The notes below the pieces were generated by a model. The model was not told the DNA's origin. It saw only the letters and a list, made by a program, of their open reading frames with translations, and ran no database searches. Source: Candidatus Neomarinimicrobiota bacterium (GTDB lineage: Bacteria; Fidelibacterota; Marinisomatia; Marinisomatales; S15-B10). Taken from it: a DNA stretch of 41,864 nt. A program made the translations under genes and the position numbers. This document shows, in pieces, positions 1-41,864 of the stretch; within the stretch, counting starts at the first letter, position 1; each line of letters opens with the position of its first letter. The stretch spans positions 1 through 41,864 of the forward strand of contig JAZGBI010000106.1 of the NCBI GenBank assembly GCA_036476315.1, given 5' to 3'.

Positions 1-126
1 ATTGAGGAAGTATTCGGGAATGAGATAGATCTGATTGCAGACGATGGTGTGTTGCCTCCGTCAGAGGGTTCCCGCATCTACGACATGTCCGGAACGGACA
101 TCGTTGTTCTCCGAGAAGGCAAATGA
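1..126 (+). CDS. C-terminal end of Sua5/YrdC-type threonylcarbamoyl-AMP synthase (partial)
   Basis: An open frame enters from the left edge and stops at TGA 124-126. The 41 visible residues include DLIADDGVLPPSEGSRIYDM and end in IVVLREGK. This matches the usual end of YrdC/Sua5 proteins, where a DGG-x-P-x(4)-S segment is followed by VLREG. That family makes threonylcarbamoyl-AMP for the t6A37 modification of tRNA. Only the tail is present, so no catalytic residue can be checked. The stop overlaps the start of the DUF3108 gene as ATGA, so the two are probably translationally coupled. The assignment rests on a short, weakly conserved tail. Confidence 0.55.
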   Translation: MEEVFGNEIDLIADDGVLPPSEGSRIYDMSGTDIVVLREGK

Positions 127-845
127 AATACCCGTTCTTTCTCGCCTTGACGGCTCTTTTCATCCCCCTCACCCTGCCAGGACAGGGAACATTACCGTTT
201 CAAGTTGGAGAGACACTGCATTACGACTCAAATCTCAATTTTGTGAGAGCAGGAACAGCTAAGCTTCAGGTTCTGGCCCTGGAGTCGGTGGATGATGTTC
301 CTGCGTACCATATTCTTTTTACCATGAGCACCAATTCTATCCTGGATCATATCTTTAAGATTAGAGATAGAGTGGAAACCTGGATTGACGCGGAGGATCT
401 TTACACGCTAAGATTCAACAAGCAGGTTCGTGAAGGGAGGCACAGGTACAGGTTCTCGGCGAACATGAACTACGAGGACTCCGTGGTGACGACCGGTGAC
501 GAATCGTTCAAGTTTGATCACGAACTGAGGGATCCCTATTCCCTCCTTTACTATCTTCGAACGCTTCCCTTAAAAGTTGGAGACGAGTTTTCGTTCGTGA
601 CATTTGACAACAATCAGTTCATGGATATTCATCTCACGGTGCACCGGAAGGAGAGAATTGATGTGCGTGCAGGTGAATTCGACTGCTTTGTCGTTGAGCC
701 TTTTAGAGAAGGAAGACCGCTTTTGAAGAACAAGGCAGATATGACAATCTGGCTATCAGACGATCACCTGAGGCTTCCCGTAAAGGTGGTATCGAAGGCG
801 GTGTTTGGATCGATTATACTGAAGCTTAGAAAGCTGGAAGATTAG
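123..845 (+). CDS. DUF3108 family exported protein
   Basis: The protein has 240 residues and a clear signal peptide (MKYPFF, hydrophobic core, then LPG followed by Gln). The mature part is rich in beta strands, with VGETLHYDSNLNFVRAGTAK near the start, DRVETWIDAEDLYTLRF in the middle and TIWLSDDHLRLPVKV near the end. This is the layout of DUF3108 proteins, periplasmic or outer-membrane-associated proteins of unknown function. The start ATG overlaps the upstream stop (ATGA). The gene converges on rseP with a 4-bp overlap, and no terminator hairpin is visible between them. The family assignment is good; the role is unknown. Confidence 0.75.
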   Translation: MKYPFFLALTALFIPLTLPGQGTLPFQVGETLHYDSNLNFVRAGTAKLQVLALESVDDVPAYHILFTMSTNSILDHIFKIRDRVETWIDAEDLYTLRFNKQVREGRHRYRFSANMNYEDSVVTTGDESFKFDHELRDPYSLLYYLRTLPLKVGDEFSFVTFDNNQFMDIHLTVHRKERIDVRAGEFDCFVVEPFREGRPLLKNKADMTIWLSDDHLRLPVKVVSKAVFGSIILKLRKLED

Positions 846-2017
846 TTCACGAAGAGGCGCGTCAGATCGTTGTAGATAATCACCAGAATCAGAAGGAGCA
901 ACAATGCCATCCCTGCTTGCTGAATTACCATTCTTACCTTTGCCGATAGCTGGCGCCGGGCAATTGCCTCAATTAGAATGATCATAATATGTCCCCCATC
1001 GAGGGCGGGAATGGGCATGATGTTGATAAACGCAAGGTTCACGCTGATGACCGCCAACAGGTTGAGAAGAGGAAGAAAACCCTCCTGAGCCGATTGCCCT
1101 GCCAGTTGGGCTATCAGAATCGGACCCCCAATTTCCTTTATTGACACTTCACCCGTAGCGATCATCTTCAGCGATTTAACGATAACCCCGAACCATATAC
1201 CTGTCCGGAGAAAGCCCTGCCCGAGGGACTCCCCCACACCGGCATTCCGGATCTCATAGCCTCCACTGATTCCGATGAGACCCACCGTTTTCATCTCATC
1301 GCCTTCCACATTTTGTTCTTCCCGCGGAGTAATTCCGGCCGTCATGACCTCACCGTCCCTCTCCCACTGGATTGAAATCGTTTCGAGAGGTCTTTCGCGG
1401 ATCAGATCTCTCACGTCTGTCCAGGTGTCCGCCCGCTGATCCGCTACCCGCAAGATTCTGTCGCCCCTTGCCATTCCTGCTTCTTCTGCAGGATAGGAGG
1501 TCAGAACCTCCAAGATAATGGGTTCATCAGTGAATTCAGGAATGCCCGTTAAGTAGGTAAGAACGGCAAACACCAGAACAGCGAGAAGCACGTTCATGAG
1601 CACGCCTGCGGACATGACCCACACCTGCTGGACCCGGTTTTTGGATGCGAGTTCATGGGGAGCACCCGTAATTGTCTCATCCAGGTTCTCATCGATCGTC
1701 CCCGCCATTCTCACAAAACCTCCAAGAGGGACGAGAGCCACACAATAATCGGTTTCACTCGCCCTGGAAAGGGGCTTCGAAATAGCCTTCTCGATCACTG
1801 GCAACCATTTGAGCTTTCCCGAATCGTTTCTTCGGAAAAAGAAAAATCTGAAGATCCACCCACTGGACGTAGAACGGAACGAAAAGAGCCTGGGGGGAAA
1901 TCCAAGGGATAACCGGAGGACTTTCACTCCTACAGATCTGGCAGCGAGAAAGTGTCCCAGTTCATGAATAAAGATGAGTACCAACAGAACAAAAGCAGTA
2001 GCAAGAACTGTGGTCAA
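842..2017 (-). CDS. rseP: RIP metalloprotease RseP (site-2 protease)
   Basis: Intramembrane zinc metalloprotease of the RseP/site-2 family, which cleaves membrane-bound regulators in the inner membrane. The first helix carries HELGH (residues 18-22), a PDZ domain follows in the middle, and the third zinc ligand lies in the C-terminal MPIPALDGGH motif. I start it at TTG 2017, which overlaps the dxr stop (TTGA) and has AAAGGA 7 nt upstream. The longer reading frame starting at 2065 would overlap dxr by about 50 bp and add a polar tail before the first helix. Between the usual GFPPRLFSF and VALVPLGGFV segments there are about 40 extra residues (roughly 48-88) containing an aromatic, basic stretch. 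It is the last gene of the uppS-to-rseP operon. Confidence 0.92.
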   Translation of the reverse strand: MTTVLATAFVLLVLIFIHELGHFLAARSVGVKVLRLSLGFPPRLFSFRSTSSGWIFRFFFFRRNDSGKLKWLPVIEKAISKPLSRASETDYCVALVPLGGFVRMAGTIDENLDETITGAPHELASKNRVQQVWVMSAGVLMNVLLAVLVFAVLTYLTGIPEFTDEPIILEVLTSYPAEEAGMARGDRILRVADQRADTWTDVRDLIRERPLETISIQWERDGEVMTAGITPREEQNVEGDEMKTVGLIGISGGYEIRNAGVGESLGQGFLRTGIWFGVIVKSLKMIATGEVSIKEIGGPILIAQLAGQSAQEGFLPLLNLLAVISVNLAFINIMPIPALDGGHIMIILIEAIARRQLSAKVRMVIQQAGMALLLLLILVIIYNDLTRLFVN

Positions 2018-3180
2018 AGGAGTATCCTTTCTGCGATGTGCGTCTTCACGAAATCCGCACCCCATTCTTCGAGTTCCTTCAGATCATTAAGATCTGGATT
2101 TTCGACCCAGTCGTGCTCCCTGAGAGCCATTCCATTTATCTCTGATATCTGTGAGAATGAAATCTGACGATTCAGGAAACATCTGACCGTATTGTCATTG
2201 GCAACATTCAGCGCGGCCGGGGCCGAACCACCTTTCGTGAGAGCTTCGTAGGCAAAATGAATGCAGGGGAATCTGTCCAAATCAGGTTCCTCAAATGTTA
2301 GAGGGGAAATGGCTGAGAAATCGATATCTTCCCACGCCGATCTGTACCTGTCGGGGTAGGTTAAGGCATACTGGATTGGAATTTTCATGTCGGGAAGTCC
2401 CATTTGAGCCTTGATGGAACCGTCCGTGAACTCCACCATACTGTGAATAACGGACTGAGGATGCACAACGATCTGTATCATCTCTTGCTCAAAACCGAAA
2501 AGCCAATGAGCTTCGATGACCTCTAAACCTTTGTTCATCATCGAGGCAGAATCAACGGTGATTTTACTCCCCATCTTCCAATTGGGATGCTTGAGAGCTT
2601 CTTCAACGGTAATCTCAGAAAAAGTTTCCCTGGATCTGGTTCGAAACGGACCCCCCGATCCGGTCAATATCAAGCGCTTTACCGACTTCAGGTCTTCGCC
2701 GGCAAGGCACTGCCAGATGGCACTATGTTCACTATCCACCGGGAAAATTTCCACCCCGGTTTCATTCTTGATTTGATTGATAAGATGACCGGCCATCACG
2801 AGGCTTTCCTTGTTGCTGAGGGCCACATTCACGCCGGCCATAATGGCGGAAATGGTGGGTTCCATTCCCGCGCCTCCCACAAGAGCATTCAACATAATAT
2901 CCACATCATCTCGTCCGGCGATCTCCAGAATACCTTCCCTGCCCGACAGAATTTCCAGCTTTTCCCCCGATATGCTGTCCCTCACTTCACGAGCGGCCTT
3001 ATCATCCAAAAGGGCCACTCCCCGGGGACGGAAACGGCGAATCTGTTCCATCATTCGTTTTGAATCCCTGGCGGCAGTGAGATAGGTGACTTCGAATTGT
3101 TCCCCAAGATTTTCAACTACCCTGAGTGCATTTCTTCCGATGGAACCCGTGGAACCGAGGATGGATAGTGATTTTGTCAT
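2014..3180 (-). CDS. dxr: 1-deoxy-D-xylulose 5-phosphate reductoisomerase
   Basis: DXP reductoisomerase, the NADPH- and metal-dependent step that commits carbon to MEP-pathway isoprenoids. The 388-residue length is normal. The N-terminal Rossmann motif is LGSTGSIGRNALRVV. Other family signatures are ALSNKESLVMAG, FPVDSEHSAIWQCL (metal site), LTGSGGPFRTR, HPNWKMGSKITVDSASMMNK and VVHPQSVIHSMVEF with GSIKAQMGLPDM. The ATG shares its A with the stop of the upstream gene (TAATG), and the end overlaps the rseP start. Its product feeds UppS, the first gene of the same operon. Confidence 0.97.
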   Translation of the reverse strand: MTKSLSILGSTGSIGRNALRVVENLGEQFEVTYLTAARDSKRMMEQIRRFRPRGVALLDDKAAREVRDSISGEKLEILSGREGILEIAGRDDVDIMLNALVGGAGMEPTISAIMAGVNVALSNKESLVMAGHLINQIKNETGVEIFPVDSEHSAIWQCLAGEDLKSVKRLILTGSGGPFRTRSRETFSEITVEEALKHPNWKMGSKITVDSASMMNKGLEVIEAHWLFGFEQEMIQIVVHPQSVIHSMVEFTDGSIKAQMGLPDMKIPIQYALTYPDRYRSAWEDIDFSAISPLTFEEPDLDRFPCIHFAYEALTKGGSAPAALNVANDNTVRCFLNRQISFSQISEINGMALREHDWVENPDLNDLKELEEWGADFVKTHIAERILL

Positions 3181-3923
3181 TAATGGAGTATCCTGGATAC
3201 TCCTACCATGAGGCTCAAGAATGATGGGTGTATTTTTACCTCCACGTCGACAGCATAATGTGTGCCGAGTTCCCTGTCTAGGCCCGCAAGAAGATACGTA
3301 ACGTCCCCTTCCAACCTCTGAGGAAAAGTCACATCGCCGAGGCGGTTTTTTATGTGAACCCCAGCACTGTAAAATCCCGAACCTACCCCGATCCAGTAGT
3401 TTCGCTTATCGTAATTTATCTGTCGCACGATAGCCACTCCAACGGTTTTCAGAAAAAAATCGTCGGTACCTTCCAGATGGCCTCGTTGAAGCTCCACCAG
3501 CCAAGGTCCCCCCAGGAATAGGTCCATACCATACCGGTAGACAATGACCACATCACCTGAACTTGAAAAGGCTGTATATGCCCCATTCAGAGAGAGATTG
3601 GTTGTCACAGGAAGATTACCCTCAAATACGGGTAGCAGACCTGTTTTGCCCGAGATGGGTCGAAGGTCCGAGTGAGTGAAAGATGAAGTCATGGTTACAG
3701 TACCGCCCAGGCTCAAACGGTCACCGCTCGATTCCCTGGAAAAAAGGTGATGGGACGTTTGGAGGGTAAGGGCCTGAAAGAAGCGGCCGGCCTTTTCGCT
3801 GAACTTTGAACCTGCCCACTTACCGATATCGTAGTCCGGAACCTGGCCAGGAAGAGCTGAAAAGAACCAGGGGAAAACCGCGGCGCAAGCCAAAGGTATG
3901 AATCTAAACGAGTCCCCTTTCAC
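3180..3923 (-). CDS. unknown outer-membrane-type protein between lpxA and dxr
   Basis: I do not recognise a family. The reading frame opens at TTG 3935, but the best start is GTG 3923, with GGAG 5 nt upstream and immediately followed by a typical signal peptide (MKGDSFRF, hydrophobic core, LPG then Gln). The mature protein of about 220 residues consists of alternating amphipathic segments with many Gly and aromatic residues, such as NLSLNGAYTAFSSSGDVVIV and YWIGVGSGFYSAGVHI, and ends in LMVGVSRILH. This suggests a small outer-membrane beta barrel. It overlaps the lpxA end by about 20 bp and its stop overlaps the dxr start, so it is co-translated with lipid A and isoprenoid genes. A role in envelope biogenesis is guilt by association only. 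Confidence 0.7.
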   Translation of the reverse strand: MKGDSFRFIPLACAAVFPWFFSALPGQVPDYDIGKWAGSKFSEKAGRFFQALTLQTSHHLFSRESSGDRLSLGGTVTMTSSFTHSDLRPISGKTGLLPVFEGNLPVTTNLSLNGAYTAFSSSGDVVIVYRYGMDLFLGGPWLVELQRGHLEGTDDFFLKTVGVAIVRQINYDKRNYWIGVGSGFYSAGVHIKNRLGDVTFPQRLEGDVTYLLAGLDRELGTHYAVDVEVKIHPSFLSLMVGVSRILH

Positions 3924-4680
3924 TGTTCTCCGCAAAGGATATGATTTCTTGAATCTCCTCTGATTGTGGCAATATTTTTCTGATTTTCTGTAAGGCCTGA
4001 GTGGTATTCAAGGACGACCGATAAATAAGATGATACGCCTGCTTGATGTTTCTCCTCGATTCTTCACTGAATCCCCTTCGTTTGAGACCAGCAGAGTTTA
4101 TGCCCTGGAATCGCAGTGGTTCGCCGGCTACGGTGATGTACGGGGGCACATCCTTAATCACCCTGAATCCTCCCCCAACGAACGAGTGTTTTCCTATCTT
4201 GCTGAATTGATGAACGGCCACAATTCCTCCGATCACCGCCCAGTCATCAACGGAAACATGTCCCCCGAGCTGAACGGCATTGGTGAGAATCACATGTTCA
4301 CCTACGAAGCAGTCGTGACCCACGTGAACGTAGGCCATGATATAGGCGTGATCACGCATTTCCGTCCGCCCCCGGGCTTTCGAACCGCGGTGGACAGTAA
4401 CATGTTCCCGGAGAGTCACACCTTCCCCGATCTCAGTCGTCGTCTCCTCCCCACCGAATTTCATATCCTGGGGCACTTCCCCGATAACCGCTCCAGGGAA
4501 GACCCTGCACCCTTTCCCCAGACGGGTCCCACCTCTGAGTGTGACATGGTTTCCGATTTGACAATCGTCACCCACCACCACGTTGTCGTCAATAACAGAA
4601 AAGGGACCTACCTCCACATTGGTACCAACAGATGCGTGAGGATTGACGATAGCTGTGGAGTGGACCTTTGTGGCGATCAG
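3904..4680 (-). CDS. lpxA: UDP-N-acetylglucosamine O-acyltransferase LpxA
   Basis: First enzyme of lipid A synthesis, a left-handed beta-helix acyltransferase. Hexapeptide repeats run from the N terminus (AIVNPHASVGTNVEVGPFSV) through TVHRGSKARGRTEMRD and AYVHVGHDCFVGEHV, including the catalytic-type His region (YVHVGHDC). The C-terminal helical domain has the usual ITVAGEPLRFQGINSAGLKR. The first in-frame GTG (4617) would remove the first coil. Coding similarity continues upstream to a CTG at 4680 that overlaps the lpxC-fabZ stop as CTGA, after an AGAGAG stretch. I therefore propose a non-canonical CTG start, giving 258 residues, close to the family norm. A stop lies just upstream in this frame, so no ATG is available. 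Confidence 0.9.
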   Translation of the reverse strand: MIATKVHSTAIVNPHASVGTNVEVGPFSVIDDNVVVGDDCQIGNHVTLRGGTRLGKGCRVFPGAVIGEVPQDMKFGGEETTTEIGEGVTLREHVTVHRGSKARGRTEMRDHAYIMAYVHVGHDCFVGEHVILTNAVQLGGHVSVDDWAVIGGIVAVHQFSKIGKHSFVGGGFRVIKDVPPYITVAGEPLRFQGINSAGLKRRGFSEESRRNIKQAYHLIYRSSLNTTQALQKIRKILPQSEEIQEIISFAENSERGLV

Positions 4681-6077
4681 TCTTTCTCTCTATCAGCGAT
4701 GGTGGCAAGGAAGATGGCTTCAGCCACCAGCTTGTCCTCAACATACGCCTTGCCCTCGATCTTAATCGAGTTCATGCGGAACTTCAACAACTTCATTTCG
4801 AATCGAAGTTGATCACCTGGAGAGACTGGGTGACGGAACCGAGCTTTTTCAATACTGGCAAAATATATGAATTTTGATTCCGGATCTTCCGTCGTGTGAA
4901 GCACCAGAAATCCCCCCGCCTGAGCCATTCCTTCCAGAATTAGGACGCCCGGCATGAGCGGTCGATGGGGGAAATGACCCTGAAAAAAGGGTTCGTTGAT
5001 CGTGACGTTTTTGATGGCCACCAAAGACTTCCCTGCTTTTAGTTCCAGAATCCTGTCCACCAACAGAAAAGGATATCGGTGGGGCATGATCTTGCTGATG
5101 GCCGAAATGTCGAGGTGGTACTTCGAAGTCTGGGGGGAACGGTACTGTTCCCGGAGAGGTTTACTCATATATTCCTCACTGATTTTCTTCACAAATGCCG
5201 TATGGGAAGCGTGACCCGATCTTGCCGCCATCACGTGCCCCTTGATCGGCTTACCCAGAAGAGCAAGATCACCTATGAGGTCCAGGGCCTTGTGACGCAC
5301 CGCCTCATTTTCAAATCTAAGCTTTACTCCATTCAGGATTCCGCTAGAACCCTGGACGATATCTTCCTTGACATCAAACAGTGTCTGAAGATAACGGATC
5401 TCTTTCTCGCCAATCTCTTTGTCTGCTATGACGATGGTATTCCCCAGATTCCCGCCTCGTGCAAGTCCATCCTCCCTCAATTTCTCCACCTCGCTCAAGA
5501 AACAGAACGTGCGAGCAGGGGCTATCTCTCCGGCAAAATCTTCCAGAGAATGAACCGTCAGGTACTGGGTACCGAGTGCGGGATGTTTGTAGTCTATGAT
5601 GCAGGTAATCCGGAAATGATCGGACGGCAGAAGGCCAATATCCACCCCGTTTTTCTCGTCGTAGTAGGAAATAGGCTTTTCGACTTCGAGGTATCTCCTG
5701 GGTTCTTTCTGGGAAACGATTCCAGCTTCCTGAATTGCCTGAACGAAGTCTCTACAACTTCCATCCATAATTGGTGGTTCTTTGTTCGTCAGTTCGATAA
5801 GCACATTGTCAATTTCGAGTCCCATTATGGCCGCCAGAACATGTTCGACTGTATGAATCTTGACACCGTCGGCTTCCAGGCTGGTCCCTCGGGAGACATC
5901 AATAACGTGGTCAATATGAGCTCGAACCTCGGGATATTCTTCCAAGTCAGTTCTCATAAACCTGATACCCGAATTCTCAGCCGCTGGCTTAAACGTCACG
6001 GTGGATTCCACTCCCGTGTGAAGACCGGTCCCGGTACAGGAAGCGGATCTTCCCATAGTCTGTTGAACCTGTTTCAC
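4677..6077 (-). CDS. lpxC-fabZ: bifunctional UDP-3-O-acyl-GlcNAc deacetylase / 3-hydroxyacyl-ACP dehydratase (LpxC-FabZ)
   Basis: A fusion of two enzymes. Residues 1-300 are LpxC, the zinc deacetylase that commits the pathway to lipid A. HTVEH (75-79) supplies zinc and catalytic ligands, with RHKALDLIGD (261-270) and GHVMAARSGHASH (280-292) completing the site. Residues about 320-466 are FabZ, the hot-dog dehydratase of fatty acid elongation, with MPHRYPFLLVDRI, the catalytic His in QGHFPHRPLMPGV and the Glu in LEGMAQ. The fusion is known from Bacteroidota, Chlorobiota and related groups, so it is a useful lineage clue. The start overlaps the lpxD stop (ATGA). Both activities draw on the 3-hydroxyacyl-ACP pool, so fusion may help balance lipid A and phospholipid synthesis. 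Confidence 0.96.
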   Translation of the reverse strand: MKQVQQTMGRSASCTGTGLHTGVESTVTFKPAAENSGIRFMRTDLEEYPEVRAHIDHVIDVSRGTSLEADGVKIHTVEHVLAAIMGLEIDNVLIELTNKEPPIMDGSCRDFVQAIQEAGIVSQKEPRRYLEVEKPISYYDEKNGVDIGLLPSDHFRITCIIDYKHPALGTQYLTVHSLEDFAGEIAPARTFCFLSEVEKLREDGLARGGNLGNTIVIADKEIGEKEIRYLQTLFDVKEDIVQGSSGILNGVKLRFENEAVRHKALDLIGDLALLGKPIKGHVMAARSGHASHTAFVKKISEEYMSKPLREQYRSPQTSKYHLDISAISKIMPHRYPFLLVDRILELKAGKSLVAIKNVTINEPFFQGHFPHRPLMPGVLILEGMAQAGGFLVLHTTEDPESKFIYFASIEKARFRHPVSPGDQLRFEMKLLKFRMNSIKIEGKAYVEDKLVAEAIFLATIADREKD

Positions 6078-7096
6078 CGATCTTCCCGAAGCTTGGAGAT
6101 TTCTGACTCGAGTTCCTTAACTTTTCTGACAAGATCCGGAAGGCGGCGAACCAGAGCGTCGGACCGGCTCTTTTCCATAATCTCCCTCGCAGGCATACCT
6201 GCGTAAGTCTTCCCACCGGGAAGCGACTTGGTCACACCCGTTTTTGCGGCCAATCGAGCGTGACTCCCAATCTCAACATGGTTCACCACACCCGCCTGTC
6301 CCCCAAAAGCGACGTAATCGCCCACAACACTGCTCCCGGCGATTCCCACCAATGCCGCCACAAGACATCCTTTACCTAACTTGACGTTGTGAGCGATGTG
6401 AACAAGATTATCGAGTTTCGACCCATCACCGATGACGGTGTCACCAATGGTTCCCCGGTCGATGGTACAACCGGCGCCAATTTCCACGTTGTCCCCCACC
6501 ACGACGCAACCCGTCTGTGGCGTTTTATGATGAATACCGTCGTCCGTGATATACCCAAAGCCGTCACTGCCGATGACCGTACCGCTGTGAATGGTTACAT
6601 GATTACCGATTACACATCGGTGATAAATAGTGGTGTGAAATTTCAGCTCAGTGGCCTCTCCTATCTTCGATTTCCTACCCACTACGGAATGGGGACCGAT
6701 AATAACATTGTCTCCTACATCTGCCCCATCCTCGATGACGGCGTAAGCGCCCACAGAAACATTTTCCCCAAACCTTACATGTTCCCCGATGACAGCGGTG
6801 GAATGGATTCCCGGCGCCACACTCGTCGAGGGGGAAAAATGGTCAAGGATTCTCGTGAACGAGAGGGCGGGGTTGCCAACACGGATGGCATGGATATGAC
6901 CCACGTCTTCCTCCAGAGTTACCACCAGAGCCGATGCTTGAGTGGTCTTTAGATATTTCCTGTACCTGGGATCGTGAAGGAAGGAGATGGTTCCGGGGGC
7001 CGCATTATGTATCTCGGCAACCCCCGTGATCTCTACGGCGGAGTCCCCATCGATCTCGCCATGGATCAGGGCGGCAAGTTCCTCCAGTGTGGCCAA
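6074..7096 (-). CDS. lpxD: UDP-3-O-(3-hydroxyacyl)glucosamine N-acyltransferase LpxD
   Basis: Third enzyme of lipid A synthesis. The N-terminal uridine-binding domain (about residues 1-100) contains EITGVAEIHNAAPGTISFLH. A left-handed beta-helix of hexapeptide repeats follows, with the catalytic-type HIAHNVKLGKGC and the family segment GGQAGVVNHVEIGSHARLAA. A C-terminal coiled helix (VRKVKELESEISKLRE) ends the protein at 340 residues. The start is TTG 7096, two bases after the skp stop; no ATG precedes the conserved N terminus, and a weak GGAAAC lies upstream. It sits between skp and lpxC-fabZ, the usual order for lipid A genes. Confidence 0.95.
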   Translation of the reverse strand: MATLEELAALIHGEIDGDSAVEITGVAEIHNAAPGTISFLHDPRYRKYLKTTQASALVVTLEEDVGHIHAIRVGNPALSFTRILDHFSPSTSVAPGIHSTAVIGEHVRFGENVSVGAYAVIEDGADVGDNVIIGPHSVVGRKSKIGEATELKFHTTIYHRCVIGNHVTIHSGTVIGSDGFGYITDDGIHHKTPQTGCVVVGDNVEIGAGCTIDRGTIGDTVIGDGSKLDNLVHIAHNVKLGKGCLVAALVGIAGSSVVGDYVAFGGQAGVVNHVEIGSHARLAAKTGVTKSLPGGKTYAGMPAREIMEKSRSDALVRRLPDLVRKVKELESEISKLREDR

Positions 7097-7099
7097 AGA

Positions 7100-7633
7100 C
7101 TAGTTTCCGGACTCGCCTTCGGTGAGCCTGCGCAGTTCATACAGAACATCGTCAGTGAGATTGTGCGTTGGTTTTCCGTACAATAGGGCCATGGAATCGA
7201 GCACAAAATCGTATCGCTTGTCTATGGCCACCTTATTGACGGCCTGCTGTACCTGCTTTATGATTTCTGTCTCAAGCTGAAGTTGCTTTCTATACAGGTC
7301 ACCTTCCGGACCTACTTTCTGCACCTGGAAGTCCTGAACTTGCCTCTCCAGAGCAGAGATTTCTTGTTCCTTCTCTCGCCTCCATTCTGGAGAACTCATA
7401 AGCCGCTGTGTCTCAAACACCCGGCGGAGACTGTCGAGCCTGCCGGACATGGTCTGAAACTCAAACTGAACCTTGCGAAACTCCAGCTGAAGCTCATCCT
7501 CCGCCTCTTTGAACTCGTCATATTCCGCTCGAATTCGTTCAGACTGAACAAAGCCGACCTTCAACTGACCCATCCCAGCCATCGGTATGATGAGAAGGAA
7601 TGACAAGATGCCCCATTTCGTCAATGAGTTCAA
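7100..7633 (-). CDS. OmpH/Skp-family periplasmic chaperone
   Basis: A Skp/OmpH-type chaperone that holds unfolded outer-membrane proteins in the periplasm for the BAM complex. The chosen start is TTG 7633, 5 nt after a strong AAGGAGG; it yields MNSLTKWG, a hydrophobic core and MAGMG, with Gln as the predicted first mature residue. The frame open to 7777 has no such signal upstream. The mature part begins LKVGFVQSERI, typical of the family, continues with a long charged coiled coil (about residues 40-130) and ends with the usual IDKRYDFVLDSMALLYGKPT. The position directly after bamA fits the role. Confidence 0.9.
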   Translation of the reverse strand: MNSLTKWGILSFLLIIPMAGMGQLKVGFVQSERIRAEYDEFKEAEDELQLEFRKVQFEFQTMSGRLDSLRRVFETQRLMSSPEWRREKEQEISALERQVQDFQVQKVGPEGDLYRKQLQLETEIIKQVQQAVNKVAIDKRYDFVLDSMALLYGKPTHNLTDDVLYELRRLTEGESGN

Positions 7634-7740
7634 ATTCACCTCCTTTTCAATTACACTGGATCCAAAAGAATCTGTCTGATCTCTCAAATTGCAAAGGCGC
7701 GAAAGCACCACAGTACAGGCTAATTTACGAATATCCGTTC

Positions 7741-10098
7741 CTAAAAGGGCATTCCAAAGAGGATATGAAAATTCCACCCCTCAGGAGACTTGGACGTGGC
7801 AGGAATATCGTCGAAACCGTAACCGAGATCAAACCCGAGCATCCCCAGCATAGGCATAAACATCCGGATTCCAAATCCCGCCGAACGTTTAAGGTCAAAG
7901 GGATCAGTTTCCGTGAAGTCTTTCCAGACGTTACCCATTTCTGCAAATGCCAGGGCGTAAACCGTCGGATTCTCAGAGAAGGGAAATCTCAGTTCCAACA
8001 TCGCTTTCAACAAGACATTTCCCCCCAAGGGTTGTCCGCTGTAGGGACCCACCGTGTTGTCATCATACCCCCTCAACAGGATACCGTAGGGAATGCCACT
8101 TCCCCCCATGATGAATCTTTCATCAATGGGAATGATGGAACCACGTGGCGAAGGGAGTTCCTTGATGGAACCCATCTGAAAAGAATTCAGGAGAACAAAT
8201 TTCCAGACCAAGGGCGCATATGCGTCAAATTTTAGTACGTGTTTGTGAAAGTTTTCGTGTACGGGCAGGAGGCGGGTATCCAGAGGTCCACCCGACAAGG
8301 TGGATGTCCAGGAGAATACAGAACCTTCCGAAGGGAATTCCGGGTGATTCCTGCTGTCGCGAGTCACAAATTGAGTGAGGGCAAGTCCCACGGTTGTCTC
8401 CCGCCCCCGCACATACCTTTCGAGATCTTCCTCTGATCCCTCGTATCTCTTCTGAGTGCCCTGAACCATCCACGACGCCCGGAAATAGTTGTCGGGCCAT
8501 TTCAGCCGGCGCCCCACGCGGACCGACGCCCCGACAACCGTTCTGTCCAGCGGAAAGGAGTAATAGGTAACATTCTGACCCCTGAGGTAATAGAATGCGG
8601 AGAATCCCAACAGAACCGGAGTGTCCTTGACCATGGGATCAGTAAAATTAAAGGACAGTGATCGGTATCGGGACCTTTGTCGACTGGATACGAAATTGTA
8701 CTGGGTCCCCTGCTGAAAACTGAGTCCCAATTGCTGGCCCTTCCCGAGGAAATTGTTGAATTTGATACCGGCGCCGCCCATAATACCATACTCTTCTGTG
8801 AACCCGATAGAAGCGTTTGCCTCATCGGAAGACCGTTCTTCTACCGTAACCAAAAGGTCAATTTCATCTTCATCCACCGGAATAACGTCGGGTCTCACAT
8901 CGCTGAAATAATTGAGAATCATGATTTCCCGGGCACTTCGCATGAGCAGGTCACGGCTGAAGATGTCACCCGGCACGATCTTCATTTCTCGACGGACTAC
9001 GTTCTCCCGGGTTTTCGTGTTGCCTGTTATCTCAATCTTGCGAACCGAAACCTGATGATTCTCAGCAATGACGAAATGAACGTCAAGAGAATCCTCAGCC
9101 ACAGGCCTGATTTGAGGCTCGATTCTGCTGTATATGTAACCCCTGTCCATGTAAAGACCGTGCACTCCTTCATAAACTGCCTGGGTGAATTCCTCCTCGT
9201 TGTAGAGGTCACCTTTCGACAAGTTCAGTACAGACCCTAATTCCTTCTCTGAATAAAGCACATTTCCTTCCCAACTGAGATGACGGAGGTAATACTGGGG
9301 ACCTTCATACAACTTCAACTCAATAGTCATTCCACCGTTGTCATCCTCATACTCGATGGATTGAGACAGAATCCGGAAATCCCTGTACCCGCGGTTCCTG
9401 TAAAAAGACGCCAGGGCAGCCTTGTCCTCCTCAAATTTCTTCTCCTCAAAGTGAGATCGCCAGAAAAGGTACCACTTCTGGACCTTCGTGTTTTTCAGCC
9501 GGCGGCGGAGTTTCCGGTCTGAAAAAGCGTTGCTTCCAGTAAAACGAACCTCTCTCGTCTTAACCTTTCTGTTCCTTCGAACGTTGAAAACAATGTCTTT
9601 CACGTTATCCCTATTACCGTCCTTCAGCTCAACATCCACCTCCGCTTTCAGATACCCGTCCTCCCCGTAAAGTTTCCTTATTTTTTCCACAGATTCCTTC
9701 GCTAAGTAGGGTTGAAGTCTCTGCCCGGTAGTCAGATCCAGCGCTTCTTCGATATCCTTCTTTTTCTTCTTGTCGCCTTCAATCTTCACCTCACCCAAAA
9801 TGGGATTCTCTTCCACTTCTACTGTCACAAAGATGCCGTCGACGGTTTCCCGATCAAGGTGAATCTGTACATCTGAGAAAAGACCCGTTTGCCACAGCTT
9901 CCTCACCGCCCGTCCAAAATCGCCTGGACTGATTTCTTTTCCCTCCATGAGTCCAGACGTATACTTGATCACACTGGCAGCCGTCATATTATTCCCCGTC
10001 ACTTCCACTCCCAGAATATCCACCGACTGGACGGACTGTGCCGAGGCAAAGGAAAAGGAAGCGACGGCAAAAAGGATATATCTCACAAGATTTTTCAT
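7741..10098 (-). CDS. bamA: outer membrane protein assembly factor BamA
   Basis: Omp85 insertase that folds beta barrels into the outer membrane. The 785 residues comprise a signal peptide (cleavage after ASA, before Gln), about five POTRA repeats (for example VDILGVEVTGNNMTAASVIK, VKIEGDKKKKKDIEEALDLT, VRKIEITGNTKTRENVVRRE) and a C-terminal barrel. The barrel carries the lid-loop type motif IPYGILLRGYDDNTVGP and ends in ILFGMPF with a terminal Phe. The start overlaps the uppS stop (ATGA). There is a 107-bp gap before skp, but no terminator is visible there, so read-through is likely. Confidence 0.96.
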   Translation of the reverse strand: MKNLVRYILFAVASFSFASAQSVQSVDILGVEVTGNNMTAASVIKYTSGLMEGKEISPGDFGRAVRKLWQTGLFSDVQIHLDRETVDGIFVTVEVEENPILGEVKIEGDKKKKKDIEEALDLTTGQRLQPYLAKESVEKIRKLYGEDGYLKAEVDVELKDGNRDNVKDIVFNVRRNRKVKTREVRFTGSNAFSDRKLRRRLKNTKVQKWYLFWRSHFEEKKFEEDKAALASFYRNRGYRDFRILSQSIEYEDDNGGMTIELKLYEGPQYYLRHLSWEGNVLYSEKELGSVLNLSKGDLYNEEEFTQAVYEGVHGLYMDRGYIYSRIEPQIRPVAEDSLDVHFVIAENHQVSVRKIEITGNTKTRENVVRREMKIVPGDIFSRDLLMRSAREIMILNYFSDVRPDVIPVDEDEIDLLVTVEERSSDEANASIGFTEEYGIMGGAGIKFNNFLGKGQQLGLSFQQGTQYNFVSSRQRSRYRSLSFNFTDPMVKDTPVLLGFSAFYYLRGQNVTYYSFPLDRTVVGASVRVGRRLKWPDNYFRASWMVQGTQKRYEGSEEDLERYVRGRETTVGLALTQFVTRDSRNHPEFPSEGSVFSWTSTLSGGPLDTRLLPVHENFHKHVLKFDAYAPLVWKFVLLNSFQMGSIKELPSPRGSIIPIDERFIMGGSGIPYGILLRGYDDNTVGPYSGQPLGGNVLLKAMLELRFPFSENPTVYALAFAEMGNVWKDFTETDPFDLKRSAGFGIRMFMPMLGMLGFDLGYGFDDIPATSKSPEGWNFHILFGMPF

Positions 10099-10859
10099 GA
10101 GGTAGACACCGCAGTGGAATCTACAACTTTTCCAAAGCGTCTTTCCCGGTGTTGATAATCCAGAATCGCCTCATGCAATTCCGTTCTCCGGAAAGCCGGC
10201 CAGTGAACTGGAGTGACATAGATCTCTGCATAGGCAAGCTGCCACAGAAGGAAATTGCTTATGCGATGTTCACCGCTCGTTCGAATGATCATATCCGGAT
10301 CAGGGATATCAGCTGTATAAAGATAACGACTGAAAACATTCTCACTCAGATCCTCGGCTCTGACTTTCTCCAATGTGAAATCCCGGCAGAAATCCCGGAT
10401 TGCGTCCAGGATCTCTGAACGTCCGCCGTAGTTTAGCGCCAATACCAGATTCAATCCACTGTTACCTGCCGTGCGCCGGACACCTTCCTCCATCTCCTTT
10501 CTCGGTTCGCCTGGCAGTTCGTCCAGGCGGCCGATGACGTGGAGTCGTACGTTGTTTTCCATGAGATCATCAATTTCATTTCGAATGGTTTCCACAAGAA
10601 GTCTCATGAGAGCCGAAACTTCCGCCAGGGGCCGGGCCCAGTTCTCCATCGAAAATGTGTAGAGGGTGAGATACTCGATACCAAGTTCTCCACAACAGCG
10701 GGTAATCTCGCGGACCGAATTAATCCCCTCCCGGTGACCGGCAATACGAGGAAGCTTTCTCCGTTTGGCCCACCGGCCGTTTCCATCCATGATGATGGCA
10801 ATATGCCTGGGTAAATTCCCGTTCGCTTCGATTTGCTCTCTTAACCCCTGTCTGTTCAT
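10095..10859 (-). CDS. uppS: isoprenyl transferase UppS (undecaprenyl diphosphate synthase)
   Basis: Cis-prenyltransferase that builds the C55 lipid carrier for peptidoglycan and O-antigen. The family signature HIAIIMDGNGRWAKRR occurs near residue 20, followed by GHREGINSVREI, LTLYTFSMENWARP, LNLVLALNYGGRSEI, DMIIRTSGEHRISNFLLWQL and YAEIYVTPVHWPAF. It is the promoter-proximal gene of the envelope operon. In many bacteria uppS is followed by cdsA and dxr; here bamA follows directly and cdsA is absent from the window. Confidence 0.96.
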   Translation of the reverse strand: MNRQGLREQIEANGNLPRHIAIIMDGNGRWAKRRKLPRIAGHREGINSVREITRCCGELGIEYLTLYTFSMENWARPLAEVSALMRLLVETIRNEIDDLMENNVRLHVIGRLDELPGEPRKEMEEGVRRTAGNSGLNLVLALNYGGRSEILDAIRDFCRDFTLEKVRAEDLSENVFSRYLYTADIPDPDMIIRTSGEHRISNFLLWQLAYAEIYVTPVHWPAFRRTELHEAILDYQHRERRFGKVVDSTAVSTS

Positions 10860-10876
10860 CCGTCACACACGCGAAT

Positions 10877-10891
10877 CAATTAAGTTAATTG
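10877..10891. promoter_or_regulatory. 15-bp palindrome over the -10 region of the uppS promoter (operator-like)
   Basis: A perfect inverted repeat, CAATTAA-G-TTAATTG, overlaps the proposed -10 hexamer and the likely transcription start of the envelope operon. Perfect AT-rich palindromes in this position are typical repressor sites, but no dedicated regulator is encoded nearby and the proposed function is inference. Confidence 0.35.
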
Positions 10892-10911
10892 TTAGTTTCC
10901 CCGAATGTCAA
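10883..10911 (-). promoter_or_regulatory. sigma70-like promoter of the uppS-bamA-lpx-dxr-rseP operon
   Basis: On the minus strand a perfect TTGACA (10906-10911) is followed by a 17-bp spacer and TTAACT (10883-10888), which matches the -10 consensus weakly. The start codon of uppS lies about 24 bp downstream. It separates the operon from the upstream zinc-ribbon gene. Confidence 0.5.
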
Positions 10912-10951
10912 GATCCGTCTGAGTTACTCCGTTGCCGCTTTCATGACTACT

Positions 10952-11377
10952 TCAACTCGTCACATCTCCACTAGTTTCGTACAACTCAGCGGTGTGATGA
11001 TCGAAAGAACTCACAGTGTCGGGAAGCAACCCGAATTCCCTAAACTCGGAGCCACACCTGTAGCATACGCCCAAATCAGATACATTTCGGTAGATGAGCC
11101 AATCCACGAAGACCAATAGTGCCAGGCTAATCCCATAAGTGAAAGGGACGAGAACGGCCCCCACGATGATGATGAAGCACCCCATTGCCTGGTTGAAGTC
11201 CTTCCGTCGATAAAATTGCCTGCAGTCACAAAAAGGACACCGGGTGAGGTTCCATGAGACCCCAGAGATTTCCGCCTTTTCGTTTCGGCAGTGAGGACAG
11301 ATAATCTCCGTCTCTCCCTCTACCACCTGACGGTAGTACTCCCCACACACACCACATTCTTTGCTAACCGAGGGCAT
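10952..11377 (-). CDS. zinc-ribbon protein with a central membrane hairpin, function unknown
   Basis: The 141 residues contain two separated zinc-ribbon halves: CGVCGEYY (8-11) with CPHC (33-36), and CPFCDC (47-52) with CYRCGSEF (about 104-107). Between them lies a hydrophobic region (CFIIIVGAVLVPFTYGISLALLVFVDWLIY split into two helices, about residues 66-96). This looks like a small membrane protein with cytoplasmic metal-binding knuckles. I do not recognise a family. Its upstream region runs straight into a palindromic repeat element (11388-11577). The gene is separated from uppS by a promoter, so it may be transcribed alone. Confidence 0.7.
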   Translation of the reverse strand: MPSVSKECGVCGEYYRQVVEGETEIICPHCRNEKAEISGVSWNLTRCPFCDCRQFYRRKDFNQAMGCFIIIVGAVLVPFTYGISLALLVFVDWLIYRNVSDLGVCYRCGSEFREFGLLPDTVSSFDHHTAELYETSGDVTS

Positions 11378-11387
11378 TCAAACCAGA

Positions 11388-11577
11388 CCTGCCCGCCCTC
11401 CCGATGAGGAGGGAGCAGGCGGGGAGAACACAGAGTACATAGATTTCATGTTTGGGAGTTCCTGATCACTCATTTGAAATCTCTTTCCTGGAATTCCCCA
11501 TGTCAGATTGTCCTTGTCAAGACTATTCTTAATCTTCTCTGTGCCCTCCCCGCCTGACCTGCATGTCGGGCAGGTGT
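11388..11577. repeat. pair of inverted palindromic repeats (REPIN-like) flanking about 100 bp
   Basis: Two GC-rich palindromic elements face each other. The inner arms are near-perfect inverted copies: 11418-11435 and the complement of 11537-11554 agree at 16 of 18 positions (GGCGGGGAG-nn-CACAGAG). Each arm continues outward into a hairpin containing CCTGCCCG/CGGGCAGG type sequence (11388-11417 and 11555-11577). The interior is AT-richer and non-coding. The outward sequences CTCCCCGCC...GGGCAGG are shared with the unit repeated at 41184-41441, so this is a dispersed family. It occupies the whole gap between two minus-strand genes. Confidence 0.6.
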
Positions 11578-11586
11578 GGCTAACCG

Positions 11587-12360
11587 TTAGAGGAATATGC
11601 CAAACTGCAAAGCATAATATTTGTAAATGAGGTCTCCCATAAGGATCGAAATTACCACCACGTAGAGGAGTCCTGTCGCTGACTGGGTCGAATGAATCTT
11701 CACAACACGTAACGTGAGCAAACAGAGGACTATGGGAAGAGCTGTTCCAAATAGGAGGGCTATCCCCAGGAAGAAACCGTTGAATGTCTCGATAAACTCA
11801 AGAATCGTAAGGAGGACTCCTCCTGCATCAACCGTTCCAATAAGCAGGTGAGATATATCCCAGAGAAGTCGGGCAGTCAACAGGGTAAGCAGTAAGAAGA
11901 CCGAACGCTTCAGCAGTCTGATAGGAAGATCCACAACGTTCAGATACCAGTGGCCGAGAAGCATGGAAAAGACGCTCCCACTGAGAATCAGACCGCCAAG
12001 AATCGATACTCCTTTGAACAAGAAATCGGACCCAGTGAGAGCGGTAATCGTCTCCATGACCAGCACAACACCAATCAGTGACGGAATGGTAACTACCCAT
12101 GCCTGGATTCGCTCCCGGTTCCAGTAGAACCAGGCGACAGACAGAAGGGAAACCAACCAGACAGCTGCCGACATTTTCACAACAAACCCTGCATCCATAA
12201 GACCGAAGAAGACGACGCCCATGCCTCCAACTAAACTGGCAAGACCTAAAATGAAACGGTGAAATCCGGGATCCATCTTTCCCGTGGCAGTTACCCAAAG
12301 AAAAACCGGGAATAGGCTCCCAAAAAGGAAAAAAGTGAGCGTGGAAATGATACCTAACAT
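11587..12360 (-). CDS. polytopic membrane protein of unknown function
   Basis: The 257 residues are almost entirely hydrophobic, with roughly eight predicted transmembrane helices and short loops. Recognisable landmarks are an N-terminal helix (LTFFLFGSLFPVFLWVTATG), a loop with FYWNRERIQAW, a central LLGHWYLNVVDLPIRLLKR and a C-terminal DLIYKYYALQFGIFL. The GHWYLN element, with His and aromatic residues at a helix end, could bind a cofactor, but that is speculation. It lies 72 bp after mrp and may be co-transcribed with it. I do not recognise the family. Confidence 0.7.
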   Translation of the reverse strand: MLGIISTLTFFLFGSLFPVFLWVTATGKMDPGFHRFILGLASLVGGMGVVFFGLMDAGFVVKMSAAVWLVSLLSVAWFYWNRERIQAWVVTIPSLIGVVLVMETITALTGSDFLFKGVSILGGLILSGSVFSMLLGHWYLNVVDLPIRLLKRSVFLLLTLLTARLLWDISHLLIGTVDAGGVLLTILEFIETFNGFFLGIALLFGTALPIVLCLLTLRVVKIHSTQSATGLLYVVVISILMGDLIYKYYALQFGIFL

Positions 12361-12432
12361 GGAGTCACAAAGCTCTCCTCGCGACGAATCGCCCGTGAAA
12401 CTTCACTGCTGCTTCTGTAAAGAAAATACAGA

Positions 12433-13578
12433 TTATGGTCCGGCAGCCACACGGTCTTCAATCGTGTCTGCAATACGGGAAAAGACCAAACTGATGGGCG
12501 AACCGGGATCTTTGATGGTCAAGGGAGTCCCGTCGTCGCAGGCCTCCATCAGCTCCTGAGAGATGGGAATCTCCCCGAGAAGAGGAACGTTAAGTCGTGC
12601 ACTTTCCCTGGACCCTCCTCCTCGCTTGAAAAGGTTTACGTCTATCTGAAACCGGCCCTCTGAATCAGATATCACGTCCGATACTTCGTCCATCCGAGGG
12701 AGAGAGATGACCGCACCACCAAGGGGATTCCCGGTTTCGTCGTGCACCAGACCCGATACTACGTAACCTGACATGTTTTCCACAACGCCCAGAACGGGTG
12801 CGCTCACTTTCCGGAACATATCGGCCCCTTTCCGCGCGTCAGAAACCGCCAGGTCCTGGGGTGTGGTCACAATGACCGCCCCGGAAATTCTCAACTTCTG
12901 CAATAGGGTCAGCTGCACATCGCCCGTTCCCGGGGGAAGATCCATGATCATATAATCCAGAGTCTCCCATAGCACATCGGAGAAAAACTGCTCTGTCATT
13001 CGAGAGATGAGGGGACCTCTCCATATGATGGGCGTTTCATTGCCGCTGAGGAACCCGAACGACATGATTTTCATTCCGAATTTTTCAAGGGGAATGAGCT
13101 TTCCTTCCGGCGTCGTCGCAGGTCTCTCATTGATACCGAGAAGAATAGGAAGGCTGGGCCCATATATATCGAGATCAAGAAGACCGACCTTCCGTCCGCG
13201 AGCGGCCAGAACGGCGGCAATATTCACAGCCACAGTGGATTTACCCACACCTCCCTTGCCGCTGGCTACCGCCACAGTGTATTTCACTCCCGGAATGAGA
13301 TCCTGATCTTCAACACGCGCTGTCCTCCCTTGAGCCTCTGAAGGTGCCGTAATTCTTATATCAATTGTCTCAAACGAACCGCCAGTCTGTAGCGTCTTCT
13401 CCACGCGATTCCTTATTTCAAGCTTGCTCTCTTCACTCATGGTGGACAGTTGAAGATCAACCACCACATTTCCCCGGTCGACTTCCACATCTTTAACGAT
13501 ACCGAAGGAAACAATGTCACGGCTGAAACCGGGATACTTCACAGATTTCAATAACTCAAGAACATCTTCTTTACTCAA
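12433..13578 (-). CDS. Mrp/NBP35-type P-loop ATPase (Fe-S carrier family) with an inserted domain
   Basis: Member of the Mrp/ApbC family of iron-sulfur cluster carriers. An N-terminal MIP18-like domain (about residues 1-80) precedes the ATPase, which has the deviant Walker A SGKGGVGKS, LDLDIYGPSLPILLG, IWRGPLISRM and DLPPGTGDVQLTL. The start is TTG 13578, with GGAG 8 nt upstream; the longer frame begins inside that ribosome binding site. After VVENMSGY, where most relatives have a CxxC cluster motif, about 45 residues are inserted: VSGLVHDETGNPLGGAVISL followed by SDSEGRFQI. This looks like a carboxypeptidase-regulatory-like beta sandwich. The normal LFKRGGG and VPLLGEIPI then resume. The CxxC motif is missing, so the usual cluster-bridged dimer should not form. 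Confidence 0.9.
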   Translation of the reverse strand: MSKEDVLELLKSVKYPGFSRDIVSFGIVKDVEVDRGNVVVDLQLSTMSEESKLEIRNRVEKTLQTGGSFETIDIRITAPSEAQGRTARVEDQDLIPGVKYTVAVASGKGGVGKSTVAVNIAAVLAARGRKVGLLDLDIYGPSLPILLGINERPATTPEGKLIPLEKFGMKIMSFGFLSGNETPIIWRGPLISRMTEQFFSDVLWETLDYMIMDLPPGTGDVQLTLLQKLRISGAVIVTTPQDLAVSDARKGADMFRKVSAPVLGVVENMSGYVVSGLVHDETGNPLGGAVISLPRMDEVSDVISDSEGRFQIDVNLFKRGGGSRESARLNVPLLGEIPISQELMEACDDGTPLTIKDPGSPISLVFSRIADTIEDRVAAGP

Positions 13579-13610
13579 TTGATCTTCTCCTTCCAAGACC
13601 CGGCCTAGAC

Positions 13611-13641
13611 AAAAAACGGCTGTTCACAAGAACAACCGTTT
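13611..13641 (-). terminator. rho-independent terminator of the ferredoxin gene
   Basis: On the minus strand a stem of about 12 bp (AAACGG-TTGTTC / GAACA-GCCGTTT, one mismatch) is followed by a T run. It begins about 20 bp after the ferredoxin stop and insulates the downstream mrp gene. Confidence 0.8.
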
Positions 13642-13662
13642 AACTGAAGATGATATCCGCGA

Positions 13663-13950
13663 CTATTGTTCGCGACCGAAGTACTTGTAGTTCTTGGGAA
13701 TGTAGCTGGCCCATTCCTCGGGCACTTCACTCTCTTCAAAAATAGCTTCCACGGGGCATTCAGGCTCGCAGGCACCGCAGTCAATACACTCCTCCGGATC
13801 GATGTAGAGCATCTTGCCCTCAAGATCGTTTTCGTCATACCCCACTTCATCCCACTTTTCCTTGGTGGGGTGAATGCAATCCACCGGGCAAACGTCAACA
13901 CAAGCCGCATCACAAACGCCCACACAAGGTTCTGTAATGATGTATGTCAT
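13663..13950 (-). CDS. ferredoxin with two Fe-S cluster motifs
   Basis: A 95-residue soluble ferredoxin. The first motif is CVGVCDAACVDVCPVDCI (residues 9-26), with an expanded spacing typical of seven-iron ferredoxins; the second is CIDCGACEPECPVEAI, a standard 4Fe-4S motif. The insert between them, HPTKEKWDEVGYDENDLEGK, and the IDPEECIDCGACEPECPVEA core are usual for this small-ferredoxin family. AGGAGG lies 7 nt before the ATG. It is a single-gene unit with its own terminator, next to the Mrp gene. An electron-carrier role is well supported; its partners are unknown. Confidence 0.92.
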   Translation of the reverse strand: MTYIITEPCVGVCDAACVDVCPVDCIHPTKEKWDEVGYDENDLEGKMLYIDPEECIDCGACEPECPVEAIFEESEVPEEWASYIPKNYKYFGREQ

Positions 13951-14159
13951 TCTTCCCTCCTATGACGATCTACTCTAGGAATGATATTATCCAGGAACAA
14001 TGGCACTCTTTGTCCTATTCAATTTAGTTCGAAGGGACAGTTTATGAAAAGTTTTTTCGGCGTGCCTGCACTCACAGATTCTCTCGGTAATGATTAATTC
14101 CAATGTTTCCAAAGTGTGGTATATTAGGGGGATCTCTGTCCATTCTCAGTGGAAGTCTG

Positions 14160-14417
14160 ATGTCGAAGAGCGAGCGGATGCGCCGGGAGAACATTAAGAT
14201 AAGAAAGCTACGACGGACCGTGGACTTAACCTGCTCACTTCTATACCAATTGCCCCTCACACCAGAATTGGCTCAGAACATCATTGGTGCCACAAAGAAG
14301 GTTGTTTTGACTCTATTCCCTGGCTGCGAAGAAGAGTTCAACCTCATATACTTGAGCCGCTTTGACCGAATTCTCCGTGAGCGGGGTATTGAAGAGAAAG
14401 AGCCCGTCAACATCTGA
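14160..14417 (+). CDS. small conserved-looking protein, function unknown
   Basis: I start this at ATG 14160 (85 residues), because a GGAAG lies just upstream and the protein then begins MSKSERMRRENIKIRKLRRT. The upstream extension to 14103 looks non-coding. The protein is basic at the N terminus and helical, with LTCSLLYQLPLTPELAQNII and a tail of FDRILRERGIEEKEP. There is no membrane segment and no cluster motif; the two Cys are isolated. The shape resembles small nucleic-acid or regulatory proteins, but I assign no function. It lies 49 bp upstream of a ferredoxin gene on the same strand. Confidence 0.6.
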   Translation: MSKSERMRRENIKIRKLRRTVDLTCSLLYQLPLTPELAQNIIGATKKVVLTLFPGCEEEFNLIYLSRFDRILRERGIEEKEPVNI

Positions 14418-14466
14418 ACTTTCCCTTGCAACTCCCTCGTGGTAAGTCTTACTTTTTTCAGCTACC

Positions 14467-14817
14467 TTGGAGCTGACGCTGGCTACAAAACCGAAACGAA
14501 AATACGATCTCTATAAAGGAATACCTGAGCTCACGGTGGAGCCCGGGAAAAAGAAAAAGAGACCGCGACTCATGGCTGTGGTCGATGAAGACAACTGCAC
14601 AGGGTGCCAGGCTTGTATCCCCTTTTGTCCCGTGGACTGTATCGAACCCGTGCCCCGAGAGAAATATGAAATCCCAATCCCCCCCGTACAGATCCGGTTT
14701 GATGAGTGTATCGGCTGCCAGATCTGCGCCAGGGTCTGTACCAGACTCACCTGGGATGCCATCCGGATGATTCCCACGGAGAAATTTGAGGAGTTGTACG
14801 GAATCACAGTTTCTTGA
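14467..14817 (+). CDS. 2x[4Fe-4S] ferredoxin-type protein
   Basis: A 116-residue protein with a basic N-terminal extension (to about residue 35, KKKKRPRL) followed by two cluster motifs, CTGCQACIPFCPVDCIEPV and CIGCQICARVCTRLTWDAI. In the second motif the residue after the fourth Cys is Thr instead of the usual Pro. The tail ends EKFEELYGITVS. The start shown is TTG 14467, which lacks a clear ribosome binding site; an internal ATG before AVVDEDN would give a standard compact ferredoxin, so the start is uncertain. The neighbouring gene on the other side of the divergent region is another ferredoxin. Confidence 0.85.
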   Translation: MELTLATKPKRKYDLYKGIPELTVEPGKKKKRPRLMAVVDEDNCTGCQACIPFCPVDCIEPVPREKYEIPIPPVQIRFDECIGCQICARVCTRLTWDAIRMIPTEKFEELYGITVS

Positions 14818-14842
14818 CATCCTGAAAACGATACCTTACCAT
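14814..14842 (+). promoter_or_regulatory. candidate promoter for the osmC-kinase-HD operon
   Basis: A perfect TTGACA (14814-14819), overlapping the upstream ferredoxin stop, is followed by a 17-bp spacer and TACCAT (14837-14842), four of six matches to the -10 consensus. The first start codon downstream is at 14981, so the leader would be about 130 nt. Confidence 0.4.
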
Positions 14843-14980
14843 ACCCCTATTGTTGCCTGCCCCTGGCACAGGTAAATTCTTACACGAACATAGACTCACA
14901 AACGATGGTTGCGAGCCACAGACAGGGTCAACTCTGCCCACCGTCGGTGAGCCAGGGGAGGGGGATACGGAGTTACGGAT

Positions 14981-15370
14981 ATGAAAATCTTTTTCCCGGG
15001 AGGGAAGAGAGTCTTTGCGGATTACAAAAGATTCATTCACAAAACAGATCAGGCAGTGGAATCGGGAGGAGAAGGAACGGCTCCCCAATCCTTCGACCTG
15101 TTTCCTGTCTCCCTGGGAACCTGTGCCGGTTCTTATACTCTCGAGTTTTCCTAGAAGCGCGATCTTAGTGCAAAAGGACTCGGGATCATACAGGCCATGG
15201 AGCGTAATGAGGCGACAGGTTTGATCTCAGCGGTGAATCTGAACATCCAACTTCCGGAAAAGTTTCCGGAGAAATATCGCTCTGCGGTTGTCCGATCGGC
15301 CGAGCTCTGCACGGTCAAAAGGAACATTGAGAATCCCTCCCGGTTCAATATCGTCACGACACGACATTGA
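14981..15370 (+). pseudogene. OsmC-family protein gene interrupted by an in-frame amber codon
   Basis: Read through one TAG at 15152-15154 (codon 58), this frame encodes a 129-residue OsmC-type protein. It begins MKIFFPGGKRVFADYKRF, continues FDLFPVSLGTCAGSYTLEF, then TAG, then KRDLSAKGLGIIQAMERN and LQLPEKFPEKY-type sequence. It keeps both expected redox Cys (SLGTCAG and AELCTVKRN). OsmC proteins reduce organic hydroperoxides or act on sulfur species. The amber sits where relatives often have Gln (F-C-Q-K-R), so a single CAG-to-TAG change would explain it. GGAG lies 8 nt before the ATG. The stop overlaps the next ATG (TGATG), as in an intact operon. It may be a recent mutation, a sequencing or assembly error, or suppressed. 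Confidence 0.8.
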
Positions 15371-16851
15371 TGTGCAAAGTGAACAAGCCAGCTGTCCTGG
15401 TCATCGATCAGGGGACCTCGGCTACAAAGGGATTTATCTTTGACCGGCAACTTCGTCACATTTACGGGGAAAAAATCCGCCACAAAACAGTCAGACCGCG
15501 GCCAGGGTGGGCCGAAACGGACGCTCGAGAGATTCTGATTGCCTGCCGAACTCTCCTCCGGTCACTTCTGGAGGTGTGTAGGAGGGATTCCCTCTCTCCC
15601 CAGGGGGCCGGCATGGCTTTTCAACGATCCACGTTTCTCTTCTGGGAGCGCAAAAGTGGCGATCCCTCAATACCGGCAATAAGCTGGCAGGATTCCCGGG
15701 CCAGAGAACTTACTGCGCGCTTCCGCAACGATGGAGATTGGATTCAAAGAATCACTGGCATTCCTCTTGCCGCTCACTTCGGCGGACCCAAGTTTCTATT
15801 CTGCGTGGAACACGATCCAGAGTTGAAATCTGGAATTGAAGGCGGGGATCTCTTGTTCGGGACAGTGAGTGCGTTTGTGACTCACCAGCTTACCGGAAAT
15901 GCAGTCCTGGATGAATCGATCGCGGGACGGACTCTGTTTCTCGATTTAGAGAAAATGGAATGGAACTCTCGACTTCTGGATATGTTTGGCATTTCCCGTG
16001 ATTCCCTGCCGCAATTGGTTCCCACGTGCGGACACCACGGGACGATAAAGCTGGACTCAGACTCCATCCCCCTCTTTTGTGTTATGGGAGACCAACAGGC
16101 AGCTATGGTGGGCCAGGGCCGATCTGATATTGGAGATGTGGCAATGAATTTTGGGACATCTGGATCTGTTCTGGTGAATCTTGGTGATCACTCGACCTCC
16201 GTCCCGTCTCTCCTCTGCAATGTTCTCTATTCATTCGAAGAGGAACGAAAATATCTTCTGGAAGGCACCATTAACGGCGTGGGCTCATTGTTCAGATGGC
16301 TGGAAGCACACCTGGATATCCCCCACAGGAAAATGAAGTGGGATGAAAGATGCACGGGGGCGACGCAAGGAATCGTTGTCCCGGGCATCAACGGTATTTC
16401 CGCGCCATATTGGACAGGTGAATTCGATACGGCCTTGATGGGTTTCACGGAGTCGACCCATCCCAATGAACTTGTCAGAGCTGCTATGGAGTCCATCGGA
16501 TTCCTGGTCTGTGATATCTGGGAGATTCTACAGGAGAAATTGGGAGACGGACTCAGAGATATCGTTGTTTCAGGAGGTTCATCAAGATCAGTATTGCTCC
16601 AGTTTATTGCGGATATATTGAACAGGCCGCTGTGGAATTCGGAAGGAATGGACATGACGGCTTTGGGAGTCGCCAAATTGGTGGCCAGGCAGATCTGGGA
16701 CGGACAGATTGACGATCTCAGCGACAGACGAATGAAGAAATTCGAACCTGGCATGGATGATGAAATTCGTTCGCAGAAAATCAACGGCTGGCACGATGCT
16801 CTGCGCCAGTTGGGAATTAGAGATGAGCAGATCAAACAGACAAGGGGGTAA
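15370..16851 (+). CDS. FGGY-family carbohydrate kinase, glycerol-kinase-like
   Basis: Sugar or polyol kinase with the two ASKHA ATPase domains of the FGGY family. The N terminus VLVIDQGTSATKGFIFD is the phosphate-1 loop. MAFQRSTFLFWERKSGDP and AISWQDSRA match the substrate-binding region of glycerol-kinase-like enzymes, and VMGDQQAAMVGQG, MNFGTSGSVLVN and VVSGGSSRSVLLQFIADIL form the catalytic Asp and adenosine-binding regions. At 493 residues the length is normal. The start is ATG 15370, overlapping the osmC stop. The substrate cannot be fixed from sequence: the family also phosphorylates xylulose, gluconate and others. No transporter or dehydrogenase is adjacent to help. Confidence 0.85.
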   Translation: MCKVNKPAVLVIDQGTSATKGFIFDRQLRHIYGEKIRHKTVRPRPGWAETDAREILIACRTLLRSLLEVCRRDSLSPQGAGMAFQRSTFLFWERKSGDPSIPAISWQDSRARELTARFRNDGDWIQRITGIPLAAHFGGPKFLFCVEHDPELKSGIEGGDLLFGTVSAFVTHQLTGNAVLDESIAGRTLFLDLEKMEWNSRLLDMFGISRDSLPQLVPTCGHHGTIKLDSDSIPLFCVMGDQQAAMVGQGRSDIGDVAMNFGTSGSVLVNLGDHSTSVPSLLCNVLYSFEEERKYLLEGTINGVGSLFRWLEAHLDIPHRKMKWDERCTGATQGIVVPGINGISAPYWTGEFDTALMGFTESTHPNELVRAAMESIGFLVCDIWEILQEKLGDGLRDIVVSGGSSRSVLLQFIADILNRPLWNSEGMDMTALGVAKLVARQIWDGQIDDLSDRRMKKFEPGMDDEIRSQKINGWHDALRQLGIRDEQIKQTRG

Positions 16852-16854
16852 TCT

Positions 16855-17454
16855 ATGGCTCCACCTGGCGCGTCCCTTCCTCCCCGTGATGAGGCATGGG
16901 ACCTTCTCTCAGAATATACGGATTCGGACTCCCTCAGGCGTCACGCTCTTGCCATGGAGCACGTCATGCGCAAACTGGCCGAGAGATATGGAGAGGATCC
17001 CGAGCTGTGGGGAATTACAGGGCTCTTGCACGATTTTGATTATGAGAAACACCCCACGATGGAAGAACATCCGTATGTAGGGAACAAAGTCCTCGAAGAA
17101 CGCGGATACCCGGAGGCTCTACGAACCGCGGTTATGGGTCATGCAAACTACACGGGTATTCCCCGCGAGTCGCTAATGGCGAAAGCTCTCTTTTCCTGCG
17201 ACGAACTGACGGGCTTCATTTTTGCCGTCACCTACGTCCGGCCTTCGAAGTCCATTCACGAGGTTAAGGTGAAATCCGTCGTCAAAAAGCTAAAGCAGAG
17301 GAGCTTCGCCGCAAGTGTCAATCGGGATGACGTGGAGAATGGGATTCGGGAATTGGGTGTGGACCGGGGAGAGCATATCCAGCTCATTATCGACGCCCTG
17401 AAAGAGAAGGCCGAAGAGCTGGGTCTTGCAGGGAAACCTCACCACTCTACATAG
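16855..17454 (+). CDS. HD-domain phosphohydrolase-like protein
   Basis: A 199-residue protein with an HD superfamily core: a first His in LRRHALAMEHVM, the HD pair in WGITGLLHDFDYEKHP, and HANYTG further on, consistent with a metal-binding HD site. The C-terminal third is helical (KVKSVVKKLKQRSFAASVNR). Proteins of this shape are often annotated as HDIG-domain hydrolases acting on nucleotides or phosphorylated metabolites; the substrate is unknown. It follows the kinase stop by 3 bp with GGGGG in front of the ATG, so it is co-translated. It converges on the Rieske gene with a 16-bp overlap. Confidence 0.85.
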   Translation: MAPPGASLPPRDEAWDLLSEYTDSDSLRRHALAMEHVMRKLAERYGEDPELWGITGLLHDFDYEKHPTMEEHPYVGNKVLEERGYPEALRTAVMGHANYTGIPRESLMAKALFSCDELTGFIFAVTYVRPSKSIHEVKVKSVVKKLKQRSFAASVNRDDVENGIRELGVDRGEHIQLIIDALKEKAEELGLAGKPHHST

Positions 17455-17741
17455 ATTCCATCTTCCTTAACGCACAACGTGAAACGTTCAACCTTGATGC
17501 CCGGGTTCTCCAGCGCCTCCCCAGTTCGGCAATTGAATTCCCATCCATGCCATGGACAAGTGACCACCTCGCCGTTGAGCTTTCCCCACCCCAGCGATCC
17601 GCCCCGGTGGGGACAGGTGTTATCTAAGGCAAAGTATTCTCCACTCACGTTGAACAGCGCAACGGGGTGATCTTCAACGGTGACCACTTTGCCATGACCT
17701 GGATCTAACGAGTTCCGTTCTATCAGTTTTTTCAGGGTCAC
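17439..17741 (-). CDS. Rieske-type [2Fe-2S] ferredoxin (NirD/BphF-like)
   Basis: A 100-residue soluble Rieske domain. Cluster ligands are in NTCPHRGGSL (Cys-x-His) and TCPWHGWEFN (Cys-x2-His). The rest matches the small ferredoxin subunits that serve dioxygenases or nitrite reductase. GTG 17741 is the first plausible start; the peptide reads sensibly a few codons further upstream (NYPSF), there is no ATG, and the sequence just before it (CCCTCC) is the opposite of a ribosome binding site, so the start is uncertain. It lies 126 bp after sppA across a block of hairpins. No reductase or oxygenase partner is nearby. Confidence 0.85.
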   Translation of the reverse strand: MTLKKLIERNSLDPGHGKVVTVEDHPVALFNVSGEYFALDNTCPHRGGSLGWGKLNGEVVTCPWHGWEFNCRTGEALENPGIKVERFTLCVKEDGIYVEW

Positions 17742-17774
17742 AAAGGAGGGATAATTCTTGTGGAGTGCATTTTG

Positions 17775-17839
17775 TGGAGTGAACCATCTCCTGATGGTTC
17801 AGCATCATCGGGAGATGATGCAGTCCATAACTCACTCCA
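17775..17839. repeat. two perfect hairpins nested in an outer inverted repeat
   Basis: Between sppA and the Rieske gene are two adjacent 8-bp stems with 4-nt loops: GAACCATC-TCCT-GATGGTTC (17781-17800) and GCATCATC-GGGA-GATGATGC (17802-17821). An outer pair, TGGAGTG (17775-17781) and CACTCCA (17833-17839), can close both into a three-way junction. There is no T run on either strand, so a simple terminator is unlikely. It may be an mRNA 3'-end protector or a repeat element. Confidence 0.5.
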
Positions 17840-17867
17840 TAACTCTTGGAACTTAATTGACGTTGCA

Positions 17868-20297
17868 CTAGTCCTTCGGAATCAACTCCTCTTCCATGAG
17901 GAACAGAAACGGCTCATCATGAATCAGTTTCGCCCTGTCGAGAATCCACGTCACAGGAATATCGGTTTCGAACGCTTCCATGAGCCTCAAAAGATCGGAT
18001 CTTGAATCGAGGGGGACCGTGAATTTCACCTCTTCAACACCTTTGTACACTTTCAACTGATACTTGTCCCTTTTTAGCCCCGCCGCATCGCAGGCAATTT
18101 CCAGTGCCCGGTCGAGACCCCCCAATTCATCCACAAGGCCAATTTCCACGGCATCCGCGCCGGACCAGATTCGGCCCTGGGCGATAACATCGACTTCATC
18201 CCGGGAAATATTCCGGCCTTCCGATACCCGGCTCAAGAATTGCTCGTAGTAACCGTCAACGAGGGCTTGCATCCGTTGACCCTCCTCGTCACTGAAGGGG
18301 CGGTGTGAGGAAAACTGTTCGGCATGAGGTTGCTCCTTGACAACATCGATGCTGTATCCAATCTTTTCAAAAAGACCTGCGAATGACAGTTTCCCGGAAA
18401 GAACACCAATGGAACCGGTGATGGTACCGGAGTCGGCCACGATGGTATCCGCGGCGCACGAAATATAGTATCCTCCAGATCCAGCAACATCCGACATGGA
18501 AATGATAAACGGTTTCCGGTTTTCCATATCAGCTGAATCAGGGTGAGTTGTCCGGTGCACCTCTCGCCATATGTCCTCGGAGGCCAATACGGATCCCCCG
18601 GGACTGTTCACCCTCATTACTATGGCCTTCACGGACTTGTCTTCCCTTGCGGACTTAATCGCCCGGCCCGTCGTCACTGAGCCGATGATCTTACCGCCGC
18701 CGAAGGGGGAAGGTTCACTCTTACCAGGAATGATCGGACCCTCCGCATAGATAAGAGCAATCTTGGACGTCACACTTGGCTCCCAGTCGTATGCCCATTG
18801 TCTTGGACGCCGAGCGGCTCTTACAATTCTGACCTTTTCTTCCCCCGTGACTTCTTCCATTCTCGTCTCGATTTGGTCGGGATGAAAGAGACCGTCAACC
18901 AGCCCTGCCTCAAGGGCCATTTGAGGAGTGAAAAGGGCCTTATCAAAAACCTCCTCCAGTTTCTCCCGGGACCACCCTCTCCCCTGCATAATCATTCTTG
19001 AGAATACGCTGTGGACATCCGCCAGGACTGCTTCATACGCCTCACGGCTTGTCTCCGTAAGGCTATCACGGGTAAACGGCTCAGCGGCTGTCTTATAGTC
19101 TCCTCTTCGGTAGAACTGAGCCTCTACCCCGATTTTGTCAAACAGGCCTTTCAAGAAGCCCACGCCGAAGGCGAGACCGTCCACCATGAGAACTCCTCCA
19201 GTATTGAGATAGATTGAATCTGCAATGGTGGCCATTGCATAGGCGAGGTCACCCCCCATATCCATGAACGCATAAATTGCCTTTCCACTTTCTTTGAAAT
19301 CCAGAAGGGCTCGCATGACCTCCTCCATCATTCCCATTCCTGTTACGTACAGATCTGGTTTCAGTATGATGCCGTCGATCTCCTGGTTTTTCGCCATCTC
19401 GTTGATGGCGTCTGTAAGGTCTTTAAGCACCAATGTTTTGGGACCGAAGAATACCCTCGGAGTTGGAGAATCACTGAGGGGACGTTCAAAGGACAACTCA
19501 ACGTATGTTGGCGCTCTCTCTCTGAAGATGGCACGGCGAATTTCACTCGAAGTTTGAATACCCGCAAGGTTCGCCACATAGTCACTTTCAGCCAAATCGT
19601 GATAGGTTTCAACGCTCAATTCGCCAAAACCGATTCCAAAGCCGATCTGAATCCCTTCTGTTTCGAGGTTATAGCTTGCAAACAGTTTCAAGCCGTCGAG
19701 AATTTCCGCCTCTACCTGGGCAGTTCCTCCCAGATCCCTCCCGTCCGACGTGAACGATGCGGGAAATGCAAAAAGATGGTCATAGGCTACTGTGAATCGA
19801 TTTCCCAAAGGCCTTAATGCCAAACCAAAACCTGCAAGCTGGTCTTCTCGTCCATCGCGAAGCCTCGACCACAGGTTTTTCCACATAATTCCAGCAGATA
19901 AATGTGGAATACCTCGATACAAAACACCCATATCAAGTGCCTCAAGACCCTCGGAGGAAAAATGAAAAGCGTCCCCCAGATAAATCCCGTATCCCAGGTG
20001 CTGGGCACTCCCCCAGTGAAAGTAGTTCCTCCCATACCGAGCAGCGGTAAGACCCAGTCCCAGGTGACTGGTCTGGAAGTAGAAACTTGCATGAGTTGCC
20101 ACAGAGTTCCCGGCTCCCATGTCACTCCTCCCCAGGATGAGCATATTTTCTCCCCGGCCTATTCCGAGACCCGCCGGGTTCAAAACCAGACTTCCGGCAT
20201 CGTCTATGATGGCCACGGATCTGTTTGGCGCTGCAATCTCAACCTGTCCCGACGCAGCGGTCGTGATCAAGAGAAACAGCACTACATTGTATTTCAT
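17868..20297 (-). CDS. sppA: signal peptide peptidase SppA (two S49 domains) fused to an N-terminal barrel-like domain
   Basis: An 809-residue protein. After a signal peptide (AASG then Gln) comes a stretch of about 240 residues (18-260) of Gly- and aromatic-rich beta segments, for example SLVLNPAGLGIGRGENMLIL and GFGIGFGELSVETYHDL. It resembles PorV- or TraF-type outer-membrane barrels. Two S49 peptidase domains then follow, as in the 67-kDa SppA type. The catalytic Lys is in RRGDYKTAAEP (K402) and the nucleophile Ser is in DVAGSGGYYIS (S607), so the active site looks complete. SppA normally degrades cleaved signal peptides at the inner membrane. An attached barrel would place this enzyme at the outer membrane. 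GGGGG lies before the ATG. Confidence 0.88.
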   Translation of the reverse strand: MKYNVVLFLLITTAASGQVEIAAPNRSVAIIDDAGSLVLNPAGLGIGRGENMLILGRSDMGAGNSVATHASFYFQTSHLGLGLTAARYGRNYFHWGSAQHLGYGIYLGDAFHFSSEGLEALDMGVLYRGIPHLSAGIMWKNLWSRLRDGREDQLAGFGLALRPLGNRFTVAYDHLFAFPASFTSDGRDLGGTAQVEAEILDGLKLFASYNLETEGIQIGFGIGFGELSVETYHDLAESDYVANLAGIQTSSEIRRAIFRERAPTYVELSFERPLSDSPTPRVFFGPKTLVLKDLTDAINEMAKNQEIDGIILKPDLYVTGMGMMEEVMRALLDFKESGKAIYAFMDMGGDLAYAMATIADSIYLNTGGVLMVDGLAFGVGFLKGLFDKIGVEAQFYRRGDYKTAAEPFTRDSLTETSREAYEAVLADVHSVFSRMIMQGRGWSREKLEEVFDKALFTPQMALEAGLVDGLFHPDQIETRMEEVTGEEKVRIVRAARRPRQWAYDWEPSVTSKIALIYAEGPIIPGKSEPSPFGGGKIIGSVTTGRAIKSAREDKSVKAIVMRVNSPGGSVLASEDIWREVHRTTHPDSADMENRKPFIISMSDVAGSGGYYISCAADTIVADSGTITGSIGVLSGKLSFAGLFEKIGYSIDVVKEQPHAEQFSSHRPFSDEEGQRMQALVDGYYEQFLSRVSEGRNISRDEVDVIAQGRIWSGADAVEIGLVDELGGLDRALEIACDAAGLKRDKYQLKVYKGVEEVKFTVPLDSRSDLLRLMEAFETDIPVTWILDRAKLIHDEPFLFLMEEELIPKD

Positions 20298-20317
20298 CGA
20301 TACCCCCGTCAGTATGT

Positions 20318-21250
20318 CTATTTCAGATTTGCTTTAATATTCCTCTTAAGACCGTCAAATTTAGCGCGCTTCACAGCACTGTTCTCAAAGGATCGTCTAA
20401 AGTCCTCTGCGGTCATCTCCCGCCACTCCTTGGCAGTTCGGGAGGTAATCTCTTCCCTCGGGGCAAAACTCGATTCGGAACTTGTTTTGGCAAATCTGCT
20501 ATTCCATGGGCAGACCTCCTGACAGACATCACATCCGTATATCCACCCATCCAGCTGGTCCGCCATTTGGTCCGGCAATTGATCCCTGTGTTCAATGGTC
20601 AGGTAAGAAATGCATCGGTTCGCATCGAGTATGTACTCTTCCACAATGGCACCCGTCGGGCACGCCTCAATACAGGCGGTGCATGTACCGCACAGATCGT
20701 CATCAAACATTGAATCATAATCGAGATCGCAATCGAGGATCAATTCTCCGAGAAAGAGCCACGAACCGTAATCCCTTGTGATCAGATTCGTATGCTTCCC
20801 GATCCAGCCGATTCCAGCTCGCCGGGCCCAGGCCTTTTCCATGACGGGAGACGTATCGACACAGACGACTCCCCGTACCTCAGGTCGAATCCGTTGAATT
20901 TCAGTCAGAAGATCAGAAATCCTCGTTTTCATCACCTGGTGGTAGTCATCCCCCCAGGCGTAGTTGGATATTCGGAGCTCACCATGGGAATGACCGTGGA
21001 AATAGTTGAGGGTAAGGCTCACAATGGACCTGGCCTCAGGAAAATAGCGGTTGAGGTCCCTCCGTTCCTCCGCACGTCCGTTCATCCACACCATGGTAGC
21101 GTGGAAATCTCGCTCAAGCCACTCCTGCAGGCGGTTTCCTTCCGGGGACAGGCGTGACGCCTGCGCAATACCCACGTGGTTAAAACCGAGACGACGTGCA
21201 CGCTCTCTGATGAACCGGGTCAAATGGGATTTGCCGGAGTCAGGGTCCAT
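20318..21250 (-). CDS. queG: epoxyqueuosine reductase QueG
   Basis: Cobalamin- and iron-sulfur-dependent enzyme for the last step of queuosine synthesis at tRNA position 34. The family features are GFNHVGIAQASRLSPEG, HATMVWMNGRAEERRDL and DTSPVMEKAWARRAGIGWIG, two 4Fe-4S motifs (CGTCTACIEACPTGAI and CDVCQEVCPWNSRFA) and KRAKFDGLKRNIKANL at the end. I start at ATG 21250, which sits directly after GAGGAG and overlaps the Nudix stop by 31 bp; a TTG at 21277 is the alternative. Neither spacing is ideal. Gene order suggests co-transcription with the Nudix gene upstream and sppA downstream. Confidence 0.93.
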   Translation of the reverse strand: MDPDSGKSHLTRFIRERARRLGFNHVGIAQASRLSPEGNRLQEWLERDFHATMVWMNGRAEERRDLNRYFPEARSIVSLTLNYFHGHSHGELRISNYAWGDDYHQVMKTRISDLLTEIQRIRPEVRGVVCVDTSPVMEKAWARRAGIGWIGKHTNLITRDYGSWLFLGELILDCDLDYDSMFDDDLCGTCTACIEACPTGAIVEEYILDANRCISYLTIEHRDQLPDQMADQLDGWIYGCDVCQEVCPWNSRFAKTSSESSFAPREEITSRTAKEWREMTAEDFRRSFENSAVKRAKFDGLKRNIKANLK

Positions 21251-21789
21251 CTCCTCGAACGGACTTTCTCGGCCCAAAATATGCCAATGATTGTCTTAAT
21301 ATCCTTTATCTTACCTGACCGAATCCATTCAAGACAGAGTGAGAACTCCGTGGGAAGCAATTCGATGAACTCATCGTAGTCCCTTTTCGCACTGGTTTCT
21401 TTGAGATTCTCAGCAAGGAATATCCACATCCTTTCCGAACTGTAGCCGATGCAGGGATGGATTTCGGCCAGTTGGGTGACCTTTCCAGCGGTGTATCCTG
21501 TCTCTTCCGCCAATTCCCGATCGACCGTTTCGAGAAGTGATTCACCGGGGTCTATTTTCCCCGCAGGTAATTCTATTTCCACTTCTGCAAGAGGGTATCG
21601 AAACTGTCGAATCAGAAGAATCTTATCGTCTGGAAGCACGGGAACCATTACCACGGCTCCGGGATGCTTAATGTACTCCCGCTCGGATGTGTCTCCGTTC
21701 GGAAGTTTTACTGTGTCTGACCAGACGTCCAGAAGTTTTCCCTTAAAGATATGGGTGGAAGAAACTCGAGTTTCAGTGAGGTCTTTCAC
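21220..21789 (-). CDS. Nudix hydrolase, ADP-ribose pyrophosphatase-like
   Basis: A 189-residue Nudix protein with a complete box, GKIDPGESLLETVDRELAEETGY, split as usual around REL-x-EE-x-G. The flanking sequence (THIFKGKLLDVWSDTVKLPN, REYIKHPGAVVMVPV, LLIRQFRYPLAEVEIELPAG) matches the ADP-ribose pyrophosphatase group. It would hydrolyse ADP-ribose to AMP and ribose 5-phosphate, a housecleaning role. The start is GTG 21789. There is no ribosome binding site; instead a perfect 34-bp palindrome ends 7 bp upstream of it. The 3' end overlaps queG. Confidence 0.9.
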   Translation of the reverse strand: MKDLTETRVSSTHIFKGKLLDVWSDTVKLPNGDTSEREYIKHPGAVVMVPVLPDDKILLIRQFRYPLAEVEIELPAGKIDPGESLLETVDRELAEETGYTAGKVTQLAEIHPCIGYSSERMWIFLAENLKETSAKRDYDEFIELLPTEFSLCLEWIRSGKIKDIKTIIGIFWAEKVRSRRWTLTPANPI

Positions 21790-21796
21790 GGCAGGA

Positions 21797-21830
21797 AAGA
21801 TGGCATCCCGTCCGGACGGGATGCCATCTT
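21797..21830. repeat. perfect 34-bp palindrome directly upstream of the Nudix gene
   Basis: Each half is 17 bp (AAGATGGCATCCCGTCC and its exact complement), with no loop spacer. As RNA on the minus strand it would form a long hairpin 7 nt before the Nudix GTG, followed by only a short T stretch. It could be a terminator for the upstream TPR gene, an attenuator or a protein-binding site. Confidence 0.6.
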
Positions 21831-21938
21831 CTTAGCCTGGATTACTCGCTAGCAAAATCCTAATAGCGGTTAAGTGACTATAATTCATGGACATACAGAC
21901 ATTGTTTACTCTTCGTTTCTGAATAATCCCCCGTTTGG

Positions 21939-22036
21939 TCCCGCAGGTATGCGGGAGGTTAATCCCGCCCCGCATTTTGCGGGGCGGCCCGTCGAAGATT
22001 CCGCAGAATGCGGGGAACGGTCCCGATAAGTCGGGA
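21939..22036. repeat. cluster of four GC-rich hairpins (REP-like)
   Basis: Within about 100 bp are TCCCGCA-GGTA-TGCGGGA (21939-21956), a 10-bp stem CCGCCCCGCA-TTT-TGCGGGGCGG (21965-21987), CCGCA-GAA-TGCGG (22001-22013) and TCCCGA-TAAG-TCGGGA (22021-22036). The CCCGC...GCGGG core recurs at 11388-11577 and 41184-41441. The cluster follows the TPR gene end and may shield its 3' end; no T run follows. Confidence 0.6.
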
Positions 22037-22059
22037 TGAAAGCTCATGAATTAATCAGG

Positions 22060-22818
22060 TTAGAGATCGTTCAGGAGCTTTCGTGCCTCTTGCTGGAGAA
22101 GCCGATCGCTCTCAGACTCTGGCTTAATGGCCAGGGCCTGCTTCAGAGTCTCGGCGGCATCGTCCTCGTCATCCAGTTCAAACAGAGTCTTTCCCAGCCA
22201 AAGACGATGACGAATTTCTTCTGGCGCCTTTTCAATGGCCTTTAAGAAGTAATCCCTGGCCTCTTCAAAGCTGGCTTCAGGGGGCCTTGTGTATACGATA
22301 CTCGCCACGGTTCGTTCGAACCAGTTCAAATCCGCGAGAGAATAATGCCACCTGCCCATAACGTGATAGTTACCGTCATCCTCGAGATCCAGTTCAATGG
22401 CTCTGAGTGTGTGCTCTGCCACCTCGTATGAATTCTTGATCTTCTGTTCCGTCCCTTCAATCTCTCCCACGCGACCCGTGAGAATTCCATACCACTTATG
22501 AGCTTTCGCACTGTTCGGCGCCTTCTCCAACGCTTTCTTGGCATAATCGAATCCGGCGTACACGTTTTCTTCCACCGAACCTTCATCACCGGTGTTATCG
22601 GAAAGATCGAAGTGTGCCCTTGCCAGTCGCCATAATACCTTCCCGTTCTCCGGATCCAGACGTTCGGCTTCTTTCAACGCTTTGTAGTTCCCCTGGAAAT
22701 CGTTCCCTTCCTCTCTTTCATCGGCAATCTCAAGAAGGGTGGAGAAATCCTGACTGAGACAGATGGATAGAAGCATGACAAAGTGCAAAATCGCAATCTG
22801 AAGAATTCGTGGTTTCAT
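22060..22818 (-). CDS. exported TPR protein resembling the RMDN (regulator of microtubule dynamics) family
   Basis: Start at ATG 22818, with AGAGGG about 11 nt upstream and an immediate signal peptide (MKPRILQIAILHF, then CLS before Gln); the frame open to 22842 would add eight polar residues. The mature protein is a row of TPR helices, including LDPENGKVLWRLARAHFDLS, YAKKALEKAPNSAKAHKWYG and AIEKAPEEIRHRLWLGKTLF. The segment VMGRWHYSLADLNWFERTVA followed by PPEASFEEARDYFLKA closely resembles the core of RMDN/FAM82 proteins of animals. Bacterial members are known but uncharacterised. A periplasmic scaffold role is inference. Acidic segments, such as LDDEDDAAE, lie between helices. Confidence 0.8.
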   Translation of the reverse strand: MKPRILQIAILHFVMLLSICLSQDFSTLLEIADEREEGNDFQGNYKALKEAERLDPENGKVLWRLARAHFDLSDNTGDEGSVEENVYAGFDYAKKALEKAPNSAKAHKWYGILTGRVGEIEGTEQKIKNSYEVAEHTLRAIELDLEDDGNYHVMGRWHYSLADLNWFERTVASIVYTRPPEASFEEARDYFLKAIEKAPEEIRHRLWLGKTLFELDDEDDAAETLKQALAIKPESESDRLLQQEARKLLNDL

Positions 22819-22942
22819 GATTTGGTTGACCCTCTTAGCCATGAGAGCGGGGACTTTGTTTTCGCACGTGAGTCACCCACGATTATGTTCTAAAGCCCGT
22901 GCTATTCATGTCTCTCTTAGACCCAGCAGGTGGATAATGACG

Positions 22943-23704
22943 CTAGAAATATTCGATGTAAGTTACTTTCAGCTCCCGATTGAAATAATTCACTTTATCA
23001 CTATCGAAAAGAAGATTGTTGAAATCGAGCTCTATATGGAGACGCTCCACAAAGGTCCACCGGATGGCTGCGTTCAAATATCCACCCTTGTTGAGAGCAA
23101 TATCCCTGGCCCTGGTGTCATTCTCGTTGAGAGCAGCATTGTATTCCACCAAGAGTGATAGTTCGGGATTGACCTCCACGTCAAATCCGGCAAATCCGCT
23201 TATAGACTTATCCCCATCATCCTGCTCGGTGAAATTGTAGTTGAACCCGAAGTGGACACCGGCGTTTCCCAGAGGAGAGCGCCAGTTCTTGCTGAAAGCG
23301 AGATAGGCACCGTAGGCCTTGATACTGTACCGTTTCAAACTGTCCGCATCATTGTATGTCCCGAAGCCCTGAGTATTTAGCCCGAGAGCGATACCAGGGA
23401 GGGGTGTGGATTCGTCAATGAGGCGATACTTCAAGATGACCTCCGGCCGGGGATAGGGAATCGCCTTCCCATCCCCTATCAAATGACTGGCACCATAAGA
23501 AAGACCGAACATGAAACGATTGGTGATCCCCACGGAGAGCCCGGTGGTCAAGCCCCCACCCTTTTGAACTCGCATTTCTCCGGAGAAGGTTCCCCTGACA
23601 AGTCCGCCGGCCGTAGGAATGGTGACCAGATTTGTAGGCGGCGGATATTCCACTGCCTGAGCTGAGAGAAACGAGATGCCAAGAAGGAAAACAGAAACTT
23701 TCAT
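22943..23704 (-). CDS. outer-membrane beta-barrel-type protein, function unknown
   Basis: Chosen start ATG 23704, six bases after GGGAG, giving MKVSVFLLGISFLSA and then Gln; upstream codons to 23785 look non-coding. The mature part of about 240 residues shows regular alternation typical of a barrel, with GLSVGITNRFMFGLSYGASH, YGAYLAFSKNWRSPLGNAGV and HFGFNYNFTEQDDGD. It ends in FNRELKVTYIEYF, with an aromatic last residue as BAM substrates have. The N terminus (YPPPTNLVTIPTAGGL) recalls YjbH-like or other exopolysaccharide-associated barrels, but I assign no family. A 77-bp gap separates it from the gene upstream. Confidence 0.75.
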   Translation of the reverse strand: MKVSVFLLGISFLSAQAVEYPPPTNLVTIPTAGGLVRGTFSGEMRVQKGGGLTTGLSVGITNRFMFGLSYGASHLIGDGKAIPYPRPEVILKYRLIDESTPLPGIALGLNTQGFGTYNDADSLKRYSIKAYGAYLAFSKNWRSPLGNAGVHFGFNYNFTEQDDGDKSISGFAGFDVEVNPELSLLVEYNAALNENDTRARDIALNKGGYLNAAIRWTFVERLHIELDFNNLLFDSDKVNYFNRELKVTYIEYF

Positions 23705-23781
23705 TTTCATCTCCCGCTTTGAGGTGCTGCCAATATACTTTGAGGTCTTTCCAAAATCAAGCCCATTCGGGGATGCTCCCT

Positions 23782-24711
23782 TCAATATACAACGGGGTAG
23801 ACTGTCTTGCCGCCCTGCCTCTCAATTTCTCCAACCTGTGAAAGAGGGATTGTCAGCGTATCCTCCTCACCCATCATTTTGAACCGGACGTATCTATCGG
23901 TGATTTGAATGAGATTCACCCGCAGTATATCTCCGCTATTCAAACGGATAAGATCGGCCAGAGACCCCGGTTGCTTGCCGGGATCCCATCCGGCAGCTCT
24001 CTTCTGACGGATATCTTGAATAATCTCGGTGCTCTCCTCAAGATAGTTGGACTTTCCATCCGGAGGATTAACAACTCCAACGTGACTTACTTTTTGACCC
24101 GTTGAGTCGTATTCCGTTAGTTCGTACGTTCGGGACTCCGGGTCATGATCATAACGAAACAGGCGAATTGTTTTCCCCCGGGGTTCTTTGATCCACCGTT
24201 CCTCCTTAACTAAACCCGAGTCAAAATATTCATACAAGATGGTTCCGAGTAGGGTACCATCAACGCTTGAGAATTGATATCTGTCGATCTCTCCACCGGG
24301 AAGATAGCTGTAAATCGTCACCCGGTCACTAAACTCGCCCATATCCCGATGTGGGAATGCATAAGCGAGGAAGGCCGCCGACATCTTTTCATTTCCCCAG
24401 TACACATACATGGTTTCCACGTTGCCGGAACCATCGCGAATAGATCGCCTGAGAAGAGTCCCCGAAAAACTGTACTCGTAGATCTCTTCCTGGAGTACAG
24501 TGCCATATTCATCGATCTTCGCTTTTGACAGGAGCCGGTCATACTTGTCGTAGAAAACTCTTAGATGGTTAACGCCCGCGCGCTCTGATGCTTTCATGGT
24601 CACATCGATCTTGAAATCCTCGGCAGTCCTGTAGTATCTCACATACGAGACATCCTGAACCGCGAAGAGACTCAAACATAGGGCCAGCAGCACTGTCACA
24701 TTTCTTAACAT
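23782..24711 (-). CDS. exported protein with YD-like beta repeats, function unknown
   Basis: The 309 residues begin with a signal peptide (MLRNVTVLLALCLSLFAV). The middle consists of repeated strands of the form YDKYDRLLSKAKIDEYGTVL and YEYFDSGLVKEERWI, much like YD/wd repeats of antisense Rhs-type or MORN-like proteins. A C-terminal domain (about residues 240-309) has NSGDILRVNLIQITDRYVRF and DTLTIPLSQVGEIERQGG, which reads like a small SH3-like or SmpA-type beta fold. It follows the secreted nuclease gene by 11 bp and closes the sprA operon. No known family is recognised. Confidence 0.75.
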   Translation of the reverse strand: MLRNVTVLLALCLSLFAVQDVSYVRYYRTAEDFKIDVTMKASERAGVNHLRVFYDKYDRLLSKAKIDEYGTVLQEEIYEYSFSGTLLRRSIRDGSGNVETMYVYWGNEKMSAAFLAYAFPHRDMGEFSDRVTIYSYLPGGEIDRYQFSSVDGTLLGTILYEYFDSGLVKEERWIKEPRGKTIRLFRYDHDPESRTYELTEYDSTGQKVSHVGVVNPPDGKSNYLEESTEIIQDIRQKRAAGWDPGKQPGSLADLIRLNSGDILRVNLIQITDRYVRFKMMGEEDTLTIPLSQVGEIERQGGKTVYPVVY

Positions 24712-24722
24712 TGCAGAGTACC

Positions 24723-27533
24723 TCAGCGTAATAGAATTATTTTGCGAGCGGCCGCAAACTCAGAGCTTCCCGTTGCGGAAATGCTGCAGAGATAGATTCC
24801 AGTACTCGCCGGCTTGCCCCGATCATCCGTTCCATCCCAAATGAGAGTTCTGAAACCAGGTTCCTCAATGCCATCAATCAACGATCTCGTGTGTCTACCC
24901 AGAAGATCGTAAATGGAGATGACCACGTGCGTCCGCTTGGGCAGAGAGTAGGGAATGGTGGTCCCAGCGTTAAAGGGATTGGGAAAATTTTGGTACAGTG
25001 CAAATCCAGTGGGAACGGGATTTTCTCCATCAGCGACGGAAATGGCCCCGAATTCAGACGAGCCCATGTCAGGCGCAGATCCTGTATAGTGATGGACAGC
25101 GACGTTGATCAGCGTGTCTCCATTCCACTCAAAGAAAGGAGTCCCCGTGTAAATACATGGCGAATCTTTCAACAGACGGAAATTCCGTGTGTCTGGATTG
25201 ACAAAGAGTGGATCCGCTTCAATATTTCCTTCCACTCGGTTGACCGTGCCGTTGCCGGCACTCGCACTGGTGTCTGTCTCCGGTGAGATATCCGAGTAAG
25301 CGATGGTGACCGAACTTGAGTCACCATAAGAAGCAAACATGATTTCAACCGGTTCGTTCTCCCAGAGTATGCAGTTCACGAGCTTCGGGATTGACCCGTA
25401 GAGAGCGTAAATGCCTCCGCTGGTGAAGCCCCTGTTCCCGCTTATGGTGCAGTGGAGGAATTCTGGGGCCGATCTGTCGCAGGCAACGGCTCCAGCAATG
25501 GAGCCCTCGTTCTCGATTATGGTAGTTTGCACAATCCTGGGGCGGGAATTCCGAATGTATATTCCGGCGCCCAGGAATGCGGGAATGACGTCTTCGCCTA
25601 TTCTGTTGTGGTTAACTGTCGAATGAACTATGATTGGGGTTGAATCGTCAACGATGTACAGGCCACCACCATAGTACGTCGCCGTGTTGTCCCTGATGAT
25701 GCAGTGATCGATGGTCGGACTAGAATGTCTTATGTGAACCCCGCCTCCCCTGTCTGAATGGCCGTTCAAAAGGGTAAAGCCTGCCAGAACTGCCGTTGTC
25801 TCCTCTTGGTCTTCGAATGTGACGACGCTGCCGGCGCTGTCTCCATCGATTATTGTCCGGGAAATATAAGAGGTGTCGCCAAGAATCAAGAACCGGGAGC
25901 CAAGAACAAGATCCTTTCCCATGAAGTTGATGTTTTCAGCATAAATCCCCGGGTCAACGAGCACGGTATCGCCTTCATATGCCAGGTCGATACCTTGCTG
26001 AATAGTAGCGAATGGGCTCTCCCCGGAACCACTGCCCGTGACATCCGAACCAGTTGTGGATACATGCCAGATTGGGCCAGCGTACGGGAAATTGAATGAT
26101 CCTGGCGTTCCAAAATCCCCACTTCCGTAGGGAAGCGAAGATTCGGCCCAGTACGATCCGACATTATTGTCCAACGCCGGATCCAGAAGCGCCATGGATT
26201 TTCCTTCTGGATCTGGAAACTCTGCGCCTCCATCGTATTCCACGCGGTCAATTTCCAGACTGTCCTCATTCATCAGGATAATCTCGTCGCTGCCATTGCC
26301 CAGGGTGATAGATGAATATTCATAATCCACAAGCACACCACCGTTAAGGCTGGAATCCCCCTCTCGCCCCATGACAAAATAGTGTCCGGGCTCAACGAGA
26401 AGGGGTCCCTCGGACTCCATGACGTGCCCGTCCTCTCCTTCGTCCCGAATCGTCCAGCCACGAAGATCAAACGACGCGGTATCCGCATTATACAGTTCGA
26501 ACCACTCTCCATCGTAATCACGGACGGCGTAGGGGTTTTGCATGATTTCGTTTATGACAATTCTGGGTGCTGACGAAACCGAGGACACCGGGAATTTCCA
26601 TCCAACAGGCCGGTGGTCAGAAAGGACAGAACCGTATTCAGAAACGATATCATCGAGACGGAAGGTTGTCGCCACACCGGCTCTCGCCTCATCAAAGAAC
26701 GCCCGTGAGATGAGGATGTGGTCGAGGAAACTGGGCCAGCTGGGATAGGAATCATAATAGTCCGCCGGGTCCTGGGCCAGGGGCAGCGTAACAAAGTGAA
26801 AGTTGATGGAATCATTGAGGAATTCAGTAAATGCGTTTTCATGAGGCGGATCCACCAGGTCATCGTTCCAGTCCCCGATAACGACAAAATTGGAATCCCC
26901 GGATTCCATCTCTTCCAGCAGGTACCCGTGAAGCAACTGCGCGGATATTCGTCTCCTTTCCAGATCCGTATTTTCAAAGTTGCAGCATTTTAGATGAACG
27001 CTCATGACGGAAAAATCTACGACCCCGACCCCACATTCCCAACGGAGGTCAACTTTGAGCGGCGGTCGGCTTGCGAAATAGTAGAGGGCATTGTTCTCAT
27101 AATCGTTGTCTCCGTCCTGCCCATAGAAAGTATCCTCCCAGATCTCATCACTCCCCTTAAGTGTAAGCACCTCCTTCCTGTACAGGATGGCCGTATTCGT
27201 GTAAAGCCCTCCCTCACTGAGAACATAGCCATAATTGGGCAGGAGGGACATTAATTGATTCACGAACGTCGATGCGTCCTCGATTTCCTGCACGGCATAG
27301 ATGTCCGCCATGATATCCAGCATAACCTCCGCCACTCCATTGACTGTTGTCATGCCGAGCTGTGGGAAGTTTTCGATATTCCACGTAACCATTTCAATTC
27401 CCTGCCAGTTGTTCCAGGTTGGAATGGGCCACTCGTCTTGAGGTGGCGAGACAAGAATGGTATCGGAAGGTGGACAATCTTGACCCCACAAGAATAGAAG
27501 GTGGAAGCAGACCATCCCTGCGAGGCGGTGCAT
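24723..27533 (-). CDS. secreted EEP-family nuclease with lamin-tail, beta-helix and type IX sorting domains
   Basis: Chosen start ATG 27533, 5 bp after the upstream stop and followed by a signal-like MHRLAGMVCFHLLFLWG then Gln. The 936-residue protein has an endonuclease/exonuclease/phosphatase domain with the complete motif set (MVTWNIENF, AVQEIED, SVHLKCC, VIGDWNDDL, FLDHILIS, LSDHRPV). A lamin-tail domain follows (RIVINEIMQNPYAVRDYDGE). Then comes a parallel beta-helix of the DUF1565/pectate-lyase type (ATIQQGIDLAYEGDTVLVDP). A FlgD-like C-terminal domain ends it (LYQNFPNPFNAGTTIPYSLP, IWDGTDDRGKPASTGIYL), typical of type IX cargo. It is probably an extracellular nuclease or phosphatase displayed or released by the SprA system. 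Confidence 0.85.
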   Translation of the reverse strand: MHRLAGMVCFHLLFLWGQDCPPSDTILVSPPQDEWPIPTWNNWQGIEMVTWNIENFPQLGMTTVNGVAEVMLDIMADIYAVQEIEDASTFVNQLMSLLPNYGYVLSEGGLYTNTAILYRKEVLTLKGSDEIWEDTFYGQDGDNDYENNALYYFASRPPLKVDLRWECGVGVVDFSVMSVHLKCCNFENTDLERRRISAQLLHGYLLEEMESGDSNFVVIGDWNDDLVDPPHENAFTEFLNDSINFHFVTLPLAQDPADYYDSYPSWPSFLDHILISRAFFDEARAGVATTFRLDDIVSEYGSVLSDHRPVGWKFPVSSVSSAPRIVINEIMQNPYAVRDYDGEWFELYNADTASFDLRGWTIRDEGEDGHVMESEGPLLVEPGHYFVMGREGDSSLNGGVLVDYEYSSITLGNGSDEIILMNEDSLEIDRVEYDGGAEFPDPEGKSMALLDPALDNNVGSYWAESSLPYGSGDFGTPGSFNFPYAGPIWHVSTTGSDVTGSGSGESPFATIQQGIDLAYEGDTVLVDPGIYAENINFMGKDLVLGSRFLILGDTSYISRTIIDGDSAGSVVTFEDQEETTAVLAGFTLLNGHSDRGGGVHIRHSSPTIDHCIIRDNTATYYGGGLYIVDDSTPIIVHSTVNHNRIGEDVIPAFLGAGIYIRNSRPRIVQTTIIENEGSIAGAVACDRSAPEFLHCTISGNRGFTSGGIYALYGSIPKLVNCILWENEPVEIMFASYGDSSSVTIAYSDISPETDTSASAGNGTVNRVEGNIEADPLFVNPDTRNFRLLKDSPCIYTGTPFFEWNGDTLINVAVHHYTGSAPDMGSSEFGAISVADGENPVPTGFALYQNFPNPFNAGTTIPYSLPKRTHVVISIYDLLGRHTRSLIDGIEEPGFRTLIWDGTDDRGKPASTGIYLCSISATGSSEFAAARKIILLR

Positions 27534-27537
27534 CAAC

Positions 27538-28614
27538 TCACCGAACGATCTCCGATGCAAAGACAAACTCGAATCCTTCTTCACTGAGTCGAGAAATCTC
27601 CCGTCGAAAGGCAGCCAGTGTTTTCTCTCTGGGATGGGCGATTCCAACAGCCACCCCTACCTCCCGTGCCTTCTCTTCCAGAACGGTCAATTGATTCAGC
27701 ACGGTCTCCTCATCGTCTTCGTAGTCAAGAAAGACATGTCTCACGGCAACGGGGACGTCGGCTCTTTGCATCTGTTCCACGGCCACGGATTTTGAACTGG
27801 TTCTGCTGTCGACAAAGTATTTCCGCTCTGCCCGCAATACTTCCGCCACGGTTCTCATGAGTCGCCTGTTCTCCGTCGCATCGGATCCTTGATGATTATT
27901 CACACCCTGCGCGTGAGGAATCTCAAGAAAAGCTCTCCTCAGCCGCGAGCGAATTTCGCTCTCTTTCTGGCCGGCCTTCAAAATAAATTCCTCTTCGCCG
28001 GCACGATGATCACTCGATTCCATGGGCATATGGACCATAACTTCAAAGCCAGCGTCATGGGCAAGGTCCGCCACCCGGCTGGAGAAAGCGTGCCCCGGCA
28101 GGACGGAAAACGTTGCCGGGACTCCAAGCTCCAGAAAATCGTTCACGATACTGTTCAGGCTATATCCAAAATCGTCAATGATGAGGCAGATTTTCCCCGC
28201 GTGGGTGGACATATCGGGCGTGCAGACCAACTCCGCAAACGGTTTCTCACGTGAGCCGAGGACAAAAGTGACATCTCTCGTTTTTTTGCTGATCGTGACC
28301 TTACCTACTCCCACGTCACGGTCTTTAAGAATTCTAGGGACGCTGTTGCTGATGCCCTCGGGCGTGTATCGACGTGGGTAAAGAAATTCATATACCCGGC
28401 CGGTAAGGCTTTTTGAGTTGCGGATAAAGAAAAGTCCGAGCGTCTTTTCGAGTGTCTTTTCCCTGACAACCCGGTCCCATGCCGATGCGGTGGGCGACAG
28501 CTCACGGTCCAGTAGACCCTTCTGCCGCTTCACATTGATGTAAAAAGCAAGAAGAAGGATAAGGACCAGCAGGACAAAGAGGAAGGAATGGTCTCTCTTT
28601 CCGAGCGGATCCAT
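27538..28614 (-). CDS. divergent polysaccharide deacetylase (YibQ/DUF610) family protein
   Basis: The protein has an N-terminal membrane anchor (FLFVLLVLILLLAFYINV) and an NodB-like fold of the divergent deacetylase family. Motifs include KICLIIDDFGYSLNSIVNDF, VPATFSVLPG, FEVMVHMPMESSDHR, GVNNHQGSDATENRRLM, YFVDSRTSS and GVAVGIAHPREKT. The family is thought to act on carbohydrates in the periplasm, often near cell-division or peptidoglycan genes; its substrate is not established. The start is ATG 28614, 8 bp after the stop of the PorV-like gene (a GTG lies one codon earlier). Its place inside the secretion operon is unusual. Confidence 0.88.
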   Translation of the reverse strand: MDPLGKRDHSFLFVLLVLILLLAFYINVKRQKGLLDRELSPTASAWDRVVREKTLEKTLGLFFIRNSKSLTGRVYEFLYPRRYTPEGISNSVPRILKDRDVGVGKVTISKKTRDVTFVLGSREKPFAELVCTPDMSTHAGKICLIIDDFGYSLNSIVNDFLELGVPATFSVLPGHAFSSRVADLAHDAGFEVMVHMPMESSDHRAGEEEFILKAGQKESEIRSRLRRAFLEIPHAQGVNNHQGSDATENRRLMRTVAEVLRAERKYFVDSRTSSKSVAVEQMQRADVPVAVRHVFLDYEDDEETVLNQLTVLEEKAREVGVAVGIAHPREKTLAAFRREISRLSEEGFEFVFASEIVR

Positions 28615-28622
28615 CACCTGTT

Positions 28623-29537
28623 CTACGGCAGTCTCGTCATAACATGGAAAAGGTGAGGGACACCCAGGCGATGAGATCCAACCGCCACGCCGTAGGAGAA
28701 CCGAAATCGACGCCAGCCCACGCTCGCACCCACTGCCACTTCCGCAACCCGATGAGATGAACGCAGACCGACGGTGAGTCTCGCATCATCGATGGAGATT
28801 TCACCTGCCAGTCTGATAGTCCTCCCGTGCACCTTCGAGAACTCTGCTCCTGCCGTAAACAAAGATCTGAAGCTGCTCCTTTCAGATCCGGGTCCTGAAG
28901 ACATATGCCATGTCCCTCCTATTTGTAAGGCGGTGGGCAGGGACGGTACTTTCTCACGCATGGGGGTCATGTACCCCAAATTCTGAAGGGCCGCCGCCAG
29001 GGAGATCTGGCCCCCTGCGAGAGGCCACCAGGCACCAAGATCCACACCAAAACCTGAAGAGTTATCCACATACGACTCAAGACGAATCCAGCGAATTGTT
29101 CCTCCCAGACGCCACCGGTCAAGGCGGCGACCCCAGGTTGCTTCCACGGTCGTTCCCGATTCCTTGAAAAGGGATAGATAATCGTCAGTTGGTGTCGTTG
29201 TTCGGAGTTCCAGATCCGATATCTCCAAATGCCTGACGCTAAAGCCGAAGGTACTCCCGAAAGCAGGTTGGGCGATGAGTACCGATGTTCCTCTGGCTCC
29301 TGCGAACCACAAATTGTAACCGAAATGAACATCCATGGCCGGGATTGATTGAACAATCAGTGCCGGGTTGCCCCGGGCCAGTGAAGGATCTCCCGTAACG
29401 GATGGTGTGAAGCCCCCAAAAGCGAGTTCCCTAGGTGAGGATGGAATGGTCAGAAAAGCAGTCCCGACGGCAGAGGAATTAGCTACCAGGCTCAGAAAGA
29501 AAAATGCGGCAGAGCCCGTGAGGAGGAACCTTCTCAT
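28623..29537 (-). CDS. PorV/PorQ-family (UPF0164) outer-membrane protein, second copy
   Basis: A 304-residue exported barrel. The N-terminal region PSSPRELAFGGFTPSVTGDP followed by SLARGNPALI is the hallmark of the PorV/PorQ family. Later segments, such as GSTFGFSVRHLEISDLEL and RLGGTIRWIRLESY, alternate as in a barrel. The product ends LFHVMTRLP. The ATG at 29537 overlaps the stop of the first PorV-like gene (TGATG). It is shorter in its conserved signature than the upstream copy and is more PorQ-like. Its signal peptide leaves Val or Gly, not Gln. PorQ takes part in type IX secretion in Bacteroidota. Confidence 0.8.
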   Translation of the reverse strand: MRRFLLTGSAAFFFLSLVANSSAVGTAFLTIPSSPRELAFGGFTPSVTGDPSLARGNPALIVQSIPAMDVHFGYNLWFAGARGTSVLIAQPAFGSTFGFSVRHLEISDLELRTTTPTDDYLSLFKESGTTVEATWGRRLDRWRLGGTIRWIRLESYVDNSSGFGVDLGAWWPLAGGQISLAAALQNLGYMTPMREKVPSLPTALQIGGTWHMSSGPGSERSSFRSLFTAGAEFSKVHGRTIRLAGEISIDDARLTVGLRSSHRVAEVAVGASVGWRRFRFSYGVAVGSHRLGVPHLFHVMTRLP

Positions 29538-30472
29538 CAAAAAGTGAAAACATAGGTAAGAATATGCGACACACCTTCCCCCCTGCGACCCAGAGCGAAC
29601 GCATAATCGACGATAGCGTCATCACGCTTCAGGAGAGAGTAGTTGAGTCCCACACCCACCGCTGGAGAGAAGTTATTCATTCCCCCCCGAACGGTTACGT
29701 TGGATCTCACCTCATATTCCCCGCCCATGCGGACGCGATGAGCTGCCATGCCGTCTTCTGTGGAGAAGTAGGTGTGATCTCCCATGACACTAAACAGACC
29801 CGAATGGTAATTGAATCCGGTTCGAACCTGAATTGGGAATGGATCTCGATACGACTTCCCTTTCTCATCAAAGATGTCACCGGTGTTCCACGTGTAGGCT
29901 GCGTTCAAATCCTGAATCACGATACCCAAATCGAATTTCTCAAATTGACGGATCATGATCCCGACATCCACGCCGATTCCCTTGCTCGTCTGTTTTCCTT
30001 CAAAAGGAATGATATTTTGAAGAAGCTTAACGTTTACGCCAACGCTCAGACTCTCAAATGGTCTGTTGGAAAAGGAGAAATATAGAGCGTACTCTGATGT
30101 GGAAAGCGTACCGGTTTGGTGACCGGCCTGATCTCGACCGTCTATGTCGTCCACACCGGCATTCAGAAGTCCAATGCCCAGCCCACCGGTTGGAGGCAGG
30201 GAAGTGGCAAACGAGGCCGATACCAGATATCGATCCAGTGGCAGAAAATGGTGGAACACGGAAATCCGTCTCTTTTCAAGAAATGCAACGGCTGCCGGAT
30301 TGTGATAGGCGGAGAATCCATTGTCCACAGCCGCCGTCAAGCCGCCGCCAAGGGCCATGGATCTCGCAGTAGTTCCGACACGCAAAAAAGCTCCTGCATA
30401 ACCCCCCATGTCCGCCGCTGAAATCACGGTGGTGAATACGACAGGAATAATCGACCTTCGGAAAACCTTCAT
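29537..30472 (-). CDS. PorV-family (UPF0164) outer-membrane protein
   Basis: A 311-residue barrel protein with a signal peptide ending VISA. The signature AGAFLRVGTTARSMALGGGL followed by NGFSAYHNPAAVAFLEKRR is characteristic of PorV/LptO and related proteins. Barrel strands continue to a final FALGRRGEGVSHILTYVFTF with a terminal Phe. In Bacteroidota, PorV binds the C-terminal domain of secreted cargo and shuttles it from the SprA translocon. The neighbours here are sprA and cargo-type genes, which supports this role. Start and stop overlap both neighbours (ATGA upstream, TGATG downstream). Confidence 0.85.
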   Translation of the reverse strand: MKVFRRSIIPVVFTTVISAADMGGYAGAFLRVGTTARSMALGGGLTAAVDNGFSAYHNPAAVAFLEKRRISVFHHFLPLDRYLVSASFATSLPPTGGLGIGLLNAGVDDIDGRDQAGHQTGTLSTSEYALYFSFSNRPFESLSVGVNVKLLQNIIPFEGKQTSKGIGVDVGIMIRQFEKFDLGIVIQDLNAAYTWNTGDIFDEKGKSYRDPFPIQVRTGFNYHSGLFSVMGDHTYFSTEDGMAAHRVRMGGEYEVRSNVTVRGGMNNFSPAVGVGLNYSLLKRDDAIVDYAFALGRRGEGVSHILTYVFTF

Positions 30473-32109
30473 TTCAGAACGATGAGTTTAATCCAATGGC
30501 TTTGATCATCGTAGAACAAATTACAGAAATACGTCCCGTTTGCCACAAGTCCCCCCTGTTCGTCTCTCCCATCCCACTTCAATGTCCCCTGGCCTCCTCC
30601 CGTTTCATAGTCAATGGAGCGGACTTTTTCCATGGCAAAATTATAGATTCTGAGTTCCATCCTGGGTCTCTTGCCTCGATAGAAGAATCGGACATGACCG
30701 TCCCCGTCCACAATGTTGTACACGCTGGGAGAAAACGGGTTGGGATAAGCATACGGTTGGTTGCTGGAAACATGGGTCCGGTAAATCTCCCAAACGGGCT
30801 CATCCGTGCCGGGATCAGGAGATCTGGCCAGTCCGTCGCCGGTGCCTATGAACAGGGCTCCAAGGGAATCCGGACCCTGCCAAAAATCCCGCACATCGTG
30901 TACCACGGCGTAGACGTCATTGTCCAGAATCTCATCGTTGTTAACCGCATCCACGGCGGGCCGGAAGAGGGCAAAAGTCACGCCGTCCTCTGATTTCCAT
31001 AATCCATCTTCCGTGGCCACATAGACAAGGCTATCCACGGTATAGATGTTGTACCCTCTCCTATCTCTCAGAGCGGACACCGGATACCAGGTGAGGCCGT
31101 CATCGGGAGTGTAACTCACGCCATGGTCCTCACCGGGCTCATCGGCTCTCAGGGTCACCGCCCATATTTTCCTGACGCCCTTCCACTGCTGCCTGGCCAA
31201 TGCCACGACCCAATTCCCCGTGATGCCAGACAACGGATACGAGTAGTGAATCCAATCGACACAGCCAGACTCATCCAGTATGCCCCGGTTTATGCCTCCT
31301 GCAGTCCCAACCCACACCGTATCACCGTAGACAAGAACAGAGAAACCCTTGTGGTTATGATTGCCGTCGGGAGGGTCCCGGGGATTCAGTTCGTAATCGG
31401 AAACCTGCTCTCCACATGCCAGGTCTGTTTGAGCATCCTGGGGCAGGGGAACACGCTCCCACCCAGAACTCACATCGCTCCGGTCAAGACGCCGAAGACC
31501 GCCGGCCCAGCTTGCGATCCAGAAGTATTCGTTACCGATGGCAATATCGTAGGTAACGTTCTGCTGGGGAACCGTAACGGGAAGAGCCTCGAGAGAAACA
31601 CCACCCCATATGAGAGTACTGTCCCCACTGCTGTCGACCGGCTGACTGAAATATCGCCAGTTGACGGCTGTCGTATCTTGGGAATTAACGGAGAGCGCCA
31701 GTCCGGCGCCGGTCTGTACATCCTCGCCTGAAGTCGGATCCTCTGTGGTTGTTGCAACAGCAACGATTAACGTATCATCGTTCGCAACACCGATAGCCGA
31801 GACGCCCCCCTCGGGGAGTTTCGTTACGTTCTCTCCTCCCTTCAATTCCTGGGACGAAAGAAACGTTCTCGCGGTGAGACTGTCCCGGAGTACTGAGAGT
31901 CCCTGCCCTGTGCCGAGCCATACCAGAGTGTCCCCCTGTGTCCGGATTTCCACGATAACATTACTCTGCAATCCGGCCTGAGTTGAATCCGCGACCGTTG
32001 TCCGGGAAAGGGAAAACAGCTTCGGAAAAGGTGCCGGCGATCGTCCACGCACCTGGCCGTGGAGGACTCCCGATGACAGGACAAGGACAATGAATAGATT
32101 TCGGATCAT
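30469..32109 (-). CDS. beta-propeller protein with FlgD-like C-terminal domain (PorZ-like candidate)
   Basis: A 546-residue exported protein, signal peptide ending VLHG then Gln. Several propeller blades of the two-component-regulator type can be seen: DTLVWLGTGQGLSVLRD, DTVWVGTAGGINRGI, SLVYVATEDGLWKSEDG and ALFIGTGDGLARSPD. The C terminus (about residues 455-546) is a FlgD-like beta sandwich, YAYPNPFSPSVYNI to WDGRDEQGGLVANGTYFCNL, similar to the sorting domain of type IX cargo. PorZ, an essential type IX component in Porphyromonas, has two propellers plus such a C-terminal domain. This protein is shorter, so it could be a PorZ analogue or just cargo. ATGA overlaps with both neighbours place it next to porV in the operon. 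Confidence 0.75.
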   Translation of the reverse strand: MIRNLFIVLVLSSGVLHGQVRGRSPAPFPKLFSLSRTTVADSTQAGLQSNVIVEIRTQGDTLVWLGTGQGLSVLRDSLTARTFLSSQELKGGENVTKLPEGGVSAIGVANDDTLIVAVATTTEDPTSGEDVQTGAGLALSVNSQDTTAVNWRYFSQPVDSSGDSTLIWGGVSLEALPVTVPQQNVTYDIAIGNEYFWIASWAGGLRRLDRSDVSSGWERVPLPQDAQTDLACGEQVSDYELNPRDPPDGNHNHKGFSVLVYGDTVWVGTAGGINRGILDESGCVDWIHYSYPLSGITGNWVVALARQQWKGVRKIWAVTLRADEPGEDHGVSYTPDDGLTWYPVSALRDRRGYNIYTVDSLVYVATEDGLWKSEDGVTFALFRPAVDAVNNDEILDNDVYAVVHDVRDFWQGPDSLGALFIGTGDGLARSPDPGTDEPVWEIYRTHVSSNQPYAYPNPFSPSVYNIVDGDGHVRFFYRGKRPRMELRIYNFAMEKVRSIDYETGGGQGTLKWDGRDEQGGLVANGTYFCNLFYDDQSHWIKLIVLK

Positions 32110-32996
32110 TCAAGAACCACCACAAAATGGGAGGTGTCGCGAAACGCATTGGATTGGTCCTGCACGCGGAACCGCCATTCGAGCTCACCCGTCTTGGCGT
32201 TGTAGGGGAAGGAAATCAGGATGGAATAAACGCTATCGCCCACTGCCGTATCCCCGTGGTCTTCCTTTCCATCATCAAACAGGTAGACATGGTTTCCATT
32301 ATTGAGCATAGTATCGGGTTCAACGTGTCTGGAGGTAAAACCGACCCATTGAATGTCATCCACCCCATTGGCGTCTGTCACCTTGGCCTTAATATCCACG
32401 AGACGGGCAAAACCTGAATCCGGAAGGTTGAGCGTGTCGGGAGCATCGATCCAGAGAAACTTGGGATTGATATTTCCGAGATCGAAAGAATCGACTTTAG
32501 CCTCTACATTGTCGTCGTAATGGGCCAACACCTGCAGATAGACGATACCCGTGTCTCCATACAAAATGGAGTTCGTGTCACCGAGATCCTCAATGGGAAT
32601 CTTGACGGAGTAGACATTGTCCTTCTTGAGAATGTCGCCAAAATCGCCGTTATCACTCAGGAAAAAGGAGTCAGGTGTGGTCTGGTTGAAACCGTTGGTT
32701 CCGTACCATATGAGCTGAGCGAAAACGAGGTTATCACCATTAAAAGGATCCTTCAGTTTCGCCGAGGTGAATATCTTTTCATCCTCTTGGAGATAGTTAA
32801 ACGTGATGTCTGTGACGGGATCTGTTTCTTCCTCTGGTTCCACCGGCGTTTCGCAGGAGAAGAAAAATACGGAAATGATCGAGGCAACGATGAAATCTCT
32901 TCCTGGCACAGCGCCGGGAATATATAGGCGTCTCTTTTTCGTATCAATTATTTCTTCTCGCCACTCACTACTCACCAAGTGCTTATTCCTTTCCAT
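32106..32996 (-). CDS. probable lipoprotein in the sprA operon, function unknown
   Basis: The reading frame begins in the end of the cyclase gene. A hydrophobic segment (VASIISVFFFS) is followed by Cys-Glu-Thr-Pro and an acidic linker, which looks like a lipoprotein signal with a Cys acceptor, though the lipobox (FFS-C) is not ideal. The true start is uncertain: ATG 32996 gives a long N-terminal region; TTG 32978, spaced 6 nt from AAGGAAT, is attractive. The mature protein of about 240 residues has two beta-sandwich-like repeats: one ends DNVYSVKIPIEDLGDTNSIL and the next includes DANGVDDIQWVGFTS and GDSVYSILISFPYN. No family is recognised. Its end overlaps the propeller gene start (ATGA). 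Confidence 0.7.
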   Translation of the reverse strand: MERNKHLVSSEWREEIIDTKKRRLYIPGAVPGRDFIVASIISVFFFSCETPVEPEEETDPVTDITFNYLQEDEKIFTSAKLKDPFNGDNLVFAQLIWYGTNGFNQTTPDSFFLSDNGDFGDILKKDNVYSVKIPIEDLGDTNSILYGDTGIVYLQVLAHYDDNVEAKVDSFDLGNINPKFLWIDAPDTLNLPDSGFARLVDIKAKVTDANGVDDIQWVGFTSRHVEPDTMLNNGNHVYLFDDGKEDHGDTAVGDSVYSILISFPYNAKTGELEWRFRVQDQSNAFRDTSHFVVVLE

Positions 32997-33906
32997 AGAT
33001 GTGATGCAGTAGCAAAGTTCCCACTGTTTTCAGACTTTCGGGACTGCATTTGTCAGGAGTGTCTTCCAACGTGTGCCAGTAGTTATCTGAGCGATTGGGA
33101 TATTCAAAATCTATGATATCGACTGACGGAATGCCCCCTTCTTCAAAAACCACCACGTGGTCATCATCTACGGCATGTCCCACTCGCCACTCAAACGACG
33201 TGAGAGTCAGATGAGCGGCAAGATTCCACAACTCTCCCACCAGTTTGGGTGCCTGGCGCCATGAATTCAATTCAACGGGAAGTTGAAGGTCCTTGTCTCC
33301 CACCATGTCGATGAGGATGCAATAATCGGGCATCTGGGTGGGAATATTCTTTGCGAGATATCGCGACCCGTTAAAAAAATGGTTGCGGTCACCCTGCTTG
33401 CCAAGATCTTCTCCATCGAGGAAAATGAGGTCGACACCTGTGGCGGGTGGCAACTCATGGAAATGATGAGCGAGTTCAAGGAGGACAGCCACTCCGCTGG
33501 CACCATCATTGGCGCCAAGAATAGGACGAATGCGGTTCCTTTTCGTCTTATCCCTGTCCGCCCACGGTCTCGTATCCCAGTGGGCAGCCACCCAGAGGCG
33601 ACGGTTCAACTCCGGATTGAATTGAGCCACTACGTTTGTCAGCTCGAACATGGAACCCGAATAGGGATCCGAATAGGGAAACGGTTGAGTCAACACTTCG
33701 TCTGCAAGGGGAGAGATTACGTCCAGAATATATTTCAATCCGTCCCGGTGGCCCGGGGAGCCAGGATTTCTCGGACCCAGGGCACACTGTTCCTCCAGGA
33801 AACCGAACGCCCGCTGGGCATCGAATTCAGGCACATTCTGGGCCAAAACCAAAACGGGGAAGAGAATCCCAGTGACCCTCGATACGGTATTCGTCACCTT
33901 GAGCAT
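32983..33906 (-). CDS. glutaminyl-peptide cyclotransferase (M28-fold, bacterial type II QC)
   Basis: A 307-residue zinc enzyme of the M28 fold with signal peptide (VLVLA then Gln). Landmarks: LWVAAHWDTRPWADRD, ILGANDGASGVAVLLELA, DLIFLDGEDLGKQGD, ILIDMVGDKDLQLPVE, and EGGIPSVDIIDFEYPNRSDN with YWHTLEDTPDK. The DGASG, LDGEDLG and YWHT ligands, and the ordered GIPSVDIIDFEYP loop, point to glutaminyl cyclase rather than an aminopeptidase. Such enzymes convert N-terminal Gln of exported proteins to pyroglutamate in the periplasm. It is 28 bp behind sprA. Several products of this operon and of the envelope operon have Gln right after the predicted signal peptide. Confidence 0.85.
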   Translation of the reverse strand: MLKVTNTVSRVTGILFPVLVLAQNVPEFDAQRAFGFLEEQCALGPRNPGSPGHRDGLKYILDVISPLADEVLTQPFPYSDPYSGSMFELTNVVAQFNPELNRRLWVAAHWDTRPWADRDKTKRNRIRPILGANDGASGVAVLLELAHHFHELPPATGVDLIFLDGEDLGKQGDRNHFFNGSRYLAKNIPTQMPDYCILIDMVGDKDLQLPVELNSWRQAPKLVGELWNLAAHLTLTSFEWRVGHAVDDDHVVVFEEGGIPSVDIIDFEYPNRSDNYWHTLEDTPDKCSPESLKTVGTLLLHHIYGKE

Positions 33907-33934
33907 CTAACTCATAACGCATAACCCAAAACGG

Positions 33935-36900
33935 TCAGCCCCTAATGGCAATATTCACGTCAAATCCAAAATCGCGATCCACCTTCCGCCCCACCACGCG
34001 TGAGTCGCTTTCCCTGTATTCGAACCAGACGCCGCCGGTTACTGTCCGGGAAAAAGAGTAGGATATTCGAGGAGATATCTTCCACGACTTCCTTGTGGCA
34101 CTTGTGGATAGAGGGTACTCCGCACCGTTCCGTTCCCTTGTGACGGACTGGGTATGATCGAAGGTGAGGGAAAAATTCATCGTGTTTTCCATATTGAAGT
34201 CCCGGAAAAAGACCAGAGGAATATGCAAACCGCCCCGGTGGGCGTAACTCGACGTCGCCGTCCAGGAACGGTCCGTTTTGACGCGGGTGCTGTTGAGTCC
34301 ACTGAATCTGTTATCAACCGTTCGCACCGTTGAAAACCGCGTGGAAAAGGAGATCCCTTTCAAGATGGTCATGGAGAATCCGGCGACGGGTGAATATGAA
34401 GCGGTGTACTTTGAGGATAAGAGAACGTCACTTTGCCACGACCGTGTCTCTTTACCCGCGAAGGCATGGTCGAAGGAGGCAGATTTGGCAATCATTTTGA
34501 TAAGGGGCCATTTTTCAATACCCGACCAGCTCAAGCTCCAGCCAACGAAAGGGAAACCTTCTCCACCGCTGATTCCCGACGGCAAGAAGCCCCTGGTGAT
34601 TGACTCCCGGCTGATATTGTTTCCATCTAAACCCCTGGACCGATTATGAGAAAAGCTCACGGTCGTCCTGATTCTGGGTGTTATGGAGAGTCCGGATCTC
34701 AAGGAAATATCTCGCTGGCGTTGAATGGATCTGCGATTGACGCCTACTTCATCGCTGTAGGTGGCCCTGGGACCAAGCTCATTGTCAAAACCGAACCGGT
34801 AGGGGAGATTCACCTCGCCGAGCACGCCGAAATCGTTCTGTGATCTGTTCTCAGAAAATGTGATACTGATGGGACTGATGCGGCTCGCAGCCTCGTGCAG
34901 AGTCTTCAAGACACTTTTTAACGTTTCGTTCTCGGGTACTTTCTTGTCCGGTTCAGTCCCCCCTTCCTCTACCGTTTGGGGGGTCCTCCTGCTTCGCCGC
35001 CTGGATCCCCGTCCCACCGGCCGGGAAGGGGTATAGACAGTTTCAATAATTGACTTTGGGTTCAGTGTCAAAGAAGAGGAAAACCGGGTTTGGGAAGCGA
35101 TATTTGCCCCCTCCTGGGTGCTTTCAATGGGCTTTGACCACCGGTAATTGGTGCTGTAATTGAGAGACGGCTTGAGCCAGGTGAAAATGGTAGGCGTAAA
35201 GGTGGTGGACACATTGTCCGTTACATCCGAAACAATTCCGGGAGTCAGCGTCTTCAGGGCCTTCAGGTACTGGTTCTCGAATTTGTTCATGTTGCTCTTC
35301 ATGGACTTGGAATAATTCGTTTTCAGGTTTTCAAGAATCGTGTACCCGATCTTGAACGTCCGGCTGAGCCCCAGATTGTACACCCGTTTACTTTCTCCCA
35401 CCCTGGGCTTTGTCTCCGTCAGTGCCTCGCTCACTTTCATGGACATGTCGAACGACGACGGTGTGTAATACAGATGAATATCCGAAAACTTGCTGCCCAG
35501 TAATGGCACCTCTTTCAGGAATTTCAAGGGTCTCCAGTAATTGTCCCGGCCAAATGACAATCCGTAACCAGCCCCTCCAGTATTGCTTCGACCGAATCGC
35601 CGCTCGATTTGTTCGTCTGAACCCCATGTCTGACTTGTTGAAAATGAGGTATTCAACGGATCCAGGGTGTATCGTGTGTACCAGCGGTCCGACCGAGTCG
35701 ACTTGGTGAATGAAGTGCTCATTGCGACTTGCCGGCTTCGGGTCAGTGCGCTGTCTGGCGGACTATCCCCACTGAGCAGAATATCGGTACCGGGATAGTA
35801 CTTGGGTGTGGCCACGTTGTTGGAATAACTCAGGGATAGAGGTAAGCCCAAACCCCATGACTGGGGAAAGAATTTATTTAGATTCAGCCGGCTGTCAACA
35901 CGGACCCTCTCGGTTGTTTGGCCTGTCCCAAGACGCTGCTGCAGGACATGAAAATCGGCATGTTTCCGGCTGTAGGTGAGCGTAGCGTTTCCAAAATCCG
36001 CCAGATTGAGAGAGGATTGAAATCTCACCGCCGTACCGGCATCTTTCCTCACGTGGGAGAGGCGGAGCTCATCGAGCCATATCTCCCCACTCACGGGCTC
36101 TGTTGAGCTCTTGTTCCGGACCCCCACCTCAAAAAATTGAATCCGGGAAAGGGCCGGGCGTCCCTGAATAAGATAGGTTTTTACTGTATCTTCCCCGGAG
36201 TTTTCCGTAGCAATGTACTCCAGTGTTGAATCGGTCACAACAAACATATCCTCGGGATTCTTCCTCTTTATGTTGGTGGAATCCTTGCGCTTCAACCCTG
36301 TAAGAAAACCGAGATCGATGGACATGAAGTTTCTCTTTCTCTCTTCGTCCCACCCTTCATAAACAGGCTGGCGAATTTCGTAGAAATCATCACCCCGGCC
36401 GAAGCGAAGAAAGAACTCCACATCTGTGGAATCCTGCCAGATGTGATCACCTTCACCGTACGTAAAGAGTTTCATTTTTTCGTAAGTAAGATAACTCAAA
36501 GCCTTGTTACCCCGAAGCTCGATCAGGTTTTTCTGGGCGGCTCCCTCCTCGCCAGGCTTCAAGTTGTCGAAGGTGAGGACAAGGGACTGCTCTTTCTTCC
36601 TGATGCCGTACACCCGGTCGTATTCACCTCGAACGCCGATATCTTCAACACTCTGGGCATAGTCCTGGTTGTCTTCCGTATTCACCACGGTAACCGCAAA
36701 CACACTGTCGTCCGGAACAAATGGCCCGGTTCGGCCTTTTCTCACACCCCGCTCCTGCCACTCGTTACCCACCAACTCCACCTTGGCAATCTTGACTTCC
36801 GCTTCCTCAGGAATCCCCATCAGGCCAAGGCGCAGAAACTTAATGGTATCCCACGTGATGGCACCGTCCTTCTTCACCTTTGTGAAATCACTCAACGGAA

Positions 36901-39900
36901 TTCTGTAGAGTCGCCACTTCCCCATGCGCGAATCATTCTCTCCGCCCTTGTATTCACGCCAGTCCTCGCCGTAAAGGCTGAGATCAATGCTCATGGTGAA
37001 ATAATCATTGTTTCTGTCAGGAAAACCGTCACGGTTGATATCCTCTGTATCAGGATAACGGGCCCCCTCCATGGGCCGCTTAGCCGTACCGTTTCCATCA
37101 GTCCCGTTGATGTAACGGTATTTTTCTGGTCCCTCGCGCTCGGTTTCGTCGAAACTCCAATTGTCACCGTTGGGATCGCCAGGATCAAAGTCATCGGGAT
37201 CATCACTGTAATAGACATCATAACCCAACTGCAGGGCGGCCTCGTACGTGATATCGAGACAGCCGCCGTAGCCGTCCTCATAAGCATCCTCACACCCGTC
37301 CAGACCAATATCTTCATCGTCCTCCAGGAACGTATTCCCGATGGAAAGACCCGCTTCAGGCTCATCTTCCGTGTCAAACTCCCTGTTCCCGTTCTGGTCC
37401 TCGCTTATGAACCCCAGGTCGACGCTCATTCTGCCCTGTATGTCGTCATCTGTCAGCAGCCAGATTTCAAAAAATTTGCTCTGGGATTGATTGTAACTGC
37501 TCGAATAGAGACTTGCGGTAATCCCCCCCCACGTGGAGTCGGGATCCACGGATCCGATTTGTGTTTTCCGGCGAGAATAATTGAGAACCAGAATATCGGT
37601 CAAGTGATTTTGAGCCCGGGTACTGACCTCCTGCCTGGGCCAGATATCAGTGGTTCTTACCTGGGTGTACGGATTGTACCAGAATAGGTTGGCGCGATTC
37701 TTCCGGTCGAAGCCGAGCGGGGTGGATGAGAAGTTCCAGAATCTTCGCCTGATTGATGGACTCGACGTCCGCTTGGCTCCCTCGAAGTCATCAATGAATG
37801 CAACTCCCTCCCGGTCATCCGTCGTGGGATTGTCGACGGAATTGGGATTGGGTAGAACCTGGGCGAATTCTCCTTCAACTCTGAACGACGACGGTTTGTT
37901 CGTTTCAATAAGAGGAAGTTTGTCTATGGCCCGGGTAAGTAGGTCAAGATCGCTTTCATACCGGCCGTTTAAGTCCCAGATGAAATTCCGGGTGGGTTCA
38001 TATCCTACCTCAATTTTTTCATTAATAACGGACTGATTGTAGTAGAGAGCCGTCCCCCCTATGAAAGAATTGGGTCCCAGATCAATCTGGGCCCTGGCTC
38101 CCATGATAGTCTTCTTGTCAAATGAGACGAGTTCATGCTTGTCATAAAGGATGTTCAACTCGGCTCCCGGGTCATTGATATCTTCATTGAGTATCGTCAG
38201 TGTGCCCGTAAAATAGTCAATGGTATAATCTTTGCCGCGTTCAAGAGGACGATCATTGAGGTAAACCTCCTCACTCCCTTCCACAAGCATGAATCCACCG
38301 AGATTGATGGTGGCACTCTTGTTCTGATAGGTCGCCTCGATGTCAAACTTCGACTCTTTACGAATACTCTGGTAATCGAGGCTGCGATACATAAGGGCAT
38401 TATCCGGCAATATGGTGCTCAGACTGGGGCTTTGGTTCCCCTCACCGCGATAGTTTACCGTTCCGGCAAGAGAATCCAGCTCAAATGGATGAAGCATGGG
38501 GAGAATCAACTCACCCGTTACACGATTAATGATATTGGTGTTGTAGGTATCTATCAAATCGTCGGGAATTGGCTCACTGTCAACATCGAGACTGTCGAGA
38601 CCGAACAGGTGAAGGAATGTATTCCCATCCGAATCCCGTTCGTCGTTACCCAGGGCGCCGTCCTTGTAGAGAATCTTAACTTCGAACCCCACGGGATTGA
38701 TGTTGGTGGCGCCCAGGTAGTAAACGTTCTTGAAGGCCAGAGGCCAGGTAGGGTGAGGAGGACTTGGCGTCAACGGCTTGATGAGTTTCAGATGAATGGT
38801 TTCTCCTTGCGATACGTCCTCAGTCAATTGCCCCACGGCTCGTATGACGGCTGTTTTGTCCCGCTCAGACAGAGTGTAGGATACAGCGAGTATCTCATTC
38901 TGAACAGGTGTGGTGAGACGGATAAAACCCAGATCCTCGCTCACCACGTAATCGACGTCTCTCTCAAGGAGCTGAAAAAGGCTCCCCTCCGTATAGCTGC
39001 TGTCTTCACTGTTACTCTCCCTCCACCTTGATTGAGTCTCGTCGAAATAGGGGTTCACATATGCGAGGCCGTTCAAAGTTCCAGCACTACCCAGAGACCC
39101 CACAGACTTGAAAACTTCGATTTCCTTGATCACCACGTTTCCGATACGGTGCTTCCCGTCTTTCAACGGATAGAAACTGGGGACGAAAAGAAGACCGCTC
39201 TCCTCTCCATACCTGAACAGTTGATCGACGAAAAAATACTGGTTCTTCCGGTACTGGTAATCCGGAATAGTCTGTCCCTGCGACTTCGCACCATCCTTGA
39301 ATTGCTGTTTCTCCTTCCTGGTCTTTTCAATAGAGGCCAGTGCCGTGACGTCAACCGGTCCAAGCTTCATGAGGGATTTCAGTCCAAACAGTCCCTGGTT
39401 ACTCCCGGAAAACGTCACAAACTGGGTTGAGGGTAACGAGAGGGATATGTTTCCTGCTTCAATCTTCTGCACAATCTCGTCTTCGGTTCCCGCATAGTTG
39501 ATCTTGATTTGATTCTCCCAGTCAACGTCCCTCTCACTGTCCATGTCCATCAAAACGCTGACTCGTTCGCCCACCTTTCCCTCGAGCATAAGGTTTTGAC
39601 GCTGGTCAAACTCAAAGTGCGTTGTTTGCGCTTGGCGCAGGTTCGAACGGGAAAGCTCCTGATCCTGGAACACCATCTTCCCTGACACATTGATGTTCCC
39701 ACTGATGTTCAAGGACGCCCGTCCCACCCCTGTTTCCACACCCATAAGCTCAAAGGAACCTCGTCGACGGCGCTGACGTTCGTCCGAGGCCGACAGATCA
39801 GTCAGCCTGAAAAAATTTGAGACGCCGTTCCTGGCCAGGCGCTCTCGAAAATACCAATCCACAGGAGCTGAAAAGGGTACCTTGAAGAATGTGCCATTGT

Positions 39901-40216
39901 GGGCCTCAAAGAGAGTTATGAGACTCCAGTCTTCCTCAATTTCCGTCCATCGTTCTGTACCGTCATCTTCCGGTTTGAGAATACTTCTGGTGGTCGTGGC
40001 ACTGTCCACGGAAAACATAAAGGTGAGTTGATTATCAAATGGTTCCACGATCCAGAGAGAGCCACGTCCGTTCACAAAGGATATGCTGTTTTGGACGGAA
40101 TTCGCCCCCTGTCCGCAGAGGGGGGAGAAAACCCTGAGGAACAAAAGAAAGAAAACCGCTATTGCTGTTCTCGTTTGCCGGCTCAACTGACTGAGCCCGC
40201 CGAGGATCTCATCCAT
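33935..40216 (-). CDS. sprA: SprA/Sov-type type IX secretion translocon protein
   Basis: A 2093-residue outer-membrane protein. SprA/Sov forms the very large beta barrel of the type IX translocon in Bacteroidota. Matching features: a signal peptide ending SPLCG then Gln, N-terminal NSISFVNGRGSLWIVEPF, EFDQRQNLMLEGKVGERVSV, the conserved VQKIEAGNISLSLPSTQFV and SGSNQGLFGLKS region, AYVNPYFDETQSRWR, long middle blocks with acidic calcium-loop-like stretches (DTEDINRDGFPDRNNDYFT) and many barrel strands in the C-terminal third. It ends FDVNIAIRG. The start is ATG 40216. It is the first gene of the operon reading to about 23782. No porK-N components are present in the window. Confidence 0.93.
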   Translation of the reverse strand: MDEILGGLSQLSRQTRTAIAVFFLLFLRVFSPLCGQGANSVQNSISFVNGRGSLWIVEPFDNQLTFMFSVDSATTTRSILKPEDDGTERWTEIEEDWSLITLFEAHNGTFFKVPFSAPVDWYFRERLARNGVSNFFRLTDLSASDERQRRRRGSFELMGVETGVGRASLNISGNINVSGKMVFQDQELSRSNLRQAQTTHFEFDQRQNLMLEGKVGERVSVLMDMDSERDVDWENQIKINYAGTEDEIVQKIEAGNISLSLPSTQFVTFSGSNQGLFGLKSLMKLGPVDVTALASIEKTRKEKQQFKDGAKSQGQTIPDYQYRKNQYFFVDQLFRYGEESGLLFVPSFYPLKDGKHRIGNVVIKEIEVFKSVGSLGSAGTLNGLAYVNPYFDETQSRWRESNSEDSSYTEGSLFQLLERDVDYVVSEDLGFIRLTTPVQNEILAVSYTLSERDKTAVIRAVGQLTEDVSQGETIHLKLIKPLTPSPPHPTWPLAFKNVYYLGATNINPVGFEVKILYKDGALGNDERDSDGNTFLHLFGLDSLDVDSEPIPDDLIDTYNTNIINRVTGELILPMLHPFELDSLAGTVNYRGEGNQSPSLSTILPDNALMYRSLDYQSIRKESKFDIEATYQNKSATINLGGFMLVEGSEEVYLNDRPLERGKDYTIDYFTGTLTILNEDINDPGAELNILYDKHELVSFDKKTIMGARAQIDLGPNSFIGGTALYYNQSVINEKIEVGYEPTRNFIWDLNGRYESDLDLLTRAIDKLPLIETNKPSSFRVEGEFAQVLPNPNSVDNPTTDDREGVAFIDDFEGAKRTSSPSIRRRFWNFSSTPLGFDRKNRANLFWYNPYTQVRTTDIWPRQEVSTRAQNHLTDILVLNYSRRKTQIGSVDPDSTWGGITASLYSSSYNQSQSKFFEIWLLTDDDIQGRMSVDLGFISEDQNGNREFDTEDEPEAGLSIGNTFLEDDEDIGLDGCEDAYEDGYGGCLDITYEAALQLGYDVYYSDDPDDFDPGDPNGDNWSFDETEREGPEKYRYINGTDGNGTAKRPMEGARYPDTEDINRDGFPDRNNDYFTMSIDLSLYGEDWREYKGGENDSRMGKWRLYRIPLSDFTKVKKDGAITWDTIKFLRLGLMGIPEEAEVKIAKVELVGNEWQERGVRKGRTGPFVPDDSVFAVTVVNTEDNQDYAQSVEDIGVRGEYDRVYGIRKKEQSLVLTFDNLKPGEEGAAQKNLIELRGNKALSYLTYEKMKLFTYGEGDHIWQDSTDVEFFLRFGRGDDFYEIRQPVYEGWDEERKRNFMSIDLGFLTGLKRKDSTNIKRKNPEDMFVVTDSTLEYIATENSGEDTVKTYLIQGRPALSRIQFFEVGVRNKSSTEPVSGEIWLDELRLSHVRKDAGTAVRFQSSLNLADFGNATLTYSRKHADFHVLQQRLGTGQTTERVRVDSRLNLNKFFPQSWGLGLPLSLSYSNNVATPKYYPGTDILLSGDSPPDSALTRSRQVAMSTSFTKSTRSDRWYTRYTLDPLNTSFSTSQTWGSDEQIERRFGRSNTGGAGYGLSFGRDNYWRPLKFLKEVPLLGSKFSDIHLYYTPSSFDMSMKVSEALTETKPRVGESKRVYNLGLSRTFKIGYTILENLKTNYSKSMKSNMNKFENQYLKALKTLTPGIVSDVTDNVSTTFTPTIFTWLKPSLNYSTNYRWSKPIESTQEGANIASQTRFSSSLTLNPKSIIETVYTPSRPVGRGSRRRSRRTPQTVEEGGTEPDKKVPENETLKSVLKTLHEAASRISPISITFSENRSQNDFGVLGEVNLPYRFGFDNELGPRATYSDEVGVNRRSIQRQRDISLRSGLSITPRIRTTVSFSHNRSRGLDGNNISRESITRGFLPSGISGGEGFPFVGWSLSWSGIEKWPLIKMIAKSASFDHAFAGKETRSWQSDVLLSSKYTASYSPVAGFSMTILKGISFSTRFSTVRTVDNRFSGLNSTRVKTDRSWTATSSYAHRGGLHIPLVFFRDFNMENTMNFSLTFDHTQSVTRERNGAEYPLSTSATRKSWKISPRISYSFSRTVTGGVWFEYRESDSRVVGRKVDRDFGFDVNIAIRG

Positions 40217-40248
40217 TGAGCTATCCGCTATGTAACACAGTACCCCTT

Positions 40249-40277
40249 GTAATACTCCGCCACAACACCGTCGACAA
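40249..40277 (-). promoter_or_regulatory. promoter of the sprA operon, flanked by an inverted repeat
   Basis: On the minus strand TTGTCG (40272-40277), a 17-bp spacer and TATTAC (40249-40254) match the sigma70 pattern at four of six positions each. An 8-bp inverted repeat lies over both: CCCCTTGT overlaps the -35 and ACAAGGGG follows the -10 (40243-40281), a layout typical of a regulator-binding site. The ATG is about 30 bp downstream. Confidence 0.45.
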
Positions 40278-40331
40278 GGGGATCAAACAAGTAGCAGTTT
40301 TCCTATACGAATCTCCTCTGTTTCGGAATGA

Positions 40332-40955
40332 CTAGGAAGGTTTTTCGGAGGGAACGATTTTTTGAGACAGTAAATCCGAAAGTTTTCTCATGGCCTTGCC
40401 CCGGTGACTCCATCGGTTTTTCTCTTCACCTGAGAGCTGAGCGTATGTCTTGTCGTATTCCGGGATATAGAATACGGGATCGTACCCAAATCCACGATCT
40501 CCAACTGGTTTCTCTGTAATCATACCTTCAACGACTCCCTCCACCCAGAGTTCCTGCTGGCCGTCGACGTAGCAGACCGCCGTCCTGAAACGGGCCGTTC
40601 GACGCTTGGGCGGGACGGCCACCAAATCGGACAGGAGTTTCCTCACGTTATCCTTGTAGCTGCAGCCGTCTCCCGCATACCGGGCGGAAAAAATCCCGGG
40701 GGCACCGTTCAGTGCATCCACCTCGAGACCGGTGTCATCCCCGATTGTGGGACGCCGGGTCAAAGAGAAAACCCTTCTCGCCTTTATGAACGCGTTTTCT
40801 CTGAGAGAGGATCCACTCTCCTCAATTTCGGGGATCTTCTCCTCAGGATCTATATCGTCCAGCGCTAATCCTTCCATGTGGGAACCGTCAAGCAGTGCCT
40901 TGAGCTCCCTTGCCTTGTCTCTGTTCCTCGTTGCAAGAATTACTTCCATATCCAT
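40332..40955 (-). CDS. rdgB: XTP/dITP diphosphatase (RdgB/HAM1 family)
   Basis: House-cleaning pyrophosphatase that removes dITP and XTP from the nucleotide pool. The family N terminus MEVILATRNRDKARELKALL is followed by IPEIEESGSSLRENAFIKAR, DDTGLEVDALNGAPGIFSARYAG (split), RTARFRTAVCYVDG, DRGFGYDPVFYIPE and the C-terminal WSHRGKAMRKL. The start is ATG 40955 or, better spaced from AGGCGG, ATG 40949; the frame open to 41027 lies in the leader. At about 206 residues the size is normal. It is transcribed as a short unit between the sprA promoter and its own promoter. Confidence 0.94.
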   Translation of the reverse strand: MDMEVILATRNRDKARELKALLDGSHMEGLALDDIDPEEKIPEIEESGSSLRENAFIKARRVFSLTRRPTIGDDTGLEVDALNGAPGIFSARYAGDGCSYKDNVRKLLSDLVAVPPKRRTARFRTAVCYVDGQQELWVEGVVEGMITEKPVGDRGFGYDPVFYIPEYDKTYAQLSGEEKNRWSHRGKAMRKLSDLLSQKIVPSEKPS

Positions 40956-41045
40956 TACCGCCTGTTCGTTTCCGAGAGGGAAGACAGACAAATCTATGAG
41001 CATTCCCGTTCCGCCCGTGGATGACAAACAGTCTATCGAACGGCA

Positions 41046-41074
41046 AACATAGATATTCTCTCTCAGCCTGTCAA
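41046..41074 (-). promoter_or_regulatory. sigma70-like promoter of rdgB
   Basis: On the minus strand a perfect TTGACA (41069-41074), a 17-bp spacer and TATGTT (41046-41051). The rdgB start lies about 85 bp downstream of the expected transcription start. Confidence 0.55.
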
Positions 41075-41183
41075 GTGAAATCCGGAGGCGAATCGGAGTG
41101 GCATGGCTTCAAGAATGCGATTGCCTTTCGACAGGTGGGACGGTAATTTCGCAGGACACCTTCTGAGAGGATAGCCCGTACGA

Positions 41184-41441
41184 GGCTCGGTAGCTCCCCG
41201 CCAATGCGGGGCAGGCAGTCTCCTCCTTCGCTACTCTCTGATCGTGGCAAATGACGAAAATTAGTAAAAGGCCGAGTAGCTCCCCGCCAGTGCGGGGCAG
41301 GCAGTCTCCTCCTTCGCTACTCTCTGATCGTGGCGAGTGACGAAAATTAGCACAAGGCCGAGTAGCTCCCCGCCAATGCGGGACAGGCAGTCTCCTCCTT
41401 CGCTACTCTCTGATCGTGGCAAGTGACGAGAATTAGTAAAA
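41184..41441 (+). repeat. three 86-bp tandem repeats, each starting with the 5' end of tRNA-Phe
   Basis: Units lie at 41184-41269, 41270-41355 and 41356-41441, about 93% identical for C2/C3 and C1/C3, and the tRNA-Phe gene starts exactly one period later at 41442. Units 2 and 3 begin with the first 13 nt of the tRNA (GGCCGAGTAGCTC), unit 1 with three mismatches. Then comes an inner hairpin CCCCGC-CAAT-GCGGGG and a GCTACTC that pairs with GAGTAGC at the unit start, making an outer stem. Each unit ends with an AT-rich GACGAAAATTAGTAAAA-type stretch, which for the last unit lies at the expected promoter -10 position of the tRNA. This is not a CRISPR: there are no spacers. Confidence 0.9.
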
Positions 41442-41782
<341 letters not shown>

Positions 41783-41783
41783 A

Positions 41784-41864
41784 TTATTGTTCCTTTTGTT
41801 GCTGAAGGGTGAAGTAGAACGTGGCCCCGCTCCCCTCTTTACTTTCCGCCCAGACACGGCCACC
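41784..41864 (-). CDS. C-terminal end of a sensor histidine kinase (partial)
   Basis: The minus-strand frame that enters from the right edge reads GGRVWAESKEGSGATFYFTL and stops after QQQKEQ at 41784-41786. This is the G2-box end of the HATPase domain of two-component sensor kinases (usually GG-x-I-W-V-E-S-x-x-G-x-G-S-T-F-x-F-T-L). The kinase body lies outside the window. The next frame starts 2 nt later (ATG 41782), where a response-regulator gene would be expected, but only an integrase remnant is found. Confidence 0.75.
   Translation of the reverse strand, partial: GGRVWAESKEGSGATFYFTLQQQKEQ

Follow-up and report, generated by a model that had tools for sequence, protein, structure and literature searches.

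In a lineage of Fidelibacterota, the Mrp-family ATPase has lost the CxxC motif at the iron-sulfur cluster site, and the site is occupied by a short, beta-rich module that is inserted in frame into an otherwise intact protein. Judged from the aligned sequences, this swap is real, inherited and selected for in the lineage that contributed the window, i.e., the whole stretch of 41,864 nucleotides that was analyzed (contig JAZGBI010000106.1 of assembly GCA_036476315.1, C106 in our numbering). A wider proposal, i.e., that the order and parts of the class traded the bridging cluster for a beta module at the dimer face, and that CxxC and module were interchanged repeatedly in one gene, is offered tentatively and with slightly more doubt than confidence.

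The mrp gene is located at 12433..13578 on the minus strand. Its longest open reading frame begins at 13596 (frame 12433-13596, minus strand), but the TTG at 13578 is more likely to be the start, because it is preceded by AAGGAG and homologues begin at the residue encoded there; the predicted product would then have 381 residues. The protein consists of an FeS_assembly_P (DUF59/MIP18) domain (13384..13572, minus strand; residues 9-71, E 1.4e-9) and a NUBPL-type P-loop NTPase domain (PF10609), which is broken into two matches by the insert. The core as far as the insert is encoded at 12754..13287 (minus strand; E 7.5e-77), and the C-terminal part past the insert, which starts with LFKRGGG, at 12436..12633 (minus strand), with a second PF10609 stretch at 12460-12639 (E 1.9e-8). 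An earlier note on this DNA had already assigned the protein to the Mrp family, and these domain matches agree with that assignment. The hallmark of Mrp/NBP35/ApbC proteins, the deviant Walker A motif GKGGhGK[ST], is present together with the related nucleotide motifs: GKGGVGKS (13237..13260, minus strand), which is conserved in the homologue alignment, LDLDIYGPS and DLPPGTGD are all intact; the same note had read the Walker motifs as intact. The DUF59 domain has YPG instead of DPE, a form also found in a Prevotellaceae Mrp (L042), and is without the Cys-Pro motif present in L040 and L041. A second, CxxC-bearing Mrp was not found in the window's genome (2.6 Mb, 95.8% complete), in which the other PF10609 matches are weak or partial. 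In G008, from the window's family, a candidate second Mrp-like ATPase with a CxxC (VENMSMHVCSQCGHEEKLFPG) was seen at L181 (G008:C82:6000-9000), possibly a contamination of that assembly.

In characterized Mrp/NBP35 proteins, the bridging cluster is bound by the CxxC motif, to which an essential role has been ascribed (PMC6345978, PMC8593673). The window's Mrp lacks this required motif. Its frame reads GVVENMSGY-VVSGLVHDETGNPLGGAVISLPRMDEVSDVISDSEGRFQIDVN-LFKRGGGSRESARLNVPLLGEIPI, with a 43-residue insert, VVSGLVHDETGNPLGGAVISLPRMDEVSDVISDSEGRFQIDVN, between VENMSGY and LFKRGGG (12634..12762, minus strand; residues 279-321 counted from the start at 13596), so that the absence of CxxC and the in-frame insertion, both noticed earlier, are borne out. 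Against the ApbC equivalog NF008669, the protein scores 287.3 bits, below the curated cut-off of 348.

The suggestion that the insert might be a lineage trait was confirmed. Row counts take in a few loci of one and the same genome; on this basis, the insert is found in all 52 orthologue rows of the window's order, which represent 15 families, with a length of 24-44 residues and always between ENM and [LIV]FK.GGG. It is also present in all 10 rows of family f20 and in one row of f18, whilst f16 comprises both insert rows and CxxC rows, five rows of f19 have CxxC, and one row of f17 has a degenerate site, FICPDTQKSYKIF, with a single cysteine. Outside the class, the 22 rows read all retain CxxC and are free of the insert. 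Four rows that a script had flagged 'noC' were inspected by eye, which revealed the insert in three. Altogether, the insert was encountered at the equivalent place in ~75 other sequence rows, which provides the confirmation in independent assemblies that the earlier note had proposed.

The insert had been read as resembling a carboxypeptidase-regulatory-like domain. It is indeed beta-rich and matches the CarboxypepD_reg profile (PF13620) better than expected by chance, with an E value of 5.8e-6 when the full-length protein is searched and 2.5e-7 when the insert is searched by itself, but only half of the profile is covered (positions 2-43 of 82), and the score of the insert alone, 31.4 bits, is just below the cut-off of 32.3. 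Besides CarboxypepD_reg, the SusC N-terminal extension, Big_1 and Glucodextran_B are matched in the first half of their sandwich profiles. Whereas those domains belong to secreted proteins, the insert, with its half profile and its score below the cut-off, is located inside a cytosolic ATPase. The term 'extracellular-type domain' used in the earlier note needs correcting, also since the inserts are shorter in much of the order and do not score with CarboxypepD_reg there. Among the long inserts, 15 of 21 match CarboxypepD_reg at E below 0.01 (best 1.4e-7), and 8 of 15 shorter inserts of the window's order match Glucodextran_B; no consistent family match was obtained in the profile search for the inserts of f16 and f18. 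The three insert groups align profile-to-profile with probabilities of 96.7% and 92.7% and have the pattern hxhxGxh ... hxhxG ... DxxGxFxhxh in common, in which the conserved positions are glycines and hydrophobic strand residues. When compared with solved chains, the long-insert profile matched, among other sandwiches, the N-terminal domains of SusC homologues and intradiol dioxygenases. In the window's genome, 28 CarboxypepD_reg stretches were counted, the Mrp insert included, so that possible donors for the insert are plentiful.

An AlphaFold model of the window's Mrp, based on nine sequences, has a mean pLDDT of 79.6. In this model, a strand at residues 268-283 extends out of the core into the insert and is followed by strands at 296-298, 307-309, and 315-320, i.e., about four strands with a pLDDT of 66-88 by block and an uncertain loop past residue 300. 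The insert folded in isolation yielded a poor model (pLDDT 49). Of the sandwich-like insertion read in the earlier note, the full model shows strands rather than a complete sandwich, and the insert is best described, as modeled, as a small beta module of about half a sandwich rather than a whole domain.

The loss of cysteines extends beyond the CxxC motif itself. Two cysteine columns are occupied in 100% of the 24 CxxC bearers, whereas in the alignment of 47 insert-bearers the fullest cysteine column reaches 21%. Approximately 33 insert-bearing proteins, in sequences trimmed to start 18 residues before YPG, do not contain any cysteine, which makes a cluster ligated by the protein's own cysteines impossible in these members; judged by conservation, such a cluster is unlikely in the remaining insert-bearers as well. 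The Walker A, Walker A', Walker B/switch II, WRGP, and TTPQ motifs are retained at similar rates in the insert group and the CxxC group. In most close pairs, dN of the insert is well below dS, while often above dN of the rest of the protein; these are rough estimates over 33-44 codons. On these figures, the insert itself is under purifying selection.

The loss of CxxC by itself is not unique to the window's lineage, because most of the Bacteroidota Mrps that were read are also without it. Mrp was found in 117 of 118 Bacteroidota genomes, and in none of these did the match to the window's protein continue beyond residue 288. The best-scoring 30 of the 117 were read; most have lost CxxC by substitution at about normal length, and the insert was absent from all 30. 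These CxxC-less Mrps have the same domain order as the window's Mrp, but their sites, which are of the type PDTGKRYDIFG or PPDMPDKKYYIFG, are near-normal in length where the latter has the beta insert. Their annotation as 'cluster carrier' appears doubtful. Among the Bacteroidota loci read (L151-L180), some retain CSHCG. The earlier note had considered the arrangement undescribed. This can be maintained for the insert, since no paper on an insert-bearing Mrp variant was found in the open-access literature, but not for the absence of CxxC, given how common it is in the Bacteroidota Mrps read. The new part is the beta module at the cluster site; the CxxC loss was already visible in the databases and is, as far as we found, undiscussed in open publications.

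The ApbC/Mrp carriers (NCBIfam NF008669, PF10609; solved structure 8zkc) share with the window's Mrp the fold of a DUF59 domain plus a deviant-Walker P-loop domain, and the latter differs from them by the beta insert at the site of the missing CxxC. The nearest solved folds to its model are ApbC and Cfd1, followed by ATPase-type HypB. The ATPase-type HypB of Thermococcus (3vx3, 5aun) is an ATPase of the Mrp/MinD family that functions in metal-centre maturation via a docked partner; it forms complexes with the metallochaperone HypA, and a nickel site has not been identified in HypB itself (PMC7055735). In contrast to the window's Mrp, HypB is without DUF59 (a 248-residue chain), serves nickel hydrogenases, is much less similar and has no counterpart of the insert in the alignment. 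The hypA gene was not seen beside mrp among the neighbor genes examined.

The genomic context connects the two states of the site. Directly upstream of mrp, a profile match identified an FdxA-like dicluster ferredoxin gene (13663..13950, minus strand), which adjoins mrp in most of the class, whether the site has CxxC or the insert. Between the two genes, a hairpin search revealed a terminator-like structure, AAACGGTTGTTC-TTGT-GAACAGCCGTTT, with a T-rich tail (13614..13641, minus strand); its function as a terminator is only suggestive, the hairpin count of the region being no higher than in shuffles. Frequently, mrp is followed downstream by the gene for a 257-aa protein without a confident Pfam match (11587..12360, minus strand). 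Conserved neighbors are uppS, encoding undecaprenyl diphosphate synthase (10095..10859, minus strand; it shows the positional orthology of the locus), and bamA, encoding a protein with POTRA and Omp85 domains (7741..10098, minus strand). Within the class, genes are repeatedly arranged as fdx, mrp, (257-aa protein, zinc-ribbon protein), uppS, bamA, with insert or CxxC, and the order mrp, uppS, bamA is found outside the class, too. Since the order fdx-mrp-uppS-bamA accompanies either state, the CxxC-bearing and insert-bearing mrp genes are positional orthologues, i.e., one orthologous gene. Thus, the window's Mrp is orthologous, by sequence and by gene position, to the CxxC-bearing Mrps of the phylum, and its core and DUF59 domain are ~50% identical to those of CxxC relatives.

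The ferredoxin beside mrp suggests a link to iron-sulfur work. In Helicobacter pylori, ApbC was found to interact with FdxA in a two-hybrid assay, although that FdxA is YfhL-like and of a different subfamily (PMC8144621). Adjacency to the ferredoxin was rejected as a strict replacement for CxxC, since it adjoins genes of either state and is not found beside some insert-bearing genes. Of the 20 genomes tested, 18 have SUF proteins and 13 have A-type carriers, irrespective of the Mrp state, and the window's genome has both. A search for the Nfu domain (PF01106) was negative in all 20 Fidelibacterota genomes, whichever Mrp state they have, but positive in 5 of 14 controls. Elsewhere in the window, a 2093-aa protein (33935-40216, minus strand) matches SprA_N (E 2.6e-42), a component of the type IX secretion translocon in Fidelibacterota, and a 974-aa protein (24723-27647, minus strand) combines an endonuclease/exonuclease/phosphatase domain, a lamin tail domain and a beta-helix with an FlgD_ig-like end.

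How the site evolved was considered from trees. In an Mrp tree computed without the insert columns, the CxxC-bearing f19 and part of f16 fall within the insert-bearing class. Grouping all insert-bearers together was rejected in an AU test (p = 0.015; a comparison of two trees under one model, with long branches among the sequences), which is moderate evidence against a single group. A tree of the neighbors UppS and BamA showed the same interleaving of states and strongly supported the position of f20 beside f16-f19. Since the Mrp tree and the neighbor tree both interleave the states, it appears that the site has switched more than once or that the segment has been exchanged. Families f16 to f19 mostly have a derived IF.G.G motif just past the site in either state, which speaks for a change of state inside this group. 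Three histories may explain this distribution: the insert was gained once in the ancestor of the class and CxxC came back at least twice; the insert was gained several times; or the short segment was exchanged by recombination.

What may an Mrp without a cluster site do? We somewhat favor the possibility that it is a retained ATP switch that carries no cluster. The CxxC, by which a [4Fe-4S] cluster is usually bound between the two subunits of the dimer, has been replaced by the beta-strand module of 24-44 residues. The Mrp of the lineage would not carry a cluster itself, and the ATP-driven dimer switch would persist. The module would continue the core strand from which CxxC usually follows and may provide a dimer-stabilizing or partner-docking surface at the face of the absent bridging cluster, whilst cluster hand-over would be performed by partners, e.g., the SUF scaffold, an A-type carrier or the adjacent ferredoxin. 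Consistent with this possibility are the uniform presence of the insert in the order and in f20 versus CxxC in every row outside the class, the cysteine-free proteins with their retained nucleotide motifs, the low dN of the insert relative to dS, and the strand running from the core into the insert. The gene order is kept with either state, and no further Mrp was found in the window's genome. The HypB-HypA complex offers an example among the nearest folds (PMC7055735), and the H. pylori ApbC-FdxA interaction a precedent for an Mrp-ferredoxin pair (PMC8144621). However, the ferredoxin also adjoins CxxC members and does not, therefore, track the insert, and in the window the terminator-like hairpin parts it from mrp.

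Alternatively, the protein may have left iron-sulfur biogenesis for a MinD/ParA-like or HypB-like role, with the insert recognizing a different client, e.g., one in envelope assembly alongside the products of uppS and bamA. The disappearance of every cluster ligand, the phylum-wide location of the gene beside uppS and bamA, and the existence of members with other roles in the Mrp/MinD family, such as ATPase-type HypB, would fit such a change. Yet, the uppS-bamA neighborhood is equally strong in CxxC members, the DUF59 domain and Mrp core have kept their ~50% identity to CxxC relatives, and the alternation of the states in one orthologous gene suggests a shared core job, and we consider this alternative unlikely. 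Slightly less probable still is that the protein remained a cluster scaffold. Ligation by non-cysteine residues or by cysteines of a partner, such as the ferredoxin or the A-type carrier, is possible in principle and might also apply to the CxxC-less Mrps that are widespread in Bacteroidota, which indicate that members of the family may sometimes do without cysteines of their own; the ferredoxin adjoining mrp in most of the class and the presence of an A-type carrier and SUF in the window's genome would supply candidates. Nevertheless, conserved cysteines are lacking, and the glycines and hydrophobic residues conserved in the insert do not constitute a ligand set. We think it improbable that the insert is a neutral spacer in a loop that degenerated once the cluster function was lost: its variable length (24 to 44 residues), loose sequence and often elevated dN relative to the rest of the protein would be expected of a spacer, but dN still is well below dS in most pairs, the hxhxGxh...DxxGxFxhxhD pattern is kept over the class, every order member has the insert, and Bacteroidota lost CxxC without any filler. 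Finally, an assembly chimera or a frame error as the source of the missing CxxC and the insert is ruled out, to all intents and purposes, by the occurrence of the insert at the same site in many genomes and contigs of independent origin.

The role of ATP hydrolysis in Mrp/ApbC/NBP35 proteins has been described as unclear (PMC6345978). A conserved, natural cysteine-free Mrp with intact ATP motifs parts the ATPase role from cluster carriage and offers a direct way to test the purpose of the ATPase. The automatic label 'iron-sulfur cluster carrier protein' is unsafe for the window's lineage and for much of Bacteroidota. If the Mrp of this lineage indeed is an ATP switch that carries no cluster, cluster binding would be separable from the ATPase role that Mrp has retained.

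What the first reader, a model, noticed from the sequence alone, without database searches (positions are those of the whole stretch)
32983..33906. Glutaminyl cyclase gene in the sprA operon and a Gln-after-signal-peptide pattern across the window
Predicted mature N termini begin with Gln in about 12 of 14 exported proteins here: DUF3108 (PG/Q), the 3180 protein (PG/Q), Skp (MG/Q), BamA (SA/Q), SppA (SG/Q), the TPR protein (LS/Q), the 22943 barrel (SA/Q), the YD protein (AV/Q, ambiguous), the nuclease (WG/Q), the propeller (HG/Q), the cyclase itself (LA/Q) and SprA (CG/Q). The two PorV-like proteins are exceptions. A Q-rule with N-terminal pyroglutamate is known for Bacteroidota. Its presence here, with the cyclase 28 bp behind sprA, suggests the rule extends to this lineage and is linked to secretion.
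Basis: partly seen in the sequence, partly recalled or inferred. Interest (0 to 1): 0.7.

Follow-up and report, generated by a model that had tools for sequence, protein, structure and literature searches.

The report
Glutamine-start rule beyond Bacteroidota
In a phylum of mostly uncultured bacteria (very probably Fidelibacterota, formerly SAR406/Marinimicrobia), a large share of exported proteins appear to be cut so that they begin with glutamine, and the enzyme that would seal that glutamine is encoded right behind the main secretion-channel gene across the phylum, although this protein-capping rule had been described as exclusive to Bacteroidota.

Summary
The gene at 32983-33906(-) encodes an M28-fold protein of the bacteroidal type II glutaminyl-cyclase (QC) kind, 28 bp behind sprA. 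[quoted passage not shown] With a home-made signal-peptide model calibrated on E. coli and Prevotella, Gln at +1 is 61% in this genome (51% without the window), 34-86% in four other genomes of the phylum, 67% in Prevotella, 2% in E. coli; +2 to +5 are lower in every genome of the phylum tested. The phylum is very probably Fidelibacterota (ex Marinimicrobia), not Bacteroidota. QC occurs in 143 of 149 genomes and sits just downstream of sprA in all 130 where both lie on one contig, in a conserved T9SS operon. One near-complete genome lacks the M28 QC there, carries the unrelated plant-type QC elsewhere, and still has Gln at +1 (39%). So the known Bacteroidetes Q-rule (Bochtler 2018) very probably operates here. 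'Linked to secretion' is supported as gene order only: Gln follows general Sec/SPase I substrates, and the PorV-like components are mostly exempt. Cyclisation itself is inferred.

The parts
32983..33906 (-). type II (animal/bacteroidal-type, M28 fold) glutaminyl cyclase; own N terminus ...VLVLA/QNVPEF
   Evidence: active-site residues
33935..40216 (-). sprA/sov, T9SS outer-membrane translocon; ...SPLCG/QGAN
   Evidence: TIGR04189 779 bits, PF14349, N terminus
32106..32996 (-). lipoprotein of the operon (FFFS/C), start overlaps the QC stop
   Evidence: conserved position
30469..32109 (-). propeller protein with FlgD_ig tail; VLHG/QVRG
   Evidence: PF13860; N termini across families
29537..30472 (-). 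PorV/PorQ-family protein, exception to the rule (VISA/ADMGG)
   Evidence: NF033709 95.6 bits over cut-off
28623..29540 (-). second PorV/PorQ-like protein, exception (NSSA/VGTAF)
   Evidence: NF033709 70.5 bits, below its cut-off of 90
24723..27647 (-). nuclease with lamin-tail and beta-helix domains and a T9SS sorting tail; FLWG/QDCP (internal ATG start)
23782..24711 (-). YD protein; SLFAV/QDVS, site ambiguous
22943..23785 (-). outer-membrane barrel; FLSA/QAVE (internal ATG start)
22060..22842 (-). TPR protein; ICLS/QDFS
17868..20297 (-). SppA-like protease; AASG/QVEI
   Evidence: TIGR00705 338.5 bits
7741..10098 (-). BamA; FASA/QSVQ
   Evidence: TIGR03303 471.6 bits
7100..7777 (-).
3180..3935 (-). 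exported protein; SALPG/QVPD

Best explanation
[quoted passage not shown] Shown here: the QC gene and its conserved catalytic residues, the Gln excess at +1 in this and four related genomes, the phylum-wide sprA-QC operon, and the type I QC in the one near-complete genome lacking the type II gene. Inferred: cleavage before the Gln, catalysis, and the protective purpose. The rule thus extends from Bacteroidota to a second phylum, very probably Fidelibacterota (ex Marinimicrobia/SAR406).
For: 12/14 in the window; +1 Gln 61% (51% without the window), 86%, 74%, 39% and 34% in five genomes, 67% in Prevotella, 2% in E. coli, lower at +2..+5 in all five; shuffles never reach it in the five. QC in 143/149 genomes, adjacent to sprA in 130/130 testable, conserved operon. 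52/52 QCs keep the zinc and catalytic residues and the Asp183 specific to bacteroidal QCs (PMC7948796). G082: no type II QC beside sprA, type I QC PF05096 E 3e-88 elsewhere. QC itself is a lipoprotein in ten sampled families or starts with Gln in six, incl. this one.
Against: Home-made predictor, 12-24 cleaved proteins per genome, wide bootstrap intervals (own 0.34-0.80); blind to +1 the own value is 0.24 and an earlier version gave 0.36. Trp193 is Phe/Tyr and Phe294 is not kept. M28 QC and aminopeptidase cannot be told apart by active-site residues alone (PMC5837995). No pyroglutamate data. Phylum name rests on indirect matches.
Confidence: 0.85

Rival explanations
1. The M28 protein is an ordinary zinc aminopeptidase, and the Gln start is an unrelated preference of signal peptidase I, left uncyclised or cyclising spontaneously.
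For: PF04389 is a peptidase family; some homologues were deposited as aminopeptidases; Trp193 and Phe294 are not conserved.
Against: Invariant Asp149-Gly150 and Asp183, near-invariant Trp298 and the Arg-Pro..Asp loop match QCs, not aminopeptidases, by the published criteria (PMC7948796); the near-complete genome without it has a type I QC; it co-occurs with the Gln rule throughout.
Confidence: 0.1
2. Capping is functionally coupled to type IX secretion: QC acts with SprA on T9SS substrates, which is why the genes are adjacent.
For: sprA-QC adjacency in 130/130 testable genomes and a T9SS operon around it; full T9SS with 41 sorting-domain matches and PorU.
Against: General Sec substrates carry Gln; PorV-like proteins mostly do not; G082 has its QC on another contig; in Prevotella no sprA was found within 6 kb of QC; P. 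gingivalis work argues against a sorting role (PMC5837995).
Confidence: 0.15
3. The Gln excess is an artefact of the window or of the predictor.
For: The window (12/14) exceeds the rest of the genome (51%); a flat-distance version gave 36% for the genome.
Against: The same procedure gives 2% in E. coli and 67% in Prevotella, the latter close to the published Bacteroidetes average; the signal remains without the window and in four other genomes and is strongest at +1.
Confidence: 0.04

Closest known systems
Bacteroidetes Q-rule (Bochtler et al. 2018, PMC5837995; Szczesniak et al. 2023, PMC10653852)
   Same: Gln right after the SPase I site in a large share of substrates, together with a periplasmic QC that is a lipoprotein or an SPase I substrate
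   Different: Found in another phylum, described as exclusive to Bacteroidetes in 2023 although 2018 data list high values in Ignavibacterium and Chloroherpeton; here QC is fixed behind sprA; values vary more (34-86%)
Type II glutaminyl cyclases PgQC/TfQC (6qql, 6qro; PMC7948796)
   Same: M28 fold family, Asp149/Asp183/His299 zinc ligands, catalytic Glu and Asp, Arg-Pro..Asp loop, Trp298
   Different: Trp193 is Phe/Tyr; Phe294 not conserved; activity untested
Type I (plant-type) glutaminyl cyclase, PF05096
   Same: Found in G082, the near-complete genome without the M28 QC: presumably the same job
   Different: Unrelated fold; located away from sprA; not found in the window's genome

Membership tests
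Bacteroidetes-type Q-rule | Gln at +1 in a large share of SPase I substrates genome-wide | tested here: met
   61% own, 51% without window, 34-86% in relatives, 2% E. coli; own predictor, not SignalP
Bacteroidetes-type Q-rule | an exported glutaminyl cyclase in the genome | tested here: met
   (143/149), type I QC in G082
Bacteroidetes-type Q-rule | N-terminal pyroglutamate on mature proteins | not testable with these tools
   needs proteomics
Bacteroidal type II QC (PgQC family) | zinc ligands Asp149, Asp183, His299 and catalytic Glu/Asp; Gly150 | tested here: met
   invariant in 52/52
Bacteroidal type II QC (PgQC family) | Trp193 and Phe294 lining the active site | tested here: not met
   Phe/Tyr at 193; position 294 variable, alignment there uncertain; not zinc ligands or proton-transfer residues
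Bacteroidal type II QC (PgQC family) | cyclase activity, no aminopeptidase activity | not testable with these tools
   needs purified protein
Type IX secretion system | SprA/Sov, PorV-family protein, PorU sortase, sorting-domain cargo | tested here: met
   TIGR04189 779 bits, NF033709, NF033707 697.6 bits, TIGR04183 41 matches

The most novel reading that the evidence does not exclude
In Fidelibacterota the pyroglutamate-capping enzyme is a dedicated part of the T9SS operon: capping is coupled to SprA-dependent secretion, and the Q-rule and T9SS have been inherited together since a common ancestor of Bacteroidota and Fidelibacterota.
Probability: 0.15. Interest if true: 0.75.

Novelty: new member of a known kind. 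Interest (0 to 1): 0.55.

Why it matters
The Q-rule was described in 2023 as exclusive to Bacteroidetes. Its presence across a second phylum, with a fixed sprA-QC operon, would mean that N-terminal capping of envelope proteins is older or more mobile than thought. It gives a concrete handle on the noted but unexplained co-occurrence of T9SS and the Q-rule, and predicts pyroglutamate N termini that would matter for reading metaproteomes. There is a cultured species, Fidelibacter multiformis IA91, in which it can be tested.

Tried and rejected
Early signal-peptide predictors failed: simple -3/-1 scoring often chose sites inside or too near the hydrophobic core, a fully free EM slid into it, and versions without a learned core-to-site distance gave intermediate values (own 0.27-0.36). 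The version reported was the last of this series; its distance prior came only from the E. coli and Prevotella controls. The search for related loci with this QC returned only a distant Akkermansia homologue, which has Glu at the Asp183 position and was not pursued. 16S is missing from this assembly, so relatives' 16S was used. Structure prediction was not run: solved homologues at 35-37% identity exist and a single-sequence model would add little. The shuffle null destroys whole sites and is therefore liberal, and within even E. coli passes it in the blind mode; the control genomes carry the argument.

Full report
What is there. ORF 32983-33906(-) is an M28-family protein whose nearest solved relatives are bacterial glutaminyl cyclases: 3gux, 6qro (TfQC), 3tc8, 4fuu and 6qql (PgQC), E 1e-42 to 1e-49. 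It begins 28 bp after the stop of sprA (TIGR04189, 779 bits). At background Gln content, 12 or more of 14 has a probability of 1e-15 or less.

Is it genome-wide? SignalP was not available, so I called genes on 677 kb of this genome, on stretches of four relatives, on Prevotella sp. oral taxon 299 (positive control, NC_022111) and on E. coli K-12 (negative control), and fitted a mixture model of the SPase I site. Positions -1 and -3 use fixed general preferences, the distance from the hydrophobic core was learned only from the two controls, and the +1 distribution was estimated per genome from its own background composition as start. Gln at +1: this genome 0.61 (0.51 without the window), G110 0.86, G053 0.74, G082 0.39, G075 0.34, Prevotella 0.67, E. 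coli 0.02. The next positions are lower in all five genomes of the phylum (own: +2 0.24, +3 0.06, +4 0.12, +5 0.08). Bootstrap intervals are wide (own 0.34-0.80). With +1 ignored in site choice the figures fall (own 0.24, Prevotella 0.51, E. coli 0.08), because few sites are then placed with confidence; sites in this phylum often have G or S at -1 and L at -3. The Prevotella value is close to the published Bacteroidetes mean of 71% (PMC5837995, PMC10653852), which supports the procedure. The estimator was developed over several attempts (see Tried and rejected); earlier versions gave lower values for this genome (0.27-0.36), always well above E. coli relative to background.

Which organism? 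The assembly has no 16S. 16S of two relatives is 71-73% identical to Prevotella and 74-78% to E. coli, and carries an exact match to the SAR406-97 probe site (probe sequence from memory and not found in the library; match). G075 is a single contig of 2,788,509 bp with 46.0% G+C in the 400 kb sampled; the type strain Fidelibacter multiformis IA91 has a complete 2.79-Mbp genome of 45.6% G+C (PMC11652737). The phylum is therefore very probably Fidelibacterota (formerly Marinimicrobia, SAR406), which that paper finds distinct from Bacteroidota. This identification is indirect.

Conservation of the pair. QC was found in 143 of 149 genomes of the phylum and SprA_N in 144. In 130 genomes both lie on one contig, and in all 130 QC is just downstream on the same strand; in the other 10 that have both they are on different contigs. 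In one locus from each of 20 further families the order, where the stretch reaches that far, is mostly Ham1 - sprA - QC - (sometimes another gene) - lipoprotein - propeller with FlgD_ig - PorV/PorQ-like proteins - polysaccharide deacetylase; some members are not detected in some families. The gap from sprA to QC is often -4 to 42 bp. In Prevotella no sprA was detected within 6 kb of QC. This genome has 41 T9SS sorting-domain matches and a PorU sortase over cut-off.

Is it a cyclase? PMC7948796 lists features that part bacteroidal QCs from aminopeptidases. In 52 sequences of this phylum the counterparts of Arg128, Asp149, Gly150, Glu182, Asp183, the Asp248 equivalent and His299 are invariant; Pro129 (48), Asp132 (46) and Trp298 (49) are nearly so; Trp193 is Phe or Tyr and Phe294 is not kept (numbering mapped by motif). 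In ten sampled families QC has a lipobox, as PgQC does; in this genome and five other families it has a type I signal peptide followed by Gln.

A natural replacement. G082 is the one genome at least 90% complete without this QC at E 1e-10; it has only a weak M28-like match at E 1e-6 inside a 1123-aa frame. It is also the one genome with a strong type I (plant-type) QC, PF05096 E 3e-88. Its operon reads Ham1 - sprA - a 285-aa ORF - lipoprotein - propeller - PorV-like - PorV-like, with QC missing, and the type I QC lies on another contig. Its +1 Gln is 0.39. The simplest reading is that QC activity is what is being kept; it is one case.

What is not shown. Pyroglutamate was not seen. A specific tie to type IX secretion is not shown: general Sec substrates (BamA, SppA, the Skp-like protein) carry Gln, the propeller does so in most families, while the PorV-like proteins of the same operon mostly do not. 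In P. gingivalis, N-terminal Gln did not act as a generic sorting signal (PMC5837995). Protection from aminopeptidases, as proposed for P. gingivalis (PMC10653852), is the best-supported purpose and is inferred here.

Prior knowledge. Bochtler et al. 2018 already noted high Q-values in Ignavibacterium album (77%) and Chloroherpeton (55%), so an extension beyond Bacteroidetes was foreshadowed, although the 2023 paper says 'exclusively'. I found no paper in the open library on the Q-rule, glutaminyl cyclase or a sprA-QC operon in this phylum; subscription papers were not searched. I file it as a new member of a known kind.

Noticed in passing
L146 (G082:C86:25001-45000) and L147:13942-14712: Apparent non-orthologous replacement: type II QC missing between sprA and the lipoprotein, type I (plant-type) QC on another contig.
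   Followed up: partly
window 28623-30472 and homologues in L204-L222: The PorV/PorQ-like proteins are a consistent exception to the Gln start across the phylum; most families have A, E, D, T, S or G-type starts there.
   Followed up: partly
L146:12147-13004: In G082 a 285-aa ORF (PrmA-like by eye, untested) sits between sprA and the lipoprotein; the longer QC-to-lipoprotein distance in some other families leaves room for a similar gene.
   Followed up: no
window 22060-22842: TPR protein matches Pfam RMD1-3 (regulator of microtubule dynamics, E 2.9e-27), a family named from eukaryotes.
   Followed up: no
window 24723-27647: Secreted endonuclease/exonuclease-family domain joined to a lamin-tail domain, a beta-helix and a T9SS sorting tail: a likely T9SS cargo.
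   Followed up: no
G053 and other f15/g19 genomes (0.7-1.0 Mb, most estimated 85-98% complete): Strongly reduced genomes keep sprA and QC side by side and, in G053, a high +1 Gln (74%), which suggests the system is costly to lose.
   Followed up: no
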